From: Beroe forskalii
Taxonomy: Eukaryota; Ctenophora; Nuda; Beroida; Beroidae
Length of the DNA stretch: 64,000 nt
Assembly (NCBI GenBank): GCA_011033025.1
Contig: WFMF01000145.1
Location: 62,001-126,000, forward strand
Direction of reading: 5' to 3'
Below the pieces are notes generated by a model, which made no database searches, had not been told where the DNA came from, and saw nothing but the letters and a program-made list of their open reading frames with translations. The stretch's first letter is position 1. The number at the start of each line of letters is the position of its first letter. Position numbers and translations under genes: made by a program. Below are positions 1 to 64,000 of the stretch, in pieces.

Positions 1-4
1 TTAC

Positions 5-120
5 CTTGACAACGACCTCCTTGTCAGAGTCGTATCTCTGAGCAGCGTACATCTGATGGAGGTCTGTGGTGGAGAGGTCAAACACTGGCTCATACTCTGA
101 TAGGTACATCGTATATGCTC
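5..120 (-). CDS. Internal exon of an unidentified minus-strand gene (partial)
   Basis: Read on the minus strand, bases 120 down to 5 form an open exon of 116 bases bounded by a plausible acceptor (pyrimidine-rich stretch ending TGTAG just above 120) and a donor GTAA at 4-1. The reading frame gives AYTMYLSEYEPVFDLSTTDL followed by HQMYAAQRYDSDKEVVVK, which has the composition of a real soluble protein segment. The rest of the gene lies left of the window, or in upstream exons I could not identify. I do not recognise the family. The ATG at 109 could alternatively be the translation start, with the exon being the first coding one. Transcription would run away from the coiled-coil gene at 2259. 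Confidence 0.42.
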
Positions 121-2258
121 CTACAGGGGTTATATTTAATATTAGGAAAGGTAAACGGTGAAGGTAACGGTGTTACAGAAGGTAAAAATATAATTGATTG
201 TACGAGAAATTTTCGGTTGTAGAATTAAGTTCGTGATATGTGGAATTTTGGACAAGAATTGGAAACGAAACAAATAGAAACAATTCTGAATGACGAGCTT
301 GGAACTGACACCTTATATACTCGGAAACACCTCATTAATGTTAGGCGTGCTATAAATTACTCGTGGGTCACGTGCTCGATATCGTCATCACAAGGCCTGG
401 GAAACTGCGGCTTGATTACCAGGGTGTGATTGCTGAGTGGTCCGATTAATTGGTATTTTGATTGGGAGTCTCATGACACAGCCCTGATGAGCGTGTTGTT
501 ACGAAAACTCTATTGCGTTCATGCGAGGTAATTAAGCATCGCCCATTAACGACAAACTTGAAACAGAACAAACTTGAAACGTTGCAAAACCCTGGTATTG
601 GGTGTCAAATCAATTAAATTTCCTGATCCTTTTATTAAATTTGGCCAGTTCAAATTTGTGTAAAAAAGTTAGTGAACATGTTCTACAACTGCCACCTTGG
701 AATCTTCAATCTGTTTTTTTTACTTTTAATATTTTTCCGCGGTCTCTTACTAAAAACGTATCAAGAGAGAATTTATTGAATATCAAATCTTGAGAAATTT
801 GGCCCAAACTTTCTGAATTCAAAAATTTAAAAAAAATCAAACGGAGTGAGAGTGTAATTTAGTAAACTGAAAATATACCTGCTAGCTGTTACCGGACTAT
901 TTAATATAGTGTATGATCAATTATCATCGATGAAAACATCAATCAATTCATGCTAATCATGCTGATTGTCTATAATGGTCTATGAAATATGAGAGTTTTT
1001 ATTGGAAGTCTCATCAGAGTTCATTCATTGATGTCTAAGATGAAGCCAGGGTCATATGTGCTCAATAATTGAATAACTGGATTGTTTTTTAAGTTATAAT
1101 GAGGTCACCAATTAATAAGCTACCTTACTAACTACAAGACATCTGTCAATTCATAGGCATCTGTTACTAGGTAATTGGCCTTTGGGTCTACTGACGGAAT
1201 ACAATCGTTTTTCATTTAATCACAAACTGGGCTCAATATACCCCATTCAATGCTATGATAAATCTCGGCCCAATCTTGGCTCTAATAACTTCAGAATACT
1301 ACTTCTACTCACTCTCAGGTACAACCGTTAGATTTTGTTTTTTGTAGTACCAGGTTTGGATTTCAAACCCTAGCGAAGCAGAGCCACAACCAACAAACAA
1401 ATGACGCGAAAATAAATGAATACATTCCATCCAACATCGTATAAAAACCTCTGCGCAAATCTCTCATGGTACCAAGCAACTTAGTTAATGGAGACTGCTA
1501 CAACTCTACATTGTTCTCTTTGTCAAGCACCAAACGCCGTGACACCTTGAGGCATAAGCATGTTTTGTGAACAAGGGACATGTAGATTGCAAGGACAAAG
1601 CATGCAATAATGGCCATGGATCATTGTCAGGGTTGATTTATTCACCGAATGGCGTGATGGAGCCAGATAAAGAGGCAATTTATTGGAAAGCAACCAAGAC
1701 AGTCAGAAATCTGCAAGCAGACTAGTTCAAAATTCGGCAAGTTGATAGTACACAAGAACTATTCAACTTGCAGTCATCGTCAAATAAAATGATACTAATG
1801 AATATGTTTAATATTCATCCATGATTTAAAGTCTGATAATATTTCCGGATATCCGTGCTCCATTCTCATTATACGACCCGGTTTCAAGGCTAATTAGACC
1901 TCGTGATCTATCGTGATCAGTTAAGTTAGGATGGCTTATCAGACAAGATACCCCGTCATTCCCTCAATAATCCTGATTGGTAGCATCAGTGAGAGGCAGA
2001 GTGAAGGAAGATTTGTGATAGGATAACTGATAAGTATATCTTTTGCCCAGTCATCTGTTGATATTTCACCTCAATCCAATGATAACAGTCTTTCAAAACT
2101 GTAAACCATCCTTTCCTTATAAAACCACTTGTTTCCTTGTTTCCTTAGAATGATGATAAATCACGTGAGATCGAGGAACTGTCTTGTTTGAAATATTACC
2201 ACCCTCCTCAATTCTCAAATTTTTTCTAAATTTGAAACTATCACCCTCTTTCCCTCAG
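121..2258. other. Intergenic stretch, no gene supported
   Basis: AT-rich sequence with stops in every frame and no open frame with convincing coding composition. It separates the minus-strand exon at 5-120 from the first supported exon of the plus-strand coiled-coil gene at 2259. Promoters and 5' untranslated exons of both genes probably lie here. A short segment at 2149-2183, after an acceptor-like TTCCTTAG, reads NDDKSREIEELS, but its possible donors do not match the phase of the next exon, so it is not called. Confidence 0.4.
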
Positions 2259-2273
2259 AATATCTCGCTGCGG

Positions 2274-5200
2274 ATGCCGTCTGAGATCCACCCTGAGGTA
2301 GCTCACAAGGCAATCAGTATCCAGTCACTAGACGCCGTGTCGCTGACAGTAGCTAACGCTAGCACGAGCGATGAGCCCATAGCTAAGGAGGAAGCTGAGG
2401 TGGTCTACGTGGAGAAGCCGAGGAGTGTCGAGATGGCGGATGCTGCTACTGGTTAGTACTCTTATTTCGAGTCATATACGTTTATTACTTGAATAAGTAA
2501 TAACAAACAAAAACTTTAGATAATACAATTTAAACGGAGTATATTATTGAATGAGACTGTATGTTTCTGATTTTAAATTCGTCAGATACGGATGATTTGA
2601 TAGTAGAGATGGAGCTCACTCGGAGCATTATGCTGCAGACAGACCCTGTGGAGTTTGCTGAGGATAAGGCAAAGGGTCAGTAAATAATTATTGACAGGAT
2701 TGAAATTGACTTATTACTCTGGCCCTATTATACGGAGTACCAACCAGAACTTCATATAATATGGTCGCTCTTTTTTGAATGGTGCCAAATCATTTGTTCA
2801 AACGCTTGCGTATGAATTTTGAGTTCTATACATTTTTCTGGTTTTTGCTATTGTGAAGTCTAAAGCCAATAACACGCTACCTGTTTAGGACTGACCAACC
2901 CATTCGAGACTGATCTGATGGCTGGAAATATGAACTTCCTCAATACTGTTGGGGACTAGACAGAAGAATAGTAAGTTATTCTTCTTTTGTAGGTTTTGTA
3001 TAGAATGTCAGCTATTCTTTGAAACCATTAATTTCTATTCTTGGATCAGCACATTCTCTGGTGCAGGAAGCATCATTCTGATAACATATTATCATCTGGA
3101 ATGCTCTAATTATTGCACTGAAGTCAAGTTCACAAGAGCTTTGATTGTGGGATGTCTTGTTTGCTTTATACTCCGTGGGAAAGGTTTTCCCCAGCGGCGG
3201 AGCCTCGTGGAAACCACAATTACTAACTAACTACTACGGACATTCTTGTAAACCCTCCACTGCAATTCATACCATTCACATGACAACCTCCACAAGTTTG
3301 TGGGTTAACTTAATTTGACGTATTGCAGTAACAGAAAATAACCAAATTTAAAGTTTAATGCCATTAGAATCATTAAAGAACGTACATGGAACCCAAACGA
3401 TCCAACGTAATCAATTTACCAGTAAAAACCATGATAATGCGGTCAAAGTCAACCCTACCATTTTTTGTGACAGACAAACTGCCACTTCCACAATTCTAGA
3501 CTCGTTATTCATATCATGTTCCTTAAACCATGACAAAATGAATATTCAAAATACAGCTGTTTTTCGTACCGATAAGTTATTTTGGTACACGATTTTTTCG
3601 CAATTTTGCCAAATTTATCCGACTTCACTTCTAATAGCACTTTTGTGTCGTTATGCCAACCCTTGTTGACAACGTTGTCCCTGCACTCCGACCCCTTGAC
3701 AACATTATTCCCTGACAACCCCTTGTTCTCACCTCTCGACCTCGTGTTGTTCGCAGAGAACACGCAGAGTGAAGATGCTGCTGCCAACAAACCCGCCAAA
3801 GCTCGGGTTGTAGATACTCCGGGGTACACTCAGATGATTATCAAGCGGCTCAAGGAGGAACGCCAGAACGATATAGGTAATGGGCATTTTACAGTGTGCA
3901 CTTGGATTGATTAACTTTCTCACACGTGCAATTTACTTCGACTTCTCAGCGCTATGAATAGTAATTTGTGGGCAGGGGAATATGCTAGTTACCGGTAATT
4001 GGAAAAGGACTAGCATAATCCCCTGCCATTTGTGCGCCTTTCTTCCAATTGACCAATTCTCTCATTGATCAATAAATCGCTGATGAAACTCTCTCCCTTC
4101 AGCTAAGTTGGCAGACTACATCAAGCGAGAGAAGGGTCGTACTGAAGCTACCAGCAGGAAGCTAACTAAGGAACACAAGAGGGCTATGGACGCTCTGCGC
4201 AGGGAAATAAGAGGTTTTCAAACAGCAACTTTTCAAAAAATTTACCTCTTACCCTCAGTTTGTTATCATTTTCACTCTGAACGGTATATGCATACCTATT
4301 GGCATGTTTAGGTAATTTTTTAAATTTAATTATTATTATTATTATTAGATTTTTCCAAAAGATTGCTGATTCTTCTGAAATATTGTGCGCTATACTTGTA
4401 CATTTGAGTATCGAGCATCGCCCCATATCCCGTTGTTCACACTCCATCTTGTCCCAGCGATTGTCCTGGGTATTGTTCGGTACCGGGACAAGTTTTCTGC
4501 TCACTTCGCTAAGCAGGGAGTCACTACAGAGAACCTGGTTAACCCTACTGTGGCGGAGATTAAGAACGACAAGAACGAGAAAACCGCGGTCAGTTTCATG
4601 GGCTAAATTCATAATTAAATTGTGCGCCATTCAATCGAATTTTAGTATTTTATGATTCACATCTGCGAATCGACATTGTTTGCATCGACAACCATAGATC
4701 GATGAATTATACAAAATTTTATGCCATTAACTGCAGGTATCGTTGAAACATACTGCCATGGAAATACTCAACTGCATTGACTTCAACATGGGAATAGGAC
4801 TCAAGGAGATCCACATCAAGGTCAAGGAAACGCTTACTAATCAAAAGGTTTGGAAATTAATTGTTAATTAAGTCAGTTAATGTATGGACAGAAATTCACG
4901 TAAGCTGTACTTAACAGTTCTTACTTCTTATTCATTTTGATTATATCAATAGATTTTACGTATCGAAGTATTTCTTTATCCATATCACAGTAGAGAAGTA
5001 GTACCTACAATACGATCAACGAATGTCAGTATTGTATGTATTTTTGGCAAGTAGTAAGCATTTGGGAGCTACTTGGGTAGGTCATCCAACTCATCACTCC
5101 TCCACCAGAACACAGAACGGGAGCTGGCCATGAAGAACAAGAAGTTAGAGAAGACTAACAAGGCGGTGGAGACACTGGAGTCTCGCATAGCTCAGCTGCG

Positions 5201-8200
5201 TCGTGATGGAGAGAGACTGAGACTACGGGAACATTATACTAATGAGCGGTATAGGGAACTGCTTAAGAGGGAGGAGGACTTAGAGCGGGCAGAGGAGGCC
5301 CATGTTGCTAGGTAGTGTTGCTGTGTTGCTAGGTAGTGTTGCTGTGTTGCTTGGTAGTGTTGCTGTGTTGCTAGGTAGTGTTGCTGTGTTGGTAGGTAGT
5401 GTTGCTGTGTTGCTAGGTGTTGCTGTGTTGCTAGGTAGTGTTGCTAGGTAGTGTTGCTGTGTTGGTAGGTAGTGTTGCTGTGTTGCTAGGTAGTGTTGCT
5501 GTGTTGCTAGGTAGTGTTGCTGTGTTGGTAGGTAGTGTTGCTTTGTTGTAAGGTAGTGTTGCTAGGTAGTGTTGCTGTGTTGCTTGGTAGTGTAGTCAGG
5601 TAGTGTTGCTGTGTTGCTAGGTAGTGTTGTTGTGTTGCTAGGTAGTGTTGCTGTCTTGCAAGGAATGCTATATGTTATTTTATTAAGCTCATGTCCCTCA
5701 TCCCAGGATTGAGAACCGTTTGAGTGAGCTGTGGACGAAGTCAGCAACTGACATTGAGGAAGGTCTGGATGACATCCTGACAGTGAAACAGACCAGCCTC
5801 AGGAGGACCTCCGTCCGACCCCACCGACCAAAGGACAGGATGAAGATTACCTCTGATATCTTCGAGCCAGAGCAAAGTGTTACCAAATGTGAGTTTTGTT
5901 ATTGGAGTTGAGGATGTGGTGAATTCGGAAAAAAGCTTTGAAAACACTGTACAGGTACAATGTACATACTCTAATTCAAGATTTTCTTGAGTCAATTAAA
6001 ATTTTCATTTCAGCTCTGGATATCATAGAATCTGAAGAAGTCTCTTCCTCTGAAGCAGAAGAGGAAGAAGAAGAAGAAGAAGAGGTGGTAAGAGCAGTGG
6101 AGGTGGTTCAGAAATCAGATCAGGTATCAGAATTTAGAAAATGTGGAAGTAGTTCGCACTAACTTCAGATATAATGGGATTAATTCGATTTCTTGGGCAT
6201 CCCAGTTCCATTATTTTCTTCCACAAGTTCAACTCCCAACTCTATTTCATGCTCTGTTTCCTCAGGAATCTGACGCTGACAAGATTGAAATCACCAACAC
6301 TAAATCTGAGATGAGCAACAAAAACTCTGTCCTTGACAACAACCTGCCTGCTGTTCCCAGCAAGGGAACACTCCACAAAGGAAATGCTTTTGTTACCCAC
6401 TACATTCACAAGGTTTGTAGAGAAAAAAAACTGGTGCCAAAACGGCCTGGTCAGTCGTCAAATTCCTATTATTGTAATTGCTTTGCTGCAATGTATGAAC
6501 TGTTTTCACTGTTCATTGCTTTAATCTAATGCTTGGTAAATGTATGTTTGCTTCCTTGGAAACGATATGAGAACTTTCAACTGCCATTAACAAGCAAATT
6601 GGCAAAATAATACACAATTGTGCAATCCACGACTGCAAAGGTTCATCTGAAATTTAGTTCTCGGCTTTATGCCTCGACCATCGCAGGAATGAAAGGTAAT
6701 ATCTCGTTTATTGACTAATGAAATTGCTTATTGTTACACGAAACGTAAACTCTTCAATGCCATTTGCCCATCATGCCCAACCATGAGGATGCAATTTCCA
6801 CTTCTCCAGCCACCGTGTAATATCGGCGGCATTTAAGCTCACCCCAAGGATCCTAAAATCGGCCAATCAGCGCGTAATTTCACGATAAAGTCGCAAACTG
6901 ATTGGTCTCGATATCAAATTTACCTGTGGGTTTACACGTTTACACTGTCAATATAAGCTTCGTGTGACATGTATTGTTGGAGGAAAAAGACTCTTCTAGT
7001 GAGTATGATTGTCATGGTCCTTACATCAAATGGAAAAAGATTGCTGCCAGGGCTATTTTTGTCTTCAAATCTAATAGTTGACGCAGCTTTCATATCACTC
7101 ACAACAGCTCTTTGTACACACCTCATATCTTCCGGCTTGTCAATGCGTTTTTAATTAAGTCTTGCCATCAGTTATCACTGGTGCTCCCAGATGTATGTGA
7201 TAAGTTCTCTAAATTTAGTACATACTCTTGCTTCTGAACTGCACTTGTTTCATCTCACGCGACTGATCTCGATATGTCTTATGACTGATTGCAAAGGAGA
7301 CTTAGCCCCCTCTCTCAACCTCCCAAGTTCCAATGGAGCAAGCACTGTGTCATACCACCCATACAAGATATAGGGTGCACCAGAGGAAAGCGCAAAACAT
7401 GTCCTAACCAGCTCATGAGAAAACCTTTCAAGGAGAGAATTGTGCTACCATTTTCGTTAAATAAGGTTTTTCTTATGTTCTGCCCGTATTGTGTCCAAAA
7501 ATCAAAATGGGCGAAATTTATCAATTTCATACTATTTCAATCACAACTTCTGTTCCAACTCTTATATTTGAAGAAACTTTTCCTTTATGAAAGCTGCGTC
7601 AATCTTAGAAGGACATAGTTTAATGCACTGTGCCAAGGAAGTTAGCAAGTTTTTCCTGTCATGTCTTATTCCCTACTTCAGAGTTAAATAGTTCCCTATT
7701 TCAGAATGATAACGAGTGGAATGCTGCTCATAAGACTGAAGAGCTCAGACAGTACATTGAGGACAACTCTACCATCAAGCCAGCTACTATCATACACCCA
7801 GGTACTTGATACAATTGAGGGGGAATGTACATTGTACATCATACACCCAGGTAAATAATACAATTACAATGTACATTATACACCCAGGTACATTTCACAA
7901 TGTACAACGTACATAATACATTAGGCATATAGTATAAATCCAGGGGAATTGGTAGTTATCTAATGCCATTGTTGGTGCTTTCTGAGACGAATTTAATAGA
8001 ACTGCATTGCTGTTTGAATTGCTCCTTCACCAATTCTCTCATATGTCTTACAGGTGACGGGAAGTTCCTTCACTTTGACTCGAGTGTTGCTAAGATAGAT
8101 GACATGTATCAAATGATTGTGAACGGGAAACGCAAGAAACGAAGGGAAGCAGTCAGACAGGTTTGGGAAATATCAAAAAGAAAAAAGATACGATACGAAG

Positions 8201-10823
8201 TATTTGTTATATTATATTAGTCTATTTCAGTTTAGATTAAGAACCAAATAATTTTAGATCCAAATTTCAGCCTGTTATTTTGGGGAAATCGTGACACTGC
8301 GCCACCTGACCCGTCTAAGTCACCCGTAAACCACTTTGTTTAAATCTGTTAGGTACCCCTTCCAAATGTTTTATTCCCTGTTGCTTTTCAGTCTGATGTA
8401 TAGGTAAGTAGGTATACCTTACCCGGCTTGATATGTAGGGTATGTACCTTTTTTCTGTCTCATGAGTTATCTCACTGACTGAAACCCCTTAAATTGTTAA
8501 CAGACATGTTAATTATTAGAGTGAATTAGCTTACTAATAAGTCAATTGATTAGCTAATTTATAAGCTAATTAATTACTCATACTCTCTGTTTTAGAAAGA
8601 CACCACTGTGCTGCACTACAATGACAAGCCAATAGCAGAGATGCAGTTGACTATCCGGGCGTTGGACCAGGTCCACAACATCAACGTGCTGCGTAACGCC
8701 TACGAGAACAAGGCTATCGGCATCAGGGCTTACAGCAACGCCCTCGACCTGATCAGGTCAGTAATTATATCTTATTTAGGACTCATCGAATATCAAATCG
8801 TGAGCAACCTTGTTAAATTATTTCACCTTAATTTGACGTTTTAATTAATTCTGTGATTTCTTAACTTCACGTAACGAGGTAATTGTCGAATACTCGATTA
8901 CTGATTACTGAATGGGCTGTAACACGATTCCTCTACTTTGCACGATTTTATTGAATTGCCACTTACGAAGGGCTCAATGGATTTCGGTCGATTATTTTTA
9001 ATTCTGAGGAAAAATGACTTCCTGAAACCATTGTTTTCGTTCCAATTTTCCAAACATCTGCAATAATCCAATTCATTAATTTGTATGAGTGTTTAATGCT
9101 ATCATTAAATGACTTTTAATAATTTAAACTATGTATAGTTATTATTTTATCACAGCTCCTATAATTAGATTTAATATATTAAACCCGTGCCCCATTTTCT
9201 ATTATTCGCACATCAGTTGCCATATTCTTATATCTTTATCGGTAAATTTACCCAAACAGAGTTTAAAATCTTGTCACTTTTTTCGATATATCTGAGAAGA
9301 TGCGCGTCTTTCCCAATCACACTTACCCGGATTTGAGTGTTTCTGGGAATTCCAGGAGGAACTTGTCCCTGAAAGAAGCCCGGTTTAAGATGCTGACAGA
9401 GCGAATGGTGCAAGTAAAAGACCTTGCTGCAATGGAGAGCATGCTGAGACGCAACGAAGGTAAGTAATTCTTATTAATTATGGCTCGTTTTTTGTATTCC
9501 TGTTATCTGATGATCAAGTATTCATTGTGAATCAATTGTTTGATAAGATCTTAATCATTAATATTTTTGTGTAAATGCGTAATATTTCATATTGTTTGAG
9601 GTCACATTACGTCATTGCTTTAACTTTCAGCTGTGATCCGTCATTCACTTACATCCAATATGCGAATTGCGAACCGCAGGCGAGTTGAACTACACTTGTA
9701 ACTTCCAGCCTTTGTTCCACAGGAGATGAGATAGAGGATGACGTGGTTGAGGGTGTGCTGGACAGACTCCCCGAACTCCTCTGTAAACACACTGAACGCT
9801 ACCTCGAGAAAGTCAGAAAACTCATGAGGCTGAACACATACATCTTAGCAGAACAGGTGGGTTTCAATTAATTCTGGGGGGGGGTCATCAATTGAACATC
9901 TTATCGCTGTTTTTCTCGTGTTCATATCGAATTCGAATCTCGTACCTACATCTTACTGAGGTGTCGCCACCTCTGAGATCGGTGTCTGCAATTTCCAAAA
10001 AATCACAATTTGTACGCGTGTGATACTGATTTAACAGTATATTCACCTACGTACATGGCGCCGCGCGATCGGAAATTTCAGAAGAATTCTCATTTCTCGA
10101 GGTGGCGACACCTGCCTTACTCTCTCTCCTCGAACCCTTAATCAGGTACGAGTCTTCCAATCCATCAGAGACTGTGACTTGGCCATGAGATTGCGATTCC
10201 CATTCCCCATCCTTGGGGAGGATAAAAACAAGATTTTCTTCGAGCCCCCTGCTCTCAAGTCCAACTCCCATGTTGAGAGAAGCGGTGCGAACGCTTCACT
10301 GAGATATGGCGTTAAAGTGTCGTATCCGGCTCCCATGGACCCCGTCCTCACTACGACTAGTGCTCTCAAGAAAACCTCGAGAGGGAGAAAAAGGCTGTGG
10401 AGAAATCCTACTCTTATTGACGAGAACTTCGAGAATTCAGAGGTAATTCTTAAAGGCTGAGTGATAGCAATAGAGACTAATAAAATATAGGCCTGATCGA
10501 GCCTGATTTCTGAAAATATTGTAGAGCTGCGGATATTCCCATATTCGAAATTCACAATACTATAATATGTTATTTAAACGCTTATCAATTTTCAGCCAAT
10601 CCCGTACACTTTACTTCTCGATTGCAGCGCACTGAGACTTCACAACGATGTGAACCTTCCAATGGCTAAGATAAACCCCCACAAAACCATCCCTCCGATA
10701 AAAGCAGCTGCGGAGAAACCCGACCCAACCAGCTTCACCCTGCCCTTGGTGAACTGCTACTCCACTGCAGACAGCGGATACGATGGTTCGAATGTGGTTC
10801 TGGACCCGGCTAAATACATGTAA
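2274..10823 (+). CDS. Unrecognised coiled-coil, acidic-patch protein, 18 exons
   Basis: Eighteen exons join in consistent phase: 2259-2451, 2586-2675, 2889-2970, 3757-3876, 4103-4213, 4458-4588, 4737-4847, 5109-5311, 5707-5888, 6014-6123, 6266-6412, 7705-7801, 8054-8160, 8596-8756, 9356-9459, 9723-9856, 10146-10442 and 10596-10823 (TAA). The only phase conflict is exon 3 (see findings). The first in-frame ATG is 2274, giving about 860 residues; upstream exons are possible because 2259 is preceded by a good acceptor. The product has no signal peptide or membrane segment. Exon 8 encodes a strongly charged heptad-rich coiled coil (from NTERELAMKNKKLEKTNKAV to the end of the exon), exon 10 a run of nine glutamates, and exons 14-16 further helical charged segments. 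Exon 17 contains RLRFPFPILGEDKNKIFFEP. A structural or ciliary role would be a guess from composition only; I do not recognise the family. Confidence 0.78.
5303..5665 (+). repeat. 21-bp minisatellite starting at an exon-8 splice donor
   Basis: Immediately after the donor of exon 8 (exon ends at 5311 with GTTGCTAG, intron begins GTAGTG) the sequence repeats a 21-bp unit built from GTTGCTAGGTAGTGTTGCTG plus one base, about 17 times with small variants. Every full unit recreates the exon tail and donor (GCTAG followed by GTAGTG). The array therefore appears to have grown from the splice junction itself. Use of a downstream donor copy would add an immediate in-frame TAG. Confidence 0.85.
6413..7704 (+). 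other. Large intron 11 of the coiled-coil gene, no gene seen
   Basis: This 1.3-kb intron has no supported coding exon. At about 6870-6920 it contains an imperfect inverted repeat, CCAATCAGCGCG and AACTGATTGG, related to the better hairpin at 34729-34783. Confidence 0.5.
7790..7892 (+). repeat. Three local copies of an exon-12 donor site
   Basis: The end of exon 12 reads ATACACCCAG followed by GTAC. The same string followed by GTA recurs in the intron near 7840 and 7880, separated by related CAATGTACAT segments. This is a small tandem duplication spanning a 5' splice site, comparable to those at 5311 and 60095. Confidence 0.6.
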
Positions 10824-12686
10824 ATCCTATCCTCCTGATGTCAAATTTTTTGACGCTGAAACAGATCCTCTACAGGAAAAACATTGATGGATTGATCATC
10901 TTTCCGAGTTGATTTTAAGAAGGGATAATTGATCAAGGCGATGCTTCTTGTTGATGCTATGAAAAGAGGCGGCATCAAGACTTTCTGACTGGTTCAGGGT
11001 GTTCAATGGGATCATTGGAACAAACAGATAATTTCAAAGTATCACACACTTGATGAGAACAGATGTTATAGATGCCTGTTCAATTTTACACATCACCAAT
11101 CTATTTCTTTACATTCGATTTTAATTTTTATCATTCTGCATCATATCTACAATCTGTAATACTAACCATCATAGCCATGGCAATTTAAGTGTATCATTCC
11201 GTCATGAAACGGACAAAACTTGCAGAAATAGAGCCATAGAAGTGTTCAATTGTTCAAATAAACTAACAAATCCATACCCAACGCGGATAGGGGTGTTTGG
11301 CAAGCGAACCATTATCCAACGCGATAAGGTACCTCAACATGATATCCGTGATCATGATGCGCGGCGTCAGATTCATCTAACGGCGCGCACAAATGTAAGC
11401 TCTGGTTTAGGAGGACCTATTTTGCGCGCACAAGCGCGCGCGTTCAGAGAACACGCAAAATGTCTGCGACTTTCGGGAAAAAAAAGTTACTTGAGATGTA
11501 TACCCTCAAAAGCCCGCGGCGCGTACACACACCTATGCGGGCTAAAAAAGGCGCGTGAACAAACAGGGACCTGGGACACTTAGCATGTGGTTTTAGACCA
11601 AGCCTAACCTGTGTTACCTTACCTTAGAGTACCTTAGAGTCTGTTTAGCCGGGATCACAGATGGGCGACGTCAACATGCGAGTCTTCCAAGCCTGCCATT
11701 CTGGAACATCTCTGAAGATTCCATTCAAGAAGGCTGTTGCTGTTCACAGCAGTGTATCCTGTTGTTGGAGGTGTGTCGGGAAAGCTCTCAAGAAATCTTC
11801 CCAGAGCCACTTTGAATGAATCAAGTGTGGACTGTTCGTTAACGGATTTAGGAAGAATATTCCAGAGAAGGGCTGCTTTCACTCCAAAGGAGTTGTTGTA
11901 GTGTTAGTAAAACTGCACTGGCCATTTGTTTATTTGCTATCGTTGATAGACTCGCTCTAGCTCTTATGAACGATAGTAGGATTTTACCCTACCCTCCGCC
12001 GCGCGCCATTTTTCTCCGCAACACGACCCTCCAAATTTCCGAGTGTTGCGCGCTAGGGATGGGTGAAATCCATCTAATGAACGAGTGAGCGACGCGCTGT
12101 GCGTAGCTTGCGTCAACGGGTTTAAGCCCGCATAGGTGTATTTATGCGCTGCGCGCTTCCTTCCCATCTGAGGAAGCAAGCCGCGCAACGCAAATAGGGG
12201 TATACCTCAATCAATAGCCTTTTACTTGTTATACGTGTTTAGCAAGAGCAGGGGTTACATTGATTTGCAACTGCGTTTGATTTTTCCGGAAATGGCTTGG
12301 TATGCTAATAAAGTAGCAAAGTAAACATCAATAACATCAATAACATGAATGATGCGCTTATGGATTTATATCTCAAATGGATGCAATGTCATTTACTACT
12401 TATTTACTACTTACTGAGTAATGCATTATGCGGTGTACTGTTTGGAGTTTATTCATCAAACCTAATACAAACTTGCAAAAATGCAAAATCAATCGATTTA
12501 TCATGAGTACCATTTTTTGGGGAAAAATTGAGTTCCAATTGTCACTCATTTGTCACTTATTGATTTTTATTTATGCTCTATGTCATATGGAATATTGTAA
12601 ATAGAATGCTGTAAACATTTTATTCAAATTCAAATTCAAATTCAAGATTATCTCCTGGAATATAGTTGATACATTCCTCTGTCAAA
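10824..12686. other. Intergenic region with decayed repeat DNA
   Basis: Between the stop of the coiled-coil gene and the start of the CDIN1 homologue there is no intact gene. The part from about 11260 to 12200 is richer in CG than its surroundings. It holds an inverted pair, ACACCTATGCGGGCT near 11527 and AGCCCGCATAGGTGT near 12125, on either side of a retrotransposon tail. Near 12620 there are tandem AAATTC hexamers. Confidence 0.5.
11655..11915 (-). mobile_element. 3' tail of a non-LTR retrotransposon reverse transcriptase (fragment)
   Basis: On the minus strand a short open frame reads NSFGVKAALLWNILPKSVNE followed by a segment containing TLDSFKVALGRFLE. This W-N-x-L-P ... S-x-x-x-F-K-x-x-L pattern is the usual C-terminal end of CR1/jockey-type LINE reverse transcriptases. 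No catalytic palm motif or endonuclease is present, so this is a 5'-truncated dead copy. Confidence 0.6.
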
Positions 12687-13493
12687 ATGCGGATGGAACT
12701 ATATCAAGAAATAATTAAGTTTATCGGTCCACCAAATCACACTACTGGTTCAACCTTGAAGGATGCTTCTGTACGCTTTGGATGTCAATACAATACTATT
12801 CTTGCTGTATATTTTCAACAAGTTCAGAAGAGATTGAAGAGATTATCTTACCATCATAGTGACACTCATGCTAAAGTTGAACATCTGAAGTTTTATGAGA
12901 CCCAGAATGATGGGAGGAAAGAATTTGTTTATGAAATGGCCATTAAGATAGGAATACCACCAGTTATGCTTTCTAAATTGCTTATAGAGTTGTTAGGTAT
13001 CACTAAGAACCAGACACCTACCCAGTTATTAAGGGATATCAATGCAATTGAAGATGAATGTTTGAGACAGCAAGTTTCCTATTGTCTTGAAAATGATGAC
13101 CAGTTTGGACCCAACATTGATTTGATCAAGAAATCAATTGGTGATGACTATGAGTGTATTCTTAAAGACAAATTGACATTTATGAATATATCATTCAAGG
13201 ATGAAAATGTTTTACGGACTCAAGGGTATGATAAAACCCCTGATATACTGTTAACTGTGCCCATTGCTGTTAACAATTATGTTATCAACTGGATAGAAAG
13301 TAAAGCATCTTTTGGAGATGATTCTACTCATAAACAATATCTTCGAGAGCAATATTGGAGCTATTGGAATAGATTTGGATCAGGACTTGTCATATATTGG
13401 TTTGGTTTCATTGATGAGCTAGCTGATCAGACTTCAGAAAAGGGGATCATTATCATGGATTGTATGCCAAGCAAAGTAACTACTATAGTTTGA
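12687..13493 (+). CDS. CDIN1: CDAN1-interacting nuclease 1 homologue, intronless
   Basis: A single open frame of 268 codons. It matches the CDIN1 (C15orf41) family along its length, from an N-terminal helical region (QEIIKFIGPP) to a highly conserved C-terminal nuclease half. That half contains GYDKTPD, then WIESKASFGD, then YWSYWNRFGSGLVIYWFGFI. The D of TPD and the E-S-K of IESK form the PD-(D/E)XK catalytic signature; the length is close to the usual ~280 residues. In vertebrates the protein binds codanin-1 and mutations cause congenital dyserythropoietic anaemia; its substrate is not settled. The ATG at 12687 is chosen because it matches the family N-terminus; the frame is open to 12666 but without an ATG. 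The vertebrate gene has many introns, so the lack of introns here suggests retroposition or intron loss. The gene sits 437 bp upstream of TRRAP on the same strand. Confidence 0.93.
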   Translation: MRMELYQEIIKFIGPPNHTTGSTLKDASVRFGCQYNTILAVYFQQVQKRLKRLSYHHSDTHAKVEHLKFYETQNDGRKEFVYEMAIKIGIPPVMLSKLLIELLGITKNQTPTQLLRDINAIEDECLRQQVSYCLENDDQFGPNIDLIKKSIGDDYECILKDKLTFMNISFKDENVLRTQGYDKTPDILLTVPIAVNNYVINWIESKASFGDDSTHKQYLREQYWSYWNRFGSGLVIYWFGFIDELADQTSEKGIIIMDCMPSKVTTIV

Positions 13494-13929
13494 ATTAAAG
13501 AGTTTGTGGCTTAGGCATATAATATGATTCGACTGAAAGATTTAGTTTTATGTTTAATGTTTGTGGGTAACAATATAATGTTGTTGATTTATATAATCAA
13601 ATTTGTTCACTTTCTACCTAACTGCTATTGAAGGCCCTACTATCTAATCATAACAGATTGAGCTATAATTTCTTCTATCTGCTATAAACAATTTTGTATA
13701 CAGTAGTCCTGCAAAGTTGTGCACCCAAGCTGAATAAATATTATTCAAACAAAAATATTTCACCTTATCAACTCCTTTACATATTTGTACTAAATTGTAT
13801 GTTTCTACTTCTATTTCTCTACCCAAGAAACACCAATCGATGTCTAGCACCAATTATAGGTTTTATTTTTAACTAGTTTAACTCAAAGAGGAAATGTAAC
13901 CAAGTCTGCCTGCTCAATCTTGAAATGCC
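13494..13929 (+). other. CDIN1-TRRAP intergenic spacer with a two-codon uORF
   Basis: This short AT-rich spacer must hold the CDIN1 3' end and the TRRAP 5' leader and promoter. At 13925 an ATG opens a minimal uORF (ATG CCA TGA) whose stop overlaps the TRRAP start codon at 13930. No clear TATA box was identified. Confidence 0.4.
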
Positions 13930-16707
13930 ATGAGTGGCACTCCTTCAAGCCAGCCTAGTGTAAGGGATCCAGACCTCTCATCTCAGCAATCAAACTCAGC
14001 ACAGATAATCACAGAGTCGGGTCAGACTGTCCAGCAGCCAGTGGACAATGATTTCGCATTTTTCCAGAATTTTAAAGAGTATGTCAGAGTAATCACTGAT
14101 AATGAGAGAGGTTTGTTAATTTAAATTGACTCATATTTCACATATAAACTTGTTTCAAATTTTTATTATCAAAATTACATACTTATTATATTTTCAACAT
14201 TCAAATGTCTACTTATTAGTAGATCGTTTGTTCATTGAGGAACTTGTTTATGGGTTGTCCTTGGTTATGCGGAGTCACTCAATGTATGTTGCATATTCAG
14301 TAAATTAAGCAACCATTTTAAGAATTGAGGTTGCAAAGAATAACCAATGCCCAGAATAAAGTGAACATTAATGTATTCATTCCTCTAACATTCATAAAAT
14401 GTCAAGTACACCATTGTTAAAATTATTATGTGGCCAAATGCTTGAATCACATCACACAACTAAACCTCAGAAGAAGTGAAAAAGTTTAAAGCAGCTCAAG
14501 AGCTGAGTGAGCACTTGGAGTTCATTGTCCAGAATTCATACTACAAAGACTTCCTGGCATATCTACTGGATGAATTTCTCAGGTTCATTGAGGTATGTCC
14601 TTATCAGGTTAACAAATAAATTTTACTTAGTCAGTTTACTGTTGCACCATGTAGTATCATGGTATGTGGAACTGCCCTTTTTTGACTTCATACCACCATT
14701 TCAGGCTGGAGAGCCCATTTATCACGAGAACTCTAAGGCCCAGATCAGGAAGCTTGTTCTTGAAATCATCCATCGTCTCCCAAGGAATTCTGACCTTGAG
14801 CCTCATGCCAGAAAAATACAAAGCATCATGTTCAGACTTGTTGAGGTTTATTTTAATTCATTGGATGCTGCTTTCCATGACGTTATCAAAGGTTTATGAT
14901 TCGATTTGAGTTTTTCTTTTTAGCAATTATATCCATTTTATGATGCTTAGCATTCTACTTATTTACTTATTACTAATTAGGGATTATCCGATGTCATAAC
15001 TATGATATGAATTGTTTTCAGAAAGAGAATGAAGACTGTGCACAAGTTTGCTTGAGAACCATCCACGAGATTCACAAAGCATTCAAACCTGCCAACACCC
15101 AAGAAGCTCAAGATGTTTCAACTGAGGTAATTATCATGCGGATTTGACTTCTGGTGAAAGCTATGCTCATTTTATCTCAAATAAGTTTTAAGGTTATTAA
15201 TAGATTCTTGTAACAATGAATTATTAACCAAAGATCATTTAAATTTTTACACCCCCTCCTGTTTTTCCCCTAGATTCGAGCCTTTCTACAGTTCGTTAAT
15301 GTCTCTTTCCACAACCTCCAAACCACTATGACCTCGGTGCTCGTTAATGAGAACGCCCCCTCTCAAGGGCCTGGACAGAGAGAACCAAGGAGTATTCCAA
15401 AGGTTTGTCACAAACTGAAATCATCCCATTCTCCTGCATGACTTTTTGACAAGGATATATAATTAAGTCTCCTTTCTTGATCCTTTAATTCCTTCTAGGA
15501 ATATTGATCTCCCATTGCACAGGCTACACAGTCCCTGAAAGTCTTAGCTGATCTTCCTCTCCAAGTGGTGTTCTTCTACCAAGCTTTCCAGAGCAAAATA
15601 GAGGAAGATGTGTCAAAGCTGATCAGGATCATGATCAACAACACACTCACACTGCATCCCGAGCCCGCTATAAAGTAAGTTAATCGTTACTGTACTTACT
15701 CTTTACTTCTAAGTTTTTAAAATGTATTTCCTTTATCCCAACAATTGCATTCAAATCACCTAAAAGTATATGCAACCTGTAACCTGTAGGATTTTAATGT
15801 CTCCTTATGATCCAGGAACCACGAGCACTTTGTGCAGGAGTCCTTTGTTGACTTCATCATGGTGCAGATCAAGACGATCAGTTTCCTGGCTTTCATGCTC
15901 AAACACCGTCCCTACCACGAGATAATAGAGCAGGACAGCGTGAACTTCATCAAGGGTCTCATTGCTTGTTTCAGGTGGTGCCCGGCAGAGGCTCCCCATC
16001 TTAGACGCGAGGTAAAGTAATCTGATCATAGAGTCGTTAGTACTCGTTATCTTCAAAAGTAGACTGATATGATAGGCACCGTTTACTGGATTTCATTATA
16101 TATAATCGAATTTGCAAAATAGTGAACAGGGATATTCTACTTCATTTATATTCACCAATAAACTTACCTTCAGCACAGTCAAGAAGCTTCTTCATATATA
16201 GATTTAATTGAAAATATATTGTTGTAAATGCGCTGTGAAACATAATATATCAAAATTCAAATTCAAATTCAACTGTGTCTACAGTGCTTAGTGTCATGAT
16301 GTTCTCAGGTGATTGTGGCCTGTAGACATCTCGTGTCAGCTAACCAACCAGAGACTCTAAGTTTCCGCTTCAAGATGGTCGGCTTCATGGATGAGCTGCT
16401 AGATGAAAGTGTTCTGATAGGTTTTATAAATAATAATTCTCATTTCTTGCTTACAGAGTTAGGTTATAGATGGATGAATTATATGAATGAATTTATATAG
16501 AAAGCAGTTTTAAAGCCAATGCTGTTCAATTAAAATTATACACCGTTACATCCCCGTCATTTTGTTGAAACTTGGGACTCCTACCAAATGTTCACTGCAT
16601 TTAGGCTATTAACTAATATTTAGTCCTTATTTCCAGGCACTGGCTGGACCAACAAGGAAGGCTCAAGGACTTTGGCTTACAGTACTCTAGCTGATTTGAT
16701 ACATCAG
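13930..16707 (+). CDS. TRRAP: TRRAP exons 1-9
   Basis: Exons 13930-14110, 14471-14592, 14705-14845, 15022-15126, 15274-15402, 15523-15674, 15816-16011, 16309-16420 and 16637-16707, all with GT-AG borders and matched phases. They encode the first 403 residues: a serine/glutamine-rich N-terminal tail that differs from vertebrates, then the conserved helical-repeat start (KFKAAQELSEHLEFIVQNSY). The peptides HEIHKAFKPANTQ, VLADLPLQVVFFYQ-type sequence and FVDFIMVQIKTISFLAFML follow the family order. Exon 9 ends DLIHQ, the position where vertebrate TRRAP continues with VRQHLPL; here the next exon begins VREKLSL after a 17.4-kb intron. Confidence 0.93.
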
Positions 16708-19700
16708 GTAACTGCAGCTGACTTCTGCTGATTCATACCTCAGGTGCTAATTGCTAATGTTATATATTAGAATCATGTTGGAGTTTCATTTGGTTTGATA
16801 TGGGTGATTTGGTGAAGCTCAAATGCCGTGGAACTTCGCTCAAGTTTACCCTGAACTCACTAAATGCGAGCTATACCGTTTGTACAGGATTTTATTCAAA
16901 TAGTTTTTTTTGTATTCAAATAGTTTTTTTTTGTAAAATTGTTTGATGGAAAATTTCTGCGTGGAGCAATTATCGACGGCTCCCAAAAATTAGCATGACC
17001 ATAGCTGGTATTTACACCGATTTCGAAATACGAACTATGTCTCTATTGCATTTTTGGCGTAATAAAAACAACGATGTTACTGTAAAAAAGTGACTCGTTG
17101 TGACATGCCTATAAAAGCACAGTGTGCTGCATCATATTTTTATTTTAATATAAAAAACTTAAAATAATAGAATACCTTAGGAGGTCTATTTATGGAGGTT
17201 GTAATTTGGGGCTTTTTCATCCTTCCGCCACAGCCCACAATTTAATTCCACGTGTTATAATTCAACCCGTTTTCGAAATTTCCTGAACTACCTGTACTAT
17301 AATACAGTACAATTTCGTATCAGAGATGAGCTTCCGGAGAATCACCGATAATTTAGTCAATATGAAATAAAAACAATTACAATTCGAAAAAACTTACAAC
17401 AGTAAATTTTCAAATTCTTTGTTCTCATATCAGTTTTTATAACATTGTTTTTCGTTTGGACATCGCCTAGTTTAATTTGGTGGGTGAAATTTGGCGATTT
17501 GTTAAAAAAAAACCCAAATTTTCAACCTACAAAAATTGCAAACACCAAAATCTTAACCCACATAAATAGACCTCCTAAGGTATAATAATATTGTTCTAGT
17601 TTTTTACTTGAACAAGTCGACGCAATTTATTCCTTTGCTGTCTGTTCATGATTGTACGATTTTTTCTACGATTATTGAGTTAGTTTGTGCGATTTTTGAG
17701 GTAGTTGTTGTAAGGGCCTGAGAACCCTATTTTTTAACTGATAGAGGGGTTTACATTTATGCAGCTACTAAACATGCCTTGAGAGGCCTATAAACATGAT
17801 AATATCACTTTGAAGTGTAAGGAAACAAGAGAAATTCTGTTTTATTGCGACTGAAAGGTGATTGACAGGGGACCTGGTTCATGTCTATTTAATAATAAAC
17901 TGTGCTTATTTTTCAGTTTTTCCATCAAATAGTATATATAGTTTCGTAGGTATTTAAAGTTTGGTGAAGAAACCAGGTGGGACCTCGGCCCTAAGATTTT
18001 TAAGGCTTGCCACTTCCTAGGCTCCAGGAAGAGGCAGTCCCATTGTCTGTTGATATGCGTGTACCTGTAGCATATTTTGTGCAAACAAAGATATATATGC
18101 AGAACAAAGAAGTGAAGAACGTGTGATTGTGTTTCAAGTACGCAGTACGAAATTTAAAAAAATAGTTTGATTTGGATTGGTCCACGGTCGCATTGCTCCA
18201 TACGATAGTTACATGAAATTATGTTTGATATTTCGAAGCTGAATCCGTCCCATATATTATTTTGGTTGTTTGCATATGCACGCAACTCTGATTTGTGAAC
18301 ATTTTTTGGCCAGATTAAGTATATATCTTTGTTGAAAAAATAAAGTGTGATTCTTTGAAAGCTACTTTATTCTTATCTTTGCGTTGAATTTTGCTTCAAA
18401 AAATATAATAATTGGTGCTTCCTAGCAGCGCCGAGTGATCTGACGAGCTGTGTATTTGCAAGCCCAACGGGCCTGCGAGTCTAATTTATAAAGTAAAAAG
18501 AGAGTGTATGGATCTTGTGTATGCGTTTGTGTGGGTTATTGTGTCGGCATTATAGATTAGAATGGGAAAACCGTGTGTATTGACACTGTGTCGGCGTGTG
18601 TATGGGTTTTCTGTCAGCATCATATTATGATGCCGAAAGAAAACCCATTTTCACATTCTGATCGATCAGAATGTGAAAATGTGTTTATGGGCATTGTGTC
18701 GATGTGTATATGGGTTTATGTCGGCATGCACGTGCACTGTGCAGATTGGGAAAATGCTTGCGTTTCTATGGTAGCATGTGATGTGTGCGAATTTAATTTC
18801 TGGCTTTGTTGATTTTTTGCTACTCCCTCAGAAATTGTAACTTTGGCTCTGATTCGAATTTTTTCCCTCCCCAATCGCCATTTTGTCTTACAAAAAAGCA
18901 TTGAAGAGAGTTGGCAGAGATAGTGGTTAGGAAGATGAGAAATAAGATTATGTGCATAGCAGGTTTAGGTTTACAATAGAATTACTGTAATTTCTGAAAA
19001 GTGGCTGGAAAATGGAAGTGGCGTAAATTCGTCATAAAACTGGCGTAAATTCGTCATGAAACTGGCGTAAATTCGTCATAAAACTGGTGTAAATTCGTCA
19101 TGCAGTCGAGTCTCCTAGCAGCTCTTACATTTGCGTGCGCACGACGCGCGCGTGAACGCTTGCGCAGGTGTGAGATTGTCGGTGTAAGTTCGTGTGCGGC
19201 ACTGTTGGAGTCAAACAAGCCACACGAATTACGATATCAGTTGAAATAATTATGTAGAGCGTCCAAGAGTTGTGAATTGAGAATCAAAGCAAAGATGATG
19301 AACATTGAAAAGTTTTCCACAAAAAATAGTTTCTCTCCTTCTCTAACTATTCTGTTTCAGTGGAGAGCCCAGCGTTTGCGCCGCGCACTGCTGCTTGGAG
19401 CTCCGAGAAAATTAAGGGGCTTTCTCATGAACTACTGAGCTCTGAACAAACACTCACACTGCTCTCAGTGTTACAATCACTCATTCGGGTTACGCATTAG
19501 ATGTTACATTTTCATCGATGGAAGTTCTGCACTGCGATTGTGATCATATACCTCTAGCTGGGGGAGGGAAATTGAGCACCTGCATACGGGAACAATGGAC
19601 AAAAAATGTGCTGGCAGGCGCAATTTTTGTTCGATGTGGTGAAAAGTTTTCATTAATATTAATTATTTACGTCCGAAGTTTGCGAACGAGGTGGGGCATA

Positions 19701-22700
19701 GTGAGCTTTGTATTAGCTGACCCAGTGGGCCTGCTAGTTTTCGAATAATTTCTCAATTGAGCAATAGGACTACAAAATTTGTATCGCGATGGTGTTCTGC
19801 CACACCTTCTATTTCCAAAGTTTCAACTTTAAAGTCTAGAATGTAGATCTTATCCACTGCTTCAGCCTTTATAATCCATTACGTCAGTTTCCATAGGTCA
19901 GGTTCCCTCTTCTTACTACTTTGAGTGACTGAATTGCTGTGCTATGAAAGTCTCTGCAACGCTGGTATTTATTTTTGCGATTGGGGTCCGGACATCAAAG
20001 AAAGAAATTATTAAGATTGGAGATGGGATTATTTTCTTGTCACTTGAAGACACTCCATTAATCACTTTATGGAGACACTCCATTTATCAGAACTGCATTT
20101 TTCTTGCAGGGAATCGTCTCAGTTCCATCGATCATTGGGATGATTTTATAGATAGGAATACAGTTGTATTGGAATCAAAAGGTACCCTGATATCAGCTGT
20201 GAATTCATCATCAGTTTGTGAATTTAACATGGATTATCTTTACTTGATAATGATGGATTCACGTTTCAGCCAAAAGTCATATTCCTCAATGATGCAAAGA
20301 TTGGTGGACTACAATTGGTATTGTGAACCACAAAATCCTAGAATCTCTAATGATAATCGAGCTGCATATTGTGATGGTTATTCGGATTGTCTAACTGACG
20401 AATGTAACTGTCAGTCGACCGGTAGCAATAATAAATCAAATTCAGTTTTCTTCTGTCCCGATAAATCTGGCTGTATCTCTATCAAGAACGTTTGTGATGG
20501 AAAGCACGACTGCAAAGATGGATCTGACGAGTGTATATGCGAGGGATATATCCAGCTGAATTGCTCGGTATTAGGTTACAAATCGCACTGCATATCACTG
20601 GAGAAGTTTTGCTGGAAGCTGTTTGACAAGTCGTGGAGGCAGAGGTTGCTGCTGAAGTGCACTTCAAAAAGGAATCTCTGGGATAAGTGCAAAGGTTTTA
20701 GATCAAGGGGATTAAAAAGAAAAACTAACCCAATTGACACATGCTTTTTAGATAATCCTTGGGCAATTGTCAAAGCTGTTGCTGGTGCAGCCCTCAATGA
20801 TGAATTTGATGGCATTGTTTCTTTTTGCAAAAGCAATTGTTCAAAATACTACGATGGTAAAAATTGGGGATTTTACTGTAATCTGCTTCTACCCTATCGT
20901 CCAAATGGGATGAGAGGTCATTCAATCTTTTGTTCTGGAGAGTACCATTATGCCAATATCATTTGTGATGGCCATATTGACTGTGAAAATGAAAAATTAG
21001 ATGAAATGAACTGTCCTGATCGGTTTTACTGTGCTGGAAATAGTACTGAATGGGTTTCTCCCGAAAAGGTTTGTGATAATGTCAAAGATTGCTCAACTGG
21101 GTTGGACGAATGTACAAAATGCGACATGGGATACATGTCATCATCTGAACTTTTGATAAATTCTAAAGTTGTGCTAGTCCTCACAATAATAAGCTGTATT
21201 TCAATAATCCTACTGAATGGAATACAAGGATACACCTGCCTTGTCACTCCATCTGCCACCCATATTGGTGAAATCAATAGACTAATCACGCTGCAGGTTT
21301 ATCTCTTCGATATGCTGATTGGGGTTTATCAAGCACTGCTAATAATTGCTACTTTAGTCATCATGCTCAAAGGCGATTATTGCGAATTTGATAGGGATTG
21401 GAGGGCAAGTAACTATTGTATTCTTCTGGGAATACTTTACACTTTATCCTCCCACGGTTCACTTCTTTCTATTGTGCATCTGAGTGTAGTGAGGTCCATT
21501 TCACTGCTGTCAAACAATACCATTCACATCAGAAGGCGGGTTATTCTACGCATATCAGTTGCTCTTTTATGTCTCAATGTTTTAAATTCTATCTTTCCTG
21601 TTATTCCGCTGCCATTCGTACAGGATATCTTTAGAACAGAAATTTACTTAACTCACCCTCGCAAAAATCCGTCCTTCAAGGGTAATCCAATTAACTTTAC
21701 GACTCTGGAAGGAACTTATGAACGAGTTTTTGGCAGGAGAGAATCGAATAAAAACACTATTTTAAGAGATTTCAGGAGCACAACCTCTGATGATGAAGTT
21801 TGGCATACCACCGATATCAGTTACTACGGATCATCTGCCCTATGTTTGCACAACGTTTTCAAGTCCCAAGTTTCATTCTATCTTTACAAGATCTTATATC
21901 TGGTGGTCATTGTGTTGCTTTTACTCCTCATGTCGGCAGCTTATACTGCGATTATTGCTAAAAATAAGCGCAGCAAGAAGAGCTTACGAGATAAAGATGG
22001 GGGAAGACATAATCATAGAAATGATTATTCAATATCGTTAACGACAAAGCTTTTGTGGATGGTTGGCACCCAGCTGTTGTGTTGGTTCCCGTTCATTGGA
22101 GCTGTCATTTATTACATGTGTAAGGGAGATGACTCACCCCCAAATATTGTTTTTTGAGGTGATTTTCTTCTTTGTCATACCAATTAACAGTCTCCTTAAT
22201 CCACTGTACCACAGTAAGTTGTATTGTGTCGTAGTTAAAGCCACAAGAGCATTGTTCGCGTGCTGCAAGTCGAAGAAAGCTGAAGATGAAAACCCGGAAA
22301 TCATTGAAATGAAGGATCTAAAACAATGAAATGGCCATATCGGCACTTGAACCAGTTCCTCAATAATGATTAGCAGGATCATGAAAGTATTTAATCTTCA
22401 TGCTTTTATTTGTCATGGTGAGGACTGAATGCCCATTTATAAAGCCCCGTCAACAATTCCAGTATCAAATAATTTAGCGTTTGCTGCTTTATGTTATGCT
22501 TATTATTAATTAGTTTCCCTCAAAAATAGCTCGAGTCTGTAATTTTTATTGTGCTATGAAAAATTGTAAATTTGTGAAACGATACTATTGTACGATTTTT
22601 GTACGATTATTGAGTTAGTTTGTGCGATTTTCGAGTTAGTTGTTGTAAGGGCATTAGAACCCTATTTTCTAAACTGATAGAGGGGTTTACATTTATGCAG

Positions 22701-25700
22701 CTACTAAACATGCCTTGAGAGGCCTAAAAACATGATGATATCAATTTGAAGTGTAAGGAAACAAGAGAATGGATTGGAATTTTTCATGCAGTAGAAAGTA
22801 CTCAATCAATTTGAATGTAGCCCTTGAAATTTGCGAACGAGGTGCTTCCTAGCAGCGCCGAGTGATCTGACGAGCTGTGTATTTGCAAGCCCAACGGGCC
22901 TGCGAGTCTAATTTATAAAGTAAAGAGAGTGTATGGATCTTGTGTCTGCGTTTGTGTGGGTTATTGTGTCGGCATTATAGATTAGAATGAGAAAACCGTG
23001 TGTATTGACACTGTGTCGGCGTGCGTATGGGTTTTCTGTCGGCATCAAAGATCAGAATGTGAAAATGTGTTTATGGGCAATGTGTATATGGGTTTATGTC
23101 AGCATGCACGTCCATTGTGCAGATTGGGAAAATGCTTGCGTTTCTATGGTAGCATGTGATGTGTGCGAATTTAATTTCTGGCTTTGTTGATTTTTTTGCT
23201 ACTCCCCCAGAAATTGTAACTTTGGCTCTAATTCGAATTTTTTCCCTCCCCAATCGCCTTTTTGTCTTACAAAAAAGCATTGAAGAGAGTTGGCAGAGAT
23301 CGTGGTTCAGAAGATGAGAAATAGGATTATGTGCATAGCAGGTTTAGGTTTACAATAGAATTACTGTAATTTCTGAAAAGTGCCTGGAAAGTGGAAGTGG
23401 CGTAAATTCGTCATAAAACTGGCGTAAATTCGTCATGAAACTGGTGTAAATTCGTCATGAAACTGGTTTAAATTCGTCATATGCAGTCGAGTCTCCTAGC
23501 AACTCTTACATTTGTGTGCGCACGACGCACGTGTGAACACTTGCGCAGGTATAAGATTGTTGGTGTAAGTTCGTGCGCGGCACTGTTGGAGTCAAACAAG
23601 CCACACGAATTACGATATCAGTTGAAATGATTATGTAGAGCGTCCAAGAGTTGTGAATTGAGAATCAAAACAAAGATGATGAACATTGAAAAGTTTTCCA
23701 CAAAAAATAGTTTCTCTCCTTCTCTAACTATTCTGTTTCAGTGGAGAGCCCAGCGTTTGCGCCGCGCACTGCTGCTTGGAGCTCCGAGAAAATTAAGCGG
23801 CTTTGTCTTGAACTACTGAGCTCTGAACAAACACTCACACTGCTCTCAGTGTTACAATCACTCATTCGGGTTACGCATTAGATGTTACATTGTTGTTATT
23901 ATTGATCTGCAGTCTTGGTAATATCCATATTTCATATGCTTTGACACGACATCTAATATATAAAGTAAAGTCACACGTGAATAATGTTTGTCTGTAATTC
24001 CGTATACAATTAAATTTGAGCTTGCCAAGAAGATATCAAGAGAAACGAAGGCAAAAGGGAGAAAAGAGGTGCCGTTGCTATGGAAACCAATTTTGTGCAC
24101 GTGCAGATTATAATCAGTTCAATGCGAGTGCTTTCTATTACGCTACTACTGTTAAATGCTGTGCTGACATAGTTTTTGAAAATTTGACGTTGTTTTACAT
24201 CAAATTCAAGATCTCAAGATGGAGAATGGACAAAACTTGAACAACGGAGGATATTTCAGATGAATTGTTTTCTGTGGCAGTGTTTGGCAGATAATCAATG
24301 CTGAGTCGGTGATAACAATAGTAACTATAGTTTCGAAATTAGCCGTTTAGTTTACAAAAGTGTACAATTCAATCGAGTGGAATATAGGTGCAGTAGCAGA
24401 TTACGAAGACAGTTCCTGGCCTGGATTAATAAAAACAAAACAAAATGGTCCAATGTCAGTATCAGTATGAGAATTAACATAGACTTCTTGCAATCAAAAC
24501 GGAACGCTGGAACAAAACTCACATGGTTAAGCATAACTAACACTAATCGACGCCGTTCTATTTTCCACTCTGCTCCTTCATAAAATTTAATAATGATTTA
24601 ATTGATTTCGTTACGACTAACATTCGATCCAATTGGAATTTTTGATGCGGTAAGAACTATCCAATCAATTTGAATGGTAGTTTTTAAAATTTGCGAACGA
24701 GGTGCCGCGTAGCTGTGTGATCTGTGTATATACGTATATGCAGGCTCAACGGGCCTGCTAGTATTACATAAAGATGAACTCCTTAAATACGTAAATCAGT
24801 GCTTTATGAGTTTATGTTTTTGTTGGATTGTTAAACTTGTATTGTGTAATATTGATATAATATTGCGGCACATTGCCAGCCCCACCGTGGGTTTCACAAC
24901 AACAACAACATTTTCATCGATGGAAGTTCTGCACTGCGATTGTGATAATATACCTCTAGCTGGGGGAGGGAAATTGAGCACCTGCATACAGGAACAATGG
25001 ACAAAAAATGTGCCGGCAGGCGCAATTTTTGTTCGATGTGGTGAAAAGTTTTCATTAATATTAATTATTTACGTCCGAAATTTGCGAACGAGGTGGGGCA
25101 AAGTGAGCTTTGTATTAGCTGACCAAACGGGCCTGCTAGTTTTCAAATAATTTCTCAAATGAGCAATAGGACTAAAAACATTTGTATCGCGATGGTGTTC
25201 TGCCACACCTTCTATTTCCAAAGTTTCAACTTTAAAGTCTAGAATGTAGATCTTATCCACTGCTTCAGCCTTTATAATCCATTACGTCAGTTTCCATAGG
25301 TCAGGTTCCCTCTTCTTGCTACTTTGAGTGACTGAATTGCTGTGCTATGAGAGTCTCTGCAACGCTGGTATTTATTTTTGCGATTGGGGTCCGGACATCA
25401 AAGAAAGAAATTATTAAGATTGGAGATGGGATTATTTTCTTGTCATTTGGAGACACTACTACATTAATCTCTTCATGGAGGCACTCCATTAATCATTACT
25501 GCATTTTTCTTGCAACTGATCGTCTCCGTAAAGTTGATCATTGGGATGCTTTTATAGATAGGAATACAGTCGTATTGCAATCAAATGGTACCCTGATATC
25601 AGCTGTAAATTCATCATCAGTTTGTGAATTTAACATGGATTATCTTTACTTGATGGAACGTTTCAGCCAAAAGTCATATTCCTCAATGACGCAAAGATTG

Positions 25701-28700
25701 GTGGACTACAAATGGTATTGTGAACAACAATATCCTAGAATCTCTAATGATAATCGAGATGCATATTGTGATGGTTATTCGGATTGTCTAACTGACGAAT
25801 GTAACTGTCAGTCGACCAGTAACAATAATGAATCAAATTCAGTTTTCTTCTGTCTCGATAAATCTGGCTGTATCTCTATCAAGAACGTTTGTGACGGAAA
25901 GCACGACTGCAAAGATGGATCTGACGAGTGTATATGCGAGGGATATATCCAGCTGAATTGCTCGGTATTAGCTTACAAATCGCATTGCATATCACTGGAG
26001 GCGTTTTGCTGGAAGCTGTTTAAGAAGTCGTGGAGGCAAAGGTTGCTGCTGAAGTGCACTTCAAAAAGGAATCTCTTGGATAAGTGCAAAGGTTTTAGAT
26101 CAAGGGGATTAAAAAGAAAAACTAACCCAATTGACACATGCTTTTTAGAAAATCCTTGGTCACTTGTTAAAGCTGTTGCTGGTGCAGCCCTCAATGGAGA
26201 ATTTGGTGGCATTATTTCTTTTTGCAAAAGCAATTGTTCAAAATATTACGGTGGTAAAAACTGGGGATTCTACTGTAATATGCTTCGACCCTTTGGTCCA
26301 GATGGGGTGGAAGGTCATTCAATCTTTTGTTCTGGAGAGTACCACTTTCCCAATATCATTTGTGATGGCCATATTGATCTGTGATTAGGCCATAACTGTC
26401 CTGATTTTTACTGACTGTGAAAATGAAAAATTAGATGAAATGAACTGTCCTGGAGATCGGTTTTACTGAACTGCTGGAAATAGTAGTCCTGAATGGGTTT
26501 TCTCCCACTGAATGGAATTTGTGATAATGTCAAAAGATTGCTCAATTGCTGCCAACAGCCAAAATTGGTGGGATACATGTCATCATCTGAACTTTTGATA
26601 AATTCTAAAGTTGTGCTAGTCCTCACATTAATAAGCTGTATTTCAATAATCCTACTGAATGGAATACAAGGATACACCTGCCTTTGTCACTCCATCTTTT
26701 TTGCCACCCATATTGGTGGAAATCAATAGACTAATCACGCTGCAGGTTTATCTCTTCGACATGCTAGTTTATCAAGCTAATAATTGCTACTTTAGTCATC
26801 ATGCTCAAAGGCGATTATTGCGAATTTGATAGGGATTGGAGGGCAAGTAACTATTGTATTCTTCTGGGAATACTTTAAACTTTATCATCCCACGGTTCAC
26901 TTCTTTCTATTGTGCATCTGAGTGTAGTGAGGTCCATTTCACTGCTGTCAAACAATACCATTCATATCAGAAGGCGGGTTATTCTACGCATATCAGTTGC
27001 TCTTTTATGTCTCAATGTTTTAAATTCTATCTTTCCTGTTATTCCGCTGCCATTCGTACAGGATATCTTTAGAACAGAAATTTACTTAACTCACCCTCGC
27101 AAAAATCCGTCCTTCAAGGGTAATCCAATTAACTTTACGACTCTTGAAGGAACTTATGATCGAGTTTTTGGCAGGAGAGAATCGAATAAAAACACTATTT
27201 TAAGAGATTTCAGGAGCACAACCTCCGATGATGAAGTTTGGCATACCACCGATATCAGTTACTACGGATCATCTGCCCTATGTTTGCACAACGTTTTCAA
27301 GTCCCAAGTTTCATTCTATCTTTACAAGATCTTATATCTGGTGGTCATTGTGTTGCTTTTACTCCTCATGTCGGCAGCTTATACTGCGATTATTGCTAAA
27401 AATAAGCGCAGCAAGAAGAGCTTACGAGATAAAGATGGGGGAAGACATAATCATAGAAATGATTATTCAATATCGTTAACGACAAAGCTTTTGTGGATGG
27501 TTGGCACCCAGCTGTTGTGTTGGTTCCCGTTCATTGGAGCTGTCATTTATTACATGTGTAAGGGAGATGACTCACCCCCAAATATTGTTTTTGAGGTGAT
27601 TTTCTTCTTTGTCATACCAATTAACAGTCTCCTTAATCCACTGTACCACAGTAAGTTGTATTGTGTCGTAGTTAAAGCCACAAGAGCATTGTTCGCGTGC
27701 TGCAAGTCGAAGAAAGCTGAAGATGAAAACCCGGAAATCATTGAAATGAAGGATCTAAAACAATGAAATGGCCATATCGGCACTTGAACCAGTTCCTCAA
27801 TAATGATTAGCAGGATCATGAAAGTATTTAATCTTCATGCTTTTATTTGTCATGGTGAGGACTGAATGCCCATTTATAAAGCCCCGTCAACAATTCCAGT
27901 ATCGAATAATTTAGCGTTTGCTGCTTTATGTTATGCTTATTATTAATTAGTTTCCCTCAAAAATAGCTCGAGTCTGTAATTTTTATTGGGCTATGAAAAA
28001 TTGTAAATTTGTGAAACGATACTATTGTACGATTTTTGTACGATTATTGAGTTAGTTTGTGCGATTTTCGAGTTAGTTGTTTTAAGGGCATTAGAACCCT
28101 ATTTTCTAATCTGATAGAGGGGTTCACATTTATGCAGCTACTAAACATGCCTTAAGAGGCCTAAAAACATGATGATATCAATTTGAAGTGTAAGGAAACA
28201 AGAGAATGGATTGGAATTTTTCATGCAGTAGAAAGTATTCAATCAATTTGAATGTAGCCCTTGAAATTTGCGAACGAGGTGCTTCCTAGCAGCGTCGAGT
28301 GATCTGACGAGCTGTGTATTTGCAAGCCCAACGGCCCAGTGACAGAACCCTAGCGAGCGAGAGAGCGTCGCTCGACAACAAACAGCCACGTTAGTGGCGA
28401 CCCAAAACGTCCAAACGACCGAATTTTCATTGAAATTAGCATTGAAATTCCCAATGAAATTAGCATAAACGAAACCAAATCGGCTGTTAATTACCTACGA
28501 TACTGTTCAAAAGCCGCCAAATTATAACCGTGATTTATAATTACTAGGTACTTCATTGTGTTTGACAATTGTACAGCTTCATTTATGTTGTGAAGAGTAA
28601 GGATAATCCTGACAAAAGTCTGTAGTACATTTACGATTACTGGCTCAAGCCCTCGCAGCTGTATTGTACCGCAAAACTTGTGATACCGTACTATAAACAT

Positions 28701-31700
28701 CTATAATAATGCGTGAGATATTTGCTTGTGTTTGAAATAAACTTGAATTAACCATACGTTAATTATGTGTAATATTTGATCACGTGGGAAAACTTCAAAG
28801 TAGTCTCGTTCAAATGTTAGTCCAAATGATGAAGGCACACGCAGCTCTAAAATGTGCTGGTCGTCAGAAAAAAGCTTAAAAAGCTACGCTCGCTGGTGTT
28901 GGTCGCCATGCTCGACGACCACAATACAATTACAGGTAAAATCTCATCCTACGCTCGCTGGTCGTCAGGGCTGCGCTCGATGGTGTGGTCGCCGGCAAAT
29001 AAATACTTACAATATTCACTGTGTAAACTGTTTTGGCTATAACTTGAGAACGAATAGATATTTTTTCAAAATTATTTTTTCCTCTGGTAGATAAATGATT
29101 TACGAAGATTCTAAGCATGCTTGAATATGTTTATCATCAATAACAAACTGTTGAAACACAAGTAAATATTTAGTTTACGAAAATCCATGTTTTAGCTGTA
29201 ACATTGCATCTGAGCAATATTTTTTTCAAAATTCTTTTTCCCTCTGGTATAGGTTTGTTATGCGAAGATTCTAAACATGCTTAAATGTGTTGATTATTAA
29301 TAACAAGCTGTTGAAACACAAGGAAATATTCAGTTTATGAAAAAAATCTAGTTTTGGCTATAACAATGCGCCTGGTCGATATATTTATTAAATTCTTTTT
29401 TCTCAAGTTGATAAATAATCCATGAAATTTTTCATAATGCTTCAGAGGCTTAGTAGCAACGAAAAGCGGTTGAAACACAAGGAAATGTTTAGTTTCTAAA
29501 AGCTAACTTTCGGTTGAAACATTGCATCTGATTGTTATTTTTTCAAAATTCTTTTTCCTTTTGTTAGATGAATGTTTTTTCGAAGGTTCTAAACATGCTA
29601 AAATAATTGAGTAATGCCAACCAACTGTTGAAACACAAGGAAATATTAAGTTTATGAAAAACTAAGTTTTGGCTCTAACACCTCCTCTGATCGATATTTC
29701 TTCCAAATTCTTTTTTCCTCTGGTAGATGAACGTCCTAATGCTCAGATGGGAAATACCATAAAATTTTTCGCCTGCGGCGGGCTGTTGTGATCAAATTAT
29801 ACATTACAAAATTGAGCTTACAAGCAGATTCGGATGGGAAAACCACGAAATTTTTCGCCTGCGGCGAGCTGTTGTGATCAAATTATACATTACCAAATTG
29901 ATCTTAGAGGCATACTCAGATAGGAAATAGCATAAAATTTTTCGCCTGCGGCGGGCTGTTGTGATCAAATTATACATGACCAAATTGATATTAGAGGCAC
30001 ATTCAGATGGGAAATACCATGAAATTTTTCGCCTGCGGCGAGCTGTTGTGATTAAATTATACATTACCAAATTGATCTTAGGGGCATTGTGTCGATGTGT
30101 ATATGGGTTTATGTCGGCATGCACGTGCACTGTGCAGATAGGGAAAATGCTTGCGTTTCTATGGTAGCATGTGATGTGTGCGAATTTAATTTCTGGCTTT
30201 TTGATCTTTTTGCTACTCCCCCAGAAATTGTAACTTTGGCTCTGATTCGAATTCTTCCCTCCCCAATCGCGTTTTTGTCTTACAATAGAATTACTGTAAT
30301 TTCTGAAAAGTGGCTGGAAAATGGAAGTGGCGAAATTCGTCATAAAACTGGCGTAAATTCATCATGAAACTGGCGTAAATTCGTCATAAAACTGGTGTAA
30401 ATTCGTCATTCAGTCAAGTCTCCTAGCAACTCTTACATTTGCGTGCGCACGACACGCGCGTGAACGCTTGGGCAGGTGTGAAATTGTTGGTGTAAGTTCA
30501 TGCGCGGCACTGTTGGAATCAAACAAGCCACACGAATTACGATATCAGTTGAAATTATTATGTAGAGCATCCAAGAGTTGTGAATTGAGAATCAAAGCAA
30601 AGATGATGAACATTGAAAAGTTTTCCACAAAAAATAGTTTCTCTCCTTCTTTAACTATTCTGTTTCAGCGGAGGGCCCAGCATTTGCGCCGCACACTGCT
30701 GCTTGGAGCTCCGAGAAAATTAAGCGGCTTTCTCATGAACTACTGAGCTCTGAACAAATACTCACACTGCTCTCAGTGTTACAATCACTCATTCGGGTTA
30801 CACATTAGATGTTACATTTTCATTGATGGAAGTTCTGCGCTGCGATTGTGATCATATACTTCTAGCTGGGGGAGGGAAATTGAGCACCTGCATACGGGAA
30901 CAATGGACAAAAAATGTGCCGGCAGGCGCATTTTTTGTTCGATGTGGTGAAAAGTTTTCATTAATATTAATTATTTACGTCCGAAATTTGTGAACGAGGT
31001 GGGGCATAGTGAGCTTTGTATTAGCTGACCCAGCGGGCCTGTTAGTTTTCAAATAATTTCTCAAATGAGCAATAGGACTACAAACATTTGTATCGCAATG
31101 GTGTTCTGCCATACCTTCTATATCCAAAGTTTCAACTTTAAAGTCTAGAAAGTAGATCTTATCCACTGCTTCAGCCTTTATAATCCATTACGTCAGTTTC
31201 CATAGGTCAGGTTCCCTCTTCTTGCTACTTCGAGTGACTGAATTGCTGTGCTATGAGAGTCTCTGCAACGCTGGTATTTATTTTTGCGATTGGGGTCCGG
31301 ACATCAGAGAAAGAAATTATTAAGATTGGAGATGGGATTATTTTCTTGTCACTTGGGGACACTCCATTAATCACTTCATGGAGATACTCCATTGATCAGA
31401 ACTGCATTGTTCTTGCAACTGATCGTCTCCGTGTCGTTGATCATTGGGATGCTTTTATAGATAGGAATACAGTCGTATTGGAATCAAAAGGTACCCTGAT
31501 ATCAGCTATAAATTCATCATCAGTTTGTGAATTTAACATGGATTATCTTTACTTGATGGAACTTTTCAGCCAAAATTCATATTCCTCAATGATGCAAAGA
31601 TTGGTGGACTACAATTGGTATTGTGAACCACAAAATCCTAGAATCTCTAATGATAATCGAGCTGCATATTGTGATGGTTATTCGCATTGTCTAACTGACG

Positions 31701-34700
31701 AATGTAACTGTCAGTCGACCGGTAACAATAATGAATCAAACTCAGTTTTCTTCTGTCTTGATAAATCTGGCTGTATCTCTATCAAGAACGTTTGTGACGG
31801 AAAGCACGACTGCAAAGATGGATCTGACGAGTGTATATGCGAGGGATATATCCAGCTGAATTGCTCGGTATTAGGTTACAAATCGCACTGCATATCACTG
31901 GATAAGTTTTGCTGGAAGCTGTTTGAGAAGTCATGGAGGCAGAGGTTGCTGCTGAAGTGCACTTCAAAAAGGAATCTCTTGGATAAGTGCAAAGGTTTTA
32001 GATCATGGGGATTGAAAAGAAAAACTAACCCAATTGACACATGCTTTTTAGAAAATCCTTGGTTAATTGTCAAAGGTGTTACTGGTGCATCCCACAATGG
32101 GAAATTTGGTGGCATTGTTTCTTTTTGCAAAAGCAATTGTTCAAAATACTACGATGGTAAAAACTGGAGATTTTACTGTAATATGCTTCTACCCTATATT
32201 CCAAGTGGGATGATGGGTCATTCAATCTTTTGTTCTGGAGAGTATCATTATGTCAATATCATTTGTGATGGCCATATTGACTGTGAAAATGAAAAATTAG
32301 ATGAAATGAACTGTCCTGATCGGTTTTACTGTGCTGGAAATAGTACTGAATGGGTTTCTCCCGAAAAAGTTTGTGATAATGTCAAAGATTGCTCAACTGG
32401 GTTGGACGAATGTACGAAATGCAACATGGGATACATGTCATCGTCTGAACTTTTGATAAATTCTAAAGTTGTGCTAGTCCTAACATTAATAAGCTGTATT
32501 TCAATAATCCTACTGAATGGAATACAAGGATACACCTGCCTTGTCACTCCATCTGCCACCCATATTGGTGGAATCAATAGATTAATCACGCTGCAGGTTT
32601 ATCTCTTCGACATGCTAATGGGGGTTTATCAAGCACTGCTAATAATTGCTACTTTAGTCATCATGCTCAAAGGCGATAATTGCGAATTTGATCGGGATTG
32701 GAGGGCAAGTAACTATTGTATTCTTCTGGGAATACTTTACACTTTATCCTCCTACGGTTCACTTCTTTCTATTGTGCATCTGAGTGTAGTGAGGTCCATT
32801 ACGCTGCTGTCAAACAATACCATTCACATCAGAAGGCGGGTTATTCTACGCATATCAGTTGCTCTTTTATGTCTCAATGTTTTAAATTCTATCTTTCCTG
32901 TTATTCCGCTGCCATTCGTACAGGATATCTTTAGAACAGAAATTTACTTAACTCACCCTCGCAAAAATCCGTCCTTCAAGGGTAATCCAATTAACTTTAC
33001 GACTCTTGAAGGAGCTTATGAACGAGTTTATGGTAGGAGAGAATCGAATAAAAACACTATTTTAAGAGATTTCAGGACCACAACCTCCGATAATGAAGTT
33101 TGGCATACCACCGATATCAGTTACTACGGAACATCCGCCCTATGTTTGCACAACGTTTTCAAGTCCCAAGTTTCATTCTATCTTTACAAGATCATATATC
33201 TGGTGGTCATTGTGTTGCTTTTACTCCTCATGTCGGCAGCTTATACTGCGATTATTGCTAAAAATAAGCGCAGCAAGAAGAGCTTACGAGATAAAAATGG
33301 GGAAAGACATAATCACAGAAATGATTATTCAATATCGTTAACGACAAAGCTTTTGTGGATGGTTGGCACCCAGCTGTTGTGTTGGTTCCCGTTCATTGGA
33401 GCTGTCATTTATTACATGTGTAAGGGAGATGATTCACCCCCAAATATTGTTTTTGAGGTGATTTTCTTCTTTGTGATACCAATTAACAGTCTCCTCAATC
33501 CACTGTACCACAGTAAGTTGTATTGTGTCGTAGTTAAAGCCACAAGAGCATTGTTCGCTTGCTGCAAGTCGAAGAAAGCTGAAGATGAAAACCCGGAAAT
33601 CATTGAAATGAAGGATCTAAAACAATGAAATGGCCATATCGGCAATTGAACCAGTTCCTCAATAACGATTAGCAGGATCATGAAAGTATTTAATCTTCAT
33701 GCTTTTATTTGTCATGGTGAGGACTGAATGCCCATTTATAAAGCCCCGTCAACAATTCCAGTATCGAATAACAACGTTTGCTGCTTCATGTTATGCTTAT
33801 AATTAATTAGTTTCCCTCAAAAATAGCTCGAGTCTGTAATTTTTATCGTGCTATGAAAAATTTTAAATTTGTGGAAAGATACTATCACGACTTGAATGGG
33901 GCCAAGGTATCAGGGGAGGGTTTTTTAGGGAATAAGGATCATGTACCTAAATATACCTAATCATCTCAAAAACATCAAACACGATGGAAATATGGTGTAT
34001 TTTTCGATAATTCCAATTTCTAAAAAGGTCCCAAAAACTTCTTTTTCCTTCCTGGATCACAATGCATAATACCATACCCCCTCCCTCAGGTTCGAGAGAA
34101 GCTCTCCTTGAAGCAGCTAGCCGGTATCGTGTACCTGTTCTCTAAAAACGTGCACGACCCCGACCTGACGACCTCCATGCAAAACATGGCGTGCAAGATA
34201 CTGATCAACATCGTGGATTTCATCAACAAGAAGAGCGAAAAGGAGAGCATTTACTCGGGGAGAGAGCTCATGATGCGCATGTTAGAGGTGAGCAAAACCC
34301 AAAATATAATACTCCTTCGTGGTACACTCCATGGCTGTTACCCGTGCAAAGGCCTGCGGTTAGTTCTTTTATCTTATTGTGGAAAGATGATTATCCGGAC
34401 TGCCATTCTGTGTGTTTCATTTTAAAGCGTTGTGAAACTCGGCAAATTCACATTGACTTATTATAGGACTGCCAAACTGTGTGTTTTATTTCTAAGTCTT
34501 GTAAAACTCGGCAAATCACAATGACTCATTATAGGACTGCCATCCTGCCTGCAACACCGTGTTTTGTTCAGGTTTTTGTGCAGAAGTTCCAGACGATAGC
34601 AAAGCACGTGCTGCCCCAGCTCTTTGCTCGGTGTGCTAAGCAAGTAGGCTCCGAGATACCCACCTCCCTTCCTCCAGAAGCGGTTAGTGGTATCATCAGC

Positions 34701-37700
34701 GTATTAGCTTACCCACGGGTCCATGCGACATTGACCAATCAGCACGCGAGTTGACTGCAAACTCGTTTGCTGATTGGTCAATGCCATGACGATGTTGGGA
34801 TGCTAACACGCCATTTGGACTGCGTAGGACCACGGGAGCTGGCAACTAGAGTAGATGCCATGGCATTTGACAAAGTCATGAATCGTTATAACTAGTTTTG
34901 ATGGCGGTGTAGCTTAGTTTGCTGAAGACAATTTATGATGTTTTAGCTCAGTTTGTTAGAGACACATGGTGACGGTTTAGCTCGATCTAAGACAAGAATA
35001 TTTACAGCTTAGTTTTTGTTAAGTTTTGCTATCCACAGGAAGCCCTGAACGAGGCAGCCATGTCATCTACTGCTGGTAAGAAGGGTCAGAACAGTCTGGC
35101 GATGGCAGCGCAGGACTGCAGGATACTCGTCAAAACACTGGGTGAGAATTCTTTGCAGTTACTTTAGCACCTCCGGAGCTGTAAAGCATGAAATTATTGA
35201 ATTTCATTGAGTTTTTAGGAATAAGAACTTAGAATTTAAGCTCTGCTTTTACTGTAAGCAATGGTAAACCTACCCTCTCTTCCGCCCATTGTACAATACG
35301 AACCCCCTTCATTTTTAAATTTATTGCCACGAAGTTTCTTATATTAGAAAGTTTGAGATGTCTCACATTTAAAGAAGTGTTCTCGGTATTGAATAAGAAG
35401 AGTGAAATACAATTCCATTTTCATAATAATGTTCAACACCAAAAAATTTTACTTGCATCTAGAATCAAATCTTAAAGAAGATCAATAGCTTCTTGAAATG
35501 TGTACAGTAGATTAATTAATCTAAAACCACTTAATTAAATTGTCCAATGTCCACTGTCCACTGTCCAATTCCTGCCTCTCAACACCCCATTACTCCACGG
35601 TGACAGAGATAGGGTCGGAGGTGATGGTTTCACCGTTGTGTTCCAGGGTCAGGACCCAATCTCCCTCGGTCAGATGATATCCTTTCCAGACTCCGATCCT
35701 CCGGAACAGGAATCCTTTCTTGTGGTCGTGTTTAGCGTTCTGACAGTTCTCCACGCCAGCTCCTTTTACCTTGCAGATGCTGGCCTGCACCTCAGTCACC
35801 ACTTCTCCGGCACTGTCTGTGATGGTGTAGGAAACGTGGCATTTCTCTCCCGCATGGCAGGTTTTGCTGGTAAATCTCGGGGTGATGGTTAGTGTGTCAT
35901 CTTCAACAGCCAGACTTAGCTCCTCCGATACTGGGTCTGAAGGAAGTGAGGAATCTTCAGGAGGATTCTAAATCATACTTTAAATTAGCGCTATTCTGGC
36001 AAAGTATTTCATTAAGTGCTGGAATCATGTAGTTGGTATTGGAGTTCCTTGTCGAATACATTCCTATTTCCTAGTACCTCCTATTCTCTGTGTTTTGAAA
36101 CTCACCGCAGCCATTCCTCTTGAAGTAGCTGGTGAACCTATCATCACCTTTATAGCTTGCCACCTTCTCCCGGTATGCCTCATAGCCCGCCTCTCCCTTG
36201 TTCACTACGGTATTTCCATCTGCTGACGCCAGGTCACAGGCACCGATGCTGAAATGGATGAGAATTACCTTACAACAAATTCATATTATGATGTGTTGTA
36301 AATCCGTTAGGGCACCATACTTCTTTGCTGAGAAAGTCTCAATGAAATGGCTACTTCATAAAATACACAGGCACTGAAGGCCAACCCTCAATTTTTTGGA
36401 TATTGAAGTCACCAACAGGGGGCTTAATCTTTGAGATTTAGGGGGTTTCCCTGGCATAGAATATCTTAAAACCCTTACTGTTCATAGCAGCGGAAACCGT
36501 CACACAGATCGTCAGTTTTGCACATTTCGAAGGCCTGCTGGGCCGGGGACTCGTAGTCGCCGTTCTTCCAGATCACTGGACGGGTGTACTCTCTGGCAGC
36601 GTTCTTAACCCGCCAATTGAACATCCAACCCACTTCCTGGTCGTAACATGGGAACTGAGCAGCTCCCAAACCTGGGGTTAGGTGGTGAGGGCTCCCAAAC
36701 CTGGGGTTAGGTGGTGAGGGCTCCCAAACCTGGGGTTAGGTGGTGAGGGCTCCCAAACCTGGGGTTAGGTGGTGAGGGCTCCCAAACCTGGGGTTAGGTG
36801 GTGAGGGCTCCCAAACCTGGGGTTAGGTGGTGAGGGCTCCCAAACCTGGGGTTAGGTGGTGAGGGCTCCCAAACCTGGGGTTAGGTGGTGAGGGCTCCCA
36901 AACCTGGGGTTAGGTGGTGAGGGCTCCCAAACCTGGGGTTAGGTGGTGAGGGCTCCCAAACCTGGGGTTAGGTGGTGAGGTCTCCCAAACCTGGGGTTAG
37001 GTGGTGAGGGCTCCCAAACCTGGGGTTAGATGGTGAGGGCTCCCAAACCTGGGGTTAGGTGGTGAGGGCTCCCAAACCTGGGGTTAGGTGGTGAGGGCTC
37101 CCAAACCTGGGGTTAGGTGGTGAGGGCTCCCAAACCTGGGGTTAGTGGTGAGGCTCCCAAACCTGGGGTTAGGTGGTGAGGGCTCCCAAACCTGGGGTTA
37201 GGTGGTGAGGGGAGCAAGTAAGGAGAGAGGGGATCATGGGTTTATTTAACCTTGCAGATCGAAGTTTAAATAAACCCGAAATTCAAATAAAACTTGACAC
37301 ATTATTTTATATTTCCACACCAAATGAATGAAAGTAAGAGTGCTATGGTTGAATAATACGAACCAAGGAAAGCCACGAAAAGTACCAGAGTAGTTGCCAT
37401 CTTTTACTGCCTACAAATAGTTGTTGAGGTTAAAGGATTGATATCAACTTGACAGGTAATAAACTTGTCTTTCTGTGATTCGGACAAAGGGAAGAACATT
37501 TTCATGAACATTACTGATATAGGAACTTACAGCTGACATTTCATGATGCTGGCTAACGCTACTTAGATTTCCTTGGATATTTAGAGATGTCTTTAAACAG
37601 TGACTGAAGTTTCCACGCTTTGAATAAGGAAAGTAGAGTATTATTACATATTCAGAATAATTTTCAAAAACAAAAATCATGCTTGCATCTAAAATCCAAT

Positions 37701-40700
37701 CTTTAAAATAGATCCAAAGAAAAAAGAAGTAGAACTATTTCATTATTTAAAAGTTAAATCTAAGTGTCCTGCCTCTCAACACCCCGTTACTCCACGGTGA
37801 CAGAGATAGGGTCGGAGGTGATGGTTTCACCGTTGTGTTCCAGAGTCAGGACCCAATCTCCCTCGGTCAGATGATATCCTTTCCAGACTCCGATCCTCCG
37901 GAACAGGAATCCTTTCTTGTGGTCGTGTTTAGCGTTCTGACAGTTCTCCACGCCAGCTCCTTTTACCTTGCAGATGCTGGCCTGCACCTCAGTTACCACT
38001 TCTCCAGCACTGTCTGTGATGGTGTAGGAAACGTGGCATTTCTCTCCCGCATAGCAGGTTTTGCTGGTAAATCTCGGGGTGATGGTTAGTGCGTCATCTT
38101 CAACAGCCAGACTTAGCTCCTCTGATACTGGGTCTGAAGGAAATGAGGAATCTTCAGGAGGATTCTAAATCTTACTTTAAATTAGCGCTATTCTGGCAAA
38201 GTATTTCATTAAGTGCTGGAATCATATAGTTGGTATTGGAGTTCCTTGTCGAATATATTCCTATTTCCTAGTACCTCCTATTCTCTGTGTTTTGAAACTC
38301 ACCGCAGCCATTCCTCTTGAAGTAGCTGGTGAACCTATCATCACCTTTATAGCTTGCCACCTTCTCCCGGTATGCCTCATAGCCCGCCTCTCCCTTGTTC
38401 ACTACGGTATTTCCATCTGCTGACGCCAGGTCACAGGCACCGATGCTGAAATGGATGAGAATTACCTTACAACAAATTCATATTATGATGTTTTGTAAAT
38501 CCATTCGGGCACCATACTTCTTTGCTGAGAAAGTCTCAATGAAATGGCTACTTCATAAAATACACAGGCACTGGAGCATATAGAAGGCCAACCCTCAATT
38601 TTTTGGATATTGAAGTCACCAACAGGGGGCTTAATCTTTGAGATTTAGGGGGTTTCCCCGGCATAGAATATCTTAAAACCCTTACTGTTCATAGCAGCGG
38701 AAACCGTCACACAGATCGTCAGTTTTGCACATTTCGAAGGCCTGCTGGGCCGGGGACTCGTAGTCGCCGTTCTTCCAGATCACTGGACGGGTGTACTCTC
38801 TGGCAGCGTTCTTAACCCGCCAATTGAACATCCAACCCACTTCCTGGTCGTAACATGGGAACTGAGCAGCTCCCAAACCTGGGGTTAGGTGGTGAGGGCT
38901 CCCAAACCTGGGGTTAGATAAGTAGATAGTGAGGGCTCCCAAACCTGGGGTTAGGTGGTGAGGGCCCCCAAACCTGGGGTAAGGTGGTGAAGGCTCCCAA
39001 ACCTGGGGTTAGGTGGTGAAGGCTCCCAAACCTGGGGTTAGGTGGTGAGGGCTCCCAAACCTGGGGTTAGGTGGTGAGGGCTCCCAAACCTGGGGTTAGG
39101 TGGTGAGGGCTCCCAAACCTGGGGTTAGGTGGTGAGGGCTCCCAAACCTGGGGTTAGGTGGTGAGGGCTCCCAAACCTGGGGTTAGGTGGTGAGGGCTCC
39201 CAAACCTGGGGTTAGGTGGTGAGGGCTCCCAAACCTGGGGTTAGGTGGTGAGGGCTCCCAAACCTGGGGTTAGGTGGTGAGGGCTCCCAAACCTGGGGTT
39301 AGGTGGTGAGGGCCTGGGGTTAGGTGGTGAGGGCTCCCAAACCTGGGGTTAGGTAGTGAGGGCTCCCAAACCTGGGGTTAGGTGGTGAGGGCTCCCAAAC
39401 CTGGGGTTAGGTGGTGAGGGGAGCAAGTAAGGAGGGAGAGGATCATGGGTTTAAATATTTAACCTTGCAGATCGAAGGTTAAATAAACCCGAAATTCAAA
39501 TAAAACTTGACACAATATTTTATGTTTCCACACCAAATTAATGAAAGTTAGAGTGCTATGGTTGAATAATACGAACCAAGGAAAGCCACGAAAAGTACCA
39601 GAGTAGTTGCCATCTTTTACTGCCTACAAATAGTTGTTGAGGTTAAAGGATTGATATCAACTTGACAGGTAATAAACTTGTCTTTCTGTGATTCGGACAA
39701 AGGGAAGAACATTTTCATGAACATTACTGATATAGGAACTTACAGCTGACATTTCGTCATGCTATCTAACGCTACTTAGAATGTTAGATTTCCTTGGATA
39801 TTTAGAGATGTCTTTAAACAGTGACTGCAGTTTGCAGGCCTTAAATAAGGAAAGTAGAGTATTATAACATATTCGTATATTCAGAATGATTTTCAAAAAC
39901 AAAAATCATGCTTGCATCTAAAATCCAATCTTTAAAATAGATCCAAAGAGAAAGAAGTAGAACTATTTCATTATTTAAAAGTTAAATCTAAGTGTCCTGC
40001 CTCTCAACACCCCATTACTCCACGGTGACAGAGATAGGGTCGGAGGTGATGGTTTCACCGTTGTGTTCCAGGGTCAGGACCCAATCTCCCTCGGTCAGAT
40101 GATATCCTTTCCAGACTCCGATCCTCCGGAACAGGAATCCTTTCTTGTGGTCGTGTTTAGCGTTCTGACAGTTCTCCACGCCAGCTCCTTTTACCTTGCA
40201 GATGCTGGCCTGCACCTCAGTCACCACTTCTCCAGCACTGTCTGTGATGGTGTAGGAAACGTGGCATTTCTCTCCCGCATGGCAGGTTTTGCTGGTAAAT
40301 CTCGGGGTGATGGTTAGTGTGTCATCTTCAACAGCCAGACTTAGCTCCTCCGATACTGGGTCTGAAGGAAATGAGGAATCTTCAGGAGGATTCTAAATCA
40401 TACTTTAAATTAGCGCTATTCTGGCAAAGTATTTCATTAACTGCTGGAATCATATAGTTGGTATTGGAGTTCCTTGTCGAATATATTCCTATTTCCTAGT
40501 ACCTCCTATTCTCTGTGTTTTGAAACTCACCGCAGCCATTCCTCTTGAAGTAGCTGGTGAACCTATCATCACCTTTATAGCTTGCCACCTTCTCCCGGTA
40601 TGCCTCATAGCCCGCCTCTCCCTTGTTCACTACGGTATTTCCATCTGCTGACGCCAGGTCACAGGCACCGATGCTGAAATGGATGAGAATTACCTTACAA

Positions 40701-43700
40701 CAAATTCATATCATGATGTTTTGTAAATCCATTTGGGCATCATACTTCTTTGCTGAGAAAGTCTCATTGAAATGGCTACTTCATAAAATACACAGGCACT
40801 GGAGCATATAGAAGGCCAACCCTCAATTTTTTGGATATTTATTACCAACAGGGGCTTAATTTTTGAGATTTAGGGGGTTTCCCCGGCATAGAATATCTTA
40901 AAACCCTTACTGTTCATAGCAACGGAAACCGTCACACAGATCGTCAGTTTTGCACATTTCGAAGGCCTGCTGGGCCGGGGACTCGTAGTCGCCGTTCTTC
41001 CAGATCACTGGACGGGTGTACTCTCTGGCAGCGTTCTTAACCCGCCAATTGAACATCCAACCCACTTCCTGGTCGTAACATGGGAACTGAGCAGCTGCCA
41101 AACCTGGGGTTAGTTGGTGAGGGCCCCAAAACCTGGGGTTAGGTTGAGGGCCCAAACCTGGGGTTAGGTGGTGAGGGCTCCCAAACCTGGGGTTAGGTGG
41201 TGAGGGCTCCCAAACCTGGGGTTAGGTGGTGAGGGCTCCCAAACCTGGGGTTAGGTGGTGAGGGCTCCCAAACCTGGGGTTAGGTGGTGAGGGCTCCCAA
41301 ACCTGGGGTTAGTGGTGAGGGCTCCCAAACCTGGGGTTAGGTGGTGAGGGCTCCCAAACCTGGGGTTAGGTGGTGAGGGGTTCCCAAACCTGGGGTTAGG
41401 TGGTGAGGGCTCCCAAACCTGGGGTTAGGTGGTGAGGGCTCCCAAACCTGGGGGTTAGGTGGTGAGGGCTCCCAAACCTGGGGTTAGGTGGTGAGGCTCC
41501 CCAAACCTGGGGTTAGGTGGTGAGGGCTCCCAAACCTGGGGTTAGGTGGTGAGGGCTCCCAAACCTGGGGTTACTCCCAAACCTGGGGGGTGGTGAGGCT
41601 CCCAAACCTGGGGGTGAGGGATCATGGGTTTATTTAACCTTGCAGATCGAAGTTTAGATAAACCCGAAATTCAAATAAAACTTGACACATTATTTTATAT
41701 TTCCACACCAAGTAAGAGTGCTATGGTTGAATAATACGAACCAAGGAAAGCCACGAAAAGTACCAGAGTAGTTGCCATCTTTTACTGCCTACAAATAGTT
41801 GTTGGGGTTAAAGGATTGATATCAACTTGACAGGTAATAAACTTGCCTTTCTGTGATTCGGACAAAGGGATGAACATTTTCATGAACATTACTGATATAG
41901 GAACTTACAGCTGACATTTCGCCATGCTATCTAACAATACTTAGAATGTTAGATTTCCTTGGATATTTGATGTCTTTAAACAGTGACTGAAGTTTTCAGG
42001 CCTTAAATAAGGAAAGTAGAGTATTATAACATATTCGTATATTCAGAATAATATTCAAAAACAAAAATCATGCTTGCATCTGAAATCCAATCTTTAAAAT
42101 AGATCCAAAGAAAAAAGAAGTAGAACTATTTCATTATTTAAAAGTTAAATCTTAGTGTCCTGCCTCTCAACACCCCATTACTCCACGGTGACAGAGATAG
42201 GGTCGGAGGTGATGGTTTCACCGTTGTGTTCCAGAGTCAGGACCCAATCTCCCTCGGTCAGATGATATCCTTTCCAGACTCGATCCTCCGGAACAGGAAT
42301 CCTTTCTTGTGGTCGTGTTTAGCGTTCTGACAGTTCTCCACGCCAGCTCCTTTTACCTTGCAGATGCTGGCCTGCACCTCAGTCACCACTTCTCCAGCAC
42401 TGTCTGTGATGGTGTAGGAAACGTGGCATTTCTCTCCCGCATAGCAGGTTTTGCTGGTAAATCTCGGGGTGATGGTTAGTGTGTCATCTTCAACAGCCAG
42501 ACTAAGCTCCTCTGATACTGGGTCTGAGGGAAATGAGGAATCTTCAGGAGGATTCTAAATCATACTTTAAATTAGCGCTATTCTGGCAAAGTATTTCATT
42601 AACTGCTGGAATCATGTAGTTGGTATTTGAGTTCCTTGTCGAATATATTCCTATTTCCTAGTACCTCCTATTCTCTGTGTTTTGAAACTCACCGCAGCCA
42701 TTCCTCTTGAAGTAGCTGGTGAACCTATCATCACCTTTATAGCTCGCCACCTTCTCCCGGTATGCCTCATAGCCCGCCTCTCCCTTGTTCACTACGGTAT
42801 TTCCATCTGCTGACGCCAGGTCACAGGCACCAATGCTGAAATGGATGAGAATTACCTAAGAACAAATTCATATTATGGAAAAATTTCCTTTCATATATTC
42901 GTCAGGGCACCATGCTGGTTTGCTGCAAAGTGGCAACAGAAATTAATGCCTAGGGGTCCAAACCCCAACCTTTATAATCTAAAGCCAGTGGGGATTTTTA
43001 TTAAGGGGATGTGATAAAGCCCTGCTTTGACTTACTGTTCTATAGTTCAGGGAAACCCACACTAATCGTCAGGTTTGCATATTTCGAAGGCCTGCTGGGC
43101 CGGGGACTCAGGAATCTTCCAGATCACTGAGACAGGGGCCGCGTTCTTAACCCGCCAATTGAACATCCAACCCACTTCCTGGTCGTAACATGGGAACTGA
43201 GCCCTTGGCCTGAGGTTGTTAGGTGTCGGGCCCCAAACCTGGGGTTAGGTGGTGAGGGCTCCCAAACCTGAGGTTAGGTGCTGAGGGCTCCCAAAACCTG
43301 GGGGTTAGGTTGTTTGGGGCTCCCAAACCTGGGGGTTGGTATAGGGCTCCCAAACCTGGGGTTAGGTGGTGAGGCTCTCCCAAACCTGGGGTTGGGTAGT
43401 GAGGCCCCCAAACCTGGGGTTAGGTGGTGAGGGCTCCCAAACCTGGGGTTAGGTGGTGAGGGCTCCCAAACCTGGGGTGAGGTAGTGAGGGCTCCCAAAC
43501 CTGGGGTTGGGTGGTGAGGGCTCCCAAACCTGGGGTTAGGTGGTGAGGCTCCCCAAACCTGGGGTTAGGTGGTGAGGGCTCCCAAACCTGGGGTTAGGTG
43601 GTGAGGGCCCCAAACCTGGGGTTAGGTGGTGAGGGTTCCCAAACCTGGGGTTGGGTGGTGAGGGTCTACCAAACCTGGGGGGTAAGGTGGTGAGGGCTCC

Positions 43701-46700
43701 CAAACCTGGGGTTAGGTGGTGAGGCTCCTTAACCCAGGGTTAGGTAGTAAGGCTCCCAAACCTGGGGTTTGGTGGTGAGGGCTCCCAAACCTGGGGATAG
43801 GTGGTGAGGCTCCCAAACCTGGGTTAGGTGGTGAGGGGCTCCCAAACCTGGGGTTAGGTGGTGAGGGTTCCTAAACCTGGGGTTAGGTGGTGAGGGCTCC
43901 TAAACCTGGGGTTAGGTGGTGAGGGCTCCCAAACCTGGGGTTAGGTGGCGAGGGCTCCCAAACCTGGGATTAGGTGGTGAGGGCTCCAAAACCCGGGTTA
44001 GGTGGTGAGGGCTCCCAAACCTGGGGTTAGCTGTGAGGGCTACCAAACCTGCGGTTAGGTGGTGAGGGCTCCCAAACCTGGGGTTAGGTGGTGAGGGGGT
44101 CAAGTTAGGAGGGAGGGGATCATGGGTTTTATCTAACCTTCAAATCGCATGTTAAATAAACCCGAAATTCAAATAAAACTTGACAAATTATTTTATATTT
44201 CCACACCAAATGAATGAAAGTAAGAGTGCTATGGTTGAATAATACGAACCAAGGAAAGCCACGAAAAGTACCAGAGTAGTTGCCATCTTTTACTGCCTAA
44301 AAATAGTTGTTGAGGTTATTAAAGGATTGATATCAACTTGACAGGTAATAAACTTGTCATTTCTGTGATTCGGACAAAGGGAAGAACATTTTCATGGACA
44401 TTACTGATATAGGCGGGGGAGATTCGGGTACTAAGTTGCAGACACAGGGCCGGTGGGTGGGTCTATTTTTCCCTCGAATGTTGTTTAGTACTTGGGTACT
44501 AAAATACGTGGTCATCAGCTGAATTTGAAAATCAGTTGGTACCTGGGTACTAAAATACGTCGATATCTACTGATTTCGTAGTATCAGAGTATGAAATGTT
44601 TACTTTACCCCGTAAACTGCGGAAAACTCCTCTCCAAATGTAATTTACTAAAAATTAATTACATTTTGGAGAAAAATTTTCACAGTTTTCTGCCTGATCA
44701 CACAGTACTACAGTAATCAAATAATGTGATACGTTTTGGAGCTAGCAGCAATCACTGAGTTTGCAGTGTTAGCTCACAGAATAATAAAATAGAAATGAGC
44801 GGAATCGGTTGCTAAATCCGGACGCTTAGGTAACTCACTGAGCTATTTGACCACCAAACATTCTGCAAATATTTAGCAATTTTGGAAAATCTATGTTTTA
44901 GGTTAACAAAGATCCAAAGTTTCGATCGGGCTCAATATGAATATATAATTATTCATACTAGCGTTTTTGGGCAATTTTTAGCTAGTAACTTTAAAGTAAC
45001 GTGACCATATTATGCATTTTAGTTTTCGTTCCCTGAGGGGAAATTTAACTTCATCAAGTATACCTTCTGGTTATTATGTTGCGATATATACCTTCGCCTC
45101 TTGTTGTTATATTTTGACTAAAAGCTTACAGTTTCTAATTTCAGTGTCTTATGAGTTAAGATGTAAATATTAGAAACGCATTTTATTGATTTTCATGGTC
45201 ATGTGATCTAACGGGTGATGACTAATTATCTGCCCGGCTCAATGTGTTTTTGTATCAAATCAGGAGATCATTTTAGAGCTCAGATGTGATTATTCTGGAC
45301 CTATTAAGTCTGCTGATTCAGAATAACATCATGGGAAAATTTGAAAACCCTGTTTTCCCATGCTACTGGCCGGTTATTTAAGAAAATGCCAAAATCTTGC
45401 ACAAATTTAAAGATTGACTCCCTGACATATGATTGGAATATGGCCTACAGGAGCGTTCCCATCAGTTACCATCTAGGTTGACTTATGGACTTCGTTAGCT
45501 AAGACGCTATTGAAGACCTCTACATGCATTTTTCGGTGAAGATTAAGAAAATTCTTAGTTTTAGAGCTAAAATAATGCCAAATTTATGGAAAAATTTATG
45601 TGTTTTTACACCACCAGGCCTTACGAGTCTTAGAACAGGACCTTAGTTGTCTGAACACTCAGATTTAATGGCAGGGACCTCATTCAACATAATCCATGTC
45701 TTTGGACCACTTCCATTTAATGGTATGCCGAATTTTGGATTTACAAATCAAAATTTTATGAAAGTGAAATTATCAGAATTGACGATTTTAAACACGTTTT
45801 AGGTTCCATAGGGTCACCACTGGATAAGTTAGTGATGCTACTCACTGCAGTCACTCTTGAGACCCTCCTGCTTAGAATCATCCCATAGTAAGGCTTTATT
45901 AACACTTTGGGGATAATTATCGCCATTGAAATTTTGTGCAAGATTTTTCTGTACCTTCTCAAACTAATTGGTCAATAGCATGAGAAAACAGGGTTTTCAA
46001 ATTTTCTCATGATGTGATTCTCAATCAGCAGGCTTTTTTAGGTCCAGAATAACCTCATCTGAGCCCTAACATGATCTCGATTTGCCCACAAGAACACATT
46101 GAAACAATTCCAGATAATTAGTCATCACCCGTTAAGTCACGAGATGAAAATCAGAAATTGATTATCTCAAAAAAACTAGAAAAGATTTAAAACGAACAAT
46201 CGAATAGGAATGAAATGGGTAAATTGGTTATGAGTAAGATTTCATCGGAAAAATTCATCCAAATACTGAAGAGCATAAAATTGCCTATAACTGTGGAAAA
46301 AAGATGTTTTCCCACAAGGTTATTGGCCATTGTCCCAAATAATTGAGAACCTTCATTATCTAGGATAATGACGTCATCGGAAAAATATAGTTAAGCGCAT
46401 CTAGCGCTTTAAGTTTTAGGTTAGAACCAGGATTAGGGTCAGGATTTGTTAGGTTCAGGGTAAAGATTAAGGTTATGGTTGTGGCTGGGGTTAGGTTTAG
46501 GGTTAGCCACAAAAATATTGAGGTTTTAGTCTGTGACGTCAATCAGCCAGAGTTATATGGGACACATACCAGGTTATTTTGCAGGGTACAAATGTCAACT
46601 TTACCTGGCGCAAAACAAATGAAGGGTTTAGTTGTATGATCTTATGATGATTGAAGCTATTCTAATAGTGCCTATTTCAATATCAAATAGCACTTTTCAG

Positions 46701-49700
46701 ATTCCTTTGTACTACGAGAGTCTGAAATTCAATGTTCTATTCTGGAACTGTTCCAAAATCTTGAATTTAGGTGGGTGTCTTAATTTTTCATGCCAAAACC
46801 ACTTAGTACCCAGGTACCAAAATTCAGGTGGGTGGTATCAACTCAAAAAAATGCCAAAATGCAGGATCGTCGGCCCTGTGTCTGCAACTTAGTACCCGAA
46901 CCTCCCCCGATATAGGAACTTACAGCTGACATTTCGTCATGCTATCTAACGCTACTTAGAATGTTAGATTTCCTTGGATATTTAGAGATGTCTTTAAACA
47001 GTGACTGAAGTTTGCAGGCCTTAAATAAGGAAAGTAGAGTATTATAACATATTCGTGTATTCAGAATAATTTTCAAAAACAAAAATCATGCTTGCATCTA
47101 AAATCCAATCTTTAAAATAGATTCAAAGAAAAAAGAAGTAGAACTATTTCATTATTTAAAAGTTAAATCTAAGTGTCCTGCCTCATAATACCATCCCATT
47201 ACTCCACGGTGACAGAGATAGGGTCGGAGGTGATGGTTTCACCGTTGTGTTCCAGAGTCAGGACCCAATCTCCCTCGGTCAGATGATATCCTTTCCAGAC
47301 TCCGATCCTCCGGAACAGGAATCCTTTCTTGTGGTCGTGTTTAGCGTTCTGACAGTTCTCCACGCCAGCTCCTTTTACCTTGCAGATGCTGGCCTGCACC
47401 TCAGTCACCACTTCTCCAGCACTGTCTGTGATGGTGTAGGAAACGTGGCATTTCTCTCCCGCATGGCAGGTTTTGCTGGTAAATCTCGGGGTGATGGTTA
47501 GTCCGTCATCTTCAACAGCCAGACTTAGCTCCTCTGATACTGGGTCTGAGGGAAATGAGGAATCTTCAGGAGGATTCTAAATCATACTTTAAATTAGCGC
47601 TATTTTGGCAAAGTATTTCATTAAGTGCTGGAATCATATAGTTGGTATTTGAGTTCCTTGTCGAATATATTCCTATTTCCTAGTACCTCCTATTCTCTGT
47701 GTTTTGAAACTCACCACAGCCATTCCTCTTGAAGTAGCTGGTGAACCTATCATCACCTTTATAGCTTGCCACCTTCTCCCGGTATGCCTCATAGCCCGCC
47801 TCTCCCTTGTTCACTACGGTATTTCCATCTGCTGACGCCAGGTCACAGGCACCGATGCTGAAATGGATGAGAATTACCTTACAACAAATTCATATTATGG
47901 AAAAATTTCCTTTCATACATTCGTCAGGGCACCATGCTGGAGGCAAGATATGAATTGCAGACAGGAATTAATGCCTAGGGGTCCAAACCCCAACCTTTAT
48001 GGGTTTTATAATCTAAAGCCGATGGGGAATTTTATTAAGGGGATGTGATAAAGCCCTACTGACTTACTGTTCATAGCAACGGAAACCGTCACACAGATTG
48101 TCAGTTTTGCACATTTCGAAGGCCTGCTGGGCCGGGGACTCGTAGTCGCCGTTCTTCCAGATCACTGGACGGGTGTACTCTCTGGCAGCGTTCTTAACCC
48201 GCCAATTGAACATCCAACCCACTTCCTGGTCGTAACATGGGAACTGAGCAGCTCCCAAACCTGGGGTTAGGTGGTGAGGGCTCCCAAACCTGGGGTTAGG
48301 TGGTGAGGGCTCCCAAACCTGGGATTAGGTGGTGAGGGCTCCCAAACCTGGGGTTAGGTAGTGAGGGCCCCCAAACCTGGGGTTAGGTGGTGAGGGCTCC
48401 CAAACCTGGGGTTAGGTGGTGAGGGCTCCCAAACCTGGGGTGAGGTAGTGAGGACTCCCAAACCTGGGGTGAGGTAGTGAAGACTCCCAAACCTGGGGTT
48501 AAGTAGTGAGGGCTCCCAAACCTGGGGTTAGGTGGTGAGGGCTCCCAAACCTGGGGTTAGGTGGTGAGGGCTCTCAAACCTGGGGTTAGGTGGTGAGGGC
48601 TCCCAAACCTGGGGTGAGGTGGTGAGGGCTCCCAAACCTGGGGTTAGGTGGTGAGGGCTCCCAAACCTGGGGTTAGGTGGTGAGGGCTCCCAAACCTGGG
48701 GTGAGGTAGTGAGGACTCCCAAACCTGGGGTGAGGTAGTGAGGACTCCCAAACCTGGGGTTAAGTAGTGAGGGCTCCCAAACCTGGGGTTAGGTGGTGAG
48801 GGCTCCCAAACCTGGGGTTAGGTGGTGAGGGCTCTCAAACCTGGGGTTAGGTGGTGAGGGCTCCCAAACCTGGGGTTAGGTGGTGAGGGCTCCCAAACCT
48901 AGGGTTAGGTGGTGAGGGCTCCCAAACCTGGGGATAGGTGGTGAGGGCTCCCAAACCTGGGGTTAGGTGGTGAGGGCTCCCAAACCTGGGATTAGGTGGT
49001 GAGGGCTCCCAAACCTGGGGTTACGTGGTGAGGGCTCCCAAACCTGGGGTTAGGTAGTGAGGGGGTCAAGTTAGGAGGGAGGGGATCATGGGTTTTATCT
49101 AACCTTCAAATCGCAGGTTAAATAAACCCGAAATTCAAATAATACTTGACACAATAGTTTTTATTTCCACATCAAGTGAATGAAAGTTAGAGTGCTATGG
49201 TTGAATAATACGAACCAAGGAAAGCCACGAAAAGTACCAGAGTAGTTGCCATCTTTTACTGCCTACAAGTAGTAGTGAGGTTAAAGGATTGATAACAAAT
49301 TGAGAGGTGCTGTGATTCAGACTAATGGAAGAAAATTTCCATGAACAAAACTGATAGAAGTATAGACTACCTATCGATCACAGTGGCTGACCCTTACAAT
49401 GGCATTTACACGATTATGAACAGAAATTGTCTTGATACCGAGGAATGGAGTACCCACATTTACATTTTTACATGAACTAGCAGAGAGATACTCACTGCTT
49501 CGCTATACCTAGAACTGAATGACTTTCCTGAGAGAACAGTCGTATTTATAGTTTATACTGGGGGTTCTACGTCATTTGACCCACCACTCTGAGCACAAGT
49601 CTTTTTCACAGAATTTAACGTTATTAATTCATTAGTTTCAGGTCATTATATTGCACACCTGTTTTGAGGCTTTACCGTTTATTAATTTTCTATTGTTAAT

Positions 49701-52700
49701 TTTCACCGCTAGAAACTGAATTAGCTCCCATTGACCATTAAATTTTACAAAACTCTGGGCAGGGTTTCAAAAGTTCAAAGGGATTTATCTCTGCTTTTTG
49801 AGCAATAAAAACGAGGAGAATGTTTTATTGTTTTAACCAGTTTGTGTTAGGAAGGATTCTGAGAATGCTGAATGGTTACTGGTTATCGATTAGTGTAAAA
49901 TGTAAGACAAGAGATTCTATGGCATTGATATAGTCTAGTTCTCAAAGCAGAAGCCGCGTAATTTCCAAACCAAATTCTGCACATGCTTAATCTTGAAGTC
50001 TTTAATTTATTTTATTTTCATATTAACACTCATCCATTTATTAAGATTTAGTGTAAAAGCAAATGCAATTTGAGCAAATTCAAATTATGATTTACATCTG
50101 GCCCAGTGCCCTGTTGGATCGAATGCACTAAACATGCTGCTCCTTGAGGCCTGAAGGTCCAAAAGGCAGAAGTTGAGGATGACGACTTTGGGTTAGATGA
50201 AAGGTCATCGTAGCTATACCAGTCACCAGAAAACTTAGCCGATTGACTAATCTTGTTTCAAGCTTAAGATATGGGATTTTGAAAATCGGAATTTGCCTGT
50301 AGTTATCAATTGCAGTGCGCGCACAGCCACGCAGACTTACCTACCAATTGCCAAAAACCAATTTTACGAGTTCAAAATCCATCAACATTTTTTGCGAATA
50401 ATCCGGTTCTGTTCTAAAACAAAAAATTTAAAAAAGGAGAATTTCTAAGAATTTTGCAAAAAAATACCAAGAATTTGCGGCAAAAATTGTATCGAAAATT
50501 GGCTATTTTGATTACATAATCAACCACTAAAACCCCTTCCCCCTCCTTGTAATCAAACGTTATCATTTGAAACCCCCTCCCTCTAGTAGGGGGGTCAAAA
50601 CATGCACAGAGTGGCATTTTGTACACAGGGTACTAGCACGAATTACGAAATAACGCGAAAAAGTGTAACACATTATTTTTCGCATTAAAAGTGCCATTAC
50701 TCAAGAGGTATGAATGTGTTCCGTCTGAAATATGAATATTACCGTAGAACACGTATAGAAGCAGAACAGTGACTACTTTCTTCTGGAAATTTTGCTCCTC
50801 ACGGAAGTTATGGCCAAAAATGACGCAATTTTGCAGAATTTGTGTACACAAATGCTCATATATCTCTTCTCATGATCCGATTTTCAGAACAAATATAGTC
50901 AGTGTTGCTGTTTATTATATTTCTCAACTTTTCTCAAAGTTTCATGATGATTCGATGAAAAATGGGAAAGATATACAAAATTGAAAATCCAGTTTTTCAC
51001 TGCGACATGCGTAACTGACATAATATTCCAAATTAACGAAACTAATTTGCGCGCACGTGCTTCGTTTAAACATTTAGAATTGCGCGCGCTGTTTGAATGC
51101 ACACTGGGCGCTTGTGAGCTATTAAACAGTGTTTTCATATTTGTTCTACGTCTATCCTGAGATCAAAATACGTCCGAATTTTGACCAGTTGACTCTGAAG
51201 ATGCATAACTCTTCTTCCACATAATGTATTGCCCCGGAAGTTTCGAAGAACGTCAGAGAAATGATCAAGCTTTGATTTCCATGTTTTTTCTTGTCGTTTG
51301 AGCGATGATTTCCCATTTTGTGAGGACGATTAATATGCGAAATTTCAAGCGAAATTTTGAGCACGGCTCCTTGTCCACGTGCAGCCTATAACAGTATAAC
51401 TCTCAAATTATCAAAAAGGGCAATAAAAGTTTGTTTGAAAGAACTCATCGTGCTCTTCATTTTGGTACCATTTTTGTGGGAATTTCTCCAAGTCGATTTT
51501 TCGTGTGACTCCCCTACCGCTAGATTATTACGTAATATGTGAGCGATCCCTGATTTAAAGTCCAAGCTTTGATTCTAATCTGAGGAATTCTCGGAATTGT
51601 TTTAACTTTCTTGCGATGATTTTTGTTTAGTACCAACGACCCTTTTAGCGAGCACTAAGCGGTAAGCTTAGTATGTGCTTGGTCCAGCTAACGGTTAACA
51701 ACCCTTGCCATGATCATGAGTATTGTTTACTAATCACATGCTGTATTGTTTACGAGATTTCTTGTGAAATAAAATTTAGTGAAGACTAATAACCGTGATA
51801 TGATAATTTTCGCAACTAATGAAGTAATTAATGCCTTTCAACTTAACAGGTGCAAAAAAATCTGAAACTAATTCGTAATTCCTCGAAATTTAAGGATTTT
51901 CTTGAAAAAATGGTGCTTGAAGATTGAAATACTGAAATAGAATTAGAACTGCAGACGACTAACAGAGTTCAGGTATCAACCAATTCCTTCAGAATTCGGA
52001 TTCTTCTCCTAATTATTTAGTAAATAGACATTAGTACATTTAATTATTTTGTATTAGGGCATGCATTTAAATTCCAAAAGAATTAAATAAAGGAACGGGT
52101 TATCAGTTACTATTTACTATCTAATCAGTTACTATCAGTTACTACTTTCTACCGTTCACCATTTCCATGTGTTTCAAACAGCAATTGATTGCGCATCCAC
52201 AGCAGTTTCTCAGAATTCCAAATTAATTAAACACTATTCTTGGGCAGTAAAATTTCACACTTGAAGTTTCAGATATTTGCCCAATCTGATAATGATGGCC
52301 GTACAATTGATAACCTCATTTGCTGGGTTGGTCACATGATTCGAACTTTGAACTTACCTGGTACACTGAAATTTCAAATCCTTGTGTCGAATGAAAAATA
52401 CATTTTTCAAAAAATTAAGAAGGTTGCCATGTATTATAACTTTTGGCAATGTTCAGAGTGACCATCTGTTTTCCTGGGAAGGTACAGGATTCGTTTCCAT
52501 CCACAGTAGCCCTGGCAACAGGACCTCCCGTCCTCCCAGTGGCAGGTCCCGTGATGGGGACTCTGTTTGGATGTCTTGTAGATCTATCCCCGTTTTATTA
52601 GTAGACCATGAGTCCCCAACACCTTCAGTTTGCGGAGTTAAGACGATCACGTGGACAGTTAGCTGTTACAAGCACCCTCCCACACAAAACCAGCAGAAGT

Positions 52701-55700
52701 TTAAACCTGGTGAGACGTACCTCTTCATCAGGCTACTCAAGTACGGACTTCAGTGTCTCAACATCCACCGTATTCAGGTTTGTTAGGTAGCATTAATCAT
52801 TATATCTAGATTCTAGGTACTTTCCGTTCACGTTTAATATAATACTGTCTGTAAAACAGTTTACTTCTCCCTAAGGTAGATAAAAACCGCTGATCGGAAA
52901 CAAATTATTACCATCTAAACCAGAACAATCATTGCCTAACACAATTGGCGATTTTTTCAAAATTAGTTAGACAATCTCAGACCTCAGTGAGTTTCTTGTT
53001 GATAAAATCCACTCGCCCTTATCCCCTTTCTGTTTCCAGGTTGGTCCGCCTCCGAACAGGATCCCCTATATCCGTGCAGCTACGAACAGTCAGGTCCGGT
53101 CTAAGGAAGAGAAGGAGGTGGTGGACCACTTCGCTAGTGTCTTCATCTGGAGCAGGTTAACAGTGCGATAATTAATTTATTGAACTTTACAACTCTACTT
53201 TGCAATTTTACAACACTAATTAATACCATGGAATTTGTTTTTTAAATTCGATTGATTCAGTGTCATTATTGATAATCAGCACTGTCTCATTGTTGGACAG
53301 TGCTGTTATCCGGCAGTAATAGAACACTCTAGATAATAAATAGTGATCATGACGTCACTTTCTATGTATCTGTACACGACAAATGATGAATATTTTGATT
53401 TATAAATATATAACAGAATAATGTGTCAAAATGTGAACGTTGAATTTCTTTACTTGACTTGTAAGTTGCACGTGTGTGAAGGTTTAACTGGCAAAAACAT
53501 CGTTCTGCAAATGAGTAAACTGCGACTTTTCTATCATCATGAATCACGAGTATAAATTACATGTCATTATAACAAGTCAATATTCTGTGACAGGGGCACT
53601 TTCAAAGAAGTATTTGAAACTCAGATGGACTACCTTATCAACAGCATCCAGGAAAACCATTCCTTGACCATCATTCCGCATTACTTTTTAGGTTAGTCCT
53701 ATTAATTTATTAGTTCAATGAGAATCAGTTTTATTTAGACAGTCTGTTGCCAACGATATTAGCTCACTTTCCTCCTTTTAGAGTAAGTGTCTAGCAAATA
53801 GCTGTATATATGCAGCTATTTACCCAATTGTTTTCAAGTTGAATTTTAGAAATGATTTCAACTTCTGGAATCATCAGGAGTTGTTTACAGTAGTAGTAGA
53901 AGGCTTGAAGTTCAAGCAGCAATGATTTTTTCTTTGATTTTCATTCAACTCTGTTCACAGTGAAGCATCAAAAATGACCAAATTTTCATTTTTTTCGAAA
54001 AAAATAAAATTTTTTAGGAGTTTGTTTGTTAAAATAAGCCAAAAGTGGGAGAGCCTCCAATATTCCTTCCAAGCTCAATTCAGGATATACTTGATGCCTT
54101 CAATAGCTTATTTTACACCCAGTATGGCTACTTTTTGTGAATGCCTCCTGAAGAAAGGGTCCAAATAGTGTCATATATGACACTTTTGCAATTTCAATGA
54201 CACCATCATTTAAGTGCCATAACTTTCAATAAAATCTATTTGTGTCTCTGAAAAACTTATCAGTTGTCCACAAGAGCCCTGTGAGACGATTGGAAACTTC
54301 CATAGAGGCATTCATGCTAATGTTATTGAGATATCGGCCAATTTTCATGAAGACCTCTGAAAATTTGGTATTTTTACCTGAAAAAGCTTAAATTTAATTG
54401 GTAAAATTGCTAGGAGAGCCTCTGAATATTATTTTAACGTTTTCTACGAAACAGCAGCTTTGAAATAGAACCAAACTTATAAAGACTGTGCAAAGCTGGG
54501 CTGAGATATAGCTAGATTGATATGGCAAATTTTCTGAAGGCTCAAATCACTTTTTCTTATCAGGAAGGCTAAGAAAATTGTTTAGATTCTGTAATGAATC
54601 CCCAAATCAAAACCTAGGATGTTACAAATAATATTCAACAATTATCACCTGAAAAAGTCTTATAACGAGACATTTAAGTCAATTTGTTTCAAAAAAAGTG
54701 TCATATTTGACACTTTTGTAAAAATTCAACCTGCTGTTGGATCAATAATAGCTGTAAGCATCGAAAAATGATTACAATAACATACAAAGTTGGTTAACTA
54801 TTCATTGGAACCATGCTGGATGGCTGTCAGTTTGTTTTATAGTTGTTATTCGAAGAATTAAAGAAAATGATCGTAGTTCACTATATATTTTGCCTTATAA
54901 TAGATATGATTTAAATTGGAATGAGCTTAAAAATTGCCCAGTATGTAAGTTTATTCAGTACTGAACCTTATTCAACAAAATTTTACACGCCTAGATGAAA
55001 ATAAATAGCAAAATGACTCTATTTAACAGTTTGCACAAAAAGTGTCATATATGACACTATTTAGAAACATTTGATACTCATGAAGGATCACACTGGACAA
55101 CTCGGCACTGCTTTAAGACGGGTTCCAAATGATTGGTCATACTCTTATCTATGCAAGGAAGGTGCAATATACTTATCCAGAGGAAATGGGTTCCGATTTT
55201 CAGCAAAAATAGGAAATCTGTAAATAGCTGCATATATGACACTATTCTAACAAAAAGCGGGAATTATTCTTAATGTAAGTATCTTCCAAGCATCAATTAG
55301 TCTTTAATTTCAAGGCATAATGGATAGTATCAATTTTAAATCATTTTGGTAGGCTCTCCTACAATCACATAAATTTCTTGACCACATAAAATATGGAAAA
55401 ATCAATTTATGCCAACCTTGATGATGAAAAATCAATTTTAGAAAATTCTTAACAGCTTGAAGCTTCAGCTTTGTTTTAAACATTCCCTAGATTAATGACA
55501 ATTAATATTAAACAAATTTCGCAGACACAATCACATAAAAACAGACATTAGGACAATTTAACATGGAATCACTTTTCAAATTTTTACTAGTGATAGGGCG
55601 TATAAAACCATCTATAATTCACTATCGATTGTCGGTAGACTGAAGCGGTTTTTGCTACTTGTAGATAAATGGCTACTTTTGTGAAAAGGATAATCATTTT

Positions 55701-58700
55701 ATTACATCTCTGCTGCATCTTAGTATTGTGGCATAGTTTCAAAAAGATGTCATATATGCCACTATTTGACCAAATAGCTGCATATATGCAGCTATTCGAC
55801 AGCTATCATTAAAGTTTATTTGATGAATAGAAACGGTTATTTTCACTCTTTCAAAGCTTGAAGGGCTTAGGTATCACCTAACAGTGAAATGCACAATATT
55901 GCCTGACTAACTGGTGACTACTGGTGACTCTTGCCTCAGTGACTGGTGAACCATGCCAGACCCAGCTTGAAACTCTTGCTTAATTCACTGGTGACTCTCA
56001 CCTGACCAACAGAGCCTCTTTCTCTCTAGCTTGGCTGAATAATGACTTTTGCCTGACCTATTGGCTTACGGGTGAGTGGTGACCTTTACGCGTTCCAGGT
56101 GCAGGCGATTCTTGCCTGACCAAATTGTGACCCAAATTGTGACCAAGTTAGGCCTCTTTCCTGAATGCCTCAGTGACTGGTGACACCCCATGACCCAGCT
56201 GCCCATCGGACCACAGGTAACTCTTACCTGATCTCCTGGCGCCTCCTACTTGACCTACTAGCGTCTCTCACCTGGCCTACTGACAACCTTACCTGACCTA
56301 CTAAGGAATCTAATCTGACCTACTGCCGACTCTTACCTGGCCTAGTGACGATTCTTATCTGACCTACTGACGAATCTTCTCTGACCTACTTGCGAATCTT
56401 ACCTGACCTTCTTTCGACCATTGCCTGACCATAGGTCAAGGTGACAGCAGACATTTAACTGTTGACCCAGCTGGTACTTCTTGCCTGACCCACTAGTGAC
56501 ACTTAATAAATTAAAAGCTCAAATAGGTAACTGTTTTACTTTTAGCCATTAGCGTCTCTTGATCCTACCTGACCCACTAACGTCTTCTGATCCTGCCTGA
56601 CTTACTAGCTTCTCCTGATCCTACCTGACTTACTGGCAACTCCTGATCCTACCTGACCTACTGGCGTCTCCTAATCATACCTGACCAACCGGCAACTGGA
56701 CTGATCCTACCTGACCTACAGCTGGCTTCTCCTGATCCTACCTGAGTATCGTGATCCTACCTGACCTAATGGCATCTTCTGATCCTACCTTACCTACTGG
56801 TGTCTGTTATCCTACCTGATCTACTGGCGTCTCCGGTTACTACCTGACCTATAACTGGCGTCTCCTGATCCTACCTGACCTATAGCTGGTGTCTCCTGAT
56901 CCTACCTGACCTACTGTGTACTGGCGTCTCCTGATCCTATCTGACGTACAGCTGGTGTCTCCTGATCCTACCTGACTTACTGTGTCCTGGTGTCTCCTGA
57001 TCCTACCCGACCTACAATCGGCATCCGGACCGATCCCACCCGACCTACCGGCATCCGGACTGATCCTACCTGACTCATTGGCGTCTCCTGATCCTACCTT
57101 GGCCTCCTAAATTAGGAGGCCCAGGTAGGATCAGGAAGACATCAGGATCAGTCAGATACCGACAGGTCAGGTATGGATCATCAGATGCCAGTCCATGCCC
57201 CTGATCTTGGTCAGGAAGGGATCAGCTGGACTTAAGGACACAGTAGATTTAAGACAAAGAAGGTCAGGGCAGGATTAGGAGTCTTAATCCTACCTGACCT
57301 ACTGGCGTCTCCTGATCCTACCTGACTTACTGGCGTCTCCTGATCTTGCCTAAACCACTGTTGACCCAGCTGGTACTTCTCGCCTGACCCACTTGTGACA
57401 CTTAAATTAAAAGCTCAAATAGGTAACTGTTTTAGCCATTGGTGTCTCTTGATCCTACCTGACCTACTAACGTCTTCTGATTCTACCTGACCTACTCTAC
57501 TAGCTTCTCCTGATCCTACCTGACCTACTGCCATCTCCTGATCCTACCTGACCTATTTGCATCTCCTGATCCTACCTGACCTATTTGCGTCTCCTGATCC
57601 TACCTGACCTACAACTGGCGACTCCTGATCCTACCTGAGCATCGTGATCCTACCTGACCTAATGGCATCTTTTGATCCTACCTTACCTTGTGGTATCTGC
57701 TATCCTACCTGATCTACTGGCGTCTCCGGTTCACCACCTGACCTATAGCTGGTGTTTCCTGATCCTACCCAACCTACTGGCATCTCCTGATCTTAGCTGA
57801 CCTACTGGCATCTCCTGATCCTACATGACCTACTGGCGTCTCCTGATCCTACCTGACCTACTGGCGTCTCCTGATCCTACCTGACCTACTGGTGTCTCCT
57901 GCCTGATCCTTCATGACCTACTGGCGTCTCCTGATCTTGCTTAAACCACTGGTGACAACAACTTTTCTAATGACCCAGCTGATACTTCTTGTTTGGCCTC
58001 TGCTGTCTCCTCAGCTGATCAAGTAACCCACTGGTGATTCTGACGTGATCTTCTGGCCAAATACCCTCTTAGTTACATGAACCAGATTCTGAACAGACCC
58101 TTGGCGTCATCCTAATTGATTAATTGAAAACCCCAGAGGGGCACCACAAAGGGCTTCTAAGAATATTGTATAAAATAATATAATCATTCTCCACAAAGGA
58201 AAAACAGAATTTTCACCAAGCTAATAAAGTCAAAAAATGATAAATTTCGCGAAAACTATATCAGTTTTGTGTGGATTTCTATCCCAGTGTTAATTACTCA
58301 ATTATGACTTCACAGGACACGTTTAATCAACAAGTCGACTCTCGCAAGAAACTGGTGGCACTTGCCTGTCCCTTAGCCACACAGATGAACTTGCGACCTC
58401 GTGAAAGATATGCTGAGCATCAATAATCAAGCCTTGCTGACTGATGAAGCCTTTATCATTGCTTGGCGAATGGTGACTAAGTGCTTAGAAATAGAAATAG
58501 AAATAGTTCATTACATTCAGATTACTGAAATAAAGTAATGTCAGACCGAAAACCTTCTACTGGAAAATCTCCGAAATGTTTCAAAAGATAAGAATGATTA
58601 AGAAGTGTATGCAAAACTAGAGGTCCTAAATTCTAAAGCCAAGAAATACTGAAGTTAAAAAGGTAGAAAAGGATGGAATCTCAACTTAAATGAGGCCAAG

Positions 58701-61700
58701 AAACTAAAATGCTTGAAGTGTCTACTAAAAAGTGGAAATAAAGTTCCTGAGCCATATCCAATAAAGAAAAGTGTATAGAAGTCACAGACAGGATTGTCAC
58801 AAAAATGTAATTCCACTTGCTAATAAACTGTTGTATTAGTTTTTGACTTATGGATGTTGATTTGAGGAGGATCTTCCGGAAACCGGATCTTCATCAGTCC
58901 ATGCACATATCGGGAGAAAGGCACCATGAGGTCTTTGTCAAAGAGTTCCTTCAGACGCAGTGGCTCCCACGACAGAAGTGCTGACTTGACATGTTCCTGT
59001 AGTGCTTACAAACTGGTCTTCTGGCGATCAATGTGGCTGACCTTTGTTAATCATAATTGAAGCAAGAATGATAAATTGCTCTCAACTGGCCGACCTTCAT
59101 CTGGCGACCTTCACCTGTTGCCGTGTTGGTCCTTTCTTGCCCCCTTGTGACTCCAAGCTGACTCCCTGCAACACTTATCTAGCCCTCTGGTGACACTAGC
59201 CTGACCTCCTCATGAAGCCTTATCTCGCCCTAAGATGCGATGTCACGCTTGGTGAATCCTTGGCCCTTCGTCATCCGGCCTCTGGTGAACCAAGGACGAC
59301 CTTTTGAAGGACCCTCGGGTCTTGACTAACCCCTACGTGATAATGAGTGGTCAGAGCGCTCTTGTTTAGACCAGTATGGCCTGATTCGATTGATCCTCTA
59401 CTGTTCCTCTCTATTATCACTGCTGACCAAGGTCCCGGGCTATCTCATGATTTTCCGTTGTACCTTATCAAAAAGCACTGAGGGCTCTTAAAATGCTCCT
59501 CAAATGCTAATAAAGTCTTTAAAATAGTGATTTAAGCCATCTGTAATGATTGGAAACCATTGAGTATCAATGAGAACATGTAAATAAGACAAATAACACA
59601 TTGGTGTGATATGTCCAAAAAGTTAAAAAAATCCAACCCAAAAAAAACCAAAAAAAAACCGAAAAAAACCAAAAAAACCCAAAAAAACCAAGCCCTACCC
59701 TAAATTTGCGATCTTGGGCTTGGTTTTTTTTGGTTTTTTTTGGTTTTTTTTGGGCTACAATCCCCCCAGTTTTAGCACCAGTGCAATTTGAACTCTTGAC
59801 TAAAATTTTGACATTAATTCACATTTAAAAGCTCCTTCAAATCTCAATTATTTCATTGTGTTTCAGCTCCTTCTATAGATCATTTCCTTGCGGTTCAGCT
59901 GTTCCTTAACAATATTTCCTTGTGTTTCAGTTGCCCCAGAACACAACTTCTCCTCCTCTATATTCGCATACCAGCTAGCCCGGTACCTGGTTAATAAGCT
60001 GGAGGACCTAGGGTTGGGCGAGGATGAGGCCCAGGATAGACCCACCCTCTACTCAAGACTCTTCAAACTACTCTTCGGATCCGTACAGAACCAAGGTTAG
60101 TAGGTAGTGTGTACTCAAGACTCTTCAAACTACTCTTCGGATCCGTTCAGAACCAAGGTTAGTAGGTAGTGTGTACTCTTGACTTCTAGACTCTTCAAAC
60201 TGCAGAACCAAGGTATGTGAGATGTACGGTAATTCCTAATCCCAGACACTCTAAGGTTCTAATTCCGAAACATTGGAAGGAATGTTACAATGAACATTCA
60301 CTTTATGGCCATAGTTTATTTCTTTGAACTGTTTCCAATGGCCATTAAAATGTAATATCCTCCTCAGGAGATCGAGATGACGTGGACACGGAGGGCATCC
60401 TAAAACCACATCTCCAGAGAATAGTGAACCAGAGCATGGAACTGGCGCAGACAGCCAAGGATCCTGCTCAGTACTTCACGCTACTAAAACACCTCTTCAG
60501 AGCCATCGGTGAGGGGATTATATCATTGAAAAGTAGGAAATTGTGAATCTTAGACCACTGACCAGCATACCCTTCTTAGGTTTTCTCTGATACCAGTCGT
60601 CTAGATTGACACCAGGACTCGTAAAGCTTGACACCAGTCTACTCTGACACCAGTGTACTCTGACACCAATCTACTCCCACCAGCACCAGTGTTTATCTAC
60701 TGACTGTATAGCTCAACAACGGCCGTCTATACTCTGACACCTGTCTACTCTGACACCTGTCTACTCTGACACCTGTCTACTCTGACACCTGTATACTCTG
60801 ACACCTGTATACTCTGACATCTGTCTACTCTGACATCATTACTTCATTAATATACTGACACCAGTCTACTCTGACACCTGTCTACTCTGACACCTGTCTA
60901 CTCTGACACCTGTCTACTCTGACACCTGTCTACTCTGACACCTGTCTACTCTGACACCACTTATCTACTGACACCAGTCTACTCAGACACCAGTCTACTC
61001 TGACACCAGTCTTCTCTGACACCAGTCTACTATGACACCACAAATCTACTGACACCAGTTTACTCAGACACCAGTCTACTCTGACACCAGTCTACTCTGA
61101 CACCACTCCTCTCCTCACCAGTCTACTCTGACACCAGTGACCAGTCTACTCTGACACCAGTCTACTCTGACACCACTTGTCTACTGACACCATTCTACTC
61201 TGACACCACCAGTCTACTCTGACACCGGTCTTCTCTGACACCAGTCTACTCTGACACCACTCCTCCCCTCTCCAGGTAGCACGAGCAGTAAGTACGATGA
61301 GATGTATAACGAGTTCCTGCCCCTCCTTCCCAACCTACTGCAAAGCCTCAACCGACACCAGAGCGGCCTGCACAAGCAGCACATGAAGGATATCTTCATA
61401 GAGCTGTGTTTAACTGTGCCAGTTAGACTCAGCAACTTACTCCCTTACTTACCTGCCTTGATGGACCCCCTTGTATCAGCTCTCAATGGTAAATTATTAA
61501 TTAGTTGAGTAATGTCTGCGTTAAGAATAAGATGTTCCGAAATGACCGTTTTTATTTCGAGTTGCTTTGCGAAATTCTTATTAACAATAATTTTTGGGGA
61601 ATGAATATTATATATATATTCATTATTTTCAGGTTCGGATCAGCTAATTGCTCAAGGCCTCAGAACGCTTGAGTTGTGTATCGATAACTTGCAACCAAAC

Positions 61701-63984
61701 TTCTTCTATGATAAAATAGAGGTAAATAAATATAATTGATCAGATGGGAATGGGCAATGCTAAGTGTCGGGTTTCCGTGTCTTTTGTCGCTATTTTACAA
61801 TTAATTTAACTGAAGGCTCGCTTGTTCAAAATTGTACATTGTTGAGTTATCGCTTTATCAGTTTATCGGACATAATTTCTTAATTTTACCCCTCTTGTTC
61901 AGCCCGTGAGAGCAGAACTAATACAGTCTCTGTGGCAAACCCTACAGAACCCCAGTGAGAACGATAACAACGCTAAAACGGCTTTTAGAGTCCTTGGTAA
62001 GTGGCTTATGTTTGTCAAGGATTGGAATGATGAAAAAGCGTAATAGTCAATTATTCAATTCACTGAAAGATTGAAAATGCGCTGTTAACATATCACATTC
62101 ATTAACGTAAGTATGCAATTCCCACTATCTCAGGAAAGTGTGGTGCCCGTAACAGGAAGACGCTACAAGACCCCCCGAAACTGGACTTCGTAAACCCTGA
62201 CTCCACTCCTGCTAGTGTTTTGATATGGTTCCCTGCATCGGGAGCCCCAGTCAGACTACCCATTCAGAAGGTGTGATCTTAGGAGAGATCTAGGGGTGCC
62301 GTGTGTTTCATTAGCAAGATATTGTCATTATATGACTCATCCTTTGTGCTATTTAATGCGTGATCCACAAGTTATTATAGTACTTTTATAATCAATGATC
62401 TCATACTCAATTGAATCTCTGTATTTGTTCATTTGGTATTTATAGTGCCTAAAATCTAAAGATTGTTGTTCTTGCTTTGGTGTTTCCACAACCCTAAACT
62501 CCCCGTCTTCAGGTGTTGGATCACGCACTGCACATCCTGAAATCCCCCAACAAGGATATCTTCTACATGCAGCACAGTCTGCACGTGTGTCAGAGCTACA
62601 TCATATCCATGATATCACTCAGTGATACCACGCTCCAGATACAGAAGTTACTCGCTACAATCAGCCGCAAACAGGTGAACACCAGCAAACATATCATCTC
62701 TTGGCAACTTTACTATCATTTCTAGACTAGGTAAATAATTTGGTTCTAGTGGATTCTCGATCAATGCAAGGTCGATTTCCGGTTTTTGTTATTTCAGATA
62801 GAGGTCATAACAGCATCAGAAAAATTTTGTTCCTAGCAAAAGTAATGATTTTTTCGAAATTAATACTGATGATATACCCTAAATTCAGGCACAGACGCCC
62901 TTGTCTCAAGTCTCCTCTAAGAACAGTTTCGTGTGTCCTGATGAGCCCACAAGGACCGCCTTCAAAACCGCTCTCACCGGGTAAGACACGTTATTAAATG
63001 TAAATGGAAACTGAAGCAGTTGTTTAGTTTTATGAGTTTCTCTGTGAAAAGATAACAATTAACAGCGCTAATAGTTTATATCGTTTGACGTCCTACTAGC
63101 CTCTTTTTCGTTCTTCAAAGCTTGCTGAACCAATTTTCCCCTACATACTTATGTGTCCCGTTTTCAGGTTGTTTGTTGCTACAGCAACCAAGCAACTGCG
63201 TCCGGATACGGATCGCTTCATGATGAGTGTTGTCCGTCACTTCTCTCTGCTCACGGTGGTCCAGCAATCTGGTGTCTTCCCCGCCAAGAAGAAGGTGGGG
63301 AACGTCGTCTATCTCCTGTCGTTGTCTCAATCAGCCGATGAAAACAATCACATGACTTTCAAAGGCCCAAAAAGTTCTATTAAGCTTATCATGCTAAGGC
63401 GTAAGATCTTGATTGGAATTGTTAAAGTTGGATTGTATTGGTATAATATCACATGACTACTACAACCATCTCCTTTCCCAGAACACCAACTCGCTAGACG
63501 TGCACGTGCTGGTTGATGTGATAGCTGAGTGTATGGGGTCGGAACAGGGGGAACTGGCAAACATCGGGGAGAGTGCTATTCGACTGGTTACTGAAACCTG
63601 CAAATACATACTCGGTATAAGTTGCAAAATATCATGATAATATATTGGTCAATATATTGAGTCAAATCTGTCATTCGAACATTTTGATTAAATATCTACT
63701 TAGTGGTTTTAGCTGGATTTTACGACTACAATCAAGAAATTAACGTTATCTATTAGAGGTATTCTACAATAGCATCCTTTTTCCAGGTTCCGCTGAACGA
63801 GCCTTCCAGATTCCCTTCTTTGACGTGTTGGTTGACAAGCTGTGTGGACTGTGTTACGAGAGGGCGTGGTATTGCAAGGCGGGGGGTGTCACTGCCATCG
63901 AGTGGTTGATCAGCAATGCTCCCCTGCTGTGGACCATCAGGAACCAGCAGCTCTTCATCAACGCTACTGTCTACATCATGATAG
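13930..63984 (+). CDS. TRRAP: TRRAP/Tra1 N-terminal third, 26 exons, runs off the window
   Basis: TRRAP is the giant HEAT/TPR scaffold and pseudokinase (PIKK family) that docks activators in SAGA-type and TIP60/NuA4 histone acetyltransferase complexes. Twenty-six exons join with no phase conflict, giving 3,535 coding bases (about 1,178 residues) that align in order with the N-terminal part of animal TRRAP (total ~3,800). Recognisable blocks include RKLVLEIIHRLPRN, WCPAEAPHLRRE, LAYSTLADLIHQ, VCGVKTITW, HKQHMKDIFIELCLTVPVRL, MDPLVSALNGS and QGLRTLELCIDNLQPNF. The start ATG at 13930 follows no in-frame upstream coding sequence. The pseudokinase and FAT domains lie beyond the window. Introns 9, 12 and 15 (17.4, 17.5 and 6.2 kb) contain nested genes or repeats; all others are small. 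Exons are listed in the four block entries. Confidence 0.95.
17175..17580. mobile_element. MITE-like element, TA-flanked, about 406 bp
   Basis: The left end CCTTAGGAGGTCTATTTATG at 17175 and its perfect reverse complement ending at 17580 bound the segment, with a TA dinucleotide on each outer side. The similarity between arms continues imperfectly inward for about 15 more bases. There is no coding capacity. A TA target duplication and short terminal inverted repeats fit a non-autonomous Tc1/mariner-type or similar element in TRRAP intron 9. Confidence 0.65.
18604..18681. repeat. Double palindrome (foldback) in the flank of receptor copy 1
   Basis: A 36-bp perfect palindrome at 18646-18681 (centre TCTGATCGATCAGA) abuts an imperfect one at 18604-18645 (GGGTTTTC ... 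GAAAACCC around GCATCATATTATGATGC). The homologous flank of copy 2 (about 23028-23070) has only one arm. Confidence 0.8.
19020..19107 (+). repeat. 22-bp repeat, four units, upstream of receptor copy 1
   Basis: Four units of a 22-bp motif containing GCGTAAATTCGTCATRAAAC. Homologous four-unit blocks lie at about 23399-23482 and 30328-30412 in front of the other two receptor copies. They are part of the duplicated segment rather than independent arrays. Confidence 0.75.
19867..19943 (+). promoter_or_regulatory. Possible receptor promoter region with CRE-like site
   Basis: About 75 bp upstream of the receptor start, CTTTATAATCC is followed by TTACGTCAG, an ATF/CREB-like octamer. The same arrangement is present before all three copies (about 25270 and 31176 for copies 2 and 3). 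TATA-like placement and function are inferred only from sequence and conservation among the duplicates. Confidence 0.28.
19944..22329 (+). CDS. LDLa/7TM rhodopsin-family receptor, copy 1, frameshifted before TM7
   Basis: An intronless reading frame from ATG 19944 encodes signal peptide, cysteine-rich ectodomain with LDL-receptor A modules and six membrane helices, then stops at 22157 because a run of T at 22150-22155 has six bases where copies 2 and 3 have five. The missing TM7 and tail continue in the next frame to 22329, ending EIIEMKDLKQ as in copy 3. Otherwise it is collinear with copy 3, with many substitutions in the ectodomain and few in the helices. Whether the extra T is real (a young pseudogene or receptor truncated after TM6) or a homopolymer consensus error cannot be told from one sequence. 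Confidence 0.82.
23892..24907. mobile_element. 1.0-kb insertion with 5-bp target duplication upstream of receptor copy 2
   Basis: Copy 1 has an uninterrupted GATGTTACATTTTCATCG. In copy 2 the same site is split, with ACATT on both sides (23887-23891 and 24908-24912) of about 1,016 bp whose ends read GTTGTTATT and CAACAACAACA, a weak inverted terminal repeat. No transposase frame is visible. Near its right part (24690-24770) it contains the motif pair TTTGCGAACGAGGTG ... CGGGCCTGCTAGT, which also occurs repeatedly elsewhere in the receptor array. Confidence 0.6.
25347..27766 (+). pseudogene. LDLa/7TM receptor copy 2, disrupted
   Basis: The start and first 345 codons (25347-26384) match copies 1 and 3 well, ending at ICDGHID. 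From about 26376 to 26790 the sequence carries many small insertions and deletions relative to the other copies, and at 26876-26878 a TAC codon (LYTL in TM3) has become TAA. The 3' part from 26912 to the stop at 27766 is open and almost identical to copy 1, but with the five-T run intact. The nonsense change together with the frameshifts makes a functional receptor very unlikely. The close packing of indels between well-preserved flanks could partly reflect poor local consensus. Confidence 0.85.
28339..30085. repeat. Spacer with two degenerate tandem arrays (about 160 bp and 82 bp)
   Basis: After the duplicated segment breaks off at about 28339 comes unrelated DNA with CG-rich patches (CTACGCTCGCTGGT twice, near 28882 and 28952). 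From about 29030 to 29730 a unit of roughly 150-165 bp repeats about four and a half times, marked by GTTGAAACACAAG and TTTCCTCTGGTAG. From about 29737 to 30085 a unit of about 82 bp repeats four times, marked by TTTTTCGCCTGCGGCG and CAAATTATACAT. No gene is supported here; receptor-array homology resumes near 30080. Confidence 0.75.
31253..33628 (+). CDS. LDLa/7TM rhodopsin-family receptor, copy 3, intact
   Basis: A single 791-codon frame without introns. Residues 1-17 form a signal peptide. The ectodomain (to ~400) is cysteine-rich, with an LDL-receptor A module at ~167-197 (CISIKNVCDGKHDCKDGSDE) and two looser ones at ~327-354 and ~359-390. Seven membrane helices follow at about 403-428, 443-472, 486-518, 529-555, 642-668, 695-722 and 731-755. 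TM3 ends VVRS rather than DRY; TM6 has CWFPF; TM7 has VIPINSLLNPLYH, an NPxxY-like motif. Extracellular loop 2 is long (~85 residues). The helices and LDLa modules recall relaxin-receptor/GRL101-type receptors (LGR-related class A), but leucine-rich repeats are absent. The ligand is unknown. The gene lies on the same strand inside TRRAP intron 9, and the lack of introns suggests a retroposed founder. Confidence 0.9.
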   Translation: MRVSATLVFIFAIGVRTSEKEIIKIGDGIIFLSLGDTPLITSWRYSIDQNCIVLATDRLRVVDHWDAFIDRNTVVLESKGTLISAINSSSVCEFNMDYLYLMELFSQNSYSSMMQRLVDYNWYCEPQNPRISNDNRAAYCDGYSHCLTDECNCQSTGNNNESNSVFFCLDKSGCISIKNVCDGKHDCKDGSDECICEGYIQLNCSVLGYKSHCISLDKFCWKLFEKSWRQRLLLKCTSKRNLLDKCKGFRSWGLKRKTNPIDTCFLENPWLIVKGVTGASHNGKFGGIVSFCKSNCSKYYDGKNWRFYCNMLLPYIPSGMMGHSIFCSGEYHYVNIICDGHIDCENEKLDEMNCPDRFYCAGNSTEWVSPEKVCDNVKDCSTGLDECTKCNMGYMSSSELLINSKVVLVLTLISCISIILLNGIQGYTCLVTPSATHIGGINRLITLQVYLFDMLMGVYQALLIIATLVIMLKGDNCEFDRDWRASNYCILLGILYTLSSYGSLLSIVHLSVVRSITLLSNNTIHIRRRVILRISVALLCLNVLNSIFPVIPLPFVQDIFRTEIYLTHPRKNPSFKGNPINFTTLEGAYERVYGRRESNKNTILRDFRTTTSDNEVWHTTDISYYGTSALCLHNVFKSQVSFYLYKIIYLVVIVLLLLLMSAAYTAIIAKNKRSKKSLRDKNGERHNHRNDYSISLTTKLLWMVGTQLLCWFPFIGAVIYYMCKGDDSPPNIVFEVIFFFVIPINSLLNPLYHSKLYCVVVKATRALFACCKSKKAEDENPEIIEMKDLKQ
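34090..35141 (+). CDS. TRRAP: TRRAP exons 10-12
   Basis: Exons 34090-34287, 34572-34682 and 35039-35141. They encode VREKLSLKQLAGIVYLFSKN, the MACKILINIVDFINKKSE helix and ELMMRMLEV, then FVQKFQTIAKHVLPQLFARC, then a variable linker ending DCRILVKTL. In vertebrates this linker is a long proline-rich insertion; here it is a short alanine/serine/lysine segment. The three exons form an island between the two gene-bearing giant introns. Confidence 0.93.
34729..34783. repeat. Hairpin with CCAATCAGC arms in TRRAP intron 11
   Basis: Sixteen-base arms, CATTGACCAATCAGCA and its exact complement, enclose a shorter inner pair GAGTT/AACTC. A related but weaker arrangement occurs at about 6870-6920. It may be a short foldback repeat family; the function is unknown. 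Confidence 0.7.
35142..35589 (+). other. Start of TRRAP intron 12, no gene seen
   Basis: AT-rich intron sequence between the TRRAP exon 12 donor and the stop codon of the first minus-strand secreted-protein gene. It must include the 3' untranslated region of that gene. Nothing else is recognised. Confidence 0.5.
35590..37400 (-). CDS. Secreted cysteine-bearing protein, array copy 1
   Basis: Four minus-strand exons in matched phase: 37400-37364, 36662-36479, 36248-36106 and 35936-35590 (TAA), 711 bases, 236 residues. Exon 1 encodes a signal peptide (MATTLVLFVAFL) joined to AAQFPCYD. The predicted mature protein starts near FPCYDQEVGW and has ten cysteines: six in the N-terminal half (exons 2-3, e.g. 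EMCKTDDLCDGFRCYEH and IGACDLASADG) and four in a C-terminal half rich in alternating beta-type sequence ending EHNGETITSDPISVTVE. An immunoglobulin-like beta sandwich for the C-terminal half is an inference. I recognise no family. An alternative acceptor 9 bases upstream of exon 2 (36671) would add three residues. The gene lies antisense within TRRAP intron 12. A strong donor at 37530 suggests an untranslated first exon. Confidence 0.82.
36663..37211. repeat. 29-bp minisatellite filling intron 1 of copy 1
   Basis: About nineteen near-perfect units of 29 bp, on the plus strand CTCCCAAACCTGGGGTTAGG followed by TGGTGAGGG. The array begins directly at the exon-2 acceptor, and on the minus strand every unit contains ACCCCAG followed by GTTTGGGAG, that is, further acceptor-like sites. 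The core AACC/GGTT is self-complementary, and GGGTTAGG resembles the animal telomere motif. Confidence 0.92.
37787..39613 (-). CDS. Secreted cysteine-bearing protein, array copy 2
   Basis: Exons 39613-39577, 38869-38686, 38445-38303 and 38133-37787 have exactly the same lengths (37, 184, 143, 347) and junctions as copy 1, giving a 236-residue product. The C-terminal 70 residues are identical to copy 1; one visible change is CHAG to CYAG in exon 4. Signal peptide and ten cysteines are retained. The stop codon lies about 390 bp upstream of the copy-1 start codon, so the short spacer must contain the 3' end of this gene and the leader of copy 1. Confidence 0.82.
38870..39421. repeat. 29-bp minisatellite in intron 1 of copy 2
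   Basis: Roughly nineteen units of the same 29-bp motif, with a few variant units near the exon-2 end (an insertion around 38920 and GAAGG variants near 38990) and one partly deleted unit near 39310. Confidence 0.9.
40015..41778 (-). CDS. Secreted cysteine-bearing protein, array copy 3
   Basis: Exons 41778-41742, 41094-40911, 40673-40531 and 40361-40015, again 37, 184, 143 and 347 bases, with a 236-residue frame intact. Exon 2 is preceded here by a clear CAG acceptor (TTTGGCAG, since the plus strand reads CTGCC at 41095), which supports the exon-2 boundary chosen for the other copies. The protein is nearly identical to copies 1 and 2. Confidence 0.82.
41095..41616. repeat. 29-bp minisatellite in intron 1 of copy 3
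   Basis: About eighteen units, less regular than in copies 1 and 2: several units have one- to four-base gains or losses (near 41130, 41380, 41450 and 41570-41616). Confidence 0.88.
42178..44286 (-). pseudogene. Secreted-protein gene, array copy 4, broken
   Basis: Exon 1 (44286-44250) and exon 3 (42835-42693) keep their normal length. Exon 4 (42523-42178) is 346 instead of 347 bases, from loss of one C near 42280 (ACTCGATCC where other copies have ACTCCGATCC), which shifts the frame. The exon-2 region (about 43034-43203) has lost and gained bases at several points, including the segment around 43110 where about a dozen bases are missing, and its acceptor side differs. Its minisatellite is also the most irregular. 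It is either a dying gene copy or a stretch of poor consensus; the surrounding duplicated DNA is still highly similar to the other copies. Confidence 0.75.
43221..44097. repeat. 29-bp minisatellite in intron 1 of copy 4, degenerate
   Basis: About thirty units, with many single-base gains, losses and substitutions, especially at 43260-43400 and 43660-43760. Open frames translating as repeats of PNPRFGSP are by-products of the repeat. Confidence 0.88.
44414..46909. mobile_element. 2.5-kb inverted-repeat (foldback) transposon with 7-bp target duplication
   Basis: Terminal inverted repeats of about 39 bp begin CGGGGGAGATTCGGGTACTA at 44414 and end with the complement at 46909 (one mismatch noted). 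ATATAGG flanks both sides (44407-44413 and 46910-46916), while the other array copies have a single GATATAGGAACTTAC, so the empty site is known. The two halves are inverted relatives over much of their length: for example AACGGGTGATGACTAATTAT near 45210 against its complement near 46115, and AAAACCCTGTTTTC near 45345 against its complement near 45985, with the centre near 45690. No transposase is visible, so it is non-autonomous. It sits 10 bp inside the presumed 5'-untranslated intron of gene copy 4. An 8-bp reading of the target duplication is possible. Confidence 0.82.
46420..46510 (+). repeat. Degenerate TTAGGG-like tract in the foldback element
   Basis: A short run of variants such as TTAGGTTCAGGG, GGGGTTAGG and TTTAGGGTTAG lies in the right arm of the foldback element. 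It resembles interstitial telomeric repeats but is decayed and only about 90 bp long. Confidence 0.5.
47199..49252 (-). CDS. Secreted cysteine-bearing protein, array copy 5 (most upstream)
   Basis: Exons 49252-49216, 48251-48068, 47857-47715 and 47545-47199, with the standard lengths and an intact 236-residue frame. It differs by an Asp-to-Asn change in exon 2 (TDNLCDGF) and otherwise matches copies 1-3 nearly perfectly. This copy is first in transcriptional order and, unlike the others, has its own unique upstream sequence with a clear TATA box. It may keep the ancestral promoter of the array. Confidence 0.82.
48252..49062. repeat. 29-bp minisatellite in intron 1 of copy 5
   Basis: About twenty-eight units. 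A higher-order pattern is visible: a block with variant units GTGAGGTAGTGAGGA and TTAAGTAGTGAGGG occurs twice (about 48430-48520 and 48700-48780), showing duplication of several units together. Confidence 0.9.
49543..49550 (-). promoter_or_regulatory. TATA box of secreted-gene copy 5
   Basis: On the minus strand TATAAATA lies about 290 bp before the ATG. About 50 bp downstream a donor (AAGCA then GTGAGT, at 49495) and, just before the start codon, an acceptor (TTGTAG at about 49263) define a likely untranslated first exon and a leader intron of roughly 230 bp. The TATA box therefore sits at a sensible distance from a short noncoding exon. Confidence 0.5.
49560..52628. other. Rest of TRRAP intron 12, no gene supported
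   Basis: AT-rich sequence with scattered short open frames that lack coding composition. A pyrimidine/purine patch near 50530-50600 (CCCCTTCCCCCTCC) is the only compositional oddity noted. I see no RNA gene or element here. Confidence 0.4.
52629..53691 (+). CDS. TRRAP: TRRAP exons 13-15
   Basis: Exons 52629-52777, 53040-53155 and 53594-53691. Exon 13 opens with VCGVKTITWTVSCYK, directly continuing the VKTL end of exon 12, which proves that the 17.5-kb intron and its nested minus-strand genes lie inside TRRAP. Later peptides are FIRLLKYGLQCLNIHRIQ, IPYIRAATNSQVRSKEEKEV and TFKEVFETQMDYLINSIQE. Confidence 0.92.
53796..55796. repeat. Interspersed palindromes sharing a CATATATG core
   Basis: In TRRAP intron 15 two short palindrome types recur. 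Type A, AGTGTCATATATGACACT, is perfect at 54167-54184 and 55041-55058, and near-perfect at 54694-54717 and 55746-55763. Type B, AATAGCTGCATA plus its complement, is perfect at 55773-55796 and near-perfect at 53796-53821. At about 55223-55246 a hybrid joins a type-B left half to a type-A right half. The intervening DNA is not obviously repeated. Confidence 0.8.
55890..59350 (+). repeat. Decayed 28-bp minisatellite in TRRAP intron 15
   Basis: The best-preserved part, about 56560-57960, repeats a 28-bp unit containing CTGATCCTACCTGACCTACT and GGCGTCTC. Outward, to about 55890 and 59350, the same theme survives as CTGGTGACTCTTGCCTGACC-type variants. An internal segment (57114-57240) is inverted. 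No coding capacity. Confidence 0.85.
57087..57135. repeat. Palindromic junction inside the 28-bp array
   Basis: A 49-bp near-perfect palindrome centred on CCTCCTAAATTAGGAGG joins a forward unit (GATCCTACCT) to an inverted one (AGGTAGGATC), marking where the orientation of the array flips. Confidence 0.8.
59636..59755. repeat. A/C-rich versus T/G-rich hairpin upstream of TRRAP exon 16
   Basis: Repeated CCAAAAAAA blocks ending CCAAGCCC (to about 59694) are complementary to GGGCTTGG followed by GGTTTTTTTT blocks (59716-59755), with a loop of about 20 bases. The arms are low-complexity, so the exact pairing register is free. It lies about 175 bp before the exon-16 acceptor. Confidence 0.8.
59931..63984 (+). 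CDS. TRRAP: TRRAP exons 16-26 (window edge)
   Basis: Exons 59931-60095, 60368-60508, 61276-61488, 61633-61721, 61903-61996, 62134-62270, 62513-62674, 62889-62980, 63168-63294, 63482-63614 and 63787-63984, the last ending in a phase-1 donor near the window edge. Peptides follow vertebrate TRRAP closely, for example LFKLLFGSVQNQ, QSMELAQTAKDPAQYFTLL, SGLHKQHMKDIFIELCLTVP, PYLPALMDPLVSALNGSD and YERAWYCKAGGVTAIEWL. Two of the internal introns carry local repeats that touch a splice site (after 60095 and before 61276). Confidence 0.94.
60047..60213 (+). repeat. 63-bp tandem duplication of the TRRAP exon 16 end and donor
   Basis: The last ~46 bases of exon 16 plus the first ~17 of the intron are repeated exactly 63 bp downstream with one substitution (GTACAG to GTTCAG), giving a second donor at 60158. 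A third, shorter copy (GACTCTTCAAACTGCAGAAC) with a donor GTATGT follows near 60213. Reading through the first donor meets TAG at once, so only the first donor gives a functional TRRAP. Confidence 0.85.
60600..61262 (+). repeat. 16-bp minisatellite running up to the TRRAP exon 18 acceptor
   Basis: Dozens of units of CTACTCTGACACCTGT or CTACTCTGACACCAGT fill intron 17. The array ends in the polypyrimidine tract of the exon-18 acceptor (CACTCCTCCCCTCTCCAG, ending at 61275). A similar tract, CACTCCTCTCCTCACCAG, occurs inside the array near 61105-61122. Confidence 0.88.
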
Positions 63985-64000
63985 GTGAGTGAGGGGTTGA

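Follow-up and report, generated by a model that had tools for sequence, protein, structure and literature searches.

The window, a stretch of 64,000 nucleotides of Beroe forskalii DNA, carries on its minus strand a tandem array of five gene copies (35590-49252), four of which are intact genes and one a pseudogene; our favored reading, held tentatively, is that they encode a secreted, disulfide-rich, two-domain protein of an expanded family that may serve as a matrix or mucus component. Copies 1 (35590..37400; exons 37400-37364, 36671-36479, 36248-36106, and 35936-35590), 2 (37787..39613; exons 39613-39577, 38878-38686, 38445-38303, and 38133-37787), 3 (40015..41778; exons 41778-41742, 41103-40911, 40673-40531, and 40361-40015), and 5 (47199..49252; exons 49252-49216, 48260-48068, 47857-47715, and 47545-47199) are intact: their exons measure 37, 193, 143, and 347 nt, all introns are of the GT/AG type, and the frame (720 nt of coding sequence in copy 1) stays open over a 239-residue product. 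In copy 4 (42178..44286), deletions in exon 2 (174 nt) break the frame, and one base is missing from exon 4 (346 nt); relative to the other copies its exon 2 is ~80% identical, and its exons 3 and 4 are 98-99% identical. The first-pass annotation had described five copies with identical exon lengths and a 236-residue product; five copies are indeed present, but copy 4 is a pseudogene, the lengths are shared by only four of the five, and the intact gene models give 239 residues. The ten cysteines it counted are carried by all four intact products, and its statement that the last 70 residues are identical in copies 1, 2, 3, and 5 was conservative: these products vary only at residues 15, 67, 139, and 152, and the last 87 residues are thus identical. 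It had overlooked the decay of copy 4, a minisatellite of splice sites, the gene whose intron encloses the array, and the recurrence of both protein domains in other architectures.

The enclosing gene is a TRRAP orthologue on the plus strand, identified by comparison with PDB TRRAP chains and by its splice junctions; the entire array lies, in opposite orientation, within a single intron of 17.5 kb (35142..52628). The TRRAP exon upstream of the array ends ..DCRILVKTL(V), the downstream exon begins (V)CGVKTITW.., and the two join at residue 519 of 9caf_D.

Judged by its anatomy, the ~25 kDa product (pI 5.2) comprises a putative signal peptide followed by two domains, an N-domain with six cysteines and a C-domain with four, all of these cysteines being invariant across the 15 sequences compared for each domain. 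The signal peptide, claimed earlier as well, was assigned by eye (MATTLVLFVAFLGLGAAQ), and the product is predicted to be secreted. The family had been called impossible to place, and profile searches with the product gave no strong match in Pfam or PDB: in Pfam the 239-residue product matched no family, VWD and C8 domains included, and no PAN model at E values up to 10, and the best PDB profile E values were 0.66 for the N-domain and 0.55 for the C-domain, neither convincing. A search of prokaryotes and viruses with exon 4, which reaches close relatives only, yielded no relatives, and two peptides of the product were not found in open-licence full texts.

The C-domain is probably an immunoglobulin (Ig)-like beta-sandwich without the usual Ig disulfide. 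The modeled fold of exon 4, predicted from the single sequence, has eight strands, and the top Foldseek matches to the C-domain model were Ig V-type and Fc-receptor domains (E about 0.02). Its F-strand motif, GDWV or GDYV in most members, sits at the position of 'G.Y.C' in the I-set and V-set domains of the Ig superfamily, but the usual F-strand cysteine is missing, and four other cysteines, the pairs C20/C26 and C48/C58 in C-domain numbering, are invariant instead. The B-F disulfide with its Y.C motif was not found, which is not decisive alone because some Ig domains lack it. At the sequence level, however, the Ig assignment was dropped, the only profile match being borderline: hhalign of the C-domain against Ig domains of this genome scored 14.6, and the 12 controls reached at most 12.3. 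None of at least 127 Pfam I-set matches across the genome (150 of 388 candidates scored) fell on a C-domain; the Pfam families listed when 15 C-domains were searched at E values up to 1 include no Ig model; and a V-set match over the C-domain of locus L021 was below the cut-off (17.3 versus 26 bits). Ig-like identity is kept as an inference at the level of the fold. DUF3859 and DUF3659 were also considered and rejected. The former reached 25.7 bits against a cut-off of 24 on a whole four-C-domain protein of contig C166, but no single stretch passed, the best single C-domain of 15 having an E value of 0.074; the latter matched one C-domain at E 0.00089, but gave only 16.8 of the 24.8 bits needed in L027.

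By eye, the N-domain resembles PAN/Apple (PF00024) in having A..C..D..C.G..C.....CDL between its terminal cysteines. Against 36 PAN sequences from the same genome it scored 12.49 in hhalign (four shuffles, 8.3-10.8), but PAN identity was rejected on sequence grounds, since a reversed control reached the same 12.49 and the PAN_1 model misses the N-domain loci: at least 117 PF00024 matches were made across the genome (150 of 222 candidates scored), none at an N-domain locus. Fifteen N-domain sequences searched against Pfam at E values up to 1 gave no PAN model.

Both domains recur elsewhere in the genome. A search with the product found 62 matching stretches, counting the exons of the array itself, and the ORFs of 28 loci contained 33 N-domain and 34 C-domain matches at E<1e-3, many of them exon halves. 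Besides the N-C order of the array, N-N, N-N-C, and tandem C architectures occur, as do further arrays, and by these similarities the array is one branch of an expanded family that shuffles its two domains. VWD-C8-Ig proteins of the same genome also end in a C-domain, which is terminal in six or more proteins or exons of the VWD/Ig type; Pfam finds VWD and C8 in L021 and L027, an I-set domain immediately precedes the C-domain at six of six such loci (C44, C164 twice, C192, C502, and C185), and a C-domain taken from a VWD protein recovers the array in a reciprocal search at E 1.9e-5. VWD-C8 gel-forming and matrix proteins are of the mucin, SCO-spondin, and FCGBP type. The array product consists of N- and C-domains only, in contrast to these proteins, and has no VWD, C8, or VWC. 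In the favored reading, the product would be exported and become part of an extracellular layer of gel, mucus, or matrix, in soluble or cross-linked form, perhaps beside the VWD-C8-Ig-C proteins through the common C-domain.

A single-acceptor comparison is provided by a relative on another contig (C469), which has exons of 37, 193, 143, and 353 nt, a single intron 1 acceptor, and 160 of 239 residues identical to the array product. The two differ mostly at synonymous sites (dN 0.24 and dS 0.76 by NG86, dN/dS ~0.3). Because the exon plan is retained and the differences are of this kind, the array reading frame is more than a chance reading; the comparison supports the gene model and indicates coding constraint through purifying selection.

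A role in humoral defense, in which the N-domain binds microbial ligands, the Ig-like C-domain connects to either effectors or the mucus gel, and the copies were amplified for dose, is unlikely. Two small disulfide-rich domains, tandem arrays, and genome-wide domain shuffling would suit it, as would the lower conservation of the N-domain relative to the C-domain (64/124 versus 96/115 residues identical to the C469 relative). However, the copies have been homogenized rather than diversified, with only the four variable residues noted above and a dN/dS under 0.4 for each of the six pairs of intact copies, and no Pfam recognition domain was found in the product, nor any significant one in N-domain members.

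The near-identity of the copies had been taken as typical of an abundantly needed product, but this argument was abandoned, as recent duplication and gene conversion account for the similarity without selection for dose. Among intact copies the exons are 98.3-100% and intron 3 is 96.4-98.8% identical, dS is 0.013-0.032, and dN/dS is ~0.14 to 0.37 (six pairs, with three to eight differences each); the copies are mosaic through gene conversion. Intron 3, presumably neutral, is roughly as similar as synonymous sites, and near-identity extends to the pseudogene. Both observations also favor a neutral by-product, in which an orphan gene for a secreted protein happened to duplicate in a TRRAP intron, its copies were kept nearly identical by conversion, and its minisatellite is harmless because exon definition always selects the exon-proximal acceptor. 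In its favor, too, one of the five copies is already dead, but four frames are open and the comparison with the C469 relative points to purifying selection; moreover, such an account addresses copy number and not the protein, and we do not think it likely. A mild codon bias of the array genes (CAI 0.50-0.51, versus 0.29-0.34 for three further genes in the window and a self-score of 0.75 for the EF1A reference) is no more than suggestive, because an unrelated HBS1-like fragment reaches 0.52.

Intron 1 is composed of a 29-bp minisatellite, each unit of which contains a 3' splice site followed by ten exon bases; in copy 1 the unit reads CCTCACCACCTAACCCCAG|GTTTGGGAGC, and the 3'-most unit is the predicted exon 2 acceptor. 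By TRF, the minus-strand repeats span 36662..37211 in copy 1 (19.0 units), 38869..39420 in copy 2 (19.0), 41094..41573 in copy 3 (16.7), 43228..44097 in pseudogene copy 4 (30.1, with 87% matches), and 48251..49063 in copy 5 (28.0). Counting as acceptors only those reading CCCAG, CTCAG, or TCCAG, 78 of the 84 found across the four intact copies would send the frame into an early stop, at codon 20 in 65 cases. Branch-point-like CTAAC motifs lie mostly 35 nt upstream of the next acceptor. The exon 1 5' splice site is a weak GTTCGT in all five copies, unlike the GTAGGA, GTGAGT, or GTAAGT of those relatives for which exon 1 was found. Within the gene family, upstream copies of the acceptor were present in 6 of 25 rows; among the 25, two (C469) are placed slightly within the exon instead of at its acceptor, and a third (C708 exon 4) is doubtful as an acceptor. 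Three separate amplifications were seen (C187 intron 1, C708d intron 1, and C708b/c intron 2). No amplification was detected at the 24 donors examined, two C166 donor patterns without a match being left out. For the transcript of the interferon-induced gene 6-16 (IFI6), Turri, Cuin and Porter reportedly described in 1995 a minisatellite bearing multiple splice donor sites. It would likewise be a short tandem repeat built of splice sites within a gene, but of donor (5') sites, whereas the array repeats acceptor (3') sites together with a branch-point-like motif and an exon start. Among the open-licence full texts listed by phrase searches, none had acceptor minisatellites as its subject, as far as titles and the opening lines of abstracts reveal.

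The minisatellite could in principle act as a brake, splicing to upstream acceptors giving early-stop mRNAs that are destroyed, so that repeat number sets the output of each copy. The predominance of early stops, the spacing of the CTAAC motifs, and the weak 5' splice site are all consistent with this. However, the upstream units hold just ten exon bases, and a full exon with its donor favors its own acceptor, here the last; repeat number also varies freely among copies (16.7 to 30.1). We consider such a brake distinctly unlikely, and likewise the broader proposition that runaway amplification of 3' splice sites recurs in this genome and here forms a rheostat, in which all acceptors except the last one or two per copy are decoys giving an early stop and their number tunes the output of each copy. 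The three acceptor amplifications in the family, with none at the donors, would fit it. A venom, antimicrobial, or adhesive product of one gland or cell type is very unlikely: small, secreted, cysteine-rich, multicopy proteins are common among such products and the ten-cysteine array product fits that profile, but it has no similarity to Pfam families of these kinds and its C-domain also caps VWD-C8-Ig proteins.

Under the matrix or mucus reading, the copies would have arisen by tandem duplication and been kept similar by gene conversion. After the split from the single-acceptor C469 relative, the intron 1 acceptor would have expanded into the minisatellite of complete 3' splice sites, and productive mRNA would require the spliceosome to choose the exon-proximal acceptor, which is presumably the one used.

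The array amounts to a natural test of how 3' splice sites are chosen, with four near-identical genes of 17 to 28 near-identical acceptors each, nearly all of them unproductive apart from the exon-proximal one, and the C469 relative as a single-acceptor control; it could address whether the choice is made by exon definition or by a scan that starts at the first branch point. If our reading of the protein is correct, this animal lineage would possess, as building blocks, two small domains rich in disulfides and outside Pfam families, which it joins to one another and to gel proteins of the VWD/Ig type.

Five tandem minus-strand gene copies (35590..49252) are housed in a 17,487-nt intron of TRRAP, a conserved gene on the opposite strand that surrounds the array. 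Peptides from 34144-34251 and 52628-52783 match TRRAP chains in the PDB, human ones included, and the TRRAP exon junctions 35141/35142 and 52628/52629 connect in frame; in the alignment to chain 9caf_D, the upstream exon reaches residue 519 and the downstream exon begins at 519. The match of DCRILVKTL, the short end of the upstream exon, is not significant on its own. Elsewhere in the window, a single-frame gene at 12666-13493, presumably CDIN1/C15orf41, encodes a TPD domain (PF14811, E 4.1e-54), and 19929-33628 holds three tandem, largely intronless membrane-protein genes with LDL-receptor class A repeats, GPCR by eye. The middle one is split across two frames, and a repeat in the third is Pfam-confirmed.

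In every intact copy, four exons of 37, 193, 143, and 347 nt, separated by introns in phases 1, 2, and 1, yield a 239-residue product with 10 cysteines. The first-pass annotation gave identical exon lengths to the whole array; this is correct for copies 1, 2, 3, and 5 but not for copy 4, where the frame is lost in exons 2 and 4. The four intact products differ only at residues 15, 67, 139, and 152; assuming cleavage after residue 18, the mature protein is computed to be ~25 kDa with a pI of 5.2 and no N-glycosylation motif. A relative on contig C469 has an open frame in exons of 37, 193, 143, and 353 nt and is identical at 160/239 residues (dN 0.24 and dS 0.76 by NG86; 0.23 and 1.09 by YN00). 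The splice plan of the array is thus conserved across real evolutionary distance.

Most of intron 1 in all five copies is a 29-bp tandem repeat, with 19.0 units in copy 1 and in copy 2, 16.7 in copy 3, 30.1 in copy 4, and 28.0 in copy 5. In gene orientation, the unit CCTCACCACCTAACCCCAG/GTTTGGGAGC combines a branch-point-like CTAAC motif with a 3' splice site and the ten bases that open exon 2; the 3'-most unit is the true acceptor in the gene model. Of the 84 acceptors of this kind that the four intact copies contain, 6 (1, 2, 2, and 1 per copy) give the full frame; the other 78 lead to an early stop, 65 of them at codon 20. As a rule, splicing favors an acceptor with a complete exon and its donor behind it; the exon-proximal acceptor is the only one so placed and is therefore the probable choice. 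All 60 genome occurrences of the 22-nt unit core lie within the array. The C469 relative has a single acceptor of similar sequence, CTAACACCTGACACCCCAG/GTTTGGCTGC, and the amplification therefore postdates its split from the array; it probably preceded the array duplication, as all five copies carry the repeat. On its G-rich strand, the unit carries four runs of G, and the 51 overlapping quadruplex-like motifs in the copy 1 repeat may make it unstable.

Acceptor repeats arose separately in the relatives on contig C708, where 29- and 31-bp tandem repeats lie over 3' splice sites (L014:3155-3269, L013:4966-5062, and L013:7536-7597): 29 bp x 4.0 at the exon 2 acceptor of C708d, and 31 bp x 3.1 and x 2.0 at the exon 3 acceptor of two of the three genes, the third having one. 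Overall, upstream acceptor copies were found in 6/25 acceptor rows tested, and none of 24 donors tested had upstream copies. A minisatellite in the interferon-induced 6-16 transcript reportedly provides multiple splice donors, whereas the array repeat provides acceptors; no acceptor-type minisatellite was among the papers listed by searches of open-licence literature. Tandem repeats abound in the window, and other large minisatellites, with unit lengths of 28 and 16 bp (56222-57936 and 60730-61259), lie near TRRAP exons.

Intron 2 is of two kinds, one shared by copies 1-3 (95.6-98.3% alike) and the other by copies 4-5 (90.4%); between the kinds it is 57-66% alike, and yet the flanking exons are 98-100% alike across all intact copies. 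In copy 4, a decayed exon 2 (about 80%) sits next to exons 3 and 4, which are at 98-99%. Such mosaicism is characteristic of gene conversion or unequal exchange. Near-identity had been read as a sign of demand for the product, but it is no proof by itself because intron 3, presumably neutral, is 96.4-98.8% alike among intact copies, about the same as synonymous sites. Between copies 4 and 5, the 2.5-kb insert at 44414-46909 is a DNA-transposon-like element: its inverted ends span 39 nt and mismatch at one position, and the target duplication is the 7-bp ATATAGG; its empty site is found beside copies 1-3 (37515, 39728, and 41893).

The product matched 62 stretches of the 216-Mb, 1134-contig genome at E <= 0.001, including the array's own exons. 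Fetched loci include N-C genes with introns (C469, C708) and without (C35), N-N (C655, C1024, C2, and a stop-interrupted case on C571), N-N-C (C292), and, on C166, four C-domains in a single frame adjoining N exons. The C-domain also ends VWD-C8-Ig frames: an I-set domain directly precedes it at six loci (C44, C164 twice, C192, C502, and C185), with VWD and C8 Pfam-confirmed in two and, in three others, recognized by eye. Reciprocally, the C-domain of a VWD protein retrieves the array (E 1.9e-5). The N-terminal stretch of the C185 protein (L032:2795-5095) resembles, by eye, an F5/8-type or fucolectin-like domain.

The family could not be placed, as the first-pass annotation had also concluded: the whole product had no Pfam match at E up to 10, its single domains had no convincing Pfam family, and sequence and profile searches of the PDB returned nothing for either. 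Six cysteines are invariant in 15 aligned N-domains and four in 15 C-domains; the ten of the product thus split into six and four, which would fit intradomain bonds. A resemblance of the N-domain to PAN, seen by eye, received no backing from profile comparison. A low-confidence model, built for exon 4 from its sequence alone, shows eight strands, with Ig V-type, Fc-receptor, filamin, arrestin, and Vps26 domains as structural neighbors at middling scores. Against Ig domains of the same genome, the C-domain profile scored 14.6 (E 0.045; 12 controls, 8.1 to 12.3), aligning in the Ig F-strand register. We infer that the C-domain is an Ig-like sandwich, but one without the usual Ig disulfide.

Codon bias of the array genes is moderate (CAI 0.50-0.51, versus 0.29-0.34 for other window genes and 0.75 for EF1A as its own reference), and an unrelated HBS1-like fragment reaches 0.52, so strong expression is only a possibility. 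Because the GTTCGT donor is weak and decoy acceptors are present, a brake on dosage is worth a test. Neither domain has a Pfam name, and their relatives may well already be deposited as hypothetical proteins. Tentatively, the reading best backed by the anatomy of the product and by the domains that accompany its C-domain is that the protein is secreted and forms part of an extracellular gel or matrix.
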